Positions 1-64,000 of a stretch of 64,000 nucleotides of DNA are shown piece by piece. This DNA is from Spirosoma endbachense (GTDB lineage Bacteria > Bacteroidota > Bacteroidia > Cytophagales > Spirosomataceae). Each line of letters opens with the position of its first letter. Position 1 is the first letter of the stretch. The notes beneath the pieces were generated by a model. The model searched no databases. It was not told where the DNA came from and saw nothing but the letters and a program-made list of their open reading frames with translations. The stretch spans positions 7,878,153-7,942,152 of the forward strand of contig NZ_CP045997.1 in the NCBI RefSeq assembly GCF_010233585.1, in the 5' to 3' direction. Made by a program: the position numbers and the translations under genes.

Positions 1-1
1 A

Positions 2-1366
2 TATGTACTCGAATACGGGAATGGCTATTTTAAAGATAACCCCGAAGCTGAGCTGATCCGTATCGAATACAACGGTGGCAACCGAAAGCCCCAGGTGGAA
101 GCCTCCGCCAGCAAGACGGCTGGTGCGACTCCGCTGCCCATTACGCTTTCTTCGGCGGGTACCCACGATTTTGATGAAGGGGATTCGTTGCAGTACTCCT
201 GGCGGATTAACCGAAACGGAACGGCCTTCAAGCAGTCTAACCAGGCCAATCTTTCCCTCACCTTAACCACTCCTGGCACCTACCAAGCAACCTTAACAGT
301 TACTGACAAGACTGGGGCGAAAAATTCAAAATCGGTCCTTATCAAAGCGGGTAATGAACCACCGGTGGTAACGTTTGCGATCACGAAAGGGAATTCGAGC
401 TTCTTTTTTCCAGGGAGACTAATCGAGTATGCCGTTCAGGTCAGGGATAAGGAAGACGGTAGCCTGGCCAATAAAAGGATTTCGCCCGCTCAGGTTTCGG
501 TCAGTACCAATTATCTGTCCGAAGGGTATAATCTAACCCGAATCGCCCAAAATCAATTGCGGGTGGATGCCTCGGCCCAGTACGCTACGGCTATTTCACT
601 GATCAACAAAAGTGATTGCAAGTCCTGCCATGCGGTGAAGGAAAAAGTATTGGGTCCCTCGTTTCGGGATGTGTCCCTAAAATACAAAGGCGATCCATCG
701 GCGAGTGCTACTTTAGCGAAGAAAATACTTAATGGCGGTTCAGGCGTATGGGGTGATGCGTCCATGCCCGCCCACCCGACCATGGCCGAAAGCGATGTCA
801 AGTCCATAACAACCTATATTCTAAGTTTATCAGAGGCTCCCAAACCTGCCAGAACGCTGCCCGTTCAGGGCACCTATAAGACCGACGTAGCTAGCGGTGC
901 CACGACCGACGGTAGCTTTATTTTTCGGGCGGCTTATACGGACCGGGGAACCAAAACGGCCGCTGCTCAATCGAGTGAAACTATAGTTGTCTTACGAAGC
1001 CCAGCGGTGCCGGTTGCTCATGCCAGCGTGGCCAAAGACATCATTTTTACCCCCGACAGCAGCCTGGCTATAACCAGAAGTTCGGGCGCTTTTTTAAGGT
1101 TTAATGCCATCGACCTGGCTGGAATCAACCAAATCGAACTGATCCGGGGTCCCGGCCGAGCTGGAGCACCGACTCAATCGGGTACGGTAGACGTCCGTGT
1201 AGGTGGCGTGGGTGGACAACTGCTGGGTAGCTTCTCGGGTGAATACAAGGATAAAATGCCCATCCCCATATCGGCAACTGGGGGAACGGGCCTACACGAC
1301 GTCTATTTTATTTTTAGTGGCTCACCCACGCGTATAAGATCCATCCAATTCAGTGAAGGCAATTGA
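2..1366 (+). CDS. Partial secreted sugar dehydrogenase / PKD / cytochrome c / CBM6-like fusion protein
   Basis: The frame is open from the left edge, so the N-terminus is missing. The first residues (EYGNGYFKDNPEAELIRIE) match the end of the glucose/sorbosone dehydrogenase beta-propeller found in Bacteroidota ThuA/GSDH proteins. A PKD-like beta-sandwich follows, then a cytochrome c domain with heme motif CKSCH (nt 617-631) and a likely axial Met in SMPAHP (nt 764). The C-terminal ~130 residues resemble a CBM6-type carbohydrate-binding module. It probably acts in the periplasm or at the outer membrane as electron acceptor and oxidase for sugars. The GMC dehydrogenase genes downstream have no cytochrome subunit of their own, so this protein could serve them; that is inference. 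The domain order is clear, the substrate is not. Confidence 0.85.
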   Translation, partial: YVLEYGNGYFKDNPEAELIRIEYNGGNRKPQVEASASKTAGATPLPITLSSAGTHDFDEGDSLQYSWRINRNGTAFKQSNQANLSLTLTTPGTYQATLTVTDKTGAKNSKSVLIKAGNEPPVVTFAITKGNSSFFFPGRLIEYAVQVRDKEDGSLANKRISPAQVSVSTNYLSEGYNLTRIAQNQLRVDASAQYATAISLINKSDCKSCHAVKEKVLGPSFRDVSLKYKGDPSASATLAKKILNGGSGVWGDASMPAHPTMAESDVKSITTYILSLSEAPKPARTLPVQGTYKTDVASGATTDGSFIFRAAYTDRGTKTAAAQSSETIVVLRSPAVPVAHASVAKDIIFTPDSSLAITRSSGAFLRFNAIDLAGINQIELIRGPGRAGAPTQSGTVDVRVGGVGGQLLGSFSGEYKDKMPIPISATGGTGLHDVYFIFSGSPTRIRSIQFSEGN

Positions 1367-1489
1367 CCTAATCCGGTGGTTACACCTAACGTATTACAAA
1401 TGCACTGATTGCCTGATGAACAGTTGTTTTACTGTTCACCCCCCCTATCGTGTTTTCCAAAAAGACTTATTTCTAGACTAACTAAAAAA

Positions 1490-2809
1490 ATGAAAAGAAA
1501 TTTTCTTGTTATCCTTTTTATAGCTGGGGCAATTTTAAGGTCCCCCTGTGAGGCACAAAATAAAGCGGTACCGGAACAATTCAAGTATAAGGTTGATCTG
1601 AAGAAAGAAGGTACCAGTGCCGAAAAAATCGCTGGACTGGATTCGCTTTTGCAGTCTTTAGTTAATCAACACAAGGTAAGCAGTGTGGTCGGCTTTATTG
1701 CCAAAGGTGGCAATGTGGTCTATAAAAAAGCATTTGGCTGGAAGGATATGGAGAATAAGGTTCCGGCTACTCCAGATGACTATTATATTTTATTCTCACA
1801 AACAAAGGCAATAACCACCGTCGCTTTTATGACTCTTGTTGAGAAAGGATTGGTTAAGATTGACGATCCCGTTTCGACCTATTTTCCCGAAATTCCAGAC
1901 AAAGTAATTACGGTTGTTCATGATGATGGAACATACGAAACCCGTCCCGTGGCTAAACCAATGACGTTTGCACACCTGATGTCTCATTCGTCGGGGTTGA
2001 ATGCCGGACTGGTTGGCAAGATGCGTCGATCCGAAATGCAGAAAAGAAACGCAGCAGCAACCGCAGGAACATCCCCACCAGTAGGCCCAGGGCAGCGGTC
2101 TGGTGGGGCAGGCAATGCCAGGTACCTTAAAGATGACATGATTGCTTTGGCTAAATATCCCCTGGGATTCGACCCCGGAAGTGAATACAGCTATCATGTC
2201 AGTACCAACATGCTGGCGTATATGGTTGAACTAATTTCGGGTAAGCCTTTGCGTCAGTACGTAAAAGAAACCGTACTGGAACCACTGGGAATGAACGATA
2301 CGGATTGGTATTATGAACCGGCCGCCTTGAGCCGTTTTGTTAAAGCCTACAATGCTGTCGATGGAAAACTGGAACCGGCAAGCAACATGTTTAGCGAGGG
2401 CACCGTGAGCAAGGAGCAAACTTATGCAGAAGGCGCTCTGGGGCTGAATGGTCCGATTGACGATTACGCTAAATTTTGCCAGATGCTGTTGAACAGGGGA
2501 GAGTTTAACGGACACCGGATATTGAAACGGGAAACCATTGACGCCATGACGAAAGTGAATCGCTTGCCTGAGAGCAATGCGGGCGGCAAAGGCTTTCGGT
2601 TCGGGCTTGGATTTGAATTGTACAACGAGAATAAAAAACCGGTTCCTGAAGTTTCCAACACGGCCTTTGCCTGGGGTGGATTGTATGGTACAGCATACAT
2701 TATTGACCCGGAGAATAATCTAATCGCCCTGTACTACCTGAATATGCCCAAGCATGAGGATTCGTATCCGTTGTTCCTCAGCAAAGCGTATAAACTCTTC
2801 AGGAAATAA
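1490..2809 (+). CDS. Serine hydrolase, beta-lactamase class C / esterase family
   Basis: A 439-residue protein of the beta-lactamase-related (Pfam Beta-lactamase, PF00144) family. The start at 1490 puts a signal peptide (MKRNFLVILFIAGAIL...EAQ) at the N-terminus; an in-frame upstream ATG at 1409 would add 27 unlikely residues. The nucleophile motif SxxK is SQTK at about residue 103, in the context FSQTKAITT. A tyrosine motif lies in YSYHVSTN, and a C-terminal WGGLYGT stands in for the KTG box. Such proteins are periplasmic esterases or peptidases more often than true beta-lactamases. It is a distant paralogue of the serine hydrolase at 32446-33756. It opens the glycoside-utilisation block, but its substrate cannot be read from sequence. 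Confidence 0.9.
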   Translation: MKRNFLVILFIAGAILRSPCEAQNKAVPEQFKYKVDLKKEGTSAEKIAGLDSLLQSLVNQHKVSSVVGFIAKGGNVVYKKAFGWKDMENKVPATPDDYYILFSQTKAITTVAFMTLVEKGLVKIDDPVSTYFPEIPDKVITVVHDDGTYETRPVAKPMTFAHLMSHSSGLNAGLVGKMRRSEMQKRNAAATAGTSPPVGPGQRSGGAGNARYLKDDMIALAKYPLGFDPGSEYSYHVSTNMLAYMVELISGKPLRQYVKETVLEPLGMNDTDWYYEPAALSRFVKAYNAVDGKLEPASNMFSEGTVSKEQTYAEGALGLNGPIDDYAKFCQMLLNRGEFNGHRILKRETIDAMTKVNRLPESNAGGKGFRFGLGFELYNENKKPVPEVSNTAFAWGGLYGTAYIIDPENNLIALYYLNMPKHEDSYPLFLSKAYKLFRK

Positions 2810-2875
2810 TTTCCGGTAATACGATCTTACTCTGGATTATAAAGCCAATCACAAGTTCAACGTGCTCACAACTAC

Positions 2876-3766
2876 ATGGTCAACCTCAAAAAAATGATTC
2901 GCTATACATACAATTTTGTTTTGATAGTGAGCCTGGTAACCGTTTTCGCGGCTAAGGCTCAGCACCCTCCTGAAATTAAACTATGGCCCAATGGTGCACC
3001 CGGCGCAAATCCGGCCGGTGGTAAAGAAGTCGTGCGGATTGACCCGGGAGGTGGAGAGCAAGTCGTGTCGAACGTGCATGAGCCTTCCATTACGCCTTAT
3101 ATTCCCAAGCCGGGAAAAGCCACCGGTGTTGCTATTATTATGGCACCAGGGGGCGCTCACAAAGAGCTTTGGATGGACCATGAGGGGTATAATATAGCCC
3201 CGCTGTTGGCGGAAAAAGGCATAGCGGTATTCATTTTGAAATACCGCCTGGCACGGGATAAAAATTCAACGTACACGATCGAAGGACATTCCGTAAAAGA
3301 TATGCAGAGAGCCGTCAGGTTAGTGAGAAGCCGGGCCGCAGAATGGAAAATCGATCCGGAAAAGATTGGCATTATGGGCTTTTCGGCCGGTGGGCAGGTT
3401 GCCGCACTAACCGATATACAAGCTGATAGTGGCGATGTTAAAGCCGCCGACCGTATAGAGACATATAGCAGCAAGCCAAATTTTCAAGTGTTAGTATATC
3501 CCGCCTGGGTTAATGATATCACGCTTTCTAAATCATCTTCACCGGCGTTTATAGTTGGTGGCTACCTGGATATGGAAAGCATTTCAACGGGCATGCCTAA
3601 ACTTTACCTAAAATTCAAAGAGGTTAAAGTTCCGGCGGAGTTGCATATCTACGCGGAGGTAGGACATGGTTTTGGTGTCAGTAAAGGAGATAAAGGGCCC
3701 CATACAAAGTGGCTGGAACCCCTGACTGCCTGGCTATTTGATGTCAATAAAGTTAGCAGCAATTAA
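2876..3766 (+). CDS. Secreted alpha/beta hydrolase, BD-FAE / acetyl-xylan-esterase-like
   Basis: About 296 residues with a signal peptide ending near AAKAQ. The alpha/beta-hydrolase core shows an oxyanion segment (MAPGGAHKEL), the nucleophile elbow GFSAGG and a C-terminal catalytic His in VGHGFG. The opening EIKLWPNGAPGA is typical of Bacteroidota carbohydrate esterases that remove acetyl or feruloyl groups from polysaccharides. The alternative ATG at 2894 (MIRYTYNF) would give a more conventional signal peptide. It lies between a serine hydrolase and sugar dehydrogenase subunits, which supports a role in glycoside processing in the periplasm. Confidence 0.87.
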   Translation: MVNLKKMIRYTYNFVLIVSLVTVFAAKAQHPPEIKLWPNGAPGANPAGGKEVVRIDPGGGEQVVSNVHEPSITPYIPKPGKATGVAIIMAPGGAHKELWMDHEGYNIAPLLAEKGIAVFILKYRLARDKNSTYTIEGHSVKDMQRAVRLVRSRAAEWKIDPEKIGIMGFSAGGQVAALTDIQADSGDVKAADRIETYSSKPNFQVLVYPAWVNDITLSKSSSPAFIVGGYLDMESISTGMPKLYLKFKEVKVPAELHIYAEVGHGFGVSKGDKGPHTKWLEPLTAWLFDVNKVSSN

Positions 3767-3852
3767 TGAAGGCATCAGGTGTTGTCGCACTATAGATGAT
3801 ACGCCATTTTTTTCGGGAGTCTTATAAAACAAGTTTAGGTTTCAGCACAATC

Positions 3853-4383
3853 ATGAAAAGACGTGGAGTAATCAAACACCTAACCTTGGCTACAGGAGCC
3901 TTCTTCATCACACCTTCCTGGGCTAGCAGATGGTCCAAAGCATCGGCTGTGTCTGAACCCGGTTTTCTGTCGGTTGCTGAAAGGGACTTGCTGGCAGAAG
4001 TTGTCGATACCATCATTCCCGTAACCAATTCGCCCGGCGAATCCACGCCGGGCGCTAAAGACCTTGGTGTTCACTTATTCGTTGAGCGAATGCTGGCTGA
4101 TTGTTACGAAAAACCCACCCAGCAGAAAGTGATAAACGGCTTAAAGGCGGTATCGACTATGAGTACCGAAAGCTATGTAAAGCCCTTTGAGCAGGCCAGC
4201 ACAACCCAGCGATTAGCGGTATTGACCAGAATGGCCAATAGCACCGATACCAATCAGCAAGAATTCCTGGCCTTAATGAAATCCCTTACGATTCAGGGTT
4301 ATACAACGTCGGAATATGTCATGACCAACTTTTACCACTACGTTATGGCGCCCGGTCACTATTACGGTTGCATACCGGCGTAA
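3853..4383 (+). CDS. Gluconate 2-dehydrogenase subunit 3 family protein, small subunit of GMC sugar dehydrogenase
   Basis: A 176-residue protein of the gluconate 2-dehydrogenase subunit 3 family, the small subunit that accompanies membrane or periplasmic GMC dehydrogenases such as glucoside 3-dehydrogenase. The start at 3853 (MKRRGVIKHL) begins with a twin-arginine-like motif and a hydrophobic stretch (TLATGAFFI); an upstream in-frame ATG at 3796 would bury this signal. Family members export the folded flavoprotein large subunit by hitchhiking on this Tat signal. The large subunit gene starts 78 bp downstream and has no signal of its own, which fits that model. Confidence 0.85.
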   Translation: MKRRGVIKHLTLATGAFFITPSWASRWSKASAVSEPGFLSVAERDLLAEVVDTIIPVTNSPGESTPGAKDLGVHLFVERMLADCYEKPTQQKVINGLKAVSTMSTESYVKPFEQASTTQRLAVLTRMANSTDTNQQEFLALMKSLTIQGYTTSEYVMTNFYHYVMAPGHYYGCIPA

Positions 4384-4461
4384 GCACTGCCCCAAAAAAC
4401 AAAGAGTAATAACCGATAGAACAGTCTTGGCGGTAAATCGCCTTCCCCTTTTACAAAACTA

Positions 4462-6171
4462 ATGGCTAACTTAACCATAGACGCCGTAAAGGCAATGACG
4501 TTCGATGCCATCGTTATCGGGTCGGGAATCAGTGGAGGATGGGCAGCGAAGGAGCTTTGCCAAAAAGGCCTGAAAACGCTGGTACTCGAACGAGGTCGCG
4601 ATGTAAAGCATGGGACGGACTACCCCACCGCTAACCTGAACCCTTGGGACTTTCCGCACCGAGGGCAGTTGCCGCTGGATATTCGGGCCGAATACGGCAA
4701 AAGCCGCTCCTTTATGCGAGAAGAAACGCTTCAATGGGCCATAAAAGAGGGCGAACAACCGTACGTAGAAGAAAAGCCGTTCACATGGACACGCGGCTAT
4801 CACGTCGGTGGCAAATCGTTGCTGTGGGCCCGGCAAACCCAGCGCTGGAGTGACTTCGATTTCGAGGGGCCAGCCCGTGATGGTTTTGCCGTCGACTGGC
4901 CGATTCGGTACACTGACATTGCTCCCTGGTATAGTTACGTGGAGAAATTTGCTGGCATATCCGGTAACAAGGATGGCTTGCCCCAGCTACCCGATGGTGA
5001 ATTTCTGCCGCCTATTCAATTGAATTGTGTCGAAACCCATTTGAAAGAGGTATTGGCGAAAAATTACCAAGACCGACATGTGGTTCAGGGGCGATGCGCT
5101 CACCTGACCAAGCCACAACCGATTCACTACCAGCAGGGACGGGCGCAGTGCATGCACCGAACGCTCTGTGTGCGTGGCTGCCCGTTGGGTGGGTATTTCA
5201 GCAGCAATGCATCGACACTCCCCTGGGCGGAGAATACGGGTAACATGACATTACGTCCCCATTCGGTAGTGCACTCGATTATTTACGATGAAAAAAGGCC
5301 AGGTCGGGCTTCGGGCGTTCGGGTAGTGGATGGCCACACAAAGCAGATGATGGAGTTCTATGCCAAAATCATTTTTGTGAATAGTTCGGCACTAAGCAGT
5401 AACCTCATTCTCTTAAACTCGATCTCCAGTCGTTTTCCGAATGGATTGGGTAACGATAGCGGCTTGCTGGGTAAGTACATTGCCTGGCATAATTACCGGG
5501 GACGCGTATCGGCGCAAGTTGAAGGCTTTCTGGATAAAACCACGGATGGCAAAAACCCGAGCAATGGGTATATGCCTCGATTTCGGAATCTCCATAAGCA
5601 GGAGACCGACTTTTTACGGGGCTATGCCGCTGGTGTCGGGGGTGGTCGAGGAAGCATTCAGAATCGCGACGGCCTGGGAGCCGACTTAAAAGCAAGCCTG
5701 CTTACTCCACAGCCAGGTCCCTGGAATGTCAGTTCCTGGATGATGGGCGAAACCGTTCCGATTGAAAAGAATCACGTTCGTCTTGATACGTTACAGAAAG
5801 ACCCTTATGGAATTCCACTTCTGGTCACGTCGGCCGACTGGACCGAGAATGACGATAAAATGGTGAACGATTACATGGAGCAACTCACTGAGATGTTTAC
5901 TCTGGCGGGTTTTAAAAACATTAAAGCGGCTGACTCACACTCGGCGCCCGGCTCCGACATTCACGAAATGGGCGGTGTTCGGATGGGAAGAGATCCCAAA
6001 ACATCGCTACTCAACAAATGGAATCAACTGCACCACTGTAAAAATGTGTTTGTAACCGATGGTGCCTGCATGACCTCGACGGCCACGCAAAACCCATCGC
6101 TGACTTACATGGCACTCACGGCCAGAGCGGCCAATTTTGCTGTAAATGAATTAAAAAAGAAAAACCTGTAA
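4462..6171 (+). CDS. GMC family oxidoreductase, large subunit of a glycoside/sugar dehydrogenase
   Basis: A 569-residue FAD enzyme. The N-terminal dinucleotide-binding motif is GSGISGG (residues 20-26), followed about 18 residues later by the acidic end of strand 2 (VLERG). The C-terminal part carries the GMC signature SAPGSDIHEMGG and a final FAD-contacting stretch VTDGACMTSTATQNPSLT. No signal peptide is present; export with the Tat-signalled small subunit just upstream is likely. It is only 2 bp from the following isomerase, so the two are probably co-translated. Family precedent (LacA/glucoside 3-dehydrogenase) suggests oxidation of a sugar C3 hydroxyl with electrons passed to cytochrome c; the exact substrate is inferred, not shown. 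Confidence 0.9.
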   Translation: MANLTIDAVKAMTFDAIVIGSGISGGWAAKELCQKGLKTLVLERGRDVKHGTDYPTANLNPWDFPHRGQLPLDIRAEYGKSRSFMREETLQWAIKEGEQPYVEEKPFTWTRGYHVGGKSLLWARQTQRWSDFDFEGPARDGFAVDWPIRYTDIAPWYSYVEKFAGISGNKDGLPQLPDGEFLPPIQLNCVETHLKEVLAKNYQDRHVVQGRCAHLTKPQPIHYQQGRAQCMHRTLCVRGCPLGGYFSSNASTLPWAENTGNMTLRPHSVVHSIIYDEKRPGRASGVRVVDGHTKQMMEFYAKIIFVNSSALSSNLILLNSISSRFPNGLGNDSGLLGKYIAWHNYRGRVSAQVEGFLDKTTDGKNPSNGYMPRFRNLHKQETDFLRGYAAGVGGGRGSIQNRDGLGADLKASLLTPQPGPWNVSSWMMGETVPIEKNHVRLDTLQKDPYGIPLLVTSADWTENDDKMVNDYMEQLTEMFTLAGFKNIKAADSHSAPGSDIHEMGGVRMGRDPKTSLLNKWNQLHHCKNVFVTDGACMTSTATQNPSLTYMALTARAANFAVNELKKKNL

Positions 6172-6173
6172 CC

Positions 6174-7034
6174 ATGAAAAAAATCCTTTTCCCGGTGTGT
6201 TTGGCCGTGTTATTCGTACTCGGTGGAGCCGACAGCTTTGCCCAGAAAGGCAAACTTTATACATTCCCAATTGGTGTTGAGTCGTACACCTATCGAGCTA
6301 GCTTTCCGAAGAGCGTGATTGCTACGCTGGATACGATCAAAGCACTGGGCATTACCGATATGGAAGGCGGAGCACCCAGAGGGATGACCGAAGACGAATT
6401 TAAAAAGTTGTGCGACGAACGGGGCATTACAATTTCGGCTACTGGTTCGGGTTACGAGCAGATTGTAAAAGACCCAGAAGCAACAGTTAAAAAAGCGAAA
6501 GCGTTGGGTGCATCTTTTGTGATGGTTTCCTGGATTCCTCATCAAAAGGCCCATTTCAACCTCGATAATACCAAGAAAGCCGTTGAGGATTTCAACCGGG
6601 TGGGCAAGGTTCTAAAAGAAAATGGTCTCACATTCTGCTACCACAACCACGGTTACGAATTTCATCCTTACGAAGATGGCACACTGTATGATTATATCGT
6701 CAAGAATACCAACCCCGAATACGTCTCGTTCGAAATGGATATTTTGTGGGCACAACATGGGGGAGCTGACCCGGTAGCCTTGTTGAAAAAATATGGAAGC
6801 CGCTACAAGCTAATGCACCTGAAAGATCTAAAAAAAGGCATCAAAGGTGACTTAACGGGTGGCACCCCCCCCGAAAATGACGTCACCCTAGGTGAAGGTC
6901 AGATAAACATTCCTGAAATTTTACGGCTGGCTAAAAAGGCGGGCGTCAAACATTATTACATTGAAGATGAGAGCAATCATGAGTACGAACAAATGCCCAA
7001 AAGCATTGCGTATCTGAAAAGCTTGAAGGAGTAA
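6174..7034 (+). CDS. Exported sugar phosphate isomerase/epimerase-like TIM barrel protein
   Basis: A 286-residue member of the xylose-isomerase-like TIM barrel (AP endonuclease family 2) superfamily with a clear signal peptide (MKKILFPVCLAVLFVLGG...FAQ). Metal- and substrate-binding segments are visible: CYHNHGYEF, FEMDILWAQHGG, LMHLKDL and a C-terminal YIEDES. It starts 2 bp after the GMC dehydrogenase stop. In Bacteroidota, exported relatives of this family next to GMC dehydrogenases act on 3-keto-glycosides as epimerases or lyases. The coupling here strongly supports work on the dehydrogenase product in the periplasm, but the precise reaction is not determined. Confidence 0.88.
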   Translation: MKKILFPVCLAVLFVLGGADSFAQKGKLYTFPIGVESYTYRASFPKSVIATLDTIKALGITDMEGGAPRGMTEDEFKKLCDERGITISATGSGYEQIVKDPEATVKKAKALGASFVMVSWIPHQKAHFNLDNTKKAVEDFNRVGKVLKENGLTFCYHNHGYEFHPYEDGTLYDYIVKNTNPEYVSFEMDILWAQHGGADPVALLKKYGSRYKLMHLKDLKKGIKGDLTGGTPPENDVTLGEGQINIPEILRLAKKAGVKHYYIEDESNHEYEQMPKSIAYLKSLKE

Positions 7035-7071
7035 CCAGTAGTATCGGTTATTAGTAATCAATACTACTGGT
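7034..7071. terminator. Inverted repeat after the dehydrogenase/isomerase genes
   Basis: Perfect 11-bp arms ACCAGTAGTAT (7034-7044) and ATACTACTGGT (7061-7071) flank a 16-nt loop immediately after the isomerase stop. No T-run follows, so it is either an RNA-stabilising 3' hairpin or a weak terminator rather than a classic intrinsic one. Confidence 0.55.
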
Positions 7072-7438
7072 GCTCCTGCTCAATCACCAATTGGCCGCTT
7101 TCTAGAGAAGGTTTTGTTCGATTGCTTTACTGGAGGACGAGTGAATCTGGTAAATCAAATCGCTCAACTTTCCTTTATCAGGGACTATCCTCGCTCGATG
7201 GAAAATTACATCGGCATGAATGCCAAGGTTTATCAGGAAGTAGCTGCCATACACGTTGCACTCTTCAAGCGTTGACGCTTTTCATGGTTAAAGTTTTATC
7301 CCTGTGCTACCCTAGTACTTGTTGGTAGCCTGCTACCTGTGACTGTGGTGCCTATTCCCTAGTAAGTGCTCACGGCAGTTCTGAACGAGAGCTTGCCCTT
7401 GACCAATAAAAAGATCATTAAATTAACCTGCTCTGCCC
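7072..7438. other. 367-bp gap, possible coding remnant
   Basis: No intact gene is supported. On the + strand a frame without an ATG runs to a stop near 7276 and reads plausible protein (for example NLVNQIAQLSFIRDYPRS), but I do not recognise a family. It may be a decayed gene fragment or chance. The promoter for the epimerase gene at 7439 must lie in the last part of this gap; I see no clear motif. Confidence 0.3.
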
Positions 7439-8827
7439 ATGAAGAACCGGTTTACAAAAAGCTTAGTCATACTCGTTTGTCTTTCATCAGCGCTGATCCT
7501 CAATCGAGCACTTCCGGCTTCAGCCCAGCATAAGACGGATGACCGAAAGCGCATTGCTGATGAAATGGAAAAATCAATCCGTACTGAAATGCTCAACAAA
7601 TGGTATCCCCAGGCTGTCGACAAGGAGTTTGGCGGCTTCCTAAGCACCTTCACTTACGATTTTAAACCGACAGGTCCACAGGACAAAATGATTGTGACTC
7701 AGGCCCGCCATACCTGGACAACCGCTAAAGCCGCCGAGCGTTACCCGACCCTTTCCTATTACAAAGAAAGCGCCCGGCATGGCTTTCTGTTCCTGCGCGA
7801 TGTGATGTGGGACAAGCAATACGGTGGTTTCTACACGCTGGTCGACCGGCAGGGTAACGTAAAAAGCGACGGAAAAGAGGCTTACGGAAATGCCTTTGCG
7901 CTTTATGCACTGAGCGCTTATTACCACATGTCGCACGATACAGCCGCGCTTAATCTGGCCAAAAAGTCGTTCGGTTGGCTGGAGCAGCATAGTCATGATC
8001 CGGTCCACAAGGGTTATTTCCAAAATCTGCGCCGGGATGGTACGCCCATTCAACGCGATGCGTCCGTGCCATCCACTGCCTCTACCGGTTACAAAGATCA
8101 GAACAGTTCGATTCACCTGCTGGAAGCCCTGACCGAACTCTACGCCATATGGCCCGACCAACTGGTGGGTGAACGTCTGGAGGAAATGCTGCGGCTGGTG
8201 CGCGATGTCATAACAACCCCCAAAGGAAATCTTGTCTTGTTTTTTCAGCCTGACTGGACACCCGTTTCATTCCGGGATTCATCGGAAACGGTTGTGTTGA
8301 AGCATCGAAACCTGGACCATGTTTCGTTCGGCCATGATGTTGAAACGGCTTATCTGATGCTGGAAGCATCTCAGGCACTGGGCCTGAAAAACGACACACA
8401 AACCTTACAAGTTGGTAAACGAATGGTGGATCATGCGTTAGCCAATGGCTGGGATAAAAACGTAGGTGGCTTCTACGACCAGGGTTATTATTTCACCAAT
8501 AAACCGGGCATGACTATTATTAAGGAAAGCAAAAACTGGTGGTCCCAGTCCGAAGGGCTAAACACGCTTCTGCTCATGGCTGATAAATTCCCCAACGACC
8601 CCCAGCAATACTTCAATCAGTACAAGCTACTATGGAATTACTGCCAGACGTATCTTATTGATCATCAGTATGGCGAATGGTATGAAGAAGGACTTGATAA
8701 TGATCCCCAACGAAAAAAGGGCTTAAAAGGCCACATTTGGAAAGCCGCTTACCACTCTTACCGGGCCTTGTCGACTTGCGTCGATGAATCAACGAATAAA
8801 CATGCGGTCCATCTGACTCATAAGTGA
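7439..8827 (+). CDS. N-acylglucosamine 2-epimerase (AGE) family protein, exported
   Basis: A 462-residue (alpha/alpha)6-barrel protein of the AGE / cellobiose 2-epimerase superfamily. Recognisable segments are QARHTWTTAKAAE, YGGFYTLVDRQGN, YGNAFALYALSAYY, SIHLLEALTELY, VSFGHDVETAYL and KNWWSQSEGLNT, which carry the conserved His, Trp and Glu residues of the active site. Unlike most cellobiose 2-epimerases it starts with a signal peptide (MKNRFTKSLVILVCLSSALILN...SAQ), so it should act in the periplasm. With the GMC dehydrogenase and isomerase upstream it fits a pathway that modifies glycosides before uptake. Confidence 0.9.
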   Translation: MKNRFTKSLVILVCLSSALILNRALPASAQHKTDDRKRIADEMEKSIRTEMLNKWYPQAVDKEFGGFLSTFTYDFKPTGPQDKMIVTQARHTWTTAKAAERYPTLSYYKESARHGFLFLRDVMWDKQYGGFYTLVDRQGNVKSDGKEAYGNAFALYALSAYYHMSHDTAALNLAKKSFGWLEQHSHDPVHKGYFQNLRRDGTPIQRDASVPSTASTGYKDQNSSIHLLEALTELYAIWPDQLVGERLEEMLRLVRDVITTPKGNLVLFFQPDWTPVSFRDSSETVVLKHRNLDHVSFGHDVETAYLMLEASQALGLKNDTQTLQVGKRMVDHALANGWDKNVGGFYDQGYYFTNKPGMTIIKESKNWWSQSEGLNTLLLMADKFPNDPQQYFNQYKLLWNYCQTYLIDHQYGEWYEEGLDNDPQRKKGLKGHIWKAAYHSYRALSTCVDESTNKHAVHLTHK

Positions 8828-9093
8828 TTGAAGTAATCACCCTCAGGTTTGGGCCAATTAACTAGTCAAAAGTGAGTTTAAAAAAAATCGCATAGGCAGT
8901 AGTCGTCGACAAGCAGCCAGTCACTGGGCGAGGTCCGCAAACTCAGCGGCCGTTTTCCCCAGGCTACTCGGCGGTTAAAAGTGCAAACGCTCCTTCGTGC
9001 CAGCCTTATAGTATTCCATAACGCCGTTCGCTTTTTCCAATTAAAGGCGCGCAAATTCAACTGACCGAACTCACTAACCAATTTCCGAATTAC

Positions 9094-10251
9094 ATGAAAA
9101 CGTCAAGGAATATCAGCCCTTTCCTTCTTTCAGGGGCAATACTGATTTCAATGGGGGCTGTGGCTCAGATGCCCGCCCGGACGCTAATGCCCAACGATAC
9201 CTTACAATCGCCTAAGGTACTTGCCGATAAGCGGGTGATGATACAGATTTATGCCCCTAAAGCAGAGGAAGTAAGTGTAGGAGGTGATTTTCCAGTAGGT
9301 AACCAACCGCTTAAGTTGGCTAAGAACGACTTGGGTGTCTGGTCCATAATACTCGGTCCCTTGAGACCCGATTACTACACGTACATTTTGTCTCTCGATG
9401 GCGTGCGAACCATCGACCCTAAAAATCCGATAATTAAGCAGGGAACTGGCAGTTTAGAAAACATAATGGCTTTACCGGGTCCGGAAACGGCTTTTGAGGA
9501 TAATAGGGCGGTACCCCATGGCGAAGTGCGAGAAGTCTGGTACCCGTCAGCCACCCTGGGTATGCAACGCCGGATGCACGTCTACACCCCGCCGGGTTAC
9601 GAAAAGGGAACGGGTAAATATCCGGTCTTTTATTTGCTGCACGGTGCCGGGGATGAGGATTCAGGGTGGAACACAGTCGGACGGGCTGGTTTTATATTGG
9701 ATAATTTACTGGCCGCCGGAAAGGCCAAACCTATGATTGTCGTCATGCCCAATGGGAGTATGCCACGGCCTTCCCAGACGGGTACGCCTACTGCACAACC
9801 AATGAACCGGGCGAGAGATCTGTTTGCGAACGAACTGCTCAAAGACATCATGCCTACGGTAGAAAAAATATACCGAACCCTGCCTACGCCCGAAAGCCGA
9901 GCCATCGCGGGTCTTTCAATGGGTGGATTTCAAACCCTGGATGTAACGCTGAGTCATCCGGAATTATTTACCTACGTTGGCATATTTAGTTCTGGTTTTT
10001 TTGGTGCTTCCGCCGAGGAGGCTGAAACAAAATACGCCAATGTATTGAACGACCCTTCCTTTAATAAGGGGAAAAAACTATTCTGGATAAGTATTGGTAA
10101 GGATGACTTTGTAATGGAGTCCAACAGAAAAACGCTGGCTTTACTCGATAAGCACCAGATCAAGTACCAGTATAAAGAAACCACAGGAGGACATACGTGG
10201 GTTAACTGGCGGCAATACCTCAATGAATACGCCCCTTTATTGTTCAAATAA
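9094..10251 (+). CDS. Secreted esterase, E-set domain plus enterochelin-esterase-like alpha/beta hydrolase
   Basis: A 385-residue protein with signal peptide. Residues ~35-130 form an immunoglobulin-like E-set/CBM48-type domain (VSVGGDFPVG, LGPLRPDYYTYILSLDGV). The rest is an esterase D/feruloyl-esterase-like hydrolase with HGAGDEDSGW, VVMPNGSMPR, nucleophile elbow GLSMGG and catalytic His in TGGHTWVNWR. This architecture is common in Bacteroidota polysaccharide loci, where it removes ester substituents. The 266-bp gap before it contains GC-rich sequence but no identifiable gene. Confidence 0.9.
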   Translation: MKTSRNISPFLLSGAILISMGAVAQMPARTLMPNDTLQSPKVLADKRVMIQIYAPKAEEVSVGGDFPVGNQPLKLAKNDLGVWSIILGPLRPDYYTYILSLDGVRTIDPKNPIIKQGTGSLENIMALPGPETAFEDNRAVPHGEVREVWYPSATLGMQRRMHVYTPPGYEKGTGKYPVFYLLHGAGDEDSGWNTVGRAGFILDNLLAAGKAKPMIVVMPNGSMPRPSQTGTPTAQPMNRARDLFANELLKDIMPTVEKIYRTLPTPESRAIAGLSMGGFQTLDVTLSHPELFTYVGIFSSGFFGASAEEAETKYANVLNDPSFNKGKKLFWISIGKDDFVMESNRKTLALLDKHQIKYQYKETTGGHTWVNWRQYLNEYAPLLFK

Positions 10252-10570
10252 TAACTGTTCATCACTGCTAGGACAAAGTACACAATCTCACCGAAACGAA
10301 GATTATGCGCTTAAGTCAAACGCCGGAAGTCATCACGCGCAACGGACTGTATATTCTTGAATTAAAGGCCGAAAAAAGCCCTGAATTTTTGGCAAATTCG
10401 TCAAGGTTTAATCTAACCTGATCATAAGGGCACCGGATGTAGCTGATGAAAGCGGCCAAATAGTATTGTTACTTCGTAGTAATCATGAATTAAACAAGCA
10501 CGCTTTGCTGTGTAAATGAAGGATGCTTATTCAGTCTAACGTTAGCTCACTCAATATCACCCCTCAATCC
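10252..10570. other. 319-bp gap before alpha-galactosidase
   Basis: Contains only a 36-codon ATG frame at 10305 without recognisable similarity, which I do not call a gene. The sequence upstream of 10571 carries the leader of the alpha-galactosidase gene; no clear promoter, hairpin or operator was found. Confidence 0.3.
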
Positions 10571-12757
10571 ATGAAATTACTTTTCGTCTTTCTGCTCCTG
10601 GCATTGCCCGGCCTGCATGCAACGGCTTTGGCCGATATCAATATTCCCATAGAAACACAGCACACCGCTCTGGTGCTCCGGGTGGATACCGCTCAAAATC
10701 TGTTGAACATCTATCTAGGAAAACGGCTACAGAACCAGGCCGAATACGCCGGTATACGTGGAAATCCTCGTAATGAGGAGACATACTCCTACATGTTCCA
10801 GTCGGCTTACACACCGGCTGGTGGCCGTAACCTGCTGGAGCCAGCCATCCAGGCTTTGCATGCAGATGGCAACCCATCGCTTGATTTAAAATACGTCCGG
10901 CACGAAACCAAATCAGCTGGCAGTGGCATCCAGCTAACGACGGTATATCTGAAAGATCCGAAGTATCCGTTTGAGGTGACGCTTTACTATAAGGCTTACA
11001 TCAATGAAGATGTGATTGAGCAATGGTCTTTGATTCACCATTCCGAAAAAACGGCGGTCCGACTGCACAAGTACGCGTCGGCCAACCTCTACATTCCTGC
11101 CAAAGACTACTATCTGACTCACTTCCACGGCGACTGGGCCCAGGAAATGCGCCCTGATGAAACTCCTTTAGCGGCTGGTATGACCATTCTGGATAGTAAG
11201 CTGGGTACGCGGGCTGATTTATTCCAGCCTCCTTCCTTCCTACTCTCACTCAACAAACCGGCAAATGAGGAAACCGGCGAAGTGATTGCTGGCACACTGG
11301 CTTGGTCGGGTAACTTTCAGCTGGCCTTCGAGGTCGATCCATTGCATCATCTGCGGGTCATTGCGGGTATAAATCCGTATGCATCCGACTATTTACTTCC
11401 ACCCGGCCGTGAGTTTGTGACGCCTGCCCTGTTGTACACATACTCAAGTCAAGGTAAGGGACTGGCCAGCCGTAATATGCATAACTGGGCCAGAAAATAC
11501 CGTATTCCCCAGGGCCAGGGTACGCGATTAACGCTGCTCAACAACTGGGAAGCCACGCAATTTGATTTCAATGAGGACGTATTAACAGCGCTGTTCAAAG
11601 ATGCCAAGAAACTGGGCGTTGATCTGTTTCTGCTGGATGATGGCTGGTTTGCGAACAAATACCCTCGCAACAACGACCGCGCCGGGCTGGGCGACTGGCA
11701 GGAGAACGTCAAAAAGCTGCCGCACGGTCTTGGCTACCTTGTAAAAGAAGCCGAGCAAGCGGGTGTCCGGTTTGGTGTCTGGCTGGAACCGGAGATGGTA
11801 AGTCCGAAGAGTGAACTCTACGAAAAACACTCGGACTGGGTCATCAAGGCACCTAACCGCCAACAGTCGGTTTTTCGTAACCAGCAGGTGCTCGACCTTT
11901 CCAACCCACAAGTACAGGAGTTTGTGTATGGCATCGTAAATGATTTGCTTACCAAGAACCCTACGCTGGCTTACATAAAATGGGACTGTAATGCAGCCAT
12001 TTATAACGCCTACTCTGCCACTAGCGCCAACCAGTCCCAGTTGTATGTCGACTATGTGCAGGGTTTGTATAAAGTACTGGCCCGGATTCGCACCAAATAC
12101 CCTACTATCCCTATGATGCTTTGCTCGGGTGGGGGTGGCCGGGTTGATTACGGCGGGTTGCAGTATTTCACCGAATTCTGGCCCAGCGATAACACTGACC
12201 CGCTGGAGCGTATTTTCATGCAATGGGATTATTCTTATTTCTATCCCGCAATCGCTACCTGCAACCACATTACCGATTGGGGTAGGCAACCACTCAAATT
12301 TCGCACGGATGTAGCCATGATGGGCAAAATGGGCTACGACATCGTAGTGAGTAAGCTGTCCGAGAATGATTTGCAGTTTAGCCAGCAAACCCTAAAAACC
12401 TACGAACGCGTTCACGACGTTATCTGGCAGGGCGACTTGTTTCGGCTGCAATCGCCACACACGAGCGACGTAGCCTCGCTGATGTTTGTCAATCCGGCGC
12501 AGGACAAGGCAATGTGGTTTAACTATCTGGTGGGAAATCGGTACAAAAGCGGTACGGTTGAACCCATTCGACTGAGTGGTCTCAATCCGGCTAAACGCTA
12601 TACACTTCAGGAGGTAAACATTTATCCGGGCAGTCGCTCATTCATCAATGCCAATACAGCCACCTACTCAGGAGATTATCTGATGACCGTTGGCTTCAAT
12701 CCGCAGGTTTCTGCTAACCGAGCCAGCGTTGTGCTGGAGCTTACCGAGGCTAAATAA
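10571..12757 (+). CDS. Alpha-galactosidase, glycoside hydrolase family 36
   Basis: A 728-residue GH36 enzyme hydrolysing terminal alpha-galactosides (melibiose, raffinose, galactomannan side chains). The start at 10571 (MKLLFVFLLLALPG) gives a signal peptide, so it is periplasmic; the in-frame ATG at 10523 is less likely. The N-terminal beta-supersandwich is followed by a TIM barrel with LNNWEATQFDF, FLLDDGWF and GVWLEPEMV. The nucleophile Asp is in YIKWDCN (Asp472) and the acid/base Asp in SGGGGRVDYGG (Asp526). Family length and all catalytic motifs are intact. It supplies galactosides or their products to the oxidation block upstream. Confidence 0.96.
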   Translation: MKLLFVFLLLALPGLHATALADINIPIETQHTALVLRVDTAQNLLNIYLGKRLQNQAEYAGIRGNPRNEETYSYMFQSAYTPAGGRNLLEPAIQALHADGNPSLDLKYVRHETKSAGSGIQLTTVYLKDPKYPFEVTLYYKAYINEDVIEQWSLIHHSEKTAVRLHKYASANLYIPAKDYYLTHFHGDWAQEMRPDETPLAAGMTILDSKLGTRADLFQPPSFLLSLNKPANEETGEVIAGTLAWSGNFQLAFEVDPLHHLRVIAGINPYASDYLLPPGREFVTPALLYTYSSQGKGLASRNMHNWARKYRIPQGQGTRLTLLNNWEATQFDFNEDVLTALFKDAKKLGVDLFLLDDGWFANKYPRNNDRAGLGDWQENVKKLPHGLGYLVKEAEQAGVRFGVWLEPEMVSPKSELYEKHSDWVIKAPNRQQSVFRNQQVLDLSNPQVQEFVYGIVNDLLTKNPTLAYIKWDCNAAIYNAYSATSANQSQLYVDYVQGLYKVLARIRTKYPTIPMMLCSGGGGRVDYGGLQYFTEFWPSDNTDPLERIFMQWDYSYFYPAIATCNHITDWGRQPLKFRTDVAMMGKMGYDIVVSKLSENDLQFSQQTLKTYERVHDVIWQGDLFRLQSPHTSDVASLMFVNPAQDKAMWFNYLVGNRYKSGTVEPIRLSGLNPAKRYTLQEVNIYPGSRSFINANTATYSGDYLMTVGFNPQVSANRASVVLELTEAK

Positions 12758-12835
12758 ATTCATTCGCCGAGCTTATAAAATTGTCAATGTTCTTTGATAC
12801 GATTAGAAATGAAACATGTAAACAAATCAATCGCG

Positions 12836-13810
12836 ATGCGCAAAACGAAACAGTATTTACAATTCCTGATCCTCATAATGCTCTTGCCCACGCTGGTAAG
12901 CAACGCCCAGTCTGTAAAGTTTCCGGATAGCTGGTTAGATGGGTATGCCTATGTCAATGGTATCCGTATTCATTATTACCACGCAAAGCCTGCACCAGGA
13001 AAACCTGTAATGGTGATGGTGCATGGCTATACCGATATTGGCCTTAGCTGGACTACATTGACATTGAAGCTGCAGGACGCTTACGATATTTATATGATTG
13101 ATACCCGTGGGCATGGTTTGTCCGATTCGTTCACGCCTTCTGATAACGGAGAAACAATGATCAAGGATGTAGTGGATTTTATACGGGTACTAAAATTTGA
13201 AAAACCAATTCTTATGGGCCATTCAATGGGGGCAGCTACTGTAATGCGTGTAGGGGCAGCGTATCCTGATTTGGCAAAAGCCATTATTATGCTCGATCCA
13301 TTTGTTGGAAATCGTTCATTTGGGCCGGCTCCGCAAGGGACCGCTACCAATCTAAATAATCAGTCAACAACTGTAGCGTCAGGTCAACCTTCATCACTAC
13401 CGGCCCGACGACCAAGCATGTTCAAAAGCCCAGATACGTTGGTAGCCCAGAACAATACCCCGTTTGAAGACCTGGTAGCAAGAGGCCATCGCCAAAATCC
13501 AAAATGGGATAGTGTCGATGTCTATTATTGGGCCTTTTCAAAAAAGCAGTACCATGGTCCATATACACCCGAACAGGCACAGGCAATGACAGGTACCATG
13601 AATACCGCGGATGCTCTCGCAAAGATTAAAGTACCTGCCCTTATTTTGAAAGCTGATGCGCCACCTGAAGTGCGCAAAGCAAACGAGGAAGCGGCCCGCG
13701 TAATGCAAAGGGGAAAATTGGTTCACATGGATGGAGCAGGCCACAATCTGCATCATGATAAACTGGCTAAAACCGTAGATGTGTTGAATGAGTTTTTGAA
13801 GACTCTGTAA
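12836..13810 (+). CDS. Exported alpha/beta hydrolase
   Basis: About 324 residues if started at 12836 (MRKTKQYLQFLILIM), which gives a good signal peptide; ATGs at 12809 and 12794 would extend it. The fold is shown by VMVHGYTDIGLSW, DTRGHGLSDS, nucleophile elbow GHSMGAA and catalytic His in GAGHNLHHD. A low-complexity proline/serine insertion (about nt 13340-13430) lies between the core and the cap. It is the last gene of the glycoside block; the substrate is unknown. Confidence 0.88.
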   Translation: MRKTKQYLQFLILIMLLPTLVSNAQSVKFPDSWLDGYAYVNGIRIHYYHAKPAPGKPVMVMVHGYTDIGLSWTTLTLKLQDAYDIYMIDTRGHGLSDSFTPSDNGETMIKDVVDFIRVLKFEKPILMGHSMGAATVMRVGAAYPDLAKAIIMLDPFVGNRSFGPAPQGTATNLNNQSTTVASGQPSSLPARRPSMFKSPDTLVAQNNTPFEDLVARGHRQNPKWDSVDVYYWAFSKKQYHGPYTPEQAQAMTGTMNTADALAKIKVPALILKADAPPEVRKANEEAARVMQRGKLVHMDGAGHNLHHDKLAKTVDVLNEFLKTL

Positions 13811-14478
13811 TCATAAATAAAATGTACGTCGTCGGTCTTCAAGCTGATTTTTTGTCCATATGATGCTGACAAGCACTGTCACCTACAGGCCGCTAGATTG
13901 AACTTGCTAAAACCGAGGATAAACCCTAAAATACCTAAAAAAAAGTTTTCAGGCAACTATTGTAAATATACCCACGAATGTGTTTGCCTAAACTTAGGCC
14001 GTAAGCTATGACTTGTCCTAGAAATAAACCGAGGGTTTCGTGGACGATTTTCGCATTATCCACTAATTACATAAATAACTCATTGTCAAACAAATAAGAC
14101 TCATATCGTTCAATCAAAAAAACCATTAATTGAACGAAATCGATTATAGGGCATTTAAAATGGTTAAGTAGTGCTCGGGGGTGAGATAGAGGACTGGTAT
14201 TATGTTTAAAACGAATGAGGGCTACTGTGGAATAGCTATTTATAATCTAATGGCTTCTTGCACCAACTCTAAAAACTTAGGGATTTTACAATATACTTTA
14301 CTCTAGGGTTGGGTTTCCACAGCTTCTACGAGCCATATTGAAATGTGACTCGTAGTTAATCTGTTGAAAGTCAGATGCTTATAGCATACCTTCGCGCATT
14401 GGCAATAAATGGTCCGGCAATTGATTCGTTTTGTATTGACCTGGAAGAAGAGGGTCTTTATACACGATAACCTGGCTA
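13811..14478. other. 668-bp non-coding region with a repeat fragment
   Basis: No gene is supported on either strand. It holds a copy of a dispersed repeat at 14011-14046 (listed separately) and an inverted repeat with 8-bp arms CGTTCAAT (14107-14114) and ATTGAACG (14129-14136). The AT-rich remainder presumably includes the promoter of the PycTM-like gene at 14479. Confidence 0.5.
14011..14046 (+). repeat. Dispersed repeat copy 1, probable insertion-sequence end
   Basis: The sequence from 14012 to 14032 (CTTGTCCTAGAAATAAACCG plus one base) is identical to 37227-37247. Related copies stand at 58723-58761 and, in part, 32339-32358. No transposase is attached at this site. It looks like a solitary element end. 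Confidence 0.55.
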
Positions 14479-15711
14479 ATGATGGAAATTGCTACTGTGG
14501 CTGCTCAACCTATCGGAATAGCACAACCCCAAAAACAGGGTAAACTGCTAAAAAAAGCGCGCCAGTTTGCATGGACGCTCTATCAGGAACACCGGTCAAC
14601 GAACGTTTACTTTCATACGTATACACGAGCTGAAGAAGTAGTAAAGGCTTGTAGGGACCTGGCGAAGGATTTGGCCCTGAATGCGTCGGATAGGAAGGTT
14701 CTTTTTGTATCGGCTTGGTTTGTCGACACTGGTTTTGTTTATCAGGGCCCGGCGGTACAACTAGACAGTGACACCATTGTCGAATCATTCCTACAGCCAT
14801 ACGATTTCCCGACTGACCAGACAAAACGTGTTATTGACTGTATCAATAGCGTACATACTGTTCATGTTCCAACCAGTGCTTTGGAGGAAGCGTTTCATGA
14901 TGGGTACTGGCAGTTTCTGGGTCGGAAAGACTATGAAAATCAAATTGACCTGTTACGAGCCGAACAGGAACAGACCTCGGGTCAAGTCATAACCGAGGCC
15001 GAATGGACTAGTCAATGTCTGGCCGATTTTACTAAACATCCATTTTATTCACGCTATGCTCAACAAAAGTTCAGTAAACAACGAGCCCAAAACTGGCTTG
15101 TCGTGGAGCGGAAATTACGTTCATTAAACCTGAAAGCGAAGCAGAATGAAAAACCCGTTCAGGAAAATCGGCTGTCCGATCATGAAATTGAAGATTCTTT
15201 TAAACTGGCTTCCCGCAATTATGTCGATTTACTGGGAGTTGCCGATCGCAAAGCGGCCCTGCTCATTAATGTCAGTTCTATTTTAATCTCAATTGTACTG
15301 GCGGTGCTTATCCGGCATCTGGAAGATAACCCGAGACTGGTGCTACCCACTATTATCCTGCTCGTGGTTTGTATGGCGACCATCACGTTTGCCATTCTGG
15401 CCAGCCGACCGACTCGACGCCAGAATAGACAACCATCAGCGGAGGAGGAGCAAACCTTATTTTTAGGAAGCTATGATAGCATCGACCCAGCCTTTGAGCG
15501 GACAACCTGGGAAGACTATAGCCAGCAGGTAGATACCCTACGCATGCAATCCAAAAATGAGTACTTCAAACAGGTACTTAAGGAGATATTCCGAACCCGA
15601 AAGCTACTGAGCCGCAAATTTCGCTACCTCTCCGTGGCCTATTACACCTTCATTGTGGGCATGGTTATCACGACACTGGCGTATGTGACAGCGATGTTGT
15701 TCGATATATAA
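14479..15711 (+). CDS. PycTM (Pycsar-effector-like) membrane protein with degenerate N-terminal HD domain
   Basis: A 410-residue protein. Residues ~25-155 align by eye with HD phosphohydrolase domains that are fused to PycTM modules, but the metal-binding HD pair reads VD (WFVDTGF, residues 80-86) and the second helix His is Arg (HTYTRAEE, Arg50), so phosphohydrolase activity is probably lost. The C-terminal half matches the PycTM/DUF5706 transmembrane effector family: ASRNYVDLLGVADRKAALLI leads into hydrophobic segments at ~262-279 and 289-308, with a third at 386-406. In Pycsar defence, PycTM proteins bind cyclic pyrimidine nucleotides and disrupt the membrane. No nucleotide cyclase gene is adjacent, so a defence role is inference. 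Confidence 0.8.
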   Translation: MMEIATVAAQPIGIAQPQKQGKLLKKARQFAWTLYQEHRSTNVYFHTYTRAEEVVKACRDLAKDLALNASDRKVLFVSAWFVDTGFVYQGPAVQLDSDTIVESFLQPYDFPTDQTKRVIDCINSVHTVHVPTSALEEAFHDGYWQFLGRKDYENQIDLLRAEQEQTSGQVITEAEWTSQCLADFTKHPFYSRYAQQKFSKQRAQNWLVVERKLRSLNLKAKQNEKPVQENRLSDHEIEDSFKLASRNYVDLLGVADRKAALLINVSSILISIVLAVLIRHLEDNPRLVLPTIILLVVCMATITFAILASRPTRRQNRQPSAEEEQTLFLGSYDSIDPAFERTTWEDYSQQVDTLRMQSKNEYFKQVLKEIFRTRKLLSRKFRYLSVAYYTFIVGMVITTLAYVTAMLFDI

Positions 15712-15880
15712 TTAACAGATCATCTATAGCCGGTTTGGGAATGGTTGACCCCTTACTTTGGGGAGTGTATTGGTGACTATGGTCCGGCCTGTGCTCAACG
15801 TCGACCCCCGAGAAGTGTACTGTGTGCGAAAAGAAAAGTTTAGAACGAACGAAACGACTACATCTAACTAAGGAGAAATC

Positions 15881-16621
15881 ATGACAACGAAAAAAGTGGC
15901 GCTCATTACCGGAGCGAATCGTGGAATCGGGCTTGAAACGGCTAAACAACTGGGTGAGCTAGGTACTACCGTCATCGTCACTGCCCGTCATTTACCCGTT
16001 GCCCAAGAAACGGCGACCCAATTGAAAGCGCAGGGAATCGATGCCTATGGTGTCCAACTCGATGTCACAAAAGCTGACGAAAGACGGGCGGTTGCCTCGT
16101 TTATTGACGAGCATTTTGGCAAGCTGGATATTCTCGTTAATAATGCGGGCGTTGCCCCCAAAGAATCCCTGTTTATAGCCAAAACACTGGAAACAACGCC
16201 AGAAGAGTTTCAATATATTTTTGAAACCAATCTGTTTAGTGTGGTTTACCTGACCAGAGAATTACTTCCACTCATCAAAAAAAGTAAATCAGGGCGTATT
16301 GTAAATCTGTCCAGCATTCTTGGGTCACTGTCCGTCCATTCTCAAAAAGATAGTCCCATTGCGCCCTACCGGATACTGTCCTACGATGCCTCCAAAGCCG
16401 CACTAAATCTCTTTACCATCTTTTTAGCTGCGGAATTAGAGGGAACGGGTATTAAAGTAAATTCCGCCCATCCCGGTTGGGTGCAAACCGAAATTGGTGG
16501 CTATGAACACGCCCCAATGAGTATTGTTGATGGGGCTAAAACGAGTGTCGACCTGGCCCTGCTCGATGCGAATGGCCCAACGGGTAAATTCATTCATCTG
16601 GGGGACGAACTACCCTGGTAA
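15881..16621 (+). CDS. SDR family NAD(P)-dependent oxidoreductase
   Basis: A 246-residue classical short-chain dehydrogenase, carbonyl-reductase-like. Cofactor motif TGANRGIG (residues ~11-18), NNAG at ~86-89, the catalytic Ser in IVNLSSILG and the YxxxK motif in SYDASKAAL are all present. The ATG follows a strong Shine-Dalgarno (AAGGAG), unusual for this phylum. A C-terminal GPTGKFIHLGDELPW completes the protein. It is monocistronic, convergent with the sigma-54 activator downstream. Confidence 0.93.
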   Translation: MTTKKVALITGANRGIGLETAKQLGELGTTVIVTARHLPVAQETATQLKAQGIDAYGVQLDVTKADERRAVASFIDEHFGKLDILVNNAGVAPKESLFIAKTLETTPEEFQYIFETNLFSVVYLTRELLPLIKKSKSGRIVNLSSILGSLSVHSQKDSPIAPYRILSYDASKAALNLFTIFLAAELEGTGIKVNSAHPGWVQTEIGGYEHAPMSIVDGAKTSVDLALLDANGPTGKFIHLGDELPW

Positions 16622-16648
16622 GTCAGTACACCTGCTGTTTTATTACCT

Positions 16649-16686
16649 GAGCCCCAATGTCTCCTGTTGAAGTAGACAATGGGGTT
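16649..16686. terminator. Bidirectional hairpin between convergent genes
   Basis: Arms GAGCCCCAATGTCT (16649-16662) and AGACAATGGGGTTC (16673-16686) pair at 12 of 14 positions around a 10-nt loop. It lies between the convergent SDR and sigma-54 activator genes, so it may end transcription from both sides. It lacks a long T-run. Confidence 0.5.
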
Positions 16687-16756
16687 CGGGCAGACGACGG
16701 AGCAGATGCCGATAAAAGGATGTAGTAGGTTGGAAATAGGCGAGTTATTGGCCAGT

Positions 16757-18808
16757 TTACTTACCTGATTCCTTAATCGTGAGGGTTTTACGAATGCCCA
16801 GTCGTTCCATACGGTATTCAAGGGTAGACGGTTTTATATTCAGCAATTCAGCCGCTCCACCGGCTCCCCGAATCCGGCCGTTCGTTTTTTGTAGAATAGT
16901 CAGAATATAGTCGCGCTCCGATTCCTGGTGCTGTTGTTTCACACCGGGCAAATCCTTCGCCATCGCCCTGTCGACGTTGAGCGTAGCGCTAACGTCTAGC
17001 TGCGTTGCTGCTGATAGGGATGTTTCTCTGGCAGCAAACAAATGTGTCCCTAAGGAACGGCCTAACGCAACCGGGTTTTTTCCGTCATTTAGGATAACGG
17101 CCTGCTCCATTAAATTTTCAAGTTCCCGGATATTCCCCGGCCAATTATAGGAAACCAGTTCCTCAACCGTACTGGCTTTGAAGCCAGGAAAGGGTTTACC
17201 TAGTCGTCGGGCAAATTTTTTGGCAAAATGAGTCGCCAGCAACGGAATGTCGCCCCGTCGCTCCTGTAAGGAAGGCAATAAAATGGGAAACACCGACAGG
17301 CGAAAGAATAAATCCATCCGGAATCGACCGTCCGCCACTTCCTTCTCCAATTCCCGGTTCGTTGCGGCAATCACCCGGACATCGGTCTTGATGGGGGTCT
17401 TGCCCCCCAACCGTTCAATTTCCTTTTCCTGCAAAACCCGTAATAGTTTCGCCTGCAGGTCCAGCGGCAATTCCCCGATTTCATCCAGGAAAATAGTCCC
17501 TCCCTGCGCTACTTCGAATTTACCGATACGCCGATCAACCGCTCCTGTGAAAGCTCCTTTTTCGTGGCCGAATAATTCAGATTCAATTAAGTTGGCGGGC
17601 AATGTTGCGCAGTTAACTTTAACCATAATCTTTCCCTTGCGCGCCGATAAGTTATGAAGAGCCCGGGCAAACAGCTCTTTACCCGTACCACTTTCGCCCA
17701 TCAGTAAAACCGTGGTATCGCCAGGGGCCACCTGCGATACCAAGTTAAAGACCTGCATCAGGGGTTGCGAAGTACCCAGGATTTCTTCAAAATTGGCCGA
17801 GGACTTCACTTCTTCCTGGAGGTAGGTGTTTTCCTGCTGGAGCTTTTCGCTCAGACGAGCCACTTCTTCGTACGCAAAGATGCGGTCTAACGTGAGGACG
17901 ATGGGTTGCTCCAGCCTCTCCAGCAGGTTTAGATGGCGGGTAAGATAAGTGTCGGGTTGCCGGCTGAAAAAACTTAGTACGACTGGTCCCATTCGTGTGC
18001 TGGTAAAGGCTAAGACCAGTGCAGATTCCAGCCGGTACGTGTGGGCCAGGGCTTGCATTGGTCGATACTTCCGACATAAACTCTCAAAGTCGTTGTGGTT
18101 ATACCGGCCAGCCCCCTGTTTCGCTACGTCTCCCTGCGCGGCTAAGGCCTGCTCCAGAGGAATACCGGCCATCTTCCAGAAACTTTCCGGCGATACCGTT
18201 TCGTACTCATCAAACCCGACCCGGTGAAAACAAAACGCCAGACGGAATTTTTCCTGAGCGAACCCCAAAGTCAGATACTCGAACGGGATGTTGGGCAGTA
18301 GCAACTGAGCGACCCGTAACAACCGGTCTGCCCAGGGCGTATTGTCGGACAGCGCATCGGTTAAAGCAACCTGGAGCACTTTTTCCTCCCGCAGTTTCAT
18401 TTCTTTACTATGGGCCTGTCGATAGCGAGCAATTTCAAGCGTTGTCAATATATCTCTCTCCCTAAACGGTTTGACGATATAGCCGCTGGAGTCGGTGTTT
18501 TTTACCTGTTCGAGCACTCGTTGATTATCATTGGCCGAAATAAAGATGAAGGGGATAGTAGTATCTTCCAACTGCCGGGACAGGTCAATACCGGTAGCCT
18601 CCCCCTTGAGGTAAATATCCAGCAGCACCATATCAGGCGTTTGTTGTTTAATCAATTTCGTGGCCTCATCGACAGACCGGGCAATGCCCAAAATCGTGTA
18701 CCCGGCTTTCTGAAGCATTAACTTCAGGTTATTGGCAATGACGTACTCATCTTCTACTATTAAAAGTTGATAAGCAGCGTTTGATGACGGGTTGCTGGGT
18801 AGTTGCAT
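16757..18808 (-). CDS. Sigma-54-dependent response regulator (receiver, GAF-like, AAA+, Fis-type HTH)
   Basis: An NtrC-type enhancer-binding protein of about 683 residues, started at 18808 ([10 protein letters not shown]) because the receiver begins soon after; an upstream ATG at 18886 is possible. The receiver has the phospho-acceptor in [10 protein letters not shown] and conserved Lys in VKPF. A GAF-like linker is followed by the AAA+ domain with Walker A GESGTGKE, sigma-54 contact loop GAFTGA and Walker B FLDEIGE. The C-terminal HTH contains [20 protein letters not shown]. It is paralogous to the activator at 53241-55307. No kinase is adjacent. Inverted repeats at 19127 and 20014 just beyond it are candidate binding sites. 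Confidence 0.95.
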
Positions 18809-19000
18809 ATACGTACGCTTTTTTATTGTACAGGCCAGAGCAGTGAGTTCAATACATCCTATTAGACGTAGCCTGTCAGTCAACACCGACAGTAGAGATT
18901 AATAACGGCATGGTTGATTCTCTACCCTTGCAAGATAAAGACCATTGGCGTACCAGTTCCTTTAAAACTTCAAACTATATAGCTAAAGTAGAGTATTTGA

Positions 19001-19015
19001 TACTGATTATCAGTA
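19001..19015. promoter_or_regulatory. 15-bp palindrome upstream of the sigma-54 activator
   Basis: TACTGATTATCAGTA is a perfect palindrome about 190 bp upstream of the activator start on the minus strand, in an AT-rich stretch. It may be an operator for autoregulation or part of the divergent NTF2-like leader. Symmetry is the only evidence. Confidence 0.35.
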
Positions 19016-19126
19016 ATTTATCATTTATCATATAAAAACCCATCTTATAATGAAGATAATTAAGCAATGCATTTCGAAACGTTGACCTGGTCAGTCTGGA
19101 AAACGGATCAGCTTTTTAGAAGATAA

Positions 19127-19144
19127 TCCCCAATAAGTTGGGGA
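19127..19144. promoter_or_regulatory. Candidate operator, 18-bp inverted repeat, site 1
   Basis: TCCCCAATAAGTTGGGGA has 7-bp arms around TAAG and lies 187 bp upstream of the NTF2-like gene, in the interval shared with the divergent sigma-54 activator. It matches 16 of 18 bases with 20014-20031 upstream of the next hydrolase gene. Recurrence of the same inverted repeat near two neighbouring transcription units suggests a shared regulator, possibly the adjacent activator. A stem-loop role is possible but there is no T-run. Confidence 0.55.
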
Positions 19145-19330
19145 AACACAACTTGTTGGCAAAAACCCAATGCCTGGTTGGGGCCAGAACGAGTGAAAAC
19201 CTAAAAATAGGAATAAGCAAATCCGCCAAGTGGCTGAGCCTATGGCATATGAATGCTGACCGTTTTTTTTATTGAAGCTGGCATATCTGTTGATTGAGCC
19301 CCATAAATAGTCATTCATTTCTTTTTCATA

Positions 19331-19780
19331 ATGGCCAGTCCTAAACAGGTTGTCGAAAAGATTTACGAGGATATTTCCCGGAGTAATCTGAGCAGTGTTC
19401 TTCCCATATTGGACGAGCATATTACCATTTACATGGCCAGCTCTTTGCCCGATGGCGGAGAATTTCATGGCCGGGATGGCTTTATGTCCATGATCGCCCG
19501 GCGATTTCAGCTTTGGGAACGTTTTGAAAAGACTTCTTTTCAGTATTTTTTATCAGAGTCGGAATCAGATAATGGGGTTGTTGTAACCGGCAACCTTACG
19601 GGCAAACTTCTTACTGTTTCTGAGTCTATCATTATGCCGTTTGTGGATCAATGGCGATTAAGAGATGGTAAAGTGATTGAGTATCGCGTTTTTTATTGGG
19701 ATGCGATTCGGTTAATGCAGTATATACAACCACTCAGTTTTACTCCGTCCCCATCTCAAAACGGCTCTAGTTCCAATTAG
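19331..19780 (+). CDS. Nuclear transport factor 2-like / SnoaL-like family protein
   Basis: A 149-residue cone-shaped alpha+beta protein of the NTF2/SnoaL superfamily: a helical start (PKQVVEKIYEDISRSN), then DEHITIYMASSLPDGGEFHGRDG and a C-terminal sheet (VDQWRLRDGKVIEYRVFYWD). Such proteins are polyketide-cyclase or ketosteroid-isomerase-like enzymes or ligand-binding proteins. No signal peptide. It is followed by a strong terminator and preceded by the 18-bp inverted repeat. The reaction is unknown. Confidence 0.85.
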   Translation: MASPKQVVEKIYEDISRSNLSSVLPILDEHITIYMASSLPDGGEFHGRDGFMSMIARRFQLWERFEKTSFQYFLSESESDNGVVVTGNLTGKLLTVSESIIMPFVDQWRLRDGKVIEYRVFYWDAIRLMQYIQPLSFTPSPSQNGSSSN

Positions 19781-19834
19781 TAAAGCTTTTCGACCTGCCC
19801 CCGTAAAAACTGGTAATTAGTTACGTCAGAGTCA

Positions 19835-19892
19835 GGCGTGTTGAACAACAGGGAGTCTGATTTGACTCTCTGTTGTTCAACACGCCTTTTTT
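19835..19892 (+). terminator. Strong intrinsic terminator
   Basis: A 23-bp stem (arms 19835-19857 and 19864-19886, one G-T wobble) with a 6-nt loop is followed by six T residues. It ends the NTF2-like transcript. The stem is unusually long for a simple terminator. Confidence 0.9.
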
Positions 19893-19984
19893 ATGCAGTG
19901 ATCTTACCGATTATTTCTTTTACCGTACCTATTCAGGCTGTGATCGGTTCGAGAAAATAGACTGTATCAGGTTTATCATCAAAC

Positions 19985-20002
19985 CCTACAAAAAGTTGGG
20001 GA
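19985..20002. promoter_or_regulatory. Candidate operator, site 2 (degenerate)
   Basis: The right half AAGTTGGGGA is identical to sites 1 and 3, while the left half is degenerate (14 of 18 matches to site 1). It is 29 bp upstream of site 3, close to three helical turns. Alone it would not be convincing. Confidence 0.4.
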
Positions 20003-20013
20003 ATTCGCCCACA

Positions 20014-20031
20014 TCCCTAACAAGTTGGGGA
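20014..20031. promoter_or_regulatory. Candidate operator, site 3, with weak sigma-54-like promoter downstream
   Basis: TCCCTAACAAGTTGGGGA repeats site 1 with two changes. About 113 bp downstream stands TTGGCACACAAATCGTAT (GG at 20127-20128). It has a good -24 half (TTGGCAC) and a poor -12 half (GT instead of GC), as a weak sigma-54 promoter would. The hydrolase gene starts at 20213. The arrangement fits control by an enhancer-binding protein; this is inference. Confidence 0.45.
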
Positions 20032-20212
20032 TATGGGCCAGAAAAGCATAACGCCTTTGTATGGGTAAAGGGCTTCTGGCTGCTTTAAAGGAGCTTTTGG
20101 CGGATGCGAGCCAGCAATTTTGACTTGGCACACAAATCGTATAAAGATATTCAGCAGGGTGTGCACCCCAACGTGATAGTCCATCTCAACTAATTTTTAA
20201 ACTCATTCAGAC

Positions 20213-20998
20213 ATGCTTACTCGTCAGCGTATTTTATTAACCGCTTTGTTCATCACAGGGCTAGTAGCCGATTTCTCTAATCAGTTGTATGCTCAATCGG
20301 CGCCTGTTGGCGTTAAAAACATCGTGCTGGTCCATGGCGCCTGGGCCGACGGCTCAAACTGGGCTAAAATAATTCCCATGCTGGAGGCCAAAGGGTATCA
20401 GGTAACGGCTGTGCAGAATCCCTTAACTTCTCTTGAGGACGATGTAGCCGCAACCAAACGAGTGATTGCCGTGCAGGATGGCCCTGTTCTGCTGGTGGCT
20501 CATTCCTGGGGGGGCGTCGTGATTACGCAGGCAGGCAACGATCCCAAAGTATTAGGACTAGTCTACGTAGCGGCCTTTGCGCCGGGTGATAACGAGTCAC
20601 TGACCGATGCCGCTAAAGCCTTTCCGCCCGCACCGGGCCCTGGAGAGGGTAGACCCGATGGCGCGGGCTTTGTAACGTTGACAGCCAAAGGGGTTCATCA
20701 ATACTTTTGTCCGGATTTAACGACAGCAGAGCGTAATGTCATTCTGGCTACCCAGGGACCGTTAGCAATTGATGTAGGCAATCAGAAGGTAGCGAAAGCA
20801 GCCTGGAAAACGAAACCCACCTGGTATTTGGTCGCCAGTGAGGATCAAATGATCAATCCGGATCTGGAGCGGAGCTTTGCTAAAAATATGAAAGCTAAAA
20901 CGCTGGTCCTCAAGTCGAGCCACGTACCTATGCTTTCACAACCGGCAAAAGTAGCTGCTTTCATTACCGAAGCGGCCGGAACGGTCAAGCCTAATTAA
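20213..20998 (+). CDS. Exported alpha/beta hydrolase, EstC/salicylate-esterase-like
   Basis: A 261-residue protein with signal peptide (ILLTALFITGLVAD...YAQS). The core shows NIVLVHGAWADGSNW, VQNPLTSLEDD, nucleophile elbow AHSWGG and the C-terminal catalytic His in SSHVPMLSQP. It is a close paralogue of the cytosolic hydrolase at 23230-23952, which lacks the signal peptide. The family resembles hydroxynitrile lyase/methyl-ketone-synthase-type hydrolases; the substrate is unknown. It starts a + strand group of hydrolases and an OYE enzyme. Confidence 0.88.
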   Translation: MLTRQRILLTALFITGLVADFSNQLYAQSAPVGVKNIVLVHGAWADGSNWAKIIPMLEAKGYQVTAVQNPLTSLEDDVAATKRVIAVQDGPVLLVAHSWGGVVITQAGNDPKVLGLVYVAAFAPGDNESLTDAAKAFPPAPGPGEGRPDGAGFVTLTAKGVHQYFCPDLTTAERNVILATQGPLAIDVGNQKVAKAAWKTKPTWYLVASEDQMINPDLERSFAKNMKAKTLVLKSSHVPMLSQPAKVAAFITEAAGTVKPN

Positions 20999-21163
20999 AT
21001 TGTGCTCTCGGCCGTAATCAAGTGCCATTCGGGAGATTTACTAGCCGCTTCGTCTCCCGAGTGGGCACTTGCTTATCCCAGTATTCTCTCCTTCATCGAT
21101 TCCGGACCGAACGGGAGCCACCCACGACGCCGGAGACCAAATGCTACTAGCTCGTTAAATCTC

Positions 21164-21994
21164 ATGAACACACAAGTTGATCAAATCGACGGCTTACAGA
21201 TTCGGTATGCCAGCCATCAGGCGGGCCATGCGCAAAACGTACTTCTGCTGAGTCCTTTGCCGGAAAGCCTATTTGCCTTCACTCCCATGTGGAACGCATT
21301 AGCCGAGCAATTTAACCTGCTGGCGATTGACTTGCCGGGGTTTGGCCAGTCCGAGGGGCGGGCCGATTTATACAGCCCGAAAACGATGGCTGCCTTTGTT
21401 AGCCAACTCATTGATCATTTCGCCTTTCGACTGCCCCATATCATCGGACCCGATATTGGTACGCCGGTTGCCTTATTTGTAGCGGCAAACTTTCCGCAAC
21501 AGATAACCAGTCTGATTATTTCCGGAGGGGCCTGTGTCTATCCCTTGCAGGTGGCTGGTTTTTTGAAAGAGCTTCTGGACGCCCCGGATCTGTCAGGGTA
21601 TAAGCAATTGGCCGTGGCCGATCTGATTAATGCCTCGTTATCCGAGCTAAAAAACTATTCCCTTCCCACCAACATTCGGGCGGATTACCTGGCCTCCTAT
21701 GCGGGAGAAAACCGGATAACGGATGCGTTTCAACTGTTGCGAGCGTATGCCACGGATCTGCCTGAGTTAGATAAACAACTGGACAGCATTGAGGTGCCGA
21801 TACAGATCATTTGGGGCACGCAGGACCCCGTCGCGCCCATCGACAATGCCCATATCCTTTATGCCCGTTTGCCTAAAAACAACTTGACCATTATCGAGCA
21901 TGGACAGCATTATATCTGGGAGGAAAATTCGGCGGATTACCTGGCTATTGCCTCCCGGTGGCTGAACGGAGGCTATGAGACGTACTTTTTATAA
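21164..21994 (+). CDS. Alpha/beta hydrolase (haloalkane-dehalogenase/epoxide-hydrolase-like)
   Basis: About 276 residues from the ATG at 21164 (MNTQVDQIDGLQIRY); an in-frame start at 21002 would add 54 residues with no homologous look. The core has DLPGFGQSEG, IGPDIGTP at the nucleophile elbow position (Asp in place of Ser, as in dehalogenases and epoxide hydrolases), IIWGTQDPVAP, and catalytic His in EHGQHYIWEE. An Asp nucleophile would fit hydrolysis of halides or epoxides rather than simple esters. It is 18 bp from the OYE gene, so probably in one operon. Confidence 0.83.
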   Translation: MNTQVDQIDGLQIRYASHQAGHAQNVLLLSPLPESLFAFTPMWNALAEQFNLLAIDLPGFGQSEGRADLYSPKTMAAFVSQLIDHFAFRLPHIIGPDIGTPVALFVAANFPQQITSLIISGGACVYPLQVAGFLKELLDAPDLSGYKQLAVADLINASLSELKNYSLPTNIRADYLASYAGENRITDAFQLLRAYATDLPELDKQLDSIEVPIQIIWGTQDPVAPIDNAHILYARLPKNNLTIIEHGQHYIWEENSADYLAIASRWLNGGYETYFL

Positions 21995-22012
21995 TACACA
22001 ACATCAAACCAG

Positions 22013-23146
22013 ATGGCCATGCAACCACGTCAAAATCAATCAAAACTTTTTGCGCCCATTCATCTCGGACCGTTCTCGCTAGCGCACCGGGTCGTTATGC
22101 CGGGCTTAACCCGAATGCGTACGGTAACGGATAATATTCCCAACGAATTGATGGCGACCTATTACGCCCAACGGACTACAGCCGGGGGATTTATGATTGC
22201 CGAAGCGACCATTGTATCGCCCAACGGCAATGGCTATGCCAATGCGCCGGGAATCTATACCACCGCGCAGGCAGTGGGCTGGAAGCGAATAACCCAGGCG
22301 GTTCATGCGAAAGGAGGGATCATCTTTTTGCAACTATATCATGCCGGACGCCAGTCACATGTGGATCTGATTCCCGGTGGCAGTTTACCCGTCGGCCCAT
22401 CGGTCGTCGAACACCCGGACGACCTGGTCTGTACACCAACCGGCTGGGAACCGGCAACCCTGAACCGGGCTCTGGAAACGGCTGAAGTCCGTGTTTTGGT
22501 CGACGATTTTCGTAAGGCAGCCGTACTAGCCCAAGAGGCTGGCTTCGATGGAGTTGAATTGCATGGGGCCAATGGCTATCTGGTCGATCAGTTCCTGCAG
22601 GATGGTGCCAATCAGCGCACCGATGAATACGGAGGGTCTTTTGCCAATCGCAGCCGCTTTTTAATGGAAATTGTGCATGCACTGGTTTCGGTCTGGGGGA
22701 GCGACCGGGTGGGCGTCCGCCTGGGTCCCAGTGGTACATTCGGCTCCATGTCCGACAGTAATCCAACGGCCTTATTTACGTATGCCACCCAGCAGCTAAA
22801 CGAATTCAGGCTGGCCTATCTGCACCTGATTGAGCCTCGTATCAAGGGCAGTTATCTGGATAAAGAAGGAGAGGGACCAGTGGCGGCCGAACAACTCCGC
22901 AAGGTGTTTACCGGGCTTATTATTGCGGCTGGTGGTTTTGATGGGCAAAGTGCCGAAGATATACTGGAAAAAGGCGATGCCGATCTGGTCGCTTTTGGCC
23001 GATACTTTATCTCAAACCCCGATTTGCCTGACCGCCTTCGGCATGGGTTTCCCCTGAATGAATACCACCGGGAGTCTTTCTATGGTGGGGATGAACATGG
23101 CTATACGGATTATCCCTTTTACGAGCAGCAGGCCGTTTCGTATTGA
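22013..23146 (+). CDS. Old yellow enzyme family alkene reductase (N-ethylmaleimide-reductase-like)
   Basis: A 377-residue FMN-dependent TIM barrel that reduces activated C=C bonds of electrophiles such as enones, maleimides and nitro-esters. Visible signatures are PLTRMRT-like GLTRMRTV near the N-terminus, QLYHAGRQSHVDLIPGG, FDGVELHGANGYLVDQFLQ, RTDEYGGSFANRSRF and the C-terminal phosphate-binding ADLVAFGRYFISNPDL. Length is typical of NemA. It follows an alpha/beta hydrolase by 18 bp and fits a detoxification operon. Confidence 0.95.
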   Translation: MAMQPRQNQSKLFAPIHLGPFSLAHRVVMPGLTRMRTVTDNIPNELMATYYAQRTTAGGFMIAEATIVSPNGNGYANAPGIYTTAQAVGWKRITQAVHAKGGIIFLQLYHAGRQSHVDLIPGGSLPVGPSVVEHPDDLVCTPTGWEPATLNRALETAEVRVLVDDFRKAAVLAQEAGFDGVELHGANGYLVDQFLQDGANQRTDEYGGSFANRSRFLMEIVHALVSVWGSDRVGVRLGPSGTFGSMSDSNPTALFTYATQQLNEFRLAYLHLIEPRIKGSYLDKEGEGPVAAEQLRKVFTGLIIAAGGFDGQSAEDILEKGDADLVAFGRYFISNPDLPDRLRHGFPLNEYHRESFYGGDEHGYTDYPFYEQQAVSY

Positions 23147-23229
23147 CATAAACTGGCCGAATGGCTGAAAACTCAGGTTACAGTATAGTAAAAATTCCAG
23201 GTAACTAATTGACTAACAATAAATTTGAT

Positions 23230-23952
23230 ATGAAAAAGGAGCTAAATATTGTCTTGGTACATGGCGCGTGGGGCGATGGCTCCCATTGGAAACACGTTAT
23301 TCCTGTACTGCATGCCAAAGGGTATACGGTACGAGCCGTTCAGAATCCACTCACTTCCTTACCCGAGGATATTGAACGAACAAAAAACCTGGTCGATTCG
23401 CTGGAAGGGCCGACGCTTCTGGTTGGCCACTCGTATGGCGGCATGGTGATCACCAATGTGGGCAACGAAGACAACGTGGTGGGGCTGGTTTACATAGCCG
23501 CTTTTGCACCCGATGAGGGCGAAACAGCCGGTGGTATTTTTTCATTACGAGAAGCCCCTCCGGGCGCAGCTTCGCTCAAACTTGATGCCCAAAGCTATTT
23601 CTGGATCGATTTTGATCAGTATCATGAAAATTTTTGCCAGGACGTTCCCGATGAAGAAGCTCTGGTTATGGGTATATCCCAAAAGCCACTGGCGGCCAGG
23701 TGTTTTGGTGATGTATCCGGAATACCTGCCTGGAAAGTTAAGCCAAGCTGGTATCAGGTTTCGGAACAAGATCGGATGATACCCCCTGAAACGGAGGCCT
23801 TTATGGCTGAACGAATGAAAACTCAAAAAACGATTACGCTCAATTCGAGTCATGCTTCTTTAGCTTCGCATGGCCAGCAGGTAGCTGACTTTATTTTGGA
23901 AGCCGCCGAATCAATCCAGAAAACGGCTTTAGCTTATGTGAGTACTTTGTAA
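23230..23952 (+). CDS. Alpha/beta hydrolase, EstC-like, cytosolic
   Basis: About 240 residues from ATG 23230; a TTG at 23209 would add seven. Motifs are NIVLVHGAWGDGSHW, VQNPLTSLPEDIERT, nucleophile elbow GHSYGG and the C-terminal His in NSSHASLASHG. It is close to the exported hydrolase at 20213. The last ~22 codons are almost duplicated at 25636-25701, showing that this gene once existed in a second copy. A hairpin follows directly. Confidence 0.9.
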   Translation: MKKELNIVLVHGAWGDGSHWKHVIPVLHAKGYTVRAVQNPLTSLPEDIERTKNLVDSLEGPTLLVGHSYGGMVITNVGNEDNVVGLVYIAAFAPDEGETAGGIFSLREAPPGAASLKLDAQSYFWIDFDQYHENFCQDVPDEEALVMGISQKPLAARCFGDVSGIPAWKVKPSWYQVSEQDRMIPPETEAFMAERMKTQKTITLNSSHASLASHGQQVADFILEAAESIQKTALAYVSTL

Positions 23953-23974
23953 AAAGTAAACTACCAAAAAGTTA

Positions 23975-24021
23975 GGGTCGGTTGCCATTAACAATTTGAT
24001 CTACGTGGTGGCAACCGACCC
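23975..24021. terminator. Perfect 13-bp inverted repeat after hydrolase gene
   Basis: Arms GGGTCGGTTGCCA (23975-23987) and TGGCAACCGACCC (24009-24021) flank a 21-nt loop. A hairpin with different sequence sits at the equivalent place in the second duplicated unit (25763-25803). No T-run follows. Confidence 0.6.
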
Positions 24022-24038
24022 ATAAATTCACATAGCAC

Positions 24039-24302
24039 ATGAAAGACGGAAACTAATTAGTTGACATGGGTATCGCAGCCCACGGGGGACAACAACGATG
24101 GGATCAGGTTTATACCTTGACGACTCATTATAAGTTAGCTGGAGTAATCTGGGCCATTAAGGGACAGGAAGACATATTAAGCGACGTCACAAGCCGGATC
24201 GAACTTCATCATCAGGAATTCAGGAACCTTACTTTCGTATCAGCCGATCAACGAAGTGTATTTGACCCGGATCGGGTAGCTATCGAAACGCAAAGTGGGC
24301 AG
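24039..24302 (+). pseudogene. Decayed N-terminal copy of the 25821-26549 gene
   Basis: The ATG and first codons (ATGAAAGACGG) match the intact gene at 25821, but a small deletion shifts the frame within the first ten codons. The continuation (GIAAHGGQQRWDQV...YKLAGVIWAIKGQE) remains ~70% identical in protein to the intact paralogue. Similarity stops after IETQSGQ, about 90 residues in; the rest is deleted. It is the lost half of a tandem duplicate and is unlikely to be functional. Confidence 0.8.
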
Positions 24303-24344
24303 AACAGTTCGACAACCCACAACGGTATAAATCGTCTTCAGTAT

Positions 24345-24657
24345 AAAATCGTGCTCATCACGAGCAACACCAGCGACATTGGTCTGATACGGCCACGGAA
24401 TTTGTGGCACAGAGAGCCACCGTGATAATCACGAGTCGGCACCGGGAGCTTCTGTATCAGGTTACGATTGAACTGGGTATTTCATAACAACAACTGACCA
24501 ACATGCACCAGGTAATCATCGCCCAAAGCGCGCTCGGTTAGGTCGGCCGACCCGACGAAATTGCCAAAATTGCCCTGGCTCTCGTGTCCGACGATTCCTC
24601 GTTTGTAGTCGTGCCGAATTGATCGTAAACGGAGGTATATCGATGATCGTCAGATAG
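24345..24657 (+). pseudogene. SDR dehydrogenase fossil with internal deletion
   Basis: The start KIVLITSNTSDIGL resembles the SDR TGxxxGIG cofactor site. After a frameshift FVAQRATVIITSRHRELL matches the strand 2 region. A jump of roughly 150 residues leads to LGRVGRPDEIAKIALALVSD, and another shift to AELIVNGGISMI, the classic SDR C-terminus. The YxxxK active site is gone. It is a non-functional remnant joined directly to the preceding pseudogene. Confidence 0.75.
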
Positions 24658-24718
24658 ATAATAAAATAGTATGCTTGAAGATCAATCATTTCAACCTTGT
24701 AAACTAAATCAGTAGATT

Positions 24719-25534
24719 ATGAAAAATCCAATTTTTTTCGCATTGGCTTTCGCAACGATAGCCCTGCTCAGTGTCTCGGCCTGTTCCGACAATGACGCGG
24801 CCACGCCCACTGTCGCCAAAACCTATGTACTGGTTCATGGAGCCTGGCAAGCCCCCTACGTCTGGCAAGCGGTTAAGGAGCAGTTGGAGCAAAAAGGCAA
24901 CAAGGTAGTTGTGGTAGAGTTGCCGGGCCACGGAGCGGATAACACCCCGCCTGCCACCCTGTCCATTGACGTATATCGGGACAAGGTCGTCGCTGCGATT
25001 GCGGCCCTGCCCGGCAACGTGATTCTGGTGGGCCACAGTATGGGCGGGATGGTGATCACGGCCACGGCGGAGAAGATTCCGACCCGGATCGAGCGGCTCG
25101 TCTATGTCGGGGCATTTCTGCCCGCCACCGGCCAATCGCTGCTGGACCTAACGTCCACCGACAGTACATCGTTACTCGGTGCTGGCCTTGTTCCATCAGC
25201 CGATCACCTTTTGCTGGGCGTTAAGGCCGAAAGCCTGATAAACATTTTTATCCAGGACGGATCGGATGCCATTAAAAAATCGGTGGCTGACAACTATCGG
25301 GCCGAGCCGGCCATTCCGTTCGCCAGTCCGGTAATCGTGACGGCTGCCAACTTCGGTTCCGTTGCCAAGTACTACGTTCATACCGTGCAGGATCACGCCA
25401 TAGGGCTGAATCTGCAAAAACGGATGGTCGCTGCGGCCGGCATCAAAAACATCTACTCCCTCAACAGCAGCCATTGCCCGTTTCTGTCCATGCCGACTGA
25501 ACTCACCACGATCCTGCTCGGTATCGCCAACTGA
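24719..25534 (+). CDS. Lipoprotein alpha/beta hydrolase
   Basis: A 271-residue protein with a lipoprotein signal (LLSVSAC, Cys at the cleavage site). The hydrolase core contains YVLVHGAWQAPYVW, VVELPGHGADNTPP, nucleophile elbow GHSMGG and catalytic His in NSSHCPFLSMP. It is a paralogue, ~75% identical by eye, of the lipoprotein hydrolase at 41798-42604, so the pair arose by duplication. It should be anchored in a membrane facing the periplasm. Substrate unknown. Confidence 0.9.
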   Translation: MKNPIFFALAFATIALLSVSACSDNDAATPTVAKTYVLVHGAWQAPYVWQAVKEQLEQKGNKVVVVELPGHGADNTPPATLSIDVYRDKVVAAIAALPGNVILVGHSMGGMVITATAEKIPTRIERLVYVGAFLPATGQSLLDLTSTDSTSLLGAGLVPSADHLLLGVKAESLINIFIQDGSDAIKKSVADNYRAEPAIPFASPVIVTAANFGSVAKYYVHTVQDHAIGLNLQKRMVAAAGIKNIYSLNSSHCPFLSMPTELTTILLGIAN

Positions 25535-25635
25535 TAGCCTTGCACTTATATCGCAATTGAGGGCGCAAAGGCTACATACCCGGCTCCGTCCTTGCACCAC
25601 AAAAACGCGTTGGGCGCAGAGCTGCGGGCCATCCC

Positions 25636-25701
25636 TCCCTGGCTTCGCATGGTCAGCAGGTGGCTGATTTTATTCTGGAAGCAGCGGAATCGCTCAGTTA
25701 A
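25636..25701 (+). pseudogene. C-terminal fossil of an EstC-like hydrolase
   Basis: Twenty-two codons including a stop read SLASHGQQVADFILEAAESL plus Ser-stop, matching the end of the hydrolase at 23230-23952 (SLASHGQQVADFILEAAESI). No upstream hydrolase sequence remains. Together with the following intact gene it marks the second copy of a duplicated two-gene unit. Confidence 0.8.
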
Positions 25702-25762
25702 ATTCATTTATATGACCTTCATTACGAGTAAGTTAAGTTAGTAAAATAGGCCGAGGGTGTTT

Positions 25763-25803
25763 GGTTGCAATTGCCAACGTAAGCCATTTTGGCAATTGTA
25801 ACC
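25763..25803. terminator. Inverted repeat in the second duplicated unit
   Basis: Arms GGTTGCAATTGCCA (25763-25776) and TGGCAATTGTAACC (25790-25803) pair with one mismatch. It occupies the position equivalent to the hairpin at 23975-24021, just upstream of the ATGAAAGACGG start. It may be a terminator or a leader structure. Confidence 0.5.
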
Positions 25804-25820
25804 TATAAACTACTAAAATC

Positions 25821-26549
25821 ATGAAAGACGGCAAAGAATTAGTTGAGTTGGCGATTGCCGCCCACGGAGGTAAAGAAAGGTGGAGCCAGGTCAAAATTCT
25901 GGAGACACATTACAAACTAGGGGGCGTAATCTGGACCATTAAGGGCCAGGAAGGCGTATTAAGTGAGGTAACGAGCCAGATTGAACTTCATCAGCAGCGA
26001 TTTAGAAACTTTCAGTTTGTATCGGCGGATCAGCAAAGCATATTTGAACCCGACCGGGTGGCGATTGAAACCCAGGAAGGACAGGTATTGGACGAACTGA
26101 TTCATCCCCGTGAATCATTTGCCGGTTACCATTTAGAAACGCCCTGGAATAAACTACAGCTGATTTATTTTAATGGGTATGCCATCTGGACCTATCTGAC
26201 CTCGCCGTTCAGTTTCACCTTGCCCGGCTTTAAACTGGTCGAACTGGAAACTTGGCCGGAGAATGGAGAAATCTGGCGTCGGTTACAAGTTACTTTTCCT
26301 TCATCCATTGCTACCCACACGGCTACGCAGATTTTTTACTTCAATCAGGCTGGTCTACTCAAACGGCACGACTATGAAGTTGATATACTAGCGGGTGCAT
26401 CAGCAGTCCGGTATATGTCAAACTTTACGACGATTCAGGGTTTGCAGATACCGTTTACTCATCGTATTTATTCCCGAAACGAAGAGGGTAGTTTTAAACC
26501 CGAGCCGATACTGGTGACGATTGATATTGACCGGGTGGAAATAAGGTAA
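25821..26549 (+). CDS. Conserved hypothetical protein, probable beta-rich fold
   Basis: A 242-residue protein with no signal peptide, starting AAHGGKERWSQV after a short helix. The sequence alternates short strands (HYKLGGVIWTIKGQE, RNFQFVSADQQSIFEPDRV, THTATQIFYFNQAGLL), resembling LolA-like or outer-membrane-lipoprotein beta folds, but I cannot assign a family. A decayed copy lies at 24039-24302, each beside an EstC-like hydrolase (one intact, one fossil), so the gene probably works with that hydrolase. Confidence 0.8.
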   Translation: MKDGKELVELAIAAHGGKERWSQVKILETHYKLGGVIWTIKGQEGVLSEVTSQIELHQQRFRNFQFVSADQQSIFEPDRVAIETQEGQVLDELIHPRESFAGYHLETPWNKLQLIYFNGYAIWTYLTSPFSFTLPGFKLVELETWPENGEIWRRLQVTFPSSIATHTATQIFYFNQAGLLKRHDYEVDILAGASAVRYMSNFTTIQGLQIPFTHRIYSRNEEGSFKPEPILVTIDIDRVEIR

Positions 26550-26614
26550 ACGGCGATAAATTAGTCTAAGCCTCTAGACGGGATTATAGCAACTTATAAA
26601 CCCATCTACTGTAT

Positions 26615-26632
26615 ACGTATATAGATATACGT
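26615..26632. promoter_or_regulatory. 18-bp palindrome upstream of antiporter gene
   Basis: ACGTATATAGATATACGT has perfect 8-bp arms around AG and lies 111 bp before the antiporter start, in a position suitable for an operator. No similar site was found elsewhere in the window. Confidence 0.45.
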
Positions 26633-26742
26633 CAACTAGAAATAGACTCGAAAAAACACAACCCAGCTCTCCGGCATCCATTAGGTTTAATGAATTCATT
26701 GCGTCTAACTCAGGCGTTGACCCATTGTAACTTTACTTTCCC

Positions 26743-28329
26743 ATGCTCTATCTGCTATCGCTCTGTATTGGATTGCTGCTGGTTGTCTGTTTACTCATTA
26801 CGCTGAGTCAACGGCTTCGGATCGCATATCCAATTCTTCTCGTTCTGGGTGGTCTGGTTATTAGTTTTATTCCGGGTTTGCCTCATGGAACGGTTAATCC
26901 TGAGCTCATCTTTACTATTTTTCTGCCTCCGCTACTTTGTGAAGCTGCCTGGTTTACGTCCTGGAAAGATTTCTGGCGATGGCGACGCATCATTGGTTTT
27001 CTGGCAATCGGTCTGGTTTTTCTGACTGCCAGCGGGGTCGCCTATGCATCACTGGCTCTGATTCCTGGTTTCACGCTCGCGTTAGGCTTTTTACTGGGTG
27101 GTATTGTATCGCCACCCGATGCGGTAGCGGCTACGTCTATCCTGCGGAACCTATCGCTACCCCGTCGGCTGACCGCCATTCTGGAAGGCGAAAGCCTGAT
27201 TAATGATGCCAGTAGTCTAATCGTTTTTCAGTTTGCGCTGGCCGCGGTGCAGTCGGGTATCTTTATTTGGTATGAAGCTCTGGCCAGTTTTCTTTTCGTT
27301 ACCGGATTGGGGATAGGAGCCGGACTACTGGTAGCCCTGGGCTTTTATATGGTCTATAAGTGGCAGGTGATAACGCCCGGCACCCATACGGTTCTGACGC
27401 TGATAACCCCTTATGTGATGTATGTGCTGGCCGAAGTCATTCACGGCTCAGGGGTGATCGCCGTCGTTAGCGGTACGTTATGGCTTTCGTATCAAAGCAA
27501 TCGCGTCTTTATTTCCCACAACCGTCAACAGGCCAGAAGTACCTGGAATACAGTCGGTTTCGTTTTAAACGGGACGGTCTTCCTGCTGATTGGTTTGCAA
27601 CTGCCCCTCATCAGTAAAGCCCTGGATGAGTATTCTTTATACCAGGCCGTTCGCTACGGGCTATTGATTAGTCTGGTGGTGATTGGTATTCGGCTGGTTG
27701 TAACGCTACTAGTTTCTCCCTTCACGCACTTCATCAGCCGATTCATCACCGTTGCGGATAAACGGTTATACTGGCGCGGGCCTTTTGTTCTGGGTTATGC
27801 GGGCATGCGGGGCGTCGTTTCATTAGCTGCGGCCCTGTCGATTCCGGTGATTAGCCGTAGTGGGCAACCTTTTCCGCAACGGAATTTACTGTTGATCATA
27901 ACGTTTATTGTTATTCTGGTTACGCTTGTGGGCCAGGGGTTGACGCTACCCTTGGTGATTCGTTGGCTGGGTATTAAAGATCCGGATCATCTGCGGCCCA
28001 AACCCGAACAACGGGCTATTGTACACCGGCATCTCGCCATGGCAGCTTTAGGTCGCTTAAGCGATGTTTATTCGCTTCAAATCCAACGCAATGCCCTGGT
28101 TTCTCAACTCCAGCAGGAAGTAGAGCGTACCACTAAACTGGCTACTCATCCGGGAGAGACCGATACCAGTAACCAGGTCCATGATAAGGCAGAAGTTCAC
28201 CGGATACGGCTGGACTTACTTCAGATACAGCGTCAGAAGCTAACCCAGCTCCGTCACCTGAAGGATTATGATGAAGAGGTTATTCGCTACTGGGAAGAAC
28301 AATTGGATCTGGAGGAGCAACGACTGTAG
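26743..28329 (+). CDS. Na+/H+ antiporter, CPA1 (NhaP/NHE-like) family
   Basis: A 528-residue membrane protein with about twelve transmembrane segments, exchanging Na+ (or K+) for H+ across the cytoplasmic membrane. CPA1 signatures are GGIVSPPDAVAATSILR and EGESLINDASSLIVFQFAL, the second with the ion-binding Asn-Asp pair; GYAGMRGVVSLAAALSIP is the conserved later helix. The C-terminal ~110 residues are a cytosolic, helical, charged tail (QLQQEVERTTK...). The gene is alone, with a palindrome upstream. Confidence 0.95.
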   Translation: MLYLLSLCIGLLLVVCLLITLSQRLRIAYPILLVLGGLVISFIPGLPHGTVNPELIFTIFLPPLLCEAAWFTSWKDFWRWRRIIGFLAIGLVFLTASGVAYASLALIPGFTLALGFLLGGIVSPPDAVAATSILRNLSLPRRLTAILEGESLINDASSLIVFQFALAAVQSGIFIWYEALASFLFVTGLGIGAGLLVALGFYMVYKWQVITPGTHTVLTLITPYVMYVLAEVIHGSGVIAVVSGTLWLSYQSNRVFISHNRQQARSTWNTVGFVLNGTVFLLIGLQLPLISKALDEYSLYQAVRYGLLISLVVIGIRLVVTLLVSPFTHFISRFITVADKRLYWRGPFVLGYAGMRGVVSLAAALSIPVISRSGQPFPQRNLLLIITFIVILVTLVGQGLTLPLVIRWLGIKDPDHLRPKPEQRAIVHRHLAMAALGRLSDVYSLQIQRNALVSQLQQEVERTTKLATHPGETDTSNQVHDKAEVHRIRLDLLQIQRQKLTQLRHLKDYDEEVIRYWEEQLDLEEQRL

Positions 28330-28572
28330 AATCAATCTACATGACCGACCCCATCTTTTAATTTTATATACTTTTTGACCTTTATACAGGCAATCCCCCA
28401 AATACCCGGTTTGTCAACCTGGAACTAGTGTGCCCTGTGCAGAAGTAGACAAAACCTATTGATTTATAGGATATTCGCTCACTTTGGGCCTATTTTTGCT
28501 AAGGGTGGAGAACGTGTCTTTTACGCGCGGGTATGGTTCAGAAATTGACTTATTATTCAAAGTGGGATTGAC

Positions 28573-30846
28573 ATGAAATCAAAGAAACTAATACTCATTC
28601 TGGCCATTACAATTGTATCGGCCTACCAAGGGTACGCTCAGTCAATTTCCCCAAAGATTGATAGCTTACGAAAGCTGCTAAAGGTTAGCCGGGCTGACAC
28701 TAATCGGGTTAAACTCCTCTTATCAATAAGCAGACTTTATAGTGATTTAGAGTATAGTGATGCCGGCAAGCCGGACTCCACTTTACGATTTAGCCGTCAG
28801 GCATATGCACTCAGCCGTTCGTTGAAATATGCGCGGGGGTGGGCAAGAAGCTATATAACCGTAGCTAATGGGTACCGGCAAAAAGGTAACATTCCACAAA
28901 GTCGTCGATTTGCTCTACGCGCGGTTGACTTATGCAACCGATACGGTTCAGCCGATGACCGGGCAGATGCCTACGTCGCCCTTTCTTTTACTTATACGAT
29001 TGAAGGTGAAGATCTTAACCAGAAAATTGAACATTATAAAAAAATTATTCCACTTCTTCAGCAAGTTGGTGATAAGCAGAAACTGGCCGGAGCACTTCGA
29101 TATCGGGGCGATTTATATCAGATAAGAGATGATTACACGGAATCATTACGGGATTTAAAAAGTGCATTAACGCTCTACAAGTCTATTGGCTTTAAGCGTC
29201 TGGATCAGGTATATGATCTTATTGGGCTCGTTTCAGGGCGCACCGGCCACTACCAACAGGCTATACAATATGGTTTATTGGCCCTGAAAACAGCCAGAGA
29301 ATGCAACGACAGTAGTTTGCTAGGCACCTATTATAATCGGGTAGGATTGGTTTATGATGCACTCAGGCAATTTGAAACGGCAAAATTATATTTTCACAAA
29401 GCACTTCTTATCGCCCAGAAACATAAGGATAAATCATCAGAACTGATAATATCCTTAAATTTAGTAGCTAGTTACTACCAATTAAGTCAATATGGGCAAG
29501 GAATAACGCTGCTTAAAAAAATATCAAAATCCAATCTTCCTGTCGATAATTCAAGCAAAATCTTCATAGAGGTTAGCTACCTCCAAATGTATACTAAAAC
29601 AAATCAGGTGCTTCAAGCCAGGCAACATTGTACACGACTCTTAAAACTTTCCGAAAGCTTAGACTCATCCTCTATAAGTTGGAGATACATTTATGATGCT
29701 ATTATTCCTTTTTATTTGGTAACTAAACAATATAAGCTTGCTCAACAACTATTGCTACTGGACTCAAATTATTTAGTAATTGAAAAACCCAGTCTTTCTT
29801 ATTTTTCTGCCAATCAACTAAATTGGTTCAAGCTGGATTCTGCACTGGCTGACTATTCATCAGCCATTCGTCATTATCGATTGTATCGAGATTTTAAAGA
29901 TTCACTTACCAGGCAAATTACCAGCAAACAAATAAAGGAATTAGATTTACAGTATAGAACCGAAGAGAAAGAAAACAACATACTTCAACTTCAGCATCAA
30001 ACTAAGATACAAGAGGCAGAGTTAAGAACGGCACAACTTACTCGTAACTTTAGTATTTCCAGTGCCATTCTATTAGTATTACTCTTGGGGCTAGGATTTA
30101 ATCAGTACCGTTTAAAACAACGCAGCTCGCAAATTCTGGAGGCCAAACAACTGGTAATTGATCAGAAAAATCAATCTCTGGAACAAGTGCTAAGCCAAAA
30201 AGAAGAATTATTGATAGAAAAAGATTGGATGCTCAGAGAGATCCACCACCGGGTCAAGAATAATCTCCAGATTATCACCTCCCTGCTCGATTCCCAGGCC
30301 ATCTTCCTCGAAGACAGGGCCGCCCTCTCAGCCATCCGCGAAAGCCAGAACCGCGTGCAGTCCATGGCCCTGATTCATCAAAAACTCTATCAGTCTGACC
30401 GACTCTCGGTGATTCCCATGGCCGACTACGTGACCGAAATTGTGGACTACCTCATCGACTCATTTGACCGCCAGGACACGGTGCAGAAGCAGATTGACAT
30501 CACCCCCCTGGAGCTGGATGCGACGCTGGCCGTTCCAATTGGCTTAATCCTCAACGAAGTGGTGACCAACTCCCTGAAGTATGCCTTCCCCAACAACCGG
30601 CCAGGGCTCATTAGCATCGAACTGAAGAAACTGGCGGGACAACACTACCAGTTGCTAATGGTTGATAACGGGATTGGCTTACCCACTGACTTCGATCCTG
30701 GTCAGAGTCGGAGCCTGGGTATGAGCCTGATTAATGGGCTGAGTCATCAGATCGACGGGGATCTTCACATTAGTCAGAATAACGGAGTTCGATTTAGGCT
30801 TAACTTTTCGCTGGATAAAATGGTGAAAGAGTCTGAAGTCAGTTAG
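28573..30846 (+). CDS. TPR sensor histidine kinase, HisKA_2 type (paralogue 1)
   Basis: A 757-residue kinase. A signal peptide is followed by periplasmic TPR-like helical repeats (residues ~25-450), a coiled coil, one membrane helix (ISSAILLVLLLGLGFNQYRL), then the dimerisation domain with phospho-acceptor His in EIHHRVKNNLQIITSLL and an HATPase_c domain with NEVVTNSLKYAF and DNGIGLP. It belongs to the same paralogue family as the three kinases at 45033-52200. Its codon use becomes noticeably GC-richer in the kinase part (after nt 30240) than in the TPR part, hinting at gene conversion. A single-domain response regulator follows 389 bp later. Confidence 0.94.
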   Translation: MKSKKLILILAITIVSAYQGYAQSISPKIDSLRKLLKVSRADTNRVKLLLSISRLYSDLEYSDAGKPDSTLRFSRQAYALSRSLKYARGWARSYITVANGYRQKGNIPQSRRFALRAVDLCNRYGSADDRADAYVALSFTYTIEGEDLNQKIEHYKKIIPLLQQVGDKQKLAGALRYRGDLYQIRDDYTESLRDLKSALTLYKSIGFKRLDQVYDLIGLVSGRTGHYQQAIQYGLLALKTARECNDSSLLGTYYNRVGLVYDALRQFETAKLYFHKALLIAQKHKDKSSELIISLNLVASYYQLSQYGQGITLLKKISKSNLPVDNSSKIFIEVSYLQMYTKTNQVLQARQHCTRLLKLSESLDSSSISWRYIYDAIIPFYLVTKQYKLAQQLLLLDSNYLVIEKPSLSYFSANQLNWFKLDSALADYSSAIRHYRLYRDFKDSLTRQITSKQIKELDLQYRTEEKENNILQLQHQTKIQEAELRTAQLTRNFSISSAILLVLLLGLGFNQYRLKQRSSQILEAKQLVIDQKNQSLEQVLSQKEELLIEKDWMLREIHHRVKNNLQIITSLLDSQAIFLEDRAALSAIRESQNRVQSMALIHQKLYQSDRLSVIPMADYVTEIVDYLIDSFDRQDTVQKQIDITPLELDATLAVPIGLILNEVVTNSLKYAFPNNRPGLISIELKKLAGQHYQLLMVDNGIGLPTDFDPGQSRSLGMSLINGLSHQIDGDLHISQNNGVRFRLNFSLDKMVKESEVS

Positions 30847-31234
30847 GCCGGCATTATAAACGAATTGATCGGCTGTGACTATTTTGTAGGAACTCCACAG
30901 ATTTCTATCAAATTTTGGAGTTATCCAATTTCGTTTAGCCGCCCGTTGGGCTTATTTATTGGCTTTAGGTGGCATCAGAGCCGATTAAAGCGCATATCAT
31001 CTGGTCCGACCATTCTGGCACAGCTTTTGGCATACTATTTCAGTAATTCACTATTTACCGTACTGAAAAAGTCAAGAAAAGTAATAAGCTAACCAGAAGG
31101 ATCGGAGTCATCACCTGAACACACTAACACCGAAACGGTAGCTTTATCACACTTACTGTTTGAGGTAACTATAGTATTGGATGGACACGCGACTGTTTGT
31201 AAGCTTCCCATTATGACTCTCCGCACTCTCGAAG
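30847..31234. other. 388-bp gap between kinase and response regulator
   Basis: A 75-codon frame (30865-31092) exists but has an improbable composition and no recognisable similarity, so it is not called. No hairpin or operator stands out. The gap makes co-transcription of kinase and regulator uncertain. Confidence 0.35.
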
Positions 31235-31633
31235 ATGACTCACCAACCAACGCCCACTGTCCTGGTCGTGGACGACGATGAAGATGACCGTTACCTGCTT
31301 CAACAGGCCTTTGAAGCCGTCTTTCCCTCTGTCAGAGTACTTTATATGGCCAGTGGTGAAGAAGCTTCGACCTATCTTGGTACTTGCAACAGGTCGCCCG
31401 AGCTTCTGATTACAGATTTGAATATGCCCATCCTGTCAGGCCATGAGCTAATAAAGCAAATTCGACAGGCTAATCAACATCGAGCCCTACCGATTGTGGT
31501 GCTGTCAACGTCGTCGGCATCGGTTGATCGAGATCGATGCTATGGAGCGGGAGCGAATGCTTTTCTTAGCAAACCCATGACGATGCTCGACATCGTCAAT
31601 CAAGTTCGACTTATTGGTCGGCTGTGGCTTTGA
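31235..31633 (+). CDS. Single-domain response regulator (CheY-like receiver)
   Basis: A 132-residue receiver without an output domain. The acidic pocket is VVDDDEDD, the phospho-acceptor Asp is in LLITDLNMP, the switch Thr/Ser in VLSTSS and the Lys in LSKP. Such Rcp/Spo0F-like receivers pass phosphate in relays. Its location after a hybrid-free kinase suggests it may accept phosphate from the kinase at 28573-30846. Confidence 0.92.
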   Translation: MTHQPTPTVLVVDDDEDDRYLLQQAFEAVFPSVRVLYMASGEEASTYLGTCNRSPELLITDLNMPILSGHELIKQIRQANQHRALPIVVLSTSSASVDRDRCYGAGANAFLSKPMTMLDIVNQVRLIGRLWL

Positions 31634-31687
31634 GAAAGGCCGCTACGTTGGTATCAAATTAATAAAGACGTCTAAACAAATGGAGTC

Positions 31688-31981
31688 ATGTCTCAACCAA
31701 CACTATACCAGGACGTATATTTCCTTATCCTGGAAGAAGAAGGTTATGAGTATTTAATCTGCCTGCATGCCAATCTCACCCGACAGCGGTCGTCAGCTGG
31801 GTGTTATATAGCTCATGTGGTAGAGCCTACCAGCAATGAGGTGATATTTTTTGACTGTGCTGATGAACTCAGCAAGCTCCGTCAGCAATTGGATGAAATG
31901 CTTGAGCGAGTGGGCCAACTCGTCTTTTGCTATCGGGATTGTTCCTGCTTTCAATTTGAATGGTACCCCTCCTTGAACTAG
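31688..31981 (+). CDS. Small hypothetical protein
   Basis: A 97-residue protein with even composition and well-formed alternation of strands and a helix (DVYFLILEEEGYEYLICLH, ELSKLRQQLDEMLERVG). Four Cys residues occur but no metal motif. It is 54 bp after the response regulator and probably shares its transcript. No family recognised. Confidence 0.65.
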   Translation: MSQPTLYQDVYFLILEEEGYEYLICLHANLTRQRSSAGCYIAHVVEPTSNEVIFFDCADELSKLRQQLDEMLERVGQLVFCYRDCSCFQFEWYPSLN

Positions 31982-32065
31982 AGGCTTGTCGGTCCCATGA
32001 CGGACTAACTACAAATGGAGGTACATTATTTCATAACTGTTTATTACGCAAAACGCAGACTTCCC

Positions 32066-32239
32066 ATGAACTTATCTTTTTCCATATCGACAGTCGGTCG
32101 CACGCATCACCACATTAGCTTTTCGAACGAGCCACCCGAAGAGGGTGCTCAACCATCTGTAGATGACAGTTCGGACGAGGGTGATGAATATCTTGATGAT
32201 GCCCTGCGAATGACAGAACAGACCTTCGATCGAGAATAA
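32066..32239 (+). CDS. Small acidic hypothetical protein
   Basis: About 57 residues from ATG 32066; an earlier in-frame ATG at 32015 is possible. The sequence is acidic and likely disordered (EEGAQPSVDDSSDEGDEYLD). It follows the previous small gene by 84 bp. Whether it is expressed cannot be told. Confidence 0.4.
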   Translation: MNLSFSISTVGRTHHHISFSNEPPEEGAQPSVDDSSDEGDEYLDDALRMTEQTFDRE

Positions 32240-32338
32240 ACTAGTCAATTTGTATTTAAGCTACTGAACTTAGTAGACCTTTAATCGTAGATTGATGTAA
32301 CCAGTTGTTGAAAAGCGCTAACGGGGTCCATAAATTAT

Positions 32339-32358
32339 TCGGACGTTTAATTGAACGG
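32339..32358 (+). repeat. Partial dispersed repeat copy
   Basis: TCGGACGTTTAATTGAACGG matches the inner part of the repeats at 37223-37262 and 58723-58761 (GACGTTTA-TGAACG). The outer GTGTCTTGTCC part is missing. It is probably a remnant of the same element. Confidence 0.4.
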
Positions 32359-32445
32359 TATCAGGGTGGGAAAGAGAAATCAGTAGAATAAATCAATAGT
32401 AATGATTGTCAAGTCAATCTGAAGACTGCCAAATCGACTTATTTA

Positions 32446-33756
32446 TCAATCGTTAATCGCCTGATAGACCAATGGCTTAAAGACTTTATCTGTAGTAGCC
32501 ACGTATGGCCCCCACATTTGCCGGTAAATCAATACTAGCATATCCTCTTTAGGATCAACCCAATACGAGGTGGAAAACACCCCACCCCAGGAATAAGTAC
32601 CCGCCTGACTGGGCGTAAACCGGCTTCCATTTTCAGAAATAACCAAAAAACCAAACCCGAATTTATTGTCGGCGGCATGATCACCTACATTGGGACTCAG
32701 GTCGCCAATTTGATTCATCGTCATTAGGCGCACTGTGTTGCGAGCCAACAGACGCACGCCATTGTATTGCCCACCATTTAACAACATCTGTAGAAAAATA
32801 GCGTAATCATAAAGGGTAGTTGACAAACCGCCACCCCCTGAAAAATACCCATGTTTCTGGAGTGGGTAATTCATCTTGAGTGCGCCACCAAAAACCGAGT
32901 TCTGCTTTTGTATTCGCCCGGTAGAATCGCCCAGAAAAAAATTGACCAGTCGATGGGCCTTTTCGGGTGGCACGTTAAAATAAGTGTCTTTCATCCCAAG
33001 GGGCTCACATATCCGTTTCCGGAAATAATCCTCAAGGGATAAGCCTGACCACTTCTCAATTAAATACCCTAATACGTCCATATTTAACCCATACTTCCAT
33101 TGTTGTCCGGGTTGAAAAAAAAGCGGCAAACTGCCCAAACGAGTCATGGCCTCGGCGAGTGTTTGCCCGTTGACCTCGACGCCAACCCCTCCTGTCATAT
33201 GGCTTTTCGCATAAATGGCCATTTCGGATGGAGTACCGATTCCTGGGTAACCCAAGCCCGAGGTATGGGTTAGCAAATCGCGAATGGTGACCGCTCGTTT
33301 AGCCGGAACGGTGGTGTAGGTGGTGTCTTTGAGGTTGAAGGTAGCCAGCACGTTTTGATTGGCAAAAGTAGGAATGAATCTGGAAACTGGATCATCCAGC
33401 GAAAATTTCCCTTCTTCCCACAGCATCATGACGGCCACTGTCGTAAGCGCTTTTGTTTGGGAGGCTACCCGAAAAATGCCGGTTTTGTCCAGCGGAGCTT
33501 TCGTATCTGGATCATTGTATCCACGCGCCTTGTAAAAAACAATTTTGCCATGACGGGCTATCAGGACCACAGTACCATTAACCCATTTCTGTTGGACCCA
33601 ATCCTGCATGTTTGCGTCCAATCGGGCTAGTCTGGCAGGGGAAAACCCGGCGGCTTCAGGAGCTGCTTCTGTTAGGATTTTTGCTTTTGATTGGGCATTC
33701 GTTTCGGAAAGGGTACACGAAATCAGAATTAATAGGGCGATTTGATAACGGTTCAT
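32446..33756 (-). CDS. Serine hydrolase, beta-lactamase class C family
   Basis: About 436 residues from 33756 (MNRYQIALLILISCTLS, signal peptide). SxxK is SQTK in ASQTKALTTVAV, a Tyr-x-Asn-like motif lies in KYGLNMDVLGYL, and a WGGVFSTSYWVD segment replaces KTG. It resembles the serine hydrolase at 1490-2809. Convergent or tail-to-tail relations: it shares orientation with the MFS gene upstream (gap ~80 bp), so the pair may be one transcript. Confidence 0.9.
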   Translation of the reverse strand: MNRYQIALLILISCTLSETNAQSKAKILTEAAPEAAGFSPARLARLDANMQDWVQQKWVNGTVVLIARHGKIVFYKARGYNDPDTKAPLDKTGIFRVASQTKALTTVAVMMLWEEGKFSLDDPVSRFIPTFANQNVLATFNLKDTTYTTVPAKRAVTIRDLLTHTSGLGYPGIGTPSEMAIYAKSHMTGGVGVEVNGQTLAEAMTRLGSLPLFFQPGQQWKYGLNMDVLGYLIEKWSGLSLEDYFRKRICEPLGMKDTYFNVPPEKAHRLVNFFLGDSTGRIQKQNSVFGGALKMNYPLQKHGYFSGGGGLSTTLYDYAIFLQMLLNGGQYNGVRLLARNTVRLMTMNQIGDLSPNVGDHAADNKFGFGFLVISENGSRFTPSQAGTYSWGGVFSTSYWVDPKEDMLVLIYRQMWGPYVATTDKVFKPLVYQAIND

Positions 33757-33836
33757 GGCAGGTGGAGATATCAACTAAAGAAATTTCGAAAAGCGTTTGA
33801 ATCAGGGGAATAATTTACCAAAATTGATTTGACAGT

Positions 33837-35126
33837 TCAACTCCTCAACTGTAGATCAGCCGTCAGCTTTCTGGCAGCAATCAAAAAAAGCGTAGTCGAT
33901 CCAAAACTGATCATAATTACAATCGACATGGCCCATCGAAGCGACTCAACACCCAGAGACGGAGCGAGCCAATCGCTGACCATTCCGACAGTTAAGGGCC
34001 CAAAGCCCAACCCAACCAGATTAAGTACAAAAAATAGGATTGCGGACGTAAGCGAACGCATCGATGAGGGCACAAGGCTGTGAGAAACGGCAATCGACGG
34101 ACCTAAATAAAGACTTTGAAGAGCCGCCGTTAACCCCAGGCAGACCAACGCAAAGGTCGTATTCTGTAGAAAAAGGGCACCTGTTGCACAAGGAATAGAG
34201 ATGATAATGGCGTATGCTGGAATTCTCAAGTACTGTCGCTGATCTATTTTTCCGAAATGATCGGTTAATAACCCACCGGCATACGAACCAATTGCTCCGC
34301 CAATGCCGAAGAGTGGACCGAGTAAAGCACCTATTTCTGCATTTTTCATTCCATGAAGCCTGGCTAGAAAAGAAGGAGCCCAGTTGTTCACTCCATACAG
34401 GCAAAAGACATGTAGCCCGGTAGCCAACGCCAGATAAACAAAGGATTTGGTGGCATACAATCGCTTTAACACCTCTCGCAATGAAGGCGACTCGATTGCC
34501 AATGTTGTATTCACATCGGTCGCCCCGCGCCGAGGCTCTTTCACCAATACATAAAACAGCAACGAAAAAATAACTCCCGGTATACCCACCACAAAAAATG
34601 CGGTTCGCCAGCCAAGATGTTGATTCAAATAACCACCCATTAAATAGCCCACCAATATCCCGAAATAAATGCCTGTCGAGTAGATCGAAAGCGCAGTAGC
34701 CCGTTTTTCAGGCGGGAAGTAATCCGACAGCATGGCATGAGCCGGAGGGCTTCCTCCAGCTTCCCCAATTCCCACGCCGATACGGGCCAATAGCAGTTGA
34801 CCGAAATTTCGCACCAGACCCGAACTGGCGGTCATTAAGCTCCAGATGCCCAGGGAAGCGGCCACAATATTTCGCCGGTTTGATTTGTCGGCAAAACGAG
34901 CAATGGGAATGCCCAGGGTAACGTAAAATAAGGCAAACGTAAAGCCGGAGAGCATGCCAAGCTGGGTATCGGATAGATGTAACTCGTTCTTTATCGACTC
35001 CTGGAGGATGACCAGGAGTTGCCGGTCGACAAAGTTGAAGACGTAAACCAGGGTCAACATCACCAGGACATAATTCCGGTACTGGCTACTTACTTCCTCA
35101 TTAACAGTGGTTTCTCTAGCTTGCAT
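33837..35126 (-). CDS. MFS transporter, spinster-like
   Basis: A 429-residue major facilitator with about twelve membrane helices. The opening YVLVMLTLVYVFNFVDRQLL, the loop DTQLGMLSGF and RFADKSNRR (motif A) are typical of the spinster/hexuronate group. It is transcribed away from the sulfatase gene and precedes the serine hydrolase. The substrate is unknown; relatives move lipids or organic acids. Confidence 0.92.
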   Translation of the reverse strand: MQARETTVNEEVSSQYRNYVLVMLTLVYVFNFVDRQLLVILQESIKNELHLSDTQLGMLSGFTFALFYVTLGIPIARFADKSNRRNIVAASLGIWSLMTASSGLVRNFGQLLLARIGVGIGEAGGSPPAHAMLSDYFPPEKRATALSIYSTGIYFGILVGYLMGGYLNQHLGWRTAFFVVGIPGVIFSLLFYVLVKEPRRGATDVNTTLAIESPSLREVLKRLYATKSFVYLALATGLHVFCLYGVNNWAPSFLARLHGMKNAEIGALLGPLFGIGGAIGSYAGGLLTDHFGKIDQRQYLRIPAYAIIISIPCATGALFLQNTTFALVCLGLTAALQSLYLGPSIAVSHSLVPSSMRSLTSAILFFVLNLVGLGFGPLTVGMVSDWLAPSLGVESLRWAMSIVIMISFGSTTLFLIAARKLTADLQLRS

Positions 35127-35427
35127 TTAGGCGTTAATTGGAGGGTAGTGTAGCGCTAAAAAGAATTAAATACCAGGGAAATACTTTGTTCGTTGATGTT
35201 ACCCAGCCAATCATTGAATTTTACGACAAGATAGCCGACGTCGTTCCTGGTTAACAGGCTAAGGACAAATGCGCCAGTAACCCATTTAGACAGTATTGCC
35301 CGAAAAATTACCGACGTTTTACTGAACAGTTTCCAGTAGGGAAAGAGCCTAGTCTCTTTTATTAACGGGCAAACCCTGGCCTTCGAATCGTCGTGAACCG
35401 GCTTGGCTCCACTATTACTTTTTAGCG
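35127..35427. other. 301-bp divergent intergenic region
   Basis: Lies between the divergent MFS and sulfatase genes and must hold both promoters. The only structure seen is a short inverted repeat AAAGAGCCTAGTCTCTTT near 35341-35358. No repeat copy and no operator of the two families described elsewhere. Confidence 0.4.
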
Positions 35428-37197
35428 ATGAAAAACCCTTTTTGGATAGGTATGGCTGCGCTGGTCATCAGCGCATGGATCGCCCGCGGGCTGGTTACCA
35501 GCTCGCCGGCAGCCGATGTCAGACCCAATGTATTGTTCATCCTGACCGACGACCAGGGCTGGGGCGACCTGAGCCTGCATGGCAATCGGTTTGTGGAAAC
35601 GCCCAACCTCGACCGGCTAGCCCGCAGCGGAGCCCAGTTCGAGCGCTTTTTCGTGAGCCCGCTTTGTGCCCCCACCCGCGCCAGCCTGCTCACGGGCCGC
35701 TACCACCTCCGCACGGGTACGGTTTCGGTCACCCAGGGCTGGGAACGCATGCGTAGCGCGGAACTAACCCTGGGTGAGGTGTTCCGCCAGAACGGCTATG
35801 CCACCGGCTGTTTTGGCAAATGGCACAATGGTGAACATGCACCCGAAGATCCCAACTCTCAGGGATTCGATGAGTTTCTGGGCTTTTGTGCGGGGCACTG
35901 GAATAATTACTTCGATACCGACTTGCAGCATAACGACCGTATGGTAGCCACCAAAGGATTTATTACCGACGTACTGACCGAGGCCGCGCTGAACTTTATC
36001 AGTAAGCACAAAGACCGGCCTTTTTTCTGTTATGTGCCCTTCAATGCCCCCCACAGCCCCCACCAGGTGGCTGACCGGTATTTCGATAAGTATAAGGCCA
36101 AAGGCCTCGACGATGAGCAAGCCAGTATCTACGGCATGGTTGAAAACGTAGACGATAACGTGGAGCGGCTGTTGGCAGGACTGGACCGGTTGGGTTTGGC
36201 CCAAAACACGATCGTTGTGTTTGCGACCGACAATGGTCCCAACGGTCACCGCTTCAATGGCGACATGAAGGGCATCAAAGGGTCGGTCGATGAAGGGGGC
36301 GTACGCGTACCGCTATTCGTGCGGTGGCCGGGAAAGATCCGTCCCCAAACCCGGATTCGACCTAACACGGCCCACATCGATCTACTGCCGACGCTGGTCG
36401 ACTTGTGTGAGCTGCGCTTTATAGCCGCCAACCCGATCGATGGCCGCAGCCTGGCGGGCCTGTTGCTGGGTCAGACCGATACGCTGCCCGATCGCATGCT
36501 CTTCACGCACGTTGGCGGGATGAGTGCGGGCGGCCTTGCTACCGAGCCAGGGGCTGTTCGCACGGCTCAGTACCGGTTGGTACAACAACAGGAGCAGGTC
36601 CACTTGTACGATATGCTTGGCGATCCTTCGCAGTCGACGGATCTGGCCCCTGGGCAGCCCCAGCAGGTACAAACACTGCAAGCGGCTTACAAGCGCTGGT
36701 TCCGGGACGTGTCCCAAACGATAAGCCCTTCCCGGCCGGTGCCGGTGGCGGCACGACGGGTGCTTTTACAGGCGCCGGAATCCCATTTTTCGGGTAATGT
36801 ACGCTATAAACAGGGCAATGGCTGGGCCAATGACTGGCTCATTAACTGGCAGTCACCCGCCGATTCAGTTTGGTGGGATGTGGCAGTAGAGCGGCCGGGG
36901 GTTTATGAGTTGAGCCTGCAATACACCGCTCGGGATGCTGCTCTTGGCACGCTACTGACCCTTAGTGCCGGAAATCAGACGCTGCAACAAACGATACAAA
37001 CCAGTTTCGACCCGCCCCTAAATCCCAGCCCCGACCGGATTCCACGTAAAGAAGTGTACGAGAAGAGCTGGGCCTGGCTAAGGTTAGGAAAGCTCAAACT
37101 GCCTATGGGCAATCACCGGATTCTGCTGCAGGCAGGATCGGTTCCGAATGGTCAGGTGGCAGACGTAAAAGCGCTCTTGCTTACCGCCCCCGAGTAG
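35428..37197 (+). CDS. Secreted sulfatase with C-terminal beta-sandwich domain
   Basis: A 589-residue arylsulfatase-family enzyme with signal peptide. The metal-binding NVLFILTDDQGWGD and the sulfatase signature CAPTRASLLTG (Cys80, matured to formylglycine) are intact, as is VVFATDNGPNGH. After residue ~430 a separate ~150-residue domain (WWDVAVERPGVYELSLQY, GNHRILLQAGS) looks like a carbohydrate-binding beta-sandwich. It probably desulfates glycans in the periplasm. No maturation enzyme is in this window. The gene is GC-richer than its neighbours. Confidence 0.94.
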   Translation: MKNPFWIGMAALVISAWIARGLVTSSPAADVRPNVLFILTDDQGWGDLSLHGNRFVETPNLDRLARSGAQFERFFVSPLCAPTRASLLTGRYHLRTGTVSVTQGWERMRSAELTLGEVFRQNGYATGCFGKWHNGEHAPEDPNSQGFDEFLGFCAGHWNNYFDTDLQHNDRMVATKGFITDVLTEAALNFISKHKDRPFFCYVPFNAPHSPHQVADRYFDKYKAKGLDDEQASIYGMVENVDDNVERLLAGLDRLGLAQNTIVVFATDNGPNGHRFNGDMKGIKGSVDEGGVRVPLFVRWPGKIRPQTRIRPNTAHIDLLPTLVDLCELRFIAANPIDGRSLAGLLLGQTDTLPDRMLFTHVGGMSAGGLATEPGAVRTAQYRLVQQQEQVHLYDMLGDPSQSTDLAPGQPQQVQTLQAAYKRWFRDVSQTISPSRPVPVAARRVLLQAPESHFSGNVRYKQGNGWANDWLINWQSPADSVWWDVAVERPGVYELSLQYTARDAALGTLLTLSAGNQTLQQTIQTSFDPPLNPSPDRIPRKEVYEKSWAWLRLGKLKLPMGNHRILLQAGSVPNGQVADVKALLLTAPE

Positions 37198-37222
37198 TCT
37201 GCTGCCTGAAGCTTGATTAGAC

Positions 37223-37262
37223 GTGTCTTGTCCTAGAAATAAACCGACGTTTAACTGAACGT
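37223..37262 (+). repeat. Dispersed repeat copy 2, probable insertion-sequence end
   Basis: Begins GTGTCTTGTCCTAGAAATAA and continues into ACCGACGTTTAACTGAACG. It shares 21 identical bases with 14012-14032, and its two ends are shared with 58723-58761. No transposase gene is adjacent. Confidence 0.6.
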
Positions 37263-37687
37263 TTTTGAAAGCTAATAACGACACGTTCAAATAATTGTGA
37301 TCATTGCCCTTTTTATGAACGATAATAAATGAACAAAACTAGACAAATATACCACTGTTAGTTACATCATAAAGCTAATTATTAACTTGGCGATTGACGC
37401 AAAGACATTAACCAGAAATCAGGGACGCTATGTACTTCGCTATTAAATTAATACGGATTTGTACAAGCGTCACATAAGGACAATTTATCCTGACGGTTTT
37501 GAGTAAAAGAAGAGAATCGTCTAGTTAGATCCGTGGTTTTAATAACTGCCAACTATGACCCGCAGAATACGTATTTTAATCTTAATGCCCTTTAACCTGC
37601 CCATAGTAGCCTATAACTATAGGAGAAGAGTCGTTTAACTGCGCTGCTCCAACGTACCCAGAATTTTCTCCAAATGGGTTTTAAATA

Positions 37688-37702
37688 TCCAGAATTACTG
37701 GA
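37688..37702. promoter_or_regulatory. Enhancer-type operator (UAS) for the AhpD-like operon
   Basis: TCCAGAATTACTGGA is an inverted repeat with arms TCCAG and CTGGA. The same arms with spacers ATATA and ATTTA occur at 39676 and 55568. It begins exactly 123 bp upstream of the -24 GG of a sigma-54-like promoter, the same distance as at 39676. The rest of the 729-bp gap from 37198 holds one dispersed repeat copy and no gene. Confidence 0.75.
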
Positions 37703-37807
37703 TCACTAACTCGTTTCTAAAATAGGAAAGCAACCAACAGTCTTCTCTAAAAGAGCCTTAACAGTCTTTTCTCACGCATTTTAACTGTTACTCTTACAGT
37801 CATCACT

Positions 37808-37825
37808 TTCGGCACAGGGTTTGGC
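37808..37825 (+). promoter_or_regulatory. Sigma-54-like promoter
   Basis: TTCGGCACAGGGTTTGGC has GG-N10-GG, close to the sigma-54 consensus TGGCAC-N5-TTGC with GG in place of GC at -12. Seventeen bases (37808-37824) are identical to 39796-39812. It is ~100 bp upstream of the gene at 37927. Two sigma-54 activators are encoded in this window. Confidence 0.65.
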
Positions 37826-37926
37826 ACATCTCTTTCGAACAAGAGAAATTACCAAAGTGAGTTTAACGCTACCTCGTTGTTTAGCTTTTGAAACTAATCA
37901 ACTTAATCACTATCTGTAAAAGATAT

Positions 37927-38172
37927 ATGGAAACTATAACGCTGATTCCTGCGAATAGCCTTTTAACAGCTACACCAGAAGAAGGTCGACAACTAGCTAT
38001 CAAAATGGCCCGATTAATTATCAAAGCGACTCAGCCAGATGCCCAGATTCGGGAAAAACTGCGGGATGTCTATGCCAACGATGCCATGATGCTCATTGCG
38101 ATTGGACAAACCGTGGCAACTGAGTTTGCCACTATTGCAGCCGCTAACGACTACTGGCATGTCACCCGCTAA
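37927..38172 (+). CDS. Small hypothetical protein of the AhpD-like operon
   Basis: About 81 residues from ATG 37927; an in-frame ATG at 37888 adds 13. Mostly helical with no Cys (EEGRQLAIKMARLIIKATQP, NDAMMLIAIGQTVATEFATI). It lies 59 bp before the AhpD-like gene, behind the sigma-54-like promoter. No family recognised. Confidence 0.6.
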   Translation: METITLIPANSLLTATPEEGRQLAIKMARLIIKATQPDAQIREKLRDVYANDAMMLIAIGQTVATEFATIAAANDYWHVTR

Positions 38173-38231
38173 TGAAAGGCCAATTAATGGCGGATTCTTA
38201 AACGAAACTAATTTTTTAACTGGCAAAAACA

Positions 38232-38669
38232 ATGGACAAACGCCTAAAGATTGGCCACATCGACCCGGATTTCTATAAAATGCTTTCGGACATAGATACG
38301 CACATTGCGGGTTCCGGCCCAACGGTATCTCAACTGGATCTGCTCAAAATTCGGGCATCTCAACTGAATGGGTGCGCATATTGCATTCAATCGCATACCA
38401 AAGACGCTAGGGCGCATGGCGAAGCAGAAAAGCGCATTTACGCTCTGGACGCCTGGGAAGAAAGCCCTTACTTTTCGGATGAAGAACGGGCGCTGTTGGC
38501 GCTAACCGAAGAAGTGACGCTGATCCGCGAAAAACGGGTTTCTGACGACACCTATCAGCAGGCTATCGCTCTTTTTGGTGAACAACTAACGGCGCAACTC
38601 ATCATGGCAATCATTAGTATAAACGCCTGGAATCGGATTGGTATAACTACCCGTATGACGCCAATTTAA
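38232..38669 (+). CDS. Carboxymuconolactone decarboxylase / AhpD-like alkylhydroperoxidase family protein
   Basis: A 145-residue helical protein with the redox motif CAYCIQSHTKDAR, the CxxC-x3-His arrangement used by AhpD peroxidases, near residues 52-60. The surrounding LDLLKIRASQLNG and ISINAWNRIGI are typical of the family. It would reduce organic hydroperoxides or act as a chlorine/peroxide stress protein. It is the second gene behind the sigma-54-like promoter at 37808 and is followed by a long hairpin. Confidence 0.92.
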   Translation: MDKRLKIGHIDPDFYKMLSDIDTHIAGSGPTVSQLDLLKIRASQLNGCAYCIQSHTKDARAHGEAEKRIYALDAWEESPYFSDEERALLALTEEVTLIREKRVSDDTYQQAIALFGEQLTAQLIMAIISINAWNRIGITTRMTPI

Positions 38670-38742
38670 CGTGAGTAAATTACGTGAGTCGCGGCTGCGT
38701 AGCAATATGATGTTTATTTATCTTACGTGGTTAAATATGTTT

Positions 38743-38796
38743 AAAACAGTTGCAGGCATCGCTCGGAGTATTCCGGAAGATGCCTGCAACTGTTTT
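38743..38796. terminator. Long hairpin between convergent genes
   Basis: Perfect 18-bp arms AAAACAGTTGCAGGCATC (38743-38760) and GATGCCTGCAACTGTTTT (38779-38796) flank an 18-nt interior that itself contains CGGA-TCCG. Each side ends in TTTT on its own strand, so it suits bidirectional termination between the AhpD-like and cupin genes. Confidence 0.85.
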
Positions 38797-38836
38797 CGGT
38801 CAACATAACAGCTATATTCAGAAGGTATGGGCCCGA

Positions 38837-39388
38837 CTAATCAATGTATTTCTCATAGGTAGGTTTGAAGCCAGCCAGATAAGCCACCGGAGAAAGGAGT
38901 ATGAAAATAAACTTTTGGCACACAAAGGGCCAACGGGTTAGTCTGAAGACATTCGAAAAACAATTCGCTGTCAGGGCAGTCTGGAGAATTCGGGGAATAG
39001 GCTGACGGCTGATCGTTTCGACACCTGCTAATGCGGCTATTGTTTCCAGCAGGTGCTCCGTATTTAAGGCAGGGCGTACCCGGCAGTTGATGGTTGTTGG
39101 TTGAGTGGATCGGTTCCACAGTGCATGTGGCCGATTAGCTTCAATAAACAGTTTCTCTCCCGCTTTCAGCTGCCTGTACTGGCCGTTGATCAGAACGGTA
39201 AGCTCCCCCGATAATACATCCAGATCCAGCGTTTGGTGAGGGAGAGAATAGCGTAGTTCGGGCTGACGCTGCGGCTGAAAAGTAGCGATCATACCCAGGA
39301 ATTGCCCCGCAGTGTCTTTAGCCGTGTGCAGAAACGTAATTACCTGACCTGTTTTGGGATTTCGAATTACTTTGTTCCGATAGGCCAT
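38837..39388 (-). CDS. Cupin domain protein
   Basis: A 183-residue protein. Residues ~25-100 form a cupin barrel (LDVLSGELTVLINGQYRQLKAG is the first part, shown by VLSGELTVLINGQ and FIEANRPHALWN), with the second-motif His but an incomplete first metal motif. The C-terminal third contains a hydrophobic stretch (KFIFILLSPVAYLAGF) that may be a membrane anchor. Function unknown. Confidence 0.8.
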   Translation of the reverse strand: MAYRNKVIRNPKTGQVITFLHTAKDTAGQFLGMIATFQPQRQPELRYSLPHQTLDLDVLSGELTVLINGQYRQLKAGEKLFIEANRPHALWNRSTQPTTINCRVRPALNTEHLLETIAALAGVETISRQPIPRILQTALTANCFSNVFRLTRWPFVCQKFIFILLSPVAYLAGFKPTYEKYID

Positions 39389-39675
39389 ATTCGTCTGGTT
39401 TTAACGTCTGACACCCATCGTATAACAAGCCACATGCCAGAACCTGTTTCAGTCACGCCCTTGAAACACTATGTCATCCGTTGGCTTTCTTCAGAAACTC
39501 AGACTATTGCTCAGCCTGGGCTACTTCCCGATATCAAATGAGCTGAGTTCGTGTTTTTGGGGAGAAATTCAATGCTTTGGCTCTGCACTTCGGCAGGGGT
39601 TGTTTCCGTAAAACAGCTTCTGTCTGCAAGCTTCCTCCAGATGCGTCGTACTTCATTACGGATTTGTCTGACTAC

Positions 39676-39690
39676 TCCAGATATACTGGA
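39676..39690. promoter_or_regulatory. Enhancer-type operator (UAS) for the catalase-like operon
   Basis: TCCAGATATACTGGA, same inverted repeat as at 37688 and 55568. It begins exactly 123 bp upstream of the -24 GG of the sigma-54-like promoter at 39796. The sequence between operator and promoter is otherwise unlike that at 37.7 kb, so the spacing is not explained by recent duplication. The 457-bp region 39389-39845 holds no credible gene. Confidence 0.75.
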
Positions 39691-39795
39691 TTGAACAAGC
39701 TGACCTGTTTTTGCCATTACATTCGTTTGCCGGTTTAAAAGGCCGTTATTAATCTTTAAAAGGGAGATATTGGTTGAAGTTAGTTTTTCGTGGCC

Positions 39796-39813
39796 TTCGG
39801 CACAGGGTTTGGT
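39796..39813 (+). promoter_or_regulatory. Sigma-54-like promoter of the catalase-like operon
   Basis: TTCGGCACAGGGTTTGGT, identical over 17 bases with the element at 37808. The -12 GG lies 34 bp before the ATG at 39846, a normal leader length. It would drive the five-gene group 39846-44997. Confidence 0.65.
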
Positions 39814-39845
39814 AAAGGGTGCTTGAACCATAACTAATCAATTAT

Positions 39846-40919
39846 ATGCAACCTCTTTCGTGTTCACCAAACAACTCAACCGGCGCAAGCTATAGCCTTA
39901 AAAGCAGCCGGTTCAATGGGGCTCTGTTGATGACTGTGCTCGTATCTAGCATACTGCCCGCAGCTCATGCTCAGGACGGAAATGCCGGTATCAAATCCAC
40001 TACAAAAGCCACGCCCATTCAGGTCGTTGATATGTTTCATACGGCTTTTGGCAAAAATGGCGGGCGGGCCGTGCATGCCAAGGGCTTCATTCTGGAAGGT
40101 AGTTTTACACCCGCACTCGAAGCCCGTACGCTGACAAAAGCAGCCCATTTAAAAAGTGGTACACTACCGGTTCTCGTTCGATTCTCTAACTTCACGGGAA
40201 TTCCCGATATCCCCGATACGGTAGGAGCTTCCCACCCACGGGGCATGGCGATCAAGTTTCAGATGCCGGAGAATCAATCGACCGACATTATCTTCCATAG
40301 TTTCAACGGCTTCCCGGTATCCACAACGGACGAGTTTAAAGTCATGCTGGAAGCTATTGGTGCCAATAGGGAAGGAAATCCGGCCCCACTGAACCAGTTT
40401 CTGGCGACGCATCCTGTCGCGAAAACTTTTTTGACAACGCAAAAGCCATTCACGCCAAGCTGGGGTACGCTGGCCTATTTTGGGGTCAATTCCTTTAAGT
40501 TCACGAACCAGGCGGGCCAATCGCAATTTGTTCGTTATCAGATTATTCCCGAAGCTGGTGAACAGTTCCTGACGGCTCAGCAGGTTGCCACCTTAGGCCC
40601 CAATTACTTACAGGAAGAAATTAAGGAGCGGGTGGCTAAGAAACCAGTCGTGTTTAAGCTGTATGCCCAGATTGCCCAGAAAGGCGATAAGATCGAAGAC
40701 CCTTCCATTGCCTGGCCCGATAGCCGAAAGCGTGTTCTGCTCGGAACGGTGACAATAACTAAAGTAGCCGCGAACACGGTGGCGGAGGATAAAACACTGT
40801 TTTTCAACCCCAACAACGTACCCGAAGGGATCAACATCGCCGACCCAATGCTGCTGGACCGGGCACGCGCGTACCCTATTTCGGTAGGTGGGCGGCAGGG
40901 GGCGTTTGAGGTGCATTGA
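39846..40919 (+). CDS. Catalase-related peroxidase, exported (SrpA-like)
   Basis: A 357-residue heme protein of the catalase superfamily, shorter than true catalases. The catalytic His is in AVHAKG (His77) and the distal Asn in HSFNGFPV (Asn154). The C-terminal FFNPNNVPEGINIADPMLLDRARAY carries the proximal Arg/Tyr region (split here: FNPNNVPEGI and LLDRARAYPISVGGR). A signal peptide-like segment (LLMTVLVSSILPAAHA) indicates export. It sits behind a sigma-54-like promoter and next to an SDR, two hydrolases and an aldehyde dehydrogenase, pointing to peroxide or electrophile stress. Confidence 0.93.
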   Translation: MQPLSCSPNNSTGASYSLKSSRFNGALLMTVLVSSILPAAHAQDGNAGIKSTTKATPIQVVDMFHTAFGKNGGRAVHAKGFILEGSFTPALEARTLTKAAHLKSGTLPVLVRFSNFTGIPDIPDTVGASHPRGMAIKFQMPENQSTDIIFHSFNGFPVSTTDEFKVMLEAIGANREGNPAPLNQFLATHPVAKTFLTTQKPFTPSWGTLAYFGVNSFKFTNQAGQSQFVRYQIIPEAGEQFLTAQQVATLGPNYLQEEIKERVAKKPVVFKLYAQIAQKGDKIEDPSIAWPDSRKRVLLGTVTITKVAANTVAEDKTLFFNPNNVPEGINIADPMLLDRARAYPISVGGRQGAFEVH

Positions 40920-40987
40920 CTGTCGCTCCGTCAACTGTTGCCAGACGACGTATAAAAGTCCGAATTCACAGTAAACTCTTTAGGGAT

Positions 40988-41782
40988 ATGCGAACCGTAT
41001 TGATTACCGGGGCAACCTCAGGTATTGGGTTGAGTATTGCCAACAAACTTCATAAAAACGGCTTTGCCGTGTTTGGTACCAGTCGTTTTCCGGAGCAGCA
41101 TCAACACAAGGTTGCCTTTGAGCTGTTGCCCCTGGACATCACATCCGAAGAGTCGATAAAAAACTGCATAGCTGCCTTATCGGTCAGGACGGTGGTGATC
41201 GACGTGTTGATAAATAACGCAGGAAATGACCTGAATGGAAGTGCCGAAGAAACCAGCTCGACATTAGCCCGCCAGCAGTTTGAGATTAACTTTTGGGGAA
41301 CGGTCAACATGACAAAAGCCGTCCTGCCGTTAATGAGAGACCAAAAAAGTGGCCAGATTATCACTATTGGCTCCCTGGCCGGACTGGTTGGGATTCCGTT
41401 TCAAAGCTTTTACGTAGCCTCGAAACATGCGCTGGAAGGTTTTTTTAAGTCGTTGCGGTTCGAGGTGAAACCGTTCAATATTCGTATCTCAGTGGTTGAG
41501 CCCGCTTTTTTCAAGACCAACCTGGTACAGGGGTTTTCGTACGCTGAACCAACCATTCCCGCCTATACGAAAGACCGGGAAAACGCTTTATCGGTCTATT
41601 CGAATTCGATAAAGAACGGCCCCTCGCCGGAGCCGGTAGCGGATGTTGTGCTAAAAATACTTCGGACTACCAGGCCACAGTTTAGCTATCGGGTTGGTAG
41701 CGATGCTAAAACACTCCCTGTCATACAATTTCTATCGTATCCCTTATATGAGTGGGGGGCGGCAAGAAGATTTAACATTTAA
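40988..41782 (+). CDS. SDR family oxidoreductase
   Basis: About 264 residues from ATG 40988 (MRTVLITGATSGIG); a start at 40916 would overlap the catalase gene and add 24 residues. Motifs: TGATSGIG, NNAGNDL, the Ser in IITIGSLAG and YxxxK in FYVASKHALEG. It is the second gene of the catalase-like operon. Substrate unknown; relatives reduce aldehydes and ketones. Confidence 0.92.
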   Translation: MRTVLITGATSGIGLSIANKLHKNGFAVFGTSRFPEQHQHKVAFELLPLDITSEESIKNCIAALSVRTVVIDVLINNAGNDLNGSAEETSSTLARQQFEINFWGTVNMTKAVLPLMRDQKSGQIITIGSLAGLVGIPFQSFYVASKHALEGFFKSLRFEVKPFNIRISVVEPAFFKTNLVQGFSYAEPTIPAYTKDRENALSVYSNSIKNGPSPEPVADVVLKILRTTRPQFSYRVGSDAKTLPVIQFLSYPLYEWGAARRFNI

Positions 41783-41797
41783 AAACACACAAGATGT

Positions 41798-42604
41798 ATG
41801 AAAACCTTACTTATCTCCCTCCTCCTGACCTGTGCCATGCTGGCTACGCATACCGCCTGTACTAATGATGATGACCCGGCACCGGCACACACATTTGTGC
41901 TCGTACACGGTGCCTGGCAGGCTCCCTATGCCTGGCAGTACGTTAAGAGCCAACTGGAACAAAAAGGCCAGAAGGTAGTCGTGGTGGAACTGCCCGGTCA
42001 TGGTGCCGATAAAACGCCCCCGGCTACTTTAACAATGGATGTTTATCGGGATAAAGTTATCTCCGCCATTAACGGTATACAGGGGAACGTCATTTTAGTG
42101 GGCCATAGTATGGGCGGGGTGGTGGTGACCGCAACGGCCGAGAAGATCCCGACCCGGATTGATAAACTGGTCTATATTGGTGCGTTCTTTCCCGCCAGCG
42201 GACAGTCGCTGCTGGCGTTGGCCCAGACAGACAGCACGTCACTGCTTGGGCCTGCCCTGATTCCGTCAGCCGACAATCTGACGCTGGGAATCAAGCCGGA
42301 AAGCTTAATCCCGATTTTTATTCAGGATGGATCGGACGCGGTGAAAAAACTGGTTGTCGGCAATTACCAGCCCGAACCGGCTATTCCTTTTACCAATCCC
42401 GTTACGCTGACCGCTGCCAATTTTGGAAAAGTAGATAAGTATTACGTGCATACAGCGCAGGATCATGCCGTCGGCTTGCCGCTGCAAAAGCGTATGGTGG
42501 CAGCGGCCGGTATCAAAAAAACATACACGCTCAACAGTAGCCACTGTCCGTTTCTCTCGATGCCCGATCAGGTGACCACTGTGCTGATGAACATTGCCAA
42601 CTAG
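41798..42604 (+). CDS. Lipoprotein alpha/beta hydrolase (paralogue)
   Basis: A 268-residue paralogue of the hydrolase at 24719-25534, with lipoprotein signal (ATHTAC), FVLVHGAWQAPYAW, nucleophile elbow GHSMGG and catalytic His in NSSHCPFLSMP. It starts 15 bp after the SDR stop, so it is in the catalase-like operon. Confidence 0.91.
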   Translation: MKTLLISLLLTCAMLATHTACTNDDDPAPAHTFVLVHGAWQAPYAWQYVKSQLEQKGQKVVVVELPGHGADKTPPATLTMDVYRDKVISAINGIQGNVILVGHSMGGVVVTATAEKIPTRIDKLVYIGAFFPASGQSLLALAQTDSTSLLGPALIPSADNLTLGIKPESLIPIFIQDGSDAVKKLVVGNYQPEPAIPFTNPVTLTAANFGKVDKYYVHTAQDHAVGLPLQKRMVAAAGIKKTYTLNSSHCPFLSMPDQVTTVLMNIAN

Positions 42605-42696
42605 GTGTCAAAATTGAGTTCAATGAATTACGTATATGCTATGGCGTTAGAGACTAGCCAATCATTAAATCATTCACTAAATACATTTCTACAAAC

Positions 42697-43485
42697 ATGG
42701 ACGCAAGCAAAAAACGACCGATTCTCTTTATTACGGGTGCCTTTGTCGGCAACAACTGTTGGGACGAATGGATCTCGTTCTTCTGCGCAAAAGGATATGC
42801 CTGCAGTGCACCGCCCTGGCCCTATAAGGATGCTTCGCCAGCCGAGCTCCGAAGCCGTCAGCCCGACCCGGATATTGCCTCCATCCGGCTGGCTCAGCTG
42901 ACCGATCATTACGCCGAAATAGCCAATCGCTATACCGAAAAGCCCATCCTCATTGGTCACTCGATAGGCGGCCTGATGGTTCAGCTATTACTACAGCGGG
43001 ATTTGGGAACCGCTGGCGTAGCCATTCACCCCGTTGCTCCACAAGGGCTTTTAACGTTTGAGCTATCGTTTTACAAATCGACCTGGCACCCGCTGGGCTT
43101 GTTTACCGATTCGGACGAAAGCTATTTGATGTCGTTCGAGGATTGGCAGTACATCTTTACCAACGGGATGCCCTACGAGGCCCAGCGCGAAGCCTATGAC
43201 AGATTTGTGGTTCCGGAATCGAAGAAAGTATCGAGGGATGGCCTGACAGAAGCGGCTCATATTGATTTCGCCAAATACCACCCCCCGTTATTGATCACCT
43301 CGGGTAGCACCGACCACATTATTCCTGCATCACTGAATCATACCAATTATATGAAGTACAAAGACAGTCGCTCCATCACCGATTACAAGGAATTTGAGGG
43401 GCGTAATCACTTTGTGTTGGGCCAGCCAACCTGGCGCGAAGATGCCGACTATATCCTGAATTGGCTGGAAAGTACAACGGTGTAG
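42697..43485 (+). CDS. Alpha/beta hydrolase
   Basis: A 262-residue cytosolic hydrolase with PILFITGAFVGNNCWDEW, nucleophile elbow GHSIGG, an acid residue in SGSTDHIIP and catalytic His in EGRNHFVLG. It is not close to the lipoprotein hydrolases. Fourth gene of the catalase-like operon, 92 bp after the previous gene. Substrate unknown. Confidence 0.88.
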   Translation: MDASKKRPILFITGAFVGNNCWDEWISFFCAKGYACSAPPWPYKDASPAELRSRQPDPDIASIRLAQLTDHYAEIANRYTEKPILIGHSIGGLMVQLLLQRDLGTAGVAIHPVAPQGLLTFELSFYKSTWHPLGLFTDSDESYLMSFEDWQYIFTNGMPYEAQREAYDRFVVPESKKVSRDGLTEAAHIDFAKYHPPLLITSGSTDHIIPASLNHTNYMKYKDSRSITDYKEFEGRNHFVLGQPTWREDADYILNWLESTTV

Positions 43486-43539
43486 TTCGATGAGTTCGGT
43501 AGTCAGACTACTCGTAAAAGGCCTTTAACAAGTAAAATC

Positions 43540-44997
43540 ATGATGTCCTATACAGCGTTAAACAAACAATTCATCAACGGCCAGTGGACAGATGGCCGGG
43601 CTGAAGAGACGATCGATAACCTCAATCCATTTACGGAGGAGGTTATCCATTCGTTGCCATCAGCCGCCATCAGTGATGTCGATACCGCTTTTCAGGCAGC
43701 CAAAAACGCGTCGGCTGCCTGGGCATCCAGTAACCCCCTGTTTCGCCGGGATTTGCTGCTAAATGCCGCCCGGCTCATTTCCGAACGGCAGGATGAGTTC
43801 ATCGACTGGCTGACTAAAGAAGCAGGCAGTACCTATATCAAAGGTATCATTGAAGTACAACAGGCGCATGACATTCTGGTGGAAGCGGCCTCATTTCCCA
43901 CCCGGATGCACGGCCGGACAATGGCGTCGACCATTGACGGAAAAGAATCGTATGTATACTGTAAGCCATGGGGTGTGGTAAGCCTGATTAGCCCCTGGAA
44001 TTTTCCGTTATACCTCTCCATGCGTACTATTGCACCCGCGCTGGCGGTTGGTAACACGATGGTCGTTAAGCCTTCGGTGGAGTCGTTGGTGACGGGTGGA
44101 ACGATCATCGCCAAACTGTTCGACGAAGCGGGGTTCCCGACCGGGGTCTTCAACGTGGTGGTGGGGAAATCGAATGTAATCGGCGACTATTTCACCGGTC
44201 ATCCGGTGTCTAAATTTGTTTCGTTTACCGGCTCAACGCCGGTAGGGAAAGGTATTGGTCGAATTGCCGGCGAATCGGTTAAAAAATCGGCACTCGAACT
44301 GGGCGGTAACAATGCGTTCATTGTGCTAAACGATGCCGACGTTGAACAGGCTGTTGCGGGTGCCATATTTGGGAAGTTTCTGCACCAGGGGCAGGTGTGC
44401 ATGGCCACGAACCGAATTCTGGTCCATGAGTCGATCTACGAAGAGTTCAAGAACAAGTTTGTAGCCCATGCCCGAACATTACCTTATGGTGATCCGGCCG
44501 ACAAACAAACGGTTATCGGGCCGGTAATCGACAGAAAAGCGGTTAAGCGCATTCTGGGAATGATTGACGAGTCGGTTAAAATGGGGGCTGTCGTTGAAAC
44601 CGGGAATCAGGCATCAGGCAATGTCATACAACCTACGGTACTGTCGAACGTAACGGTCGATATGCCCATCTTTAAAGATGAAATCTTTGGCCCAGCGGTA
44701 AGTATCATGCCGTTCAAAACCGATGAAGAAGCCATTGTACTGGCGAATGCCACAGAATACGGCCTAAGCGGTGCCGTACATACGCGGGACATTTACCGGG
44801 GTATGAAGCTGGCCCGGCGGGTCGAAACGGGTATGATCCACATCAACGACCAGTCAGATAATGACGAAGTCCATTCACCCTTTGGTGGCGAAAAGTCATC
44901 GGGTACGGGGCGTTTTGGCGGAGACTTCATGCTGGAAGAAATGACTACCGTGCAGTGGGTCAGTGTCGCGCACGAAACCCGCCAGTATCCCTTTTAA
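43540..44997 (+). CDS. NAD(P)-dependent aldehyde dehydrogenase
   Basis: A 485-residue ALDH. The general base Glu253 is in ALELGGNN and the catalytic Cys287 in HQGQVCMATNR. The cofactor region shows PWNFPLYLS and FTGSTPVGKG, and the C-terminal FGGEKSSGTGRFGG is typical of vanillin/benzaldehyde dehydrogenase-like members. It oxidises aldehydes to acids, a natural partner for the SDR and hydrolases of the same operon. Confidence 0.96.
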   Translation: MMSYTALNKQFINGQWTDGRAEETIDNLNPFTEEVIHSLPSAAISDVDTAFQAAKNASAAWASSNPLFRRDLLLNAARLISERQDEFIDWLTKEAGSTYIKGIIEVQQAHDILVEAASFPTRMHGRTMASTIDGKESYVYCKPWGVVSLISPWNFPLYLSMRTIAPALAVGNTMVVKPSVESLVTGGTIIAKLFDEAGFPTGVFNVVVGKSNVIGDYFTGHPVSKFVSFTGSTPVGKGIGRIAGESVKKSALELGGNNAFIVLNDADVEQAVAGAIFGKFLHQGQVCMATNRILVHESIYEEFKNKFVAHARTLPYGDPADKQTVIGPVIDRKAVKRILGMIDESVKMGAVVETGNQASGNVIQPTVLSNVTVDMPIFKDEIFGPAVSIMPFKTDEEAIVLANATEYGLSGAVHTRDIYRGMKLARRVETGMIHINDQSDNDEVHSPFGGEKSSGTGRFGGDFMLEEMTTVQWVSVAHETRQYPF

Positions 44998-45032
44998 CGT
45001 TTACCAGAAAGGGGTTAAAACAGGGTAACTCA

Positions 45033-47303
45033 TTATACAGCATGAATCAGTCCCCGGTCAATCCTATCCGCTGTAAACAGTAAGCTTATCTGAACACCGT
45101 CGTTTTGATCGATTTGGAGGGTGCCCCTCAATTGTTTACTCAGTCCCCGGATCAGGCTCATGCCCAGCGTTCGACTTCGGTTCGGGTTTAGATCGGCAGG
45201 TAAGCCAATCCCATTATCCCTGATCGTAAGCCTGTATGTTTTGCTATCAGGTTTTAGTAACGTAATGGCGATAAATCCGTTCTGTCCTGAAGGGAAAGCG
45301 TGTTTTAATGAGTTGGTGACCGCTTCATTTATAATCAGACCCAGCGGAACGGCCAGCGTTATGTCTAACCCAATGGGGGCTACTTCAATCTGCTTTCGGA
45401 CAGTATCCTGACGGTCAAAGCTTGTGATCAGGTAGTCAACAATTTCGTCAATATACTCTGAGAGTTCAACGTTGGCGAGTTGATCGGATTGGTACAACTT
45501 CTGGTGAATCAGGGCCATGGCGTGTACCCGGTTCTGGCTTTCCCGGATGGCCGACTGGGCCGAATGGTCGGTCAGATACACGCCCTGAGAGTGAAGCAAG
45601 CTACTGATGATCTGGAGGTTATTCTTAACCCGGTGGTGGATCTCTTTTAACATCCACTCTTTCTCCGCCAAAAGGTGATCCTTTTCGGTGAGTACTTCCT
45701 GGAGAGAATCGTTTTTCAGGTTGATTTCCTGCTTTTGAGACTCAAGGAGTTGATTACTACGTTGTTTGAGCCGGAACCGATTGTAGCTAACGCCGAGCAG
45801 ACTCACTAAAAGAATAGCACCAGCGATAAAGCCATAACGGGTTGTTTGTGCCCGCTTCAATTCGCTTTGCTGGCGCTGTTCTTTTTCGGTCAATAACTGA
45901 ATTTGCTGTTCTTTTTTTTGGGTTTCATACTGAATCTCCATTTCGTTAATCTGCCTGCTTTTAACAGCGTTAAACATGGAGTCATTCAATGCTTTGTACT
46001 GCTGGTACTGGGCAATAGCGGAAACATAACGACCGGCCGCTGAATCTACTTTGAAGGTCATTAAATGCACTTCCATGAGGATATTGGCGGGTACCTGACC
46101 CTGTGGGGCCGACAGCAGTTTCTGCAAAAAGGGACTGGCTTTAGTAAACTGCTTCGTTGCCACATAAAATCGACCAATGCCCATATTGGCAACTTGGGCT
46201 ACCCAGGACGCGGTTTTTTTGCTCCACTCAATGCTTTCTAAATAATAGGCTTCTGCCCGTTTGTATTGCTTGAGGGCGGCATAACACTCCCCAAAACTTT
46301 CGGCCATTGTCATTTTGTCATCAATGACAAGTGGCAGGTTTTTTTGGTCAATAGCTGTCAAAAATTGGAGTGCTTCCTTTGCTTTCCCCTGTTTGAGCAA
46401 AGCTCTAGCTAACTTTTTAGCCATTCCTGCATCGACAATCACCTGGCCTTTTTGCCTGCTGATGGCCAGCGACTTTTTATACGTGTCGATGCTTTTATTA
46501 ATTTGCCCTAATTCAAAATAAACATTCCCCAACCTGAAATAGGCTTCATCGAGCTTACCCTTATTCCCATTTTCCTCCAAGTTCCTGACCATTTTCAGGG
46601 CGTAAAAGAGCGCGAATTTTAAATCTCCCCGATAGAAACCGATATTCGATAGCGCAAAGAACGTTTTGTAAATGCTTTTGTCGCCGATCGCTTTTTGGAT
46701 CGTCAAGGTACGCATATACTCTTGTTCGGACTCCTTTAACTTACCCTGTATACTATGCAACTCACCTATGGCCGACCTTATGATAACTTCCTGTTGCCGA
46801 TCGCCGACCTGAATCGTCAGGGCTAGTGCATGCGCATAAGCAGTTAAAATTTCCGTGTAATTCTCTTCTATCTTTACTAAATCAGCACCCAGTCTGAACC
46901 AGGCCTTGCCTTCCTGACCTACATTACCAGCTTGCTGATAGGCCTTGATCACCTGGGTGAAGTAGGATCTTCCTTGCGCCAGCTTGTTATGTCGAAAGTA
47001 GTAGGTACCTACCTGATATAGACTTTCCTCTTTCCATTTCTGATCGCCAAGCCGATTGCTGAGGGTTAACGCCTGCTCAAAAAGCAAAAGGGTACTGTCC
47101 AAATTCGCTTTGGTCTGAGAGGGCAGACCAAGCATGTACTTACCTAATTCCAATAACAGTTTTACCTGAGTTGTGTCGCTCCGGTTGCGGTTTAGCTGAT
47201 GGCGAACACTGTCGAGTTGTGGAGCAGACAACTGAGCCTGGGCCGGTTGCGTAAGCAGGCACCAGATACTCAGAATAAGAAGCTGCTTCCTCGTTATCAT
47301 CAA
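45033..47303 (-). CDS. TPR sensor histidine kinase, HisKA_2 type (paralogue 2)
   Basis: A 756-residue kinase: signal peptide (LLILSIWCLLTQPAQAQ), TPR-like repeats to ~residue 440, coiled coil, one membrane helix (GFIAGAILLVSLLGVSYN), phospho-acceptor His in EIHHRVKNNLQIISSLL, and HATPase_c motifs NEAVTNSLKHAF and DNGIGLP. It is the last of three tandem paralogues, 57 bp after the previous one. It has no receiver domain, so it must phosphorylate a separate regulator, possibly the sigma-54 activator at 53241. Confidence 0.95.
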   Translation of the reverse strand: MMITRKQLLILSIWCLLTQPAQAQLSAPQLDSVRHQLNRNRSDTTQVKLLLELGKYMLGLPSQTKANLDSTLLLFEQALTLSNRLGDQKWKEESLYQVGTYYFRHNKLAQGRSYFTQVIKAYQQAGNVGQEGKAWFRLGADLVKIEENYTEILTAYAHALALTIQVGDRQQEVIIRSAIGELHSIQGKLKESEQEYMRTLTIQKAIGDKSIYKTFFALSNIGFYRGDLKFALFYALKMVRNLEENGNKGKLDEAYFRLGNVYFELGQINKSIDTYKKSLAISRQKGQVIVDAGMAKKLARALLKQGKAKEALQFLTAIDQKNLPLVIDDKMTMAESFGECYAALKQYKRAEAYYLESIEWSKKTASWVAQVANMGIGRFYVATKQFTKASPFLQKLLSAPQGQVPANILMEVHLMTFKVDSAAGRYVSAIAQYQQYKALNDSMFNAVKSRQINEMEIQYETQKKEQQIQLLTEKEQRQQSELKRAQTTRYGFIAGAILLVSLLGVSYNRFRLKQRSNQLLESQKQEINLKNDSLQEVLTEKDHLLAEKEWMLKEIHHRVKNNLQIISSLLHSQGVYLTDHSAQSAIRESQNRVHAMALIHQKLYQSDQLANVELSEYIDEIVDYLITSFDRQDTVRKQIEVAPIGLDITLAVPLGLIINEAVTNSLKHAFPSGQNGFIAITLLKPDSKTYRLTIRDNGIGLPADLNPNRSRTLGMSLIRGLSKQLRGTLQIDQNDGVQISLLFTADRIDRGLIHAV

Positions 47304-47360
47304 CGAATCTACGATTGAGGGTGAATTATTGATTATAAAGAAACCTATGCCCGGAAACGG

Positions 47361-49739
47361 CTAATCGCTGCCGACCATTTCTTTAACTATTTTTTCTTCC
47401 GTAAACGTCAGGCTTATCTGAACACCGTCGCGCTGATCGATTTGCAAACGACCACCCAATTGCTTACTTAACCCCCGAATGAGACTCATGCCTAACGTCA
47501 TGCTGCGGTTTGGGTTTATATCGGCGGGGAGCCCAATACCATTATCGTTAATTGTAAGCTGGTACGTTTGACTATCCAACTTTCTCAGGGCGACGCTAAT
47601 AACGCCCGTCTGATTGAATGGAAAGGCGTGTTTCAGCGAATTGGTCACCACCTCGTTGATAATTAACCCGAGGGGTACAGCCAGCGTCACGTCCAGATCA
47701 ACGGGAGTCAGAGAAATCTGCTTACGAACGGTACCTTCCCGATCGAACGATTGAATCAGGTAATCGACAATCTCCGTCACATAACCTACCATGGGAATAG
47801 CGGTGAGCTGATCGGATTGATATAACTTCTGATGAATCAGCGCCATCGCATGAACCCGGTTCTGGCTTTCCCGGATAGCCGACTGAGCGGCCTGGTCGGT
47901 CAGATACACACCCTGAGAATGGAGCAGGCTGGTGATGATCTGAAGATTATTTTTCACTCGATGATGAATCTCTTTCAGCATCCACTCTTTCTCAGTTAAT
48001 AATTGTTTCTGACTGGCGAGGAGCGTTTCCAGCGCCTGGTTCTTCTGGTTAATTTCGTGTTGTTTCGTTTCGAGGAGCTGGTTGCTCTTCTGCTTGATCC
48101 GGTAGCGGTTATAACTCAACCCCAGCAAGCAAAGCAACAGAATCGAACAGATGAGGATCGTATTTCTGATCGTTCGGGCCTGGTCTAATTCACTGGCCTG
48201 CAAGTGGCTCTGTTTCTTGAGCAGGCTAATGTTCTGTTGATTTTCTTTCGTCTCGTATTGTATTTCCAACCGAGCAATCTGCTTTGCCTTGGTTTCGCTG
48301 AAAAGCGAATCATTCAACGCTTTATGAAGTCGAAAATGTTGAATGGCGGACAGATAGTTCCCCTGAGCTGAATCGACTTTAAAGAGCATGTAGTGGATGT
48401 CTTTCACCGTCGACAAGGCGTGTTTCTGGGGAGTAAAAGCCAGCGCTTTTTCCAGGAAGAGCCCCGCCTTTTTAATGTCCTGCTGCTCCAGGTAAAACTG
48501 GCCGACTTCTGCCTGAACTTTTTGCGACATCTCCGTATTTTGATGTGATTTTTCGTACCAGTCAATGGCTTCCAGATAGTAGCGCTCGGCAAGTGCAGAC
48601 TGATGCAGGGATTGGTAACAGTTGGCCAGACTTTGCGCAATACACCCTTTTTGAACTTTATTGATCGGTGGTATTTCCCCAACTAAATTTTTCAGCAGGC
48701 TAATGGCTTCCACCGCTTTATGGTGGGCTGTCATGTCGCGGGCAATGATGCTGGCTACATTATACATGGGCAGGTCGGCCTGTTTTTCCTGCCGCCATTT
48801 CTGAAGTGCTTTTTTGTACCAGCTAATGGCCTGTTCCTGCTTTCCCAACTCCCAGTAGATCTGGGCCACATCACCATAAAACGTGGCTGCGAGTAAGGTG
48901 TCCCGAGTCCGGTTCATGCTCTCCAGACACTGAAACGAATAGCCCAGGGCTTTGCCATAATTACCTTTTAATCGGTTGATGTACGATAGCCAGCTGTAGG
49001 TATAATGGAGCTTGGGATAGCCAATAGCTTTGTACCGATTTAACACATTGACAAACTCATTATTGCCCAAATCCAGCTTTCCCTGATTGGTATGAAACGC
49101 GGCAATTTCACGAAGGATATAAATTTCAGACTCGTAATTCTTTAGTTCCCTATAAATAGAAGCCGCCTGCATGTAGCAAGCCACGACAACCGGGAAATTC
49201 TTGGTAATAAATACGGAACAGGCACCAAATCGGGTCAGCGCTTCAGCCTGCCCACTTTTGTCATTTGTTCGGATACAGTCGTTGATAAGTTCATTGAAAA
49301 GCAGTTTGCCCACCGTTGTATCCCTTAATTCCATGTGGGCAACCACCAGCATCGTCTCGGCCTCATGACGTTTGGCAGGTAAATTGAGTCTGGTACTTAA
49401 TGCCTTTGCCTGATGCAGAAACCCTTGTGCGCTGTCTAAATCCGGTTTGACTTCACCGTACTTGAGTACATGAAACTTTCCCAACTCAATCAGGGCGTTG
49501 ATGCGGTTGGTGTCGTTTGGGCTACCCGCCAACTGCTTCAGGTATTGATTCACCATTTGTCGATTAATGTTCTGGCCCGGACTCGACAGACTGGCCAACA
49601 GCAGGCCAGCCGCCAACACGTAGTTCCGTAGGAGACGCCTGAAAAGAAGCGAAATCGTAGTCCCATCAGACAAGACAGCCTCAGGTGACCCCATTGATAG
49701 TTGACGGTAATTGTATGTAGCGACTCGCTTCATGATCAA
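47361..49739 (-). CDS. TPR sensor histidine kinase, HisKA_2 type (paralogue 3)
   Basis: A 792-residue kinase with the same architecture as its neighbours: TPR repeats, one membrane helix (ILICSILLLCLLGLSYN), EIHHRVKNNLQIITSLL and NEVVTNSLKHAF / DNGIGLP. The start is uncertain; an internal membrane-like segment (LLRNYVLAAGLLLASLS) may be the real signal. Middle gene of the tandem, 82 bp after paralogue 4. Confidence 0.94.
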   Translation of the reverse strand: MIMKRVATYNYRQLSMGSPEAVLSDGTTISLLFRRLLRNYVLAAGLLLASLSSPGQNINRQMVNQYLKQLAGSPNDTNRINALIELGKFHVLKYGEVKPDLDSAQGFLHQAKALSTRLNLPAKRHEAETMLVVAHMELRDTTVGKLLFNELINDCIRTNDKSGQAEALTRFGACSVFITKNFPVVVACYMQAASIYRELKNYESEIYILREIAAFHTNQGKLDLGNNEFVNVLNRYKAIGYPKLHYTYSWLSYINRLKGNYGKALGYSFQCLESMNRTRDTLLAATFYGDVAQIYWELGKQEQAISWYKKALQKWRQEKQADLPMYNVASIIARDMTAHHKAVEAISLLKNLVGEIPPINKVQKGCIAQSLANCYQSLHQSALAERYYLEAIDWYEKSHQNTEMSQKVQAEVGQFYLEQQDIKKAGLFLEKALAFTPQKHALSTVKDIHYMLFKVDSAQGNYLSAIQHFRLHKALNDSLFSETKAKQIARLEIQYETKENQQNISLLKKQSHLQASELDQARTIRNTILICSILLLCLLGLSYNRYRIKQKSNQLLETKQHEINQKNQALETLLASQKQLLTEKEWMLKEIHHRVKNNLQIITSLLHSQGVYLTDQAAQSAIRESQNRVHAMALIHQKLYQSDQLTAIPMVGYVTEIVDYLIQSFDREGTVRKQISLTPVDLDVTLAVPLGLIINEVVTNSLKHAFPFNQTGVISVALRKLDSQTYQLTINDNGIGLPADINPNRSMTLGMSLIRGLSKQLGGRLQIDQRDGVQISLTFTEEKIVKEMVGSD

Positions 49740-49821
49740 TGACTATGCAGCATAGTCTTTTACGTATTCCTTATGCAATGTCAATCATATTTGCCAGAAT
49801 GATATTAATATAAATTACTGA

Positions 49822-52200
49822 TTAGAGCGCTGTTACCTGCTCTCTACAAACGGTTTCCTCCGAGAACACAAGCCGGACTTCAACTCCTTTACCATCATTC
49901 TGACGGATTTCCAGACGTCCCCCAATCTGCTTACTTAACCCACGCATCAGACTCATACCCAGCGTTCGGCTTTTCTGCGGGTTAAAGTCAGCCGGAAGGC
50001 CCGTTCCATCGTCACTTATTACCAGCAGGTAGTGATTTTCTTGCGCCGTTAATTCAACGCAGATGATCCCCCGATTGCCACCCATAAAGGCGTATTTGAG
50101 GGAGTTGGTCACTGCTTCGTTCAAAATTAAGCCAAGAGGGACCGCCAGCGTAACGTCCAGTTCGAGGGGTATTACGTTGATTCGTTTGCGAATGGTATCC
50201 TCCCGATCGAAGGACTTTATCAGATAGTCGACGATCTCCGCCACGTAACCAGCCATCGGAATAGCCGCCAGCCGATCCGACTGGTACAACTTCTGGTGAA
50301 TCAGGGCCATGGCATGTACCCGGTTCTGACTTTCCCGTATGGCCGACTGTGCGGCTTCGTCCTTAAGGAAAACGCCCTGCGAATGGAGCAGACTGGTAAT
50401 GATTTGTAGATTATTCTTAACCCGGTGATGGATTTCTTTGAGCATCCATTCCTTCTCGGTCAGTAGTTGTTGCTGTTCGGATAGCAGGGTCTCCAATGTG
50501 TGATTTTTTCGATTTATCTCACGCTGTTTAATTTCCAGAAGCTGATTGCTGCGTTGTTTTAGCCGATACCGATTATAACTTAATGCCAGTAGGCAAAGCA
50601 AGAGAGCTGACCCGCCCAGAATACCATTTCGAACGATTCGGGCCTGCTTTAGCTCCCCATCCTGCACTATTTTTTGTTTCTTCAGGAGTACTATATTCTG
50701 TTTGTTCTTTTGCGTCTCATACTGAACTTCCAACTGATTGAATTGATTGTTTTTCGTTTCGTTGAAGATGGAGTCATTCAGTGATTTATGCTGTCGAAAA
50801 TGAGAAATGGCCGATTTGTAATCTCCGGTTGCCGAGTCGATTTTAAACAGTATAAAGTGAATGTCCTTGAGCAGGGAAAGTGAATTTTTCTTTGTCGAAT
50901 CAACTAGCAAAGGCCTTACATAAAAATTGGCTCTTTTAAACTGGTTACGTTCTAGGTAAAACCGGCCAACTTCCATCTGGGCCTTTCGCGACATTTCAAA
51001 ATCATGATTGGCCTCTATGTACCACCGCATTGCCTCCAGGTAGTATTTTTCGGCTAACTTATCATCCTTCAACGCATCATAGCTGTAGGCGAAACTCTGT
51101 GCTACCGACCCTTTCTGGATGAAATTTATCGTTGGAATCTGAGTGACCAGTTCGTTGATCAGTTTGAGCGCTTCCTCTGGCTTCTGCTGTTTAATTAAAT
51201 CCCGGACAATTATGTTGGCCGCATTGTACATCCCATAATTTGGTAACCCTTCCTGCCGCCATTTAGCCAGTGTTTTCCGGTACCATTCGTTGCTCTGCCG
51301 ATACCTGCCCAACTCAAAATACATTTGGGCTAGATTGCCGTAAAAACTGGCTGCTGATATGGTGTCGCCCGTCCGGTTCATGCTATCAATGCATTGCAGC
51401 GAGTAAAAAAGGCTCTTGTTAAAATCACCTTTTAGGCGGTTAATGGTCGATAACCAATTGTAGGTGTAATGAAGTCTTGGATAACCGATAGCTTTGTAGC
51501 GTTTCAGGATCGTCTGGAACTCCCGCTCAGCCAAATCCAACTGTCCCAGATTTGTATGGAGACCCGCGATTTCGTGCAGGATCAGCAGTTCCTGTTTCTG
51601 GTTATGGAGCGACCGGTAGATGGCAATGGCCCGGTTATAATTGTCAAAAATCTCGGGAAACTTCTTCGTCGTGAAAGAAATACAGTAGCCCAGACGAAAA
51701 CGGGCGTTGGCTTCGGATGCCCGGTCGCCCGTTCGTCGGCAGTCAGCGATCAACCGGTCAAACAGCGCATACGCCTGCTGGCTGTTGGCTGCCTCTAGAT
51801 AATTAGCCACTCTTACCGCGTCTATTTCATGCTGCCACGTCAACTGGTGCAATGAATCGCTTAGGTGCCTGGCCCGGTTGAGGTAGGACAGACTGCTGTC
51901 CAGATCTGCAGGCACATTGCCCGGTTTAAAAAGCTGATACTTGCCCAGCTCGAACAGGATTCTTATTCGGCCTGTGTCTGCCTTACTTTGGGTTAACTGA
52001 ACCAGCAGTTGATTCGCCATCTTCCGGCTTATGTTTTGTGCGTGGGCGGGTAGAGAACCCCAAAGCAAACCAAAAAACAGGCAAATATTGGCCCTTACAA
52101 ACGGAGATGCATAACTAAACAGGAGTGATCGTGCTGAGCCAATCGACCTTACGACTGATTGACTAAACGGGAAAAAGGTTACTGACGCTATCATGATCAA
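49822..52200 (-). CDS. TPR sensor histidine kinase, HisKA_2 type (paralogue 4)
   Basis: A 792-residue kinase, first of the tandem in transcription order. The signal-like segment is ANICLFFGLLWGSLPAHAQ. TPR repeats are followed by a membrane helix (GSALLLCLLALSYNRY), EIHHRVKNNLQIITSLL, NEAVTNSLKYAF and SDDGTGLP, where the usual DNG is DDG. It is the most similar to paralogue 3, so the tandem probably grew by duplication. The promoter lies in the 368-bp region shared with the divergent DsbA-like gene. Confidence 0.94.
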   Translation of the reverse strand: MIMIASVTFFPFSQSVVRSIGSARSLLFSYASPFVRANICLFFGLLWGSLPAHAQNISRKMANQLLVQLTQSKADTGRIRILFELGKYQLFKPGNVPADLDSSLSYLNRARHLSDSLHQLTWQHEIDAVRVANYLEAANSQQAYALFDRLIADCRRTGDRASEANARFRLGYCISFTTKKFPEIFDNYNRAIAIYRSLHNQKQELLILHEIAGLHTNLGQLDLAEREFQTILKRYKAIGYPRLHYTYNWLSTINRLKGDFNKSLFYSLQCIDSMNRTGDTISAASFYGNLAQMYFELGRYRQSNEWYRKTLAKWRQEGLPNYGMYNAANIIVRDLIKQQKPEEALKLINELVTQIPTINFIQKGSVAQSFAYSYDALKDDKLAEKYYLEAMRWYIEANHDFEMSRKAQMEVGRFYLERNQFKRANFYVRPLLVDSTKKNSLSLLKDIHFILFKIDSATGDYKSAISHFRQHKSLNDSIFNETKNNQFNQLEVQYETQKNKQNIVLLKKQKIVQDGELKQARIVRNGILGGSALLLCLLALSYNRYRLKQRSNQLLEIKQREINRKNHTLETLLSEQQQLLTEKEWMLKEIHHRVKNNLQIITSLLHSQGVFLKDEAAQSAIRESQNRVHAMALIHQKLYQSDRLAAIPMAGYVAEIVDYLIKSFDREDTIRKRINVIPLELDVTLAVPLGLILNEAVTNSLKYAFMGGNRGIICVELTAQENHYLLVISDDGTGLPADFNPQKSRTLGMSLMRGLSKQIGGRLEIRQNDGKGVEVRLVFSEETVCREQVTAL

Positions 52201-52352
52201 TTGGCTTCAATGCATTTGGCGTGTGAGCAGTTGCTCACGACCGCCGACGGCTGTAAACGCTTGCTATCCACTCTACAAAAATGGCTCCGAATCGGGATGG
52301 CTTTAGTCAGGTCGGAAAAGACCTGCTTAGCTGTTTCCGCAAGGTCGCGAAC

Positions 52353-52520
52353 TCTAAAAAAAATGGAGTTGTAGGGAAAAAGCGTCTATTCTTTTGGAGT
52401 TTCTCTTAACTAATTTACGTCTACAGGTCAGGCTTTTATGAGGTATATCGCGCGCTGGGCCTTGCGTTGGCCATTTTCTGCCACGTAGCATCAATGGCGG
52501 TTTCGTGGCACAGGAGTTGA
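52353..52520 (+). promoter_or_regulatory. Sigma-54-like promoter with degenerate operator sites upstream of the DsbA-like gene
   Basis: TGGCACAGGAGTTGACA (52506-52522) resembles the sigma-54 consensus TGGCAC-N5-TTGC, with GA instead of GC. Upstream, TCTAAAAAAAATGGA (52353-52367) matches 10 of 15 bases of the TCCAGAnnTACTGGA operator, and a lone right half TTTTGGA ends a 15-bp window starting exactly 123 bp before the -24 GG. These are weaker than the sites at 37.7 and 39.7 kb. The region 52201-52568 has no gene. Confidence 0.4.
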
Positions 52521-52568
52521 CATGCTTTACGCAGGAATCGTCCTGGATTTCACCCAACCGCAATCTCT

Positions 52569-53204
52569 ATGAAACTTCTTATCAGAAACTTCTTTTTTGA
52601 TCACCCTTTCTCTTCGCTCCCGTTTATGAATTCGATAACAACCAATTCCTTTGCTGACAGGGGAGGGCCGACACCTACGGTCGAGCTGACCGAGTTTGGC
52701 GACTTTACCGGTGCCCAGTGCCGCCGGAGCCGGCCTTTACTCGCGTCGATATTAAAGGCGTTCGATGGTCGGGTTCGGTATAGCTATCGCCATTTCCCCA
52801 ACGACCAAAGCGAAGCCTCGAAAATGGCAGCTTTAGCGGCTGAAGCCGCCCGTCGGCAAGGGCAATTCTGGCTCATGTATCAGGCCTTGTTTACCCAGCC
52901 CACCATCAATCGCTCATCACTTTCGACGCTTGCCATTTCGCTCGGGTTGCACTACCATCAGTTTCTAAACGATCTGGATGATGAAGAACTGTATCATCGA
53001 ATTGACGCCGACCGACGCGAAGGACAGCAGCTTGGCGTCATGACAACGCCTACGTTTTTCGTTAATGGACAACGGTTTTACGGAAAGCTAACACAGGCCC
53101 GTTTAGCGCCAATTGTTCACGCTCAGGTAAGTCAGTACGCTCAACCCGTGCTTAGCAAAGTGGATGTTGCCAATGGCATGATCTACTGGGGACGAGGTGA
53201 ATGA
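52569..53204 (+). CDS. DsbA-family thioredoxin-fold protein with altered active site
   Basis: A 211-residue protein (or 192 from ATG 52626) of the DsbA/FrnE-like thioredoxin fold. The position of the CxxC active site reads GAQC in FGDFTGAQCRRSRP, so the nucleophilic first Cys is Gly. The cis-proline loop TPTFFVNG is intact, and a helical insertion (FWLMYQALFTQP) is present. No clear signal peptide. It cannot be a normal disulfide oxidase; it could bind glutathione or substrates, or act through the remaining Cys. Convergent with the sigma-54 activator gene. Confidence 0.85.
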   Translation: MKLLIRNFFFDHPFSSLPFMNSITTNSFADRGGPTPTVELTEFGDFTGAQCRRSRPLLASILKAFDGRVRYSYRHFPNDQSEASKMAALAAEAARRQGQFWLMYQALFTQPTINRSSLSTLAISLGLHYHQFLNDLDDEELYHRIDADRREGQQLGVMTTPTFFVNGQRFYGKLTQARLAPIVHAQVSQYAQPVLSKVDVANGMIYWGRGE

Positions 53205-53240
53205 ATCCATAAAAAATGATAAGAGTTTACGGTGAATCCG

Positions 53241-55307
53241 TCAGTCGGGATCAGTCTGAGAATGATTAGGATCAACGGAAAGCGTTTTGCGAATGCCCAG
53301 TTTATCCATCCGGTACTCCAGCGTTGTTGGTTTGAGGTTGAGGAGTTCAGCCGCCCCATTGCTGCCCCGGATGCGGCCATTGGTGCGCTTAAGCACCGCC
53401 AGAATATAGTCGCGTTCCGTTTGCTGCTGAATCTGTTTTATGTCATTCAGGTCTTTTGGCGGGGAATTGGTCGATTGACTGGAATCACGACTGTCATTCT
53501 CCGGGGATAAGGTAGGTCTACTGAATAGAAATAGATTACTTACCAAAGGCCGACCCAATTCGAGGGGTGTCTGCCCATCGTTAAGAATTACGGCCTGCTC
53601 CATGACGTTCTCCAGTTCCCGAATGTTGCCCGGCCAGGGGTAGTTAACCAGTTCATCGAGTACTTGGGGATTGATCCCCCGAAAGGATTTTCCCATTTTT
53701 CGGGCTGATTTTCGGGCGAAGAAGTTAGCCAGTAACGGAATATCCCCGGCTCGTTCGCGCAAGGCGGGTAAGGTAATGGGGAAGGTGGCGAGTCGGAAGT
53801 AAAGGTCCATCCGGAAGCGCCCTTCGGCTACTTCTTTTTCCAGATTGCGGTTTGTGGCGGCGATGATCCGCACATCGGTTTTGATTGGCGTTTTGCCACC
53901 GATTCGTTCTATTTCCTTTTCCTGCAAAACCCGTAAAAGCTTGGCCTGTAACTCCAGGGGCAACTCCCCAATCTCATCCAGGAAAATGGTGCCCTCCTGG
54001 GCCAGTTCAAACTTGCCAATTCGTTTCTCGAAAGCACCCGTGAAAGCCCCTTTCTCATGGCCAAACAGTTCCGATTCAATGAGTGTGGCGGGGAGTGCGG
54101 CACAGTTTATCTTGACCAGAATCTTGCTCTTTCGGGGCGACAGGTTATGGATAGCTCTGGCAATCAGCTCTTTGCCGGTTCCGCTCTCGCCCAGGATCAA
54201 CACTGTTGTATCGGTATAAGCAACCTGGTTGACCTGCTCAAAAACCCGTAGTAACGACTGACTACGGCCAATGATTTCTTCAAAATTGGCCGACGTTTTA
54301 ACTTCCTCCTGAAGATAGTTCTTTTCGCGCTGGAGCTGTTCGCTAAGCCGGGCCACCTCCTCAAAAGCCAGCACACGCTCCAGCATCAGAACGATTGGCT
54401 GCTCTAACCGTTCCAGTAGTGTCAGGTGCGACGCACGATATACATCAGCTTTTCGGCTCAGGAATAGAATTACAAACGAGTTGTTGCCGCTCATCCGCAA
54501 CGGCATGACCAGCCCTGACTGGAGCCGGAATGATTTGGCGAGCACCTGCCCATAGCGGTGGGCTTGACAAAAACCGTCGAAGGCTTCTTCGTTATAGCGG
54601 ACAGGTTCCCGAAAGCGCATCCCGCTTTGCATCGCCAGCAGTTGGTCTGCGGCATAGCCCGTCATCGGTTGCAAATCGTTCAGAGTGAGGGTTTTATATT
54701 CGTCAAATCCGACCTGATAGAAATTATAGCTCTGATTGACACCGTTCTTCTGATACTGAATCGTCAGAAAGTCGAATGGGACATTAGGCTGCAGTAATCT
54801 GGCCGCGTTCAGTAGTTTATGTTCCCAACTTTCCGATGCTGACAAAGCATCGGTGAGGCCTATTTGCAACGCTTTTTCCTCCCGTAGTCTCATTTCAACG
54901 CTGTGGGCGTGACGATACCGGCTGATTTCCAGCGTTGTCAATATATCTTTTTCCCGAAACGGCTTCACAATGTAGCCACTGGGCTGCGTAGCTTTTACCT
55001 GTTCCAGGACACTTTTGTTGTCATTAGCCGAGATATAGATAAACGGAATACCCTTGTCTTCGAGCTGTTTGGCCAAGTCGATGCCGGTTTCTTTCCCTTT
55101 CAGATAAATGTCGAGCAAAACCATATCGGGCCTTTGCTGCGCTATGAGTGTCAGGGCTTCGGCCACAGAATCGGCTACCCCCAGAACAGGATACCCGGCA
55201 ACGTGCAGAATCAACTCCAGATCATTGGCGATGATGTATTCATCTTCAACGATCAGAATTTGACAGGCTGAGGTAGAGGAAAGGGGAGGAGTGAGGTGTT
55301 GCTGCAT
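53241..55307 (-). CDS. Sigma-54-dependent response regulator (receiver, GAF-like, AAA+, Fis-type HTH), paralogue
   Basis: About 688 residues from ATG 55307 (MQQHLTPPLSS), chosen because its paralogue begins at the same distance from the receiver; an ATG at 55364 is also possible. Receiver: IVEDEYIIAND, phospho-acceptor in [10 protein letters not shown], Lys in VKPF. AAA+: [41 protein letters not shown], nearly identical to the activator at 16757. It lies beside three sensor kinases and the TCCAG-type operators at 55568 and 55708, which suits autoregulation and control of the operons at 37.9, 39.8 and 55.9 kb. Confidence 0.95.
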   Translation of the reverse strand: MQQHLTPPLSSTSACQILIVEDEYIIANDLELILHVAGYPVLGVADSVAEALTLIAQQRPDMVLLDIYLKGKETGIDLAKQLEDKGIPFIYISANDNKSVLEQVKATQPSGYIVKPFREKDILTTLEISRYRHAHSVEMRLREEKALQIGLTDALSASESWEHKLLNAARLLQPNVPFDFLTIQYQKNGVNQSYNFYQVGFDEYKTLTLNDLQPMTGYAADQLLAMQSGMRFREPVRYNEEAFDGFCQAHRYGQVLAKSFRLQSGLVMPLRMSGNNSFVILFLSRKADVYRASHLTLLERLEQPIVLMLERVLAFEEVARLSEQLQREKNYLQEEVKTSANFEEIIGRSQSLLRVFEQVNQVAYTDTTVLILGESGTGKELIARAIHNLSPRKSKILVKINCAALPATLIESELFGHEKGAFTGAFEKRIGKFELAQEGTIFLDEIGELPLELQAKLLRVLQEKEIERIGGKTPIKTDVRIIAATNRNLEKEVAEGRFRMDLYFRLATFPITLPALRERAGDIPLLANFFARKSARKMGKSFRGINPQVLDELVNYPWPGNIRELENVMEQAVILNDGQTPLELGRPLVSNLFLFSRPTLSPENDSRDSSQSTNSPPKDLNDIKQIQQQTERDYILAVLKRTNGRIRGSNGAAELLNLKPTTLEYRMDKLGIRKTLSVDPNHSQTDPD

Positions 55308-55567
55308 AGCCTGAGAACATACGAGAAGAGTTGAATTCGAACTGCCTTGGTGGTGGCCTGACAAGAATTGCGCCCGTATCAGAGCAGAAAGTAAAGGTAA
55401 CTACATAATCTCGGGCTAGTTGCTTCCTGTAAGCAAACAACCCAAAGGCCAGTCACTGTAGCAGGAAATACGGGTTTATAAACGGTAAATTTAATTTGCC
55501 GGTCTTCCTGACTTCGCGTAAAATTTACCCTTCATCTTAAGGTAACTACAGACTAACTGTAGAAAAA

Positions 55568-55582
55568 TCCAGATTTACTGGA
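55568..55582. promoter_or_regulatory. Enhancer-type operator between activator and SDR genes
   Basis: TCCAGATTTACTGGA, the third full copy of the inverted repeat. It is 261 bp upstream of the activator start on the minus strand and 348 bp upstream of the SDR gene on the plus strand, so it could serve either. A half-site TCCAG follows at 55588. Confidence 0.65.
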
Positions 55583-55707
55583 GTTCTCCAGTTGGCTGTA
55601 ATTCGATCGGTAGCCATCGACCGAAAAGCGAATCGAAAAAGGCATTGATGGGGCAACGCTTATTGTTGACCGCCCTTATTAAGTCTTCCGTTTGAGCTAT
55701 AGTAAAC

Positions 55708-55722
55708 CCCAGAAATAATGGA
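55708..55722. promoter_or_regulatory. Degenerate copy of the TCCAG-type operator
   Basis: CCCAGAAATAATGGA matches TCCAGAnnTACTGGA with two mismatches at the outer arms. It is ~142 bp upstream of the -24 GG of the candidate promoter at 55849, about two helical turns further than the 123 bp seen elsewhere. Confidence 0.45.
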
Positions 55723-55848
55723 GTAGTCTATTAAAAGTCTAACTAGTTTGGATTTTTGCGCTCCTGTATAGCGTTTTCCTTCAGGTATAAATAGCCCTCA
55801 ATCCCCTAAAAAGGCCTGTTTACAAAATTCGTAGCCAAAAAATAATAC

Positions 55849-55864
55849 TGGCACAAAAACCGAT
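55849..55864 (+). promoter_or_regulatory. Candidate sigma-54-like promoter of the SDR/NDH-2/HdeD genes
   Basis: TGGCACAAAAACCGAT has a perfect -24 half and a weak -12 half (GA for GC). It is ~65 bp upstream of the SDR start. The 565-bp region from 55365 to 55929 has no gene. Confidence 0.4.
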
Positions 55865-55929
55865 CAGGAAGCGGTTGACGCTGGTATTTCATTTCTAAAG
55901 AGTTCCTCAACGAACGCATCTGTGTACTT

Positions 55930-56628
55930 ATGGCTACCCTATTCATAACTGGTACTTCTGGTGGCTTAGGCCACGTGGTCACCCAAGCCCTGCTGAACGA
56001 AGGGCATCTCGTTATTGCTACGCGCCAGTATAGCGACAATCCGCAAAACCTTATTCATGGCTTTTCAGACTTGCTGTTTACCTATGAAACAGACCTGGCT
56101 GATGAAGCCCAGGTTCAAAAGTTAATCCAACGGGTTATTCACAAACACGGTCCTATCGACGCAGCGGTTCTGTTAGCGGGTGGGTATGCAGGTGGTTCAC
56201 TGACGGAGACGGATGGGGCCTTAATCGATAGCATGATGACGGTAAATTTCAAAACGGCTTATCATGTCATTCAGCCACTTTTTACCTACATGAGTAGCCG
56301 ATCCAACGGAGGACGGTTCGTACTCATTGGTGCCAGACAACCGTTAAATGCCCAATTCGGTCGGCAAGCAGTGGCGTATACGTTAGCCAAATCACTGTTG
56401 TTCGACTTGTCGGACCTGATCAATGCGTCGGGTAAAGAGCACGATATTGTCTCTACCGTCATTGCCCCCAGTGTTATTGATACCCCTGCAAACCGTCGGG
56501 CTATGCCGGATGCCGACTTTACGGCCTGGGTCGATCCGCAAACTCTGGCCGACACGATTGCCTTTGTGCTTTTTGGCGCGGGCCGTGCCTTACGAGAACC
56601 CATACTTAAGGTATACAATCGGGCCTAG
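55930..56628 (+). CDS. SDR family oxidoreductase
   Basis: A 232-residue short-chain dehydrogenase with TGTSGGLG cofactor motif, LLAGGYAGG instead of NNAG, the Ser region FVLIGARQP (Ser replaced by Gly) and YTLAKSLL as YxxxK. The altered Ser suggests reduced or different catalysis, similar to DHPR-like SDRs. First gene of a group with NDH-2 and HdeD, 41 bp before the next. Confidence 0.88.
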   Translation: MATLFITGTSGGLGHVVTQALLNEGHLVIATRQYSDNPQNLIHGFSDLLFTYETDLADEAQVQKLIQRVIHKHGPIDAAVLLAGGYAGGSLTETDGALIDSMMTVNFKTAYHVIQPLFTYMSSRSNGGRFVLIGARQPLNAQFGRQAVAYTLAKSLLFDLSDLINASGKEHDIVSTVIAPSVIDTPANRRAMPDADFTAWVDPQTLADTIAFVLFGAGRALREPILKVYNRA

Positions 56629-56669
56629 CCGCTGGCAGGTACTTAATTCACGCATAAACTAATCTACTG

Positions 56670-57989
56670 ATGGAGATTAACATTCCCGATTCTGGTTTAC
56701 CCCGCGTAGTCATTGTGGGCAGTGGGTTTGGTGGTATACAACTGGCTAAATCCCTGAAAGGAAAAGCGTTTGAGGTGGTATTGCTCGACAGGAATAACTA
56801 CCACACGTTTTTGCCGCTACTTTATCAGGTGGCGACGGCCGGCCTGGAACCCGACGCCATTGCCGAACCCGTTCGGGAAATCTTTACCAGACAACCCCAT
56901 TTCCATTTTCGAATGGCGGAGGTTCTTCAGATCGATCCACAGCACCATAAACTGGACACCTCCATTGGTACCCTGCACTACGATTACCTGGTGCTGGCCT
57001 GCGGCTCACAAGCCAATTATTACGGGAGTGACGAGCTGACCCGCCATGCCCTGCCCATGAAGACGGTGAGAAACGCCCTGTCCTTACGGAGTCGACTGCT
57101 TGAAAATAGTGAACGGGCGCTGGAACTAACCAATGAGCAGCAACAACTCGAACAGATGAACATCATCATTGCCGGTGGAGGCCCAACGGGTGTTGAACTG
57201 GCCGGTGCCATTGCCGAACTACGCGACATTGTACTGGCCAAAGACTACCCTGAACTGCCCCTTAAACACATGAAGATTCACCTAATCGAGGGGAACAACC
57301 GCTTATTAAAAAGCATGGGAGAAGACTCTTCCCGAAAGGCCCATCAGTTTCTGAACCGGATGGGCGTAACGGTGCATTTAAAAGTCATGGTTCAATCCTA
57401 CGATGGCCGGGTTGTTACGCTTAGTAATGGAGACACGCATGCTGCCAAAACCCTGTTTTGGACGGCCGGAGTGGAAGGCGTACTCATTCCGGGCTTATCG
57501 CCCGCCAGCGTTGGAAAAGGAAATCGGTATAGGGTCAACGCGGTTAATCAGGTGGAGGGCTATGAGAACGTATTCGCTATTGGCGATAATGCTCTGCAAG
57601 TGCTTCCGGATTATCCACAGGGGCTTCCGGGATTGGCTCCCCCAGCCATCCAGCAAGGGCAATGGCTGGCGAAGAATTTAGTTTCTATAAATCGGCAAGA
57701 ACCGCTTCAACCATTTCGCTACGTAAATAAAGGTGTAATGGCTGTTATTGGCCGCAATCGGGCCGTCGTTGAGCTACCCTTCTGGCACACGCAGGGGTTT
57801 TTGGCTTGGATACTCTGGATGGGCGTACACCTGCTTTTATTGGTTGGGTTTCGCAACAAAGCGTCGACGGTACTGAATTGGGCAGTCAATTATTTTAGTT
57901 ACAGCCGGGCTTCTCGGCTAATCACTCGATTTCAGAACGCTCCCGTTGAAGCCGTGACCAGCGTTTCAGGTGCTTCTGTTCCTCTTTAA
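56670..57989 (+). CDS. Type II NADH dehydrogenase (NDH-2) family FAD protein
   Basis: A 439-residue peripheral membrane flavoprotein that passes electrons from NADH to quinone without proton pumping. FAD site VGSGFGGIQLAKSL at residues ~14-27, NAD site IIAGGGPTGVELAGAIAEL at ~167, second FAD contact FAIGDNA, and a C-terminal amphipathic/hydrophobic anchor (FLAWILWMGVHLLLLVGF). Length and motifs are normal. It is followed after 11 bp by the HdeD-like gene. Confidence 0.95.
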   Translation: MEINIPDSGLPRVVIVGSGFGGIQLAKSLKGKAFEVVLLDRNNYHTFLPLLYQVATAGLEPDAIAEPVREIFTRQPHFHFRMAEVLQIDPQHHKLDTSIGTLHYDYLVLACGSQANYYGSDELTRHALPMKTVRNALSLRSRLLENSERALELTNEQQQLEQMNIIIAGGGPTGVELAGAIAELRDIVLAKDYPELPLKHMKIHLIEGNNRLLKSMGEDSSRKAHQFLNRMGVTVHLKVMVQSYDGRVVTLSNGDTHAAKTLFWTAGVEGVLIPGLSPASVGKGNRYRVNAVNQVEGYENVFAIGDNALQVLPDYPQGLPGLAPPAIQQGQWLAKNLVSINRQEPLQPFRYVNKGVMAVIGRNRAVVELPFWHTQGFLAWILWMGVHLLLLVGFRNKASTVLNWAVNYFSYSRASRLITRFQNAPVEAVTSVSGASVPL

Positions 57990-58000
57990 CTCCCCGAATT

Positions 58001-58570
58001 ATGAAAAATGCTTTTCGAACATCTACCTCTTGGTCAGTACTTTATTGGCGATCAGGCATCTGGGCTCTTTTTGGCGTTGTATTAGTATGGGCGGAGCCTA
58101 GCTATGGATCCCTTATCATAATCTTTTTGAGCTCGATTATGATTATAGGAGGTCTTTTAGCGATTCGATTTTGGCAGGTCAACCGTGCTCACATAAACGA
58201 TACAAACTGGTATCTGGCTGCGGGCCTGCTGGATAATCTGATCGGCATACTCTTACTGCTTTCTCGCAATAACCCGACCATGAATATTGGGCTAACTCTG
58301 GGTGCCTGGGGGCTGGTAGTTGCTATAATGCAAGCCGTTGAAACCATGTATGTATTCATTGGCGTGCAGTCATCAAGCGAGGTTAGCGACTTTTCGATTA
58401 CGATAATTCATTTGATAAACGTATTGATCTGCGGTGGAATAGCGTTCATTGTCTTGCAGCAGCCATTGGGCGAGAACTCCATTCGATGGTCGGGATTACT
58501 TTTTATCGGATTCAGTATGTCCTTACTAATCCTGACCCGTTGTTTGCAAATTGATGAAGACACGCATTAA
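58001..58570 (+). CDS. HdeD-family (DUF308) membrane protein
   Basis: A 189-residue integral membrane protein with about six hydrophobic segments (ALFGVVLVWAEPSYGSLIII, LIGILLLLSRNNP, LINVLICGGIAFIVLQQP). HdeD relatives are linked to acid or membrane stress. It is 11 bp after NDH-2 and surely co-transcribed. Confidence 0.88.
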   Translation: MKNAFRTSTSWSVLYWRSGIWALFGVVLVWAEPSYGSLIIIFLSSIMIIGGLLAIRFWQVNRAHINDTNWYLAAGLLDNLIGILLLLSRNNPTMNIGLTLGAWGLVVAIMQAVETMYVFIGVQSSSEVSDFSITIIHLINVLICGGIAFIVLQQPLGENSIRWSGLLFIGFSMSLLILTRCLQIDEDTH

Positions 58571-58951
58571 CCGTCTGGTAGGCTTTATTCGTTTTCATAA
58601 TTACCCGTCTGTTTAGTTTAAGCAAATTGGTGTCTTGTCTATATTTCCCCTTGAATACCAATTGGCGACAGAAAACTAGCTTGCTTATAGCAGCTTTTAG
58701 CAACTAACATAACCCTTGAGTAGTGTCTTGTCCTAACTGAAGTCGGACGTTTATCTGAACGCTGGCATAGTAGGAGGGATGTGGCTGAAAACTGACCTTT
58801 TAGCGTTCAATAAAACCGTTTAGTTAAGTAGTTCAGTGTTCTGACACGTTCCTGGCTTTTCCTGAACATAGCTCTCTTTGCCAAATCGAATATAATAGGC
58901 ACTAATATTGACCAGTGAGTAGGCTTGTAAAGATTCATTCTTTACTGGCCA
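58571..58951. other. 381-bp gap with inverted and dispersed repeats
   Basis: Contains an inverted repeat AATTGGT (58625) ... ACCAATT (58657), which may terminate the HdeD transcript, and two copies of GTGTCTTGTC at 58630 and 58723, the second starting a dispersed repeat. The transposase gene starts at 58952. Its terminal inverted repeats could not be resolved. Confidence 0.5.
58723..58761 (+). repeat. Dispersed repeat copy 3
   Basis: GTGTCTTGTCCTAACTGAAG followed by TCGGACGTTTATCTGAACG. Both ends match the copy at 37223-37262, with a diverged middle. Its position ~190 bp before the IS630-type transposase is notable, but I cannot show that it is that element's end. Confidence 0.5.
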
Positions 58952-59974
58952 ATGGCAAATTATAAACCATCGGACTACGAACTCCTGCGTCGGCGATGTG
59001 CTCAACTAAAAGAGCAAGGCTGGAAGCAAACTAAAATTGCTCAGGCTTTAGGACTGACGGAGGGCTGGGTCAGCCGAACCCTCAAAAAATATCGACAAGA
59101 GGGCCAAGCCGCTTTAACTTGGCGTAAACCAAGTGGACCCGCCTGCCGCTTGACAGATCAGCAGTTAACTCAGTTAATCGAGGAGTTGAATAAAGGGGCT
59201 GAGCAGCATGGGTTCCCGGGTCATATCTGGACACGCCCTCGGGTTAATGAGCTCATCAAAAAGCTATTCGGCGTTAGTTATGATGTGTCTCAGGTTGGGC
59301 GTTTGCTCAAGAAACTGGAATGGACCCGTCAGAAGCCCCAGCCTAAAGCTCGGCAACAGAATCCGCAACGAGTCCAACAGTGGCGAGACGAACGCTTACC
59401 TGAACTCAAAAAAAGCCAGGGCTGAAGGCCGGATCATTTTATATGTGGATGAATCAGCTTGTTATCTATTGCCCATGCTGGGGCTGACTTGGGCACCCCG
59501 AGGGCAAACACCTGTGCTGCTCGAGCAAGCAGGTCGTGATCACTTAAGCCTAATTGCAGCCATTGCGCCTAATGGCCGTATTTACTTGGCAGGCCAAGAT
59601 CAGTCCTTCAAGGGAGAGGATATAGTATGGTTTTTGGGTAAGCTTTGCAGTCGCTATCGCAAGCGTGATTTGCTGATCATATGGGATGGAGCTTCTATTC
59701 ATCGGAGTGAAGCCGTTAAAGCGTTCCTGAAGGCACGTCCGGGACGTGTTCATTTGGAGTGTTTACCGGCCTACAGCCGCGCCACGGTGGCCCGGAGTTG
59801 AACCCAACGGAGTTGGTTTGGAATCAGATTAAGCAGCAGCTAAAAAACCGAGTATTTCTTTCATTGGATGACTTAACTGTGGCGGTCCTTGAGCAAGTTA
59901 ATTTGTTGGAAAAAGACCCGACGTCCGTGCAAGTATTCTTTCAAAAGAAGGAAGTCGCTTTCTTTACAAGCTAA
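58952..59974 (+). pseudogene. IS630-family transposase, interrupted by a frame change and a 14-bp insertion
   Basis: The first frame (58952-59425) encodes an HTH/homeodomain-like part (GWKQTKIAQALGLTEGWVSR) and linker. At an A7 run (59408-59414) the coding frame moves forward by one, which could be programmed frameshifting. The second frame gives the DDE core: ILYVDESACYLL and LLIIWDGASIHRS. At 59778 a 14-bp insertion, CGCGCCACGGTGGC, breaks LPAYS-PELNPTELVW, displacing the catalytic Glu into a third frame (to 59974). The element is therefore probably dead. Confidence 0.88.
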
Positions 59975-60003
59975 TGCACGGGGCAATAAAAAGAGGCTGC
60001 TCG

Positions 60004-60408
60004 CTGAACTGTGTCAAGCCTAAGGGTGAATAGAAGGCAAATGAAAAATCCTTAATTTCACAATCATGACCGACAACTTCGACTTCAAAGCCTTCAAACA
60101 AGTGGCCATCAAAGGCCTGAGATTTACTTTCACCCTTTTTCGATTACTCTGCCCTCATTCGCAAGGTAATGTATATAACGAATGCTGTCGAAGGGTATCA
60201 TCAGCAGTTGCGCAAAGTGACCAAAACAAAAGGAGTATTTAGATCAGCAGTAGCTTGCAAAAATTGGCCTACCTAACGATTCAAAATCTACAGATCCGGT
60301 GGAAAAGACTACCTACAACTAGAAGGAGCTAATTAACCAGTTCAGCATCATCTTTGACGAACGTATAAAACTACATCGCTTCGACTAAACTCCCCTGATA
60401 CAGTTCAG
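60004..60408 (+). mobile_element. IS256-family element remnant with internal deletion
   Basis: CTGAACTGTGTCA (60004-60016) and TGATACAGTTCAG (60396-60408) form a 12/13 terminal inverted repeat. Inside are only the first ~19 and last ~90 codons of an IS256-type transposase. The element of usual size ~1.3 kb has shrunk to ~0.4 kb, leaving ends that could in principle still be mobilised by an intact relative. Confidence 0.7.
60066..60388 (+). pseudogene. IS256 (mutator-type) transposase fragment
   Basis: Starts MTDNFDFKAFKQVAIKGL, the N-terminus of Bacteroidota IS256 transposases. After a deletion and frame change it continues FDYSALIRKVMYITNAVEG and YHQQLRKVTKTKGVF, then with another shift QKLAYLTIQNLQIRW and QFSIIFDERIKLHRFD-stop, the family's C-terminus. 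The DDE core is missing, so it is inactive. Confidence 0.85.
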
Positions 60409-60484
60409 AGTGCACTCCCTCAAAAATGCGTATGGAGTACTGCGCCTGTATGACTCCATACGCTTTATAATCAGAATGCGTTCT

Positions 60485-63400
60485 TCACTCAATTTCTATT
60501 TTATCAATCTCAGTCATTATTCTATCTGTTTCGGTCAGAGCTACGATGATCTTTTGGTAGTGTAAAATATCATCAAAATCTAACTTTCTGTCTTTCCGAT
60601 CTTTAAGCCATTTTTGAGCAGGTTGATAACCCCCAATATAAGAATCCCAAGCTACTTGCGGTATATGGGAAAAATATTGAGTTTCATTAATAAACACGTT
60701 TCCGTCCTCATATTTTATATTTTCAATTACATTACTGCCATCAACAGGATATTCAGTAATTAAATCTTCCACCAATGGACTTTCAAGCAGGTGTAACTGT
60801 CTGATTGTTCTTCCTAATCCAGCTAAATCTTTAAAAGTTTTTCTATCTTTTGGATACGGAATAATAGGAAAGCTCGTTTGTAAAAACTCTTTATATTTTC
60901 CTGTATATGTAAAGCTATGCATAATTGCATATATATAATCTAAAATATCCAAAGGATAAAAAATATCTTGATAGCCTTGAGGTAGATTAGCGGCTAGGTT
61001 ATCGTCTTCTATGAAGTATAGATTTAAATCTTTAGCTATCTTGGCAATAATATCAGTATTTAAATTTAGTATCCTACTTGAAGCTTTAATGAAATTTATT
61101 TCATCTTTTGATTCAGGATATAGATAAAGGGGGAAAATATTATTAATGTTATAAGCACTATACGTTTTATGACCTGCAATGTTTCTTGTTATGAACGCAC
61201 CAGGGCTCTCATTATCGGATAACTGTTTAGGGCATATTAATGCAATATTATCCTTTTTAAACATGTGCCTCATTACTTCTCCTCTAGGTCTACAATGAAA
61301 CCCTTTTGATTTCCCTGTGTAATAGGTATATCTATCTTCAAAAGGTCGATAAGTTATTTTTACTATATTGTTGAAATCGACCCCTGACTCCTTCAAGTCT
61401 TTTCTTGCAAGATTTACTTTCCAATCCTCGACATCTTTGCCTAATTTAAAATAGGTTCGAGCCTGTTCATCATCAAGCTCTAAGAATTTTTTTATTACTT
61501 TTTCAACTTCCTCTTTGGATATTTGAATAGTAAACTCGTCCCTAGCAGTTACAATGCCCGCTTTATTAAAATTGAATAAATTGTTGATTTTAAAACCATT
61601 TTCATATTCTTTTTCAACATCAGTATCTCGCTGCACCATATAGTACATAGGCGCTTTTGTGGGTATTTCTTTGTAAGGGATTGTTGTTAATGAGTTATTA
61701 TCTAAGAAGTCAAATTTGAAATCCCGCTTACCATACAAATCGCAATGAAATACTTTACCTAGCTCATTGTCTTTTTTATTTCCTGTTTTTATAAATATAT
61801 TTATTGACGTTCCTTGCTGAATATTAAAAAGATTCATATCTAAAGTCCCATCTTCAGAAACTTCTTTTTTATTGCTGTTTCCATGCAAATCTATAGTATA
61901 TATCTTATCATACGTTTTGAGTAGGCTCCAACGCATTCCTCTGAAAGTCGAATTGTCTAAAAATCCATGTGGATTTATGAAAGCTAAAACACCGCTACCA
62001 TTTTTTTCAATATAATACTGCCCATATCGTATGAATTTTACATAATCATCATTCAACCATTTTGAATTTCGTTCTTTTAGCTTCTCTCTTCCACCTGGTT
62101 CCTTTTTGTAATCTTCCATTAGCTTCATTATCCATTCACCTTTATTTTTACTTTCTCCATTGTAAGGTGGATTGCCAAGGATGCACATTACAGGCGTATC
62201 TCTTTTTATATGGTTAGCCTCGTTTGCTTCTGTACTAAGCCAATGAGCAAAAAGTGTTCCTGTATCTGGGTGATCTTCTTCTAAACTATTGGTAAGATAT
62301 ATTTTAAGTCTTTGTGATATAATTGGTTTATATCCAGTTTCAGCAAGTAGCAAATCGAGTTGTAAGTGTGCCATTGCATAACTAGCCATTAGTAACTCGA
62401 ATCCATTTAAGCGAGGTAATAATTGGGATTCTACATAGCTACTCCAAATACCTTTTTGCCCTTTGTACTTTTTGTAAATATGTTTCACTACTTCTGCTAG
62501 AAAAGTGCCTGTACCTGTTGCGGGGTCAAGAATTTGTACTTTGTGTACTTCTCTATCTATATATACTTCTTTAAGCTTAGAGCGTAAATCTCCCGTTGCC
62601 TTTACTGCTGTTTTAACTTTTATAGTCGTTTTACTTGTATCAGCTAGTCCAGATGGCAACCCAAATTCTGTCTTGAGAACATCATCAACCGCTCTCACAA
62701 TAAAGCTCACCACAGGTGCAGGCGTATACCATACTCCACGTTCCTTGCGTAAACTAGGGTCATACTCACTTAGAAATGTTTCATAAAAATGGATGATTGG
62801 GTCTTCCATTTTTGTAGACTTCCCATAGTTTTTAAATATTTCAACGACATTACAGGCGAGAAATATTTCAGCCAAACTATCTACAATCCATTTTATACGG
62901 TCGTCAATTTCTGGACCAGCTATGTAGCCAAACAGTTTACGTAAAAATGGATTACTTTTTGGGATTAGTTCGGCTGCTTCCTGTCTGCTGAAAGTGGGTA
63001 ATGTTGCATCATGAAAACGTGCAGCCAGCATTCCGTAAGCTATAGTTTGAGCATATACATCAGCAAAACCTTTGGGAGTTATGTCGTGGATTAATACATC
63101 CTTCAAACCCTCAAACTGTTGCTGCAAAGTACTATTTGCTTCATTGATTTCATCGCCAGTGATTGAGTTCTCTATTATCTCTGATAGAAGTTTCGCTTTA
63201 CCTGCCATCATTTCCGCCAGCTTCTTTGAACTCTTTATAGTCTGTCCGACGTATCCACAGAAGTCATTTATCAGGTTAGAAAACTTATCAAAGTTTTCTG
63301 GCAGGGCTTTTATACCACTACCGGTAATATCTGCTATTATGACTTTAACTACAAATTGACCATCACGATACAGGTAAAAGTTTAGGTAATCAGTAAAGAT

Positions 63401-63697
63401 TATGTTATTGAGCGCAGCTTTGTAACGGTCGAATTGTTCTTTGTTGCCAGTTACTTTGTTACCCTCTAAATCTCTGTCGCCAATATCCTTTGCTTCTATG
63501 TAGCCGACCGGAATATCATTTTTTGTGATGATGTAGTCAGGCGCACCAAATTTTTGCCTTTTTGGTTCATTCGTAGCCTCAACATTCGTTACTAAGGTTT
63601 CAATAAGCTGTTGTAAATCACCTCTAAAAGTATGTTCAGTAGCATTTCCTGCCTGGTAACGCTTGTTTACGCTATCTATGTACTCGTCTAACTTCAT
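60485..63697 (-). CDS. Single-polypeptide restriction-modification enzyme (type ISP / IIG-like N6-adenine methyltransferase)
   Basis: A 1070-residue protein. The N-terminus carries a PD-(D/E)xK-type nuclease motif (GAPDYIIT, Asp54; IEAK, Glu68-Lys70). A helical region leads to the N6-adenine methyltransferase with motif I DPATGTGTF (~residue 391) and motif IV NPPYNGES (~507). The C-terminal ~450 residues match the specificity region of type ISP enzymes (ITYRPFEDRYTYYTG, YHSFTYTGKYKEFLQTSFP-like segments). No helicase domain is visible, unlike LlaGI. The gene is strongly AT-rich compared with the rest of the window and lies beside dead transposons, which indicates horizontal acquisition. It should methylate and cut DNA at an unknown asymmetric site. 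Confidence 0.92.
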   Translation of the reverse strand: MKLDEYIDSVNKRYQAGNATEHTFRGDLQQLIETLVTNVEATNEPKRQKFGAPDYIITKNDIPVGYIEAKDIGDRDLEGNKVTGNKEQFDRYKAALNNIIFTDYLNFYLYRDGQFVVKVIIADITGSGIKALPENFDKFSNLINDFCGYVGQTIKSSKKLAEMMAGKAKLLSEIIENSITGDEINEANSTLQQQFEGLKDVLIHDITPKGFADVYAQTIAYGMLAARFHDATLPTFSRQEAAELIPKSNPFLRKLFGYIAGPEIDDRIKWIVDSLAEIFLACNVVEIFKNYGKSTKMEDPIIHFYETFLSEYDPSLRKERGVWYTPAPVVSFIVRAVDDVLKTEFGLPSGLADTSKTTIKVKTAVKATGDLRSKLKEVYIDREVHKVQILDPATGTGTFLAEVVKHIYKKYKGQKGIWSSYVESQLLPRLNGFELLMASYAMAHLQLDLLLAETGYKPIISQRLKIYLTNSLEEDHPDTGTLFAHWLSTEANEANHIKRDTPVMCILGNPPYNGESKNKGEWIMKLMEDYKKEPGGREKLKERNSKWLNDDYVKFIRYGQYYIEKNGSGVLAFINPHGFLDNSTFRGMRWSLLKTYDKIYTIDLHGNSNKKEVSEDGTLDMNLFNIQQGTSINIFIKTGNKKDNELGKVFHCDLYGKRDFKFDFLDNNSLTTIPYKEIPTKAPMYYMVQRDTDVEKEYENGFKINNLFNFNKAGIVTARDEFTIQISKEEVEKVIKKFLELDDEQARTYFKLGKDVEDWKVNLARKDLKESGVDFNNIVKITYRPFEDRYTYYTGKSKGFHCRPRGEVMRHMFKKDNIALICPKQLSDNESPGAFITRNIAGHKTYSAYNINNIFPLYLYPESKDEINFIKASSRILNLNTDIIAKIAKDLNLYFIEDDNLAANLPQGYQDIFYPLDILDYIYAIMHSFTYTGKYKEFLQTSFPIIPYPKDRKTFKDLAGLGRTIRQLHLLESPLVEDLITEYPVDGSNVIENIKYEDGNVFINETQYFSHIPQVAWDSYIGGYQPAQKWLKDRKDRKLDFDDILHYQKIIVALTETDRIMTEIDKIEIE

Positions 63698-63943
63698 ATC
63701 AAATTATTAAAAGGTAGTCTAGGATGAAAACCAAAATTAGCCGAATATCACTTGAAATAACCAGCGTTTTATTATCCTTATTGCATATTCGACGAGCTGG
63801 TATAGAACTGCTTAGAAAAGGTCAATCTAAAATCGTCCAATAAAAAGATAGTCAGTTGTATTAAATGAACTATGCAGGGCTTTCTTATAAAAACGGCAAG
63901 GAGCAGTTAGCCATACCTTTGTGGTTCTCTAGACTACAAAACC
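63698..63943. other. Leader region of the restriction-modification gene
   Basis: AT-rich, 246 bp, no gene on either strand. It must contain the promoter for the minus-strand enzyme and perhaps the left end of the element carrying the next frame. No control (C) protein gene is visible. Confidence 0.35.
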
Positions 63944-64000
63944 ATGACTGTCGCTCCCTGCTTGGCTAAACCTACAACATTTTTCCAACTTCTTGACCAA
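63944..64000 (+). CDS. Start of an unidentified gene cut by the window edge
   Basis: Nineteen codons (MTVAPCLAKPTTFFQLLDQ) from ATG 63944 remain open to the right edge. The surroundings suggest a transposase, but the fragment is too short to assign. It could equally be spurious. Confidence 0.3.
   Translation, partial: MTVAPCLAKPTTFFQLLDQ

What the first reader, a model, noticed from the sequence alone, without database searches (positions are those of the whole stretch)
37688..39813. Two operons share an inverted-repeat enhancer and sigma-54-like promoter at an identical 123-bp spacing
TCCAGAATTACTGGA at 37688 and TCCAGATATACTGGA at 39676 are each exactly 123 bp upstream of the -24 GG of a 17-base identical promoter-like element (TTCGGCACAGGGTTTGG at 37808 and 39796). 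The sequence between them is unrelated, so recent duplication does not explain the match. The two operons encode an AhpD-like protein and a catalase-related peroxidase with SDR, hydrolases and aldehyde dehydrogenase. Two NtrC-type activators with intact GAFTGA loops are in the same window.
Basis: partly seen in the sequence, partly recalled or inferred. Interest (0 to 1): 0.8.

Follow-up and report, generated by a model that had tools for sequence, protein, structure and literature searches.

The report
Shared enhancer controlling heme-peroxidase operons
In a Spirosoma-type bacterium, operons for two heme peroxidases each carry the same palindromic enhancer upstream of a sigma-54-type promoter, and related species keep the pair, chiefly in genomes that have the nearby activator gene, so this looks like an undescribed regulon that works by an ordinary mechanism.

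Summary
TCCAG-N5-CTGGA (37688, 39676) lies exactly 123 bp before the -24 GG of an identical 17-mer. GGCACAGNNTTTGG occurs 4 times in the 10.3-Mb genome, 3 in this window. A third dyad (55568) sits between activator gene EBP2 (53241-55364) and an SDR gene. In 19 stretches around EBP2 relatives and peroxidase operons, 31 dyads precede sigma-54-like boxes, against a mean of 0.19 for 59 permuted half-sites. Genus-wide, 10 of 11 genomes with EBP2-clade genes carry the composite, against 2 of 25 others. Operon 1 begins with an unreported HTHP heme protein (37927-38172); operon 2 with a catalase-related peroxidase. Best reading: phospho-EBP2 binds the dyads and, by looping, activates sigma-54 promoters of a peroxide/aldehyde detoxification regulon. 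Binding by EBP2, signal and sigma-54 dependence are inferred; close paralogues may share the sites. New regulon, known mechanism.

The parts
37688..37702 (.). enhancer dyad TCCAGAATTACTGGA upstream of the HTHP-AhpD operon
   Evidence: conserved in relatives
37808..37824 (+). sigma-54-type promoter element TTCGGCACAGGGTTTGG, -24 GG 123 bp from the dyad start
37927..38172 (+). HTHP, hexameric tyrosine-coordinated heme protein (81 aa), first gene of operon 1
   Evidence: Pfam PF11534 E 3e-34; PDB 2oyy 83.9 bits; orthologues
38232..38669 (+). AhpD-like carboxymuconolactone-decarboxylase-family protein with CxxC
   Evidence: PF02627, TIGR00778; CxxC read
38837..39388 (-). cupin protein between the two operons
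   Evidence: PF07883; orthologue between AhpD and catalase-like genes in G210, G213 and Fibrella
39676..39690 (.). enhancer dyad TCCAGATATACTGGA upstream of the catalase-related operon
   Evidence: same 15-mer at the same spacing in G196, G210, G213
39796..39812 (+). sigma-54-type promoter element TTCGGCACAGGGTTTGG, -24 GG 123 bp from the dyad start
39846..40919 (+). catalase-related heme peroxidase (357 aa)
   Evidence: PF00199; best PDB match 3e4w
40916..41782 (+). short-chain dehydrogenase
   Evidence: PF00106
41798..42604 (+). alpha/beta hydrolase
   Evidence: PF12697
42697..43485 (+). alpha/beta hydrolase
   Evidence: PF12697
43540..44997 (+). aldehyde dehydrogenase
   Evidence: PF00171
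45033..47303 (-). TPR-HisKA_2 sensor histidine kinase, candidate partner of EBP2
   Evidence: relatives near EBP2 genes
47361..49739 (-). probable TPR-type sensor histidine kinase (paralogue of its neighbours)
   Evidence: ORF; by reading only, not scanned
49822..52200 (-). TPR-HisKA_2 sensor histidine kinase
53241..55364 (-). EBP2: receiver - middle region (GAF-like only by order of predicted secondary structure) - sigma-54 AAA+ (GAFTGA) - Fis-type HTH; proposed binder of the dyad
55547..55561 (.). degenerate dyad TACAGACTAACTGTA, 21 bp before the third dyad
55568..55582 (.). third dyad TCCAGATTTACTGGA, continuing into CTGGAGTTCTCCAG (55578-55591), between EBP2 and the SDR gene
   Evidence: similar compound operators in relatives
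55708..55722 (.). degenerate dyad CCCAGAAATAATGGA, 142 bp before the GG of the weak box
   Evidence: TCCAGAAATAATGGA at 144 bp in Fibrella L102
55848..55864 (+). weak sigma-54-like box CTGGCACAAAAACCGAT before the SDR gene, 282 bp from the third dyad
55930..56628 (+). short-chain dehydrogenase divergent from EBP2
   Evidence: PF00106
16757..18886 (-). EBP1, paralogue of EBP2 with the same domain order; no match above 63% identity in 35 other genus genomes
19127..19144 (.). dyad TCCCCAATAAGTTGGGGA of a different type beside EBP1 (related repeats at 19166, 19984, 20014)

Best explanation
TCCAG-N5-CTGGA is the upstream activating sequence of a clade of sigma-54 activators represented by EBP2. When its receiver domain is phosphorylated, probably by a neighbouring TPR-HisKA_2 kinase, EBP2 binds the dyad (sometimes with an adjoining third half-site), assembles into an AAA+ ring and, by looping the ~110 bp between, contacts RNA polymerase-sigma-54 at the GGCAC-N5-TTGG element to start transcription. 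The regulon encodes HTHP, an AhpD-like protein, a catalase-related peroxidase, dehydrogenases and hydrolases, best read as peroxide and aldehyde detoxification. Shown here: the motifs, their conservation, the spacings, and co-occurrence with EBP2. Inferred: that EBP2 is the binder, sigma-54 dependence, kinase pairing, looping and the physiological role.
For: Strict composite: 6 hits in 5 of 222 family genomes, all at 123 bp, reversed control 0; within the genus these are the same 5 genomes in which the catalase-like protein was found at E<=1e-60. 31 dyads (at most 1 mismatch) 85-170 bp upstream of sigma-54-like boxes in 19 stretches (417 kb), mean 0.19 and maximum 2 for 59 permuted half-sites. 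Relaxed genus-wide composite: 9 hits with 2 reversed-control hits and 9 hits with 0. 10 of 11 genomes with EBP2-clade genes versus 2 of 25 others, Fisher 2.7e-6. A dyad with at most 1 mismatch upstream of 12 of 13 EBP2-clade genes. Promoter alignments keep dyad and box while the spacer diverges without indels in four catalase promoters. Spacings phased near 10 bp. One sigma-54 gene in the genome. Receiver D85 and K134 invariant, and GAFTGA invariant except its A440 column, in 17 aligned activators.
Against: No binding, transcript or mutant data. The sigma-54 consensus by itself is not enriched in the window. EBP1 and the paralogue at 4.29 Mb have near-identical recognition helices, so who binds what is uncertain. 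In G196 the peroxidase operons (7.21 Mb) lie far from both EBP2-clade genes (1.03 and 4.36 Mb). G186 has an EBP2-clade gene without a dyad before it, and the Fibrella catalase-like gene has no dyad with up to 1 mismatch. The third window dyad has only a weak box, 282 bp away. Orthologous promoters are not independent, so enrichment and phasing p values are optimistic; collapsing to 9 whole-genome hits leaves a phasing p of 0.023.
Confidence: 0.8

Rival explanations
1. The dyads are sigma-54 enhancers, but the binder is another member of the activator family (EBP1, the paralogue at 4.29 Mb, or several with cross-talk), not EBP2 specifically.
For: Recognition helices are almost identical across EBP1, EBP2 and the 4.29-Mb paralogue; the genome has 15 strong sigma-54 activator domains among 20 matches; paralogue loci carry closely related dyads TCCAA-N4-TTGGA and, in G185, CTGGAGATCTCCAG.
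Against: The N5 dyad tracks the EBP2 clade across genomes and lies upstream of 12 of 13 EBP2-clade genes, whereas none of 8 more distant activators showed it (exact dyads only; for four of the 8, in L090 and L098-L100, one mismatch was also allowed). EBP1 and the 4.29-Mb paralogue sit beside different dyads.
Confidence: 0.15
2. The dyad is an operator for an unrelated regulator acting on sigma-70-type promoters, and the GGCAC..TTTGG matches are incidental.
For: The loose sigma-54 consensus is not enriched in the window and no transcription start is known.
Against: Dyad and box are conserved together across species while the spacer diverges, at 93-163 bp with about 10-bp phasing, far upstream for a classical repressor.
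Confidence: 0.04
3. Chance or recent duplication of a promoter segment.
For: The 17-mer is identical in both promoters; duplication could copy it.
Against: Spacers are unrelated (35% identity); the same pair recurs in other species at orthologous genes with 0 control hits.
Confidence: 0.01

Closest known systems
NtrC-family sigma-54 enhancer control (UAS about 100-150 bp upstream; passages of PMC7057263)
   Same: Dyad UAS, -24/-12 element, response-regulator AAA+ activator with GAFTGA, distance range
   Different: Different operator sequence, Bacteroidota host, extra middle region between receiver and AAA+, TPR-HisKA_2 kinases as neighbours, peroxidase targets
LuxO-qrr enhancers of Vibrio (passages of PMC4740811)
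   Same: Natural sigma-54 loop lengths (61 qrr enhancers there) clustering in ~11-bp steps
   Different: Different activator and operator; here several different target genes as well as orthologues are compared
Comparative reconstructions of EBP regulons in Desulfovibrio (PMC4641369, passages) and Clostridiales (PMC6615313, passages)
   Same: EBP motifs assigned by conservation upstream of sigma-54 promoters near EBP genes
   Different: Other phyla; TCCA and TGGA do not occur as word starts in the main text of PMC4641369 (figures not held)
HTHP of Silicibacter pomeroyi (PDB 2oyy; PMC4813847, passages)
   Same: Same family, 67 aligned residues
   Different: Here it heads an operon under a predicted sigma-54 enhancer
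Catalase-related chain 3e4w in the PDB
   Same: Closest solved relative of the 39846 product (152 bits, residues 55-352)
   Different: Deposited as a putative uncharacterized protein; activity of the Spirosoma protein unknown

Membership tests
Sigma-54-dependent enhancer/promoter | GG-N10-G(C/G/A) -24/-12 element | tested here: met
   GGCACAGGGTTTGG at both promoters, -12 is GG not the commoner GC (consensus recalled); conserved in relatives
Sigma-54-dependent enhancer/promoter | UAS dyad roughly 100-150 bp upstream, conserved | tested here: met
   123 bp
Sigma-54-dependent enhancer/promoter | Sigma-54 gene in the genome | tested here: met
   one Sigma54_DBD match, E 1.3e-54
Sigma-54-dependent enhancer/promoter | Transcription abolished without rpoN | not testable with these tools
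   needs a mutant and 5'-end mapping
NtrC-family response-regulator activator (EBP2) | Receiver with phospho-acceptor Asp | tested here: met
   PF00072; D85 invariant in 17 sequences
NtrC-family response-regulator activator (EBP2) | Sigma-54 AAA+ domain with GAFTGA | tested here: met
   PF00158 E 2.1e-73; GAFTGA at 439
NtrC-family response-regulator activator (EBP2) | Fis-type C-terminal HTH | tested here: met
   PF02954
NtrC-family response-regulator activator (EBP2) | Binds the TCCAG-N5-CTGGA dyad | not testable with these tools
   co-occurrence only
HTHP | PF11534 over its cut-off | tested here: met
   117.6 bits against 25
HTHP | Heme binding and peroxidase activity | not tested
   needs purified protein

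The most novel reading that the evidence does not exclude
Spirosoma has amplified one receiver-AAA+-Fis activator into several paralogues, each beside its own variant of a TGGA/TTGGR half-site dyad (TCCAG-N5-CTGGA, TCCAA-N4-TTGGA, CCCCAA-N4-TTGGGG), so that parallel sigma-54 detoxification regulons have diverged by changing half-site sequence and dyad spacing while a nearly constant recognition helix and a helical-phase rule for enhancer position were kept; and HTHP, a heme protein for which the listings showed no regulatory study, belongs to one of them.
Probability: 0.35. Interest if true: 0.6.

Novelty: new member of a known kind. Interest (0 to 1): 0.48.

Why it matters
It gives a testable activator-operator pair for sigma-54 control in the Cytophagales; no paper holding both 'Spirosoma' and 'sigma-54' was found in the held library. 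It places two heme-peroxidase families, HTHP and catalase-related, under one predicted signal, which would point to a function for HTHP. It also adds a natural set of enhancers whose spacing varies largely in helical steps, an independent comparison for the Vibrio qrr data.

Tried and rejected
A generic sigma-54 pattern scan of the window gave no enrichment and was not used as evidence. Fifteen of the 17 genome-wide dyads were checked for boxes 60-420 bp downstream on both strands: boxes scoring 18 or more appeared only at 37688 and 39676 (the last two dyads were fetched later, and checked only for lying in an ORF). A genome pattern for the EBP1-type repeat was mis-specified by me (one N too many) and found nothing. 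The loose CCC-N7-TTGGGG and CCC-N9-TTGGGG patterns are not significant in the window (11 and 25 of 100 shuffles reach the counts), while AAGTTGGGGAW is (3 found, 0.08 expected) but was chosen after seeing the copies. EBP1 has no close orthologue in the genus genomes searched, so its repeats could not be footprinted. The search for related loci with EBP2 returned 4 loci, 2 useful. NCBIfam gave the catalase-like protein only a weak catalase HPII match far below the cut-off. The AlphaFold model of EBP2 (mean pLDDT 71.6, pTM 0.41) suggests a GAF-like middle region by secondary-structure order only; no fold search was run.

Corrections to my own steps. The label 'small37928' comes from a frame that was off by one base; the right frame (37927) was used from then on and the orthologues recounted (five genomes besides the window's). 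The HTHP copy in G211 shows one in-frame stop and is described only. One search used 19 stretches: L082-L097, L101, the part of L102 outside L101, and the window; L098-L100 (more distant activators) and L103 (duplicate of L085 sequence) were not given. L082, L084, L086, L089 and L101 had been chosen for the composite or the catalase gene, the rest for EBP2. One search missed the window's own 37688 dyad because its ORF rule dropped the short HTHP gene, so 31 is a low count. In one search two of the three distance lists (19 and 14 values) were typed by hand; the third (26 values) was made by rule. The hand lists held 143.5 for the SDR promoter where 143 is right (142 in the window, 144 in Fibrella); one search repeats them with little change. 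Best period 9.8-9.95 bp for these lists and 10.1-10.15 for whole-genome hits; at 10.5 bp R was 0.54-0.61 and 0.66-0.79.
Full report
Where it is. The window is 64 kb of a single-contig 10.3-Mb genome. The window genome shares a genus with G213, so it is taken to be a Spirosoma species (inference).

The observation. Both dyads, both 17-mers and the 123-bp spacing are as described. The spacers are unrelated. TCCAG-N5-CTGGA occurs 17 times in the genome, no more than its reversed control (18), but 3 copies lie in this window, all between genes, whereas of the other 14, 13 are inside ORFs of at least 277 aa and 1 lies between convergent genes. The promoter core GGCACAGNNTTTGG occurs 4 times in the genome (reversed control 0), 3 of them here, at 31017, 37811 and 39799. 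A loose sigma-54 consensus is not enriched (53 found, 60 expected), so the evidence rests on the specific pair and its conservation.

What the operons encode. Operon 2 begins with a catalase-related protein (PF00199; nearest solved chain 3e4w), then an SDR, two alpha/beta hydrolases and an aldehyde dehydrogenase. A cupin gene lies between them. A role in peroxide and aldehyde detoxification follows from the families, not from any assay.

Conservation test. The composite TCCAG-N5-CTGGA, 85-115 bases, GGCAC-N5-TTG gives 6 hits in 5 of 222 family genomes and none with the reversed pattern; all six have the same 123-bp distance although 31 distances were allowed. Two are the window's; three precede catalase-like orthologues of 87-92% identity (G196, G210, G213) and one precedes the HTHP copy of G211. 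These five are also the only genus members in which the catalase-like protein was found at E<=1e-60 (6 of 222 family genomes, the sixth being Fibrella). In alignments, dyad and box are unchanged in four catalase promoters while the spacer diverges without indels. The HTHP promoters keep the pair at 123-126 bp in six genomes, with one mismatch in the dyad in three of them. Against: the Fibrella catalase-like gene has no dyad with up to one mismatch, and that of G211 uses other spacings, 112 and 142 bp.

Link to EBP2. EBP2 (53241-55364) is a receiver, AAA+, Fis-HTH response regulator with GAFTGA. Eleven of 36 genus genomes carry relatives at 72% identity or more, 13 genes in all. Of these 13 genes, 12 have a dyad with at most one mismatch to TCCAG-N5-CTGGA in the region upstream; G186 is the exception. 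In several the dyad runs on into an inverted third half-site, as in TCCAG-N5-CTGGAGTTCTCCA at 55568 in the window. In 19 stretches (417 kb, 81 candidate boxes) around EBP2 relatives and their peroxidase operons, 31 dyads lie 85-170 bp before sigma-54-like boxes near ORF starts; 59 permutations of the half-site give a mean of 0.19 and a maximum of 2. Five of the stretches were chosen for the composite or the catalase gene rather than EBP2, and many rows are orthologous. Without choosing loci, a relaxed composite over 36 whole genomes gives 9 hits in 7 genomes at short spacing (2 reversed-control hits) and 9 in 8 genomes at long spacing (0 control hits). Of the latter, 7 lie directly upstream of an EBP2-clade gene and 2 at the HTHP-catalase promoter of G211, 12 kb from one. 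Of the former, 7 are in genomes with EBP2-clade genes; those in G185 and G197 look like background (their boxes lie in ORFs). Counting genomes over: 10 of 11 with the clade, 2 of 25 without, Fisher p 2.7e-6.

Spacing. Distances from dyad start to the -24 GG, within 85-170 bp, are 93, 104-105, 112-113, 122-124, 126, 135, 137, 141-144, 153 and 163 bp; a few dyads lie farther, such as 257 and 282-284 bp. The nearer set is phased at about 10 bp: R 0.76 for 26 rule-made distances (none of 20,000 random sets reached it with the period free between 9.8 and 11), 0.71 and 0.69 for two hand-made reduced lists (p 1e-4 and 0.003). For the 16 whole-genome hits in EBP2 genomes R is 0.82, and for the 9 left after collapsing orthologues 0.69 with p 0.023. 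Orthologues are not independent, so phasing is suggestive rather than proven. In G211 one pair of dyads serves two divergent promoters, at 142/112 bp one way and 123/153 bp the other. Loop lengths in ~11-bp steps were already reported for Vibrio qrr enhancers (PMC4740811, passages), and a UAS 100-150 bp upstream is standard (PMC7057263, passages).

Other activators. EBP1 (16757-18886) has no match above 63% in the other 35 genus genomes. Beside it lie CCC..TTGGGG repeats at 19127, 19166, 19984 and 20014, before sigma-54-like boxes at 19278 and 20125; only AAGTTGGGGAW is unlikely by chance, chosen post hoc. A further paralogue (4.29 Mb, 69% to EBP2) and its G185 counterpart have TCCAA-N4-TTGGA dyads about 117-121 bp before strong boxes. 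Recognition helices are nearly the same in all three. So divergence of operators among paralogues is suggested, and cross-talk is not excluded.

Mechanism. Best reading: a TPR-HisKA_2 kinase phosphorylates EBP2, which binds the dyad, forms an AAA+ ring and activates sigma-54 polymerase by DNA looping. The genome has one sigma-54 gene and 15 strong sigma-54 activator domains. Shown: motif, conservation, spacing, co-occurrence. Inferred: binding partner, kinase, sigma-54 dependence, signal, function.

Novelty. No paper in the held library holds both 'Spirosoma' and 'sigma-54'. A broader search found 31 papers holding three of four terms; of the 8 listed, one concerns Spirosoma regulation, and its main text has no 'sigma', 'NtrC' or 'Fis family' (PMC10036542, passages). 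A 2025 survey of sigma-54 regulons mentions Bacteroidota and Cytophagia but not Spirosoma (PMC12316311, passages). Subscription papers are largely absent from the library. The regulon appears undescribed; the mechanism is textbook.

Noticed in passing
52353-52521: Box GTGGCACAGGAGTTGAC before a DsbA-like gene, with a degenerate dyad TCTAAAAAAAATGGA (52353) 154 bp before its GG; a similar arrangement (TCTAAGAAACTGGA) precedes Dsb-like genes in L098 and L099.
   Followed up: partly
30890-31031: CTGGCACAGCTTTTGGC, a strong sigma-54-like box before a single-domain response regulator, with AACTCC and GGAGTT half-sites upstream but no clear TCCAG-N5-CTGGA dyad.
   Followed up: partly
L089:8125-8724: In G211 HTHP and the catalase-like gene are divergent and two dyads between them could serve both promoters; the HTHP reading frame there has one in-frame stop.
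   Followed up: partly
L088:5596, L091:17930, L092:2576, L096:14918, L097:6049: Dyads with sigma-54-like boxes 93-123 bp downstream precede an AraC-like regulator gene in five genomes (four of the five proteins printed; name by reading, not scanned).
   Followed up: partly
58952-59801: Two overlapping ORFs that read like the halves of an IS630-type transposase in different frames (reading only).
   Followed up: no
60485-63697: 1070-aa ORF that reads like a large restriction-modification or DNA methyltransferase protein (reading only).
   Followed up: no
L082-L085: In G210 and G213 the cluster lies on a contig of 348 kb and 197 kb (C2), separate from the main contig; possibly a second replicon.
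   Followed up: no
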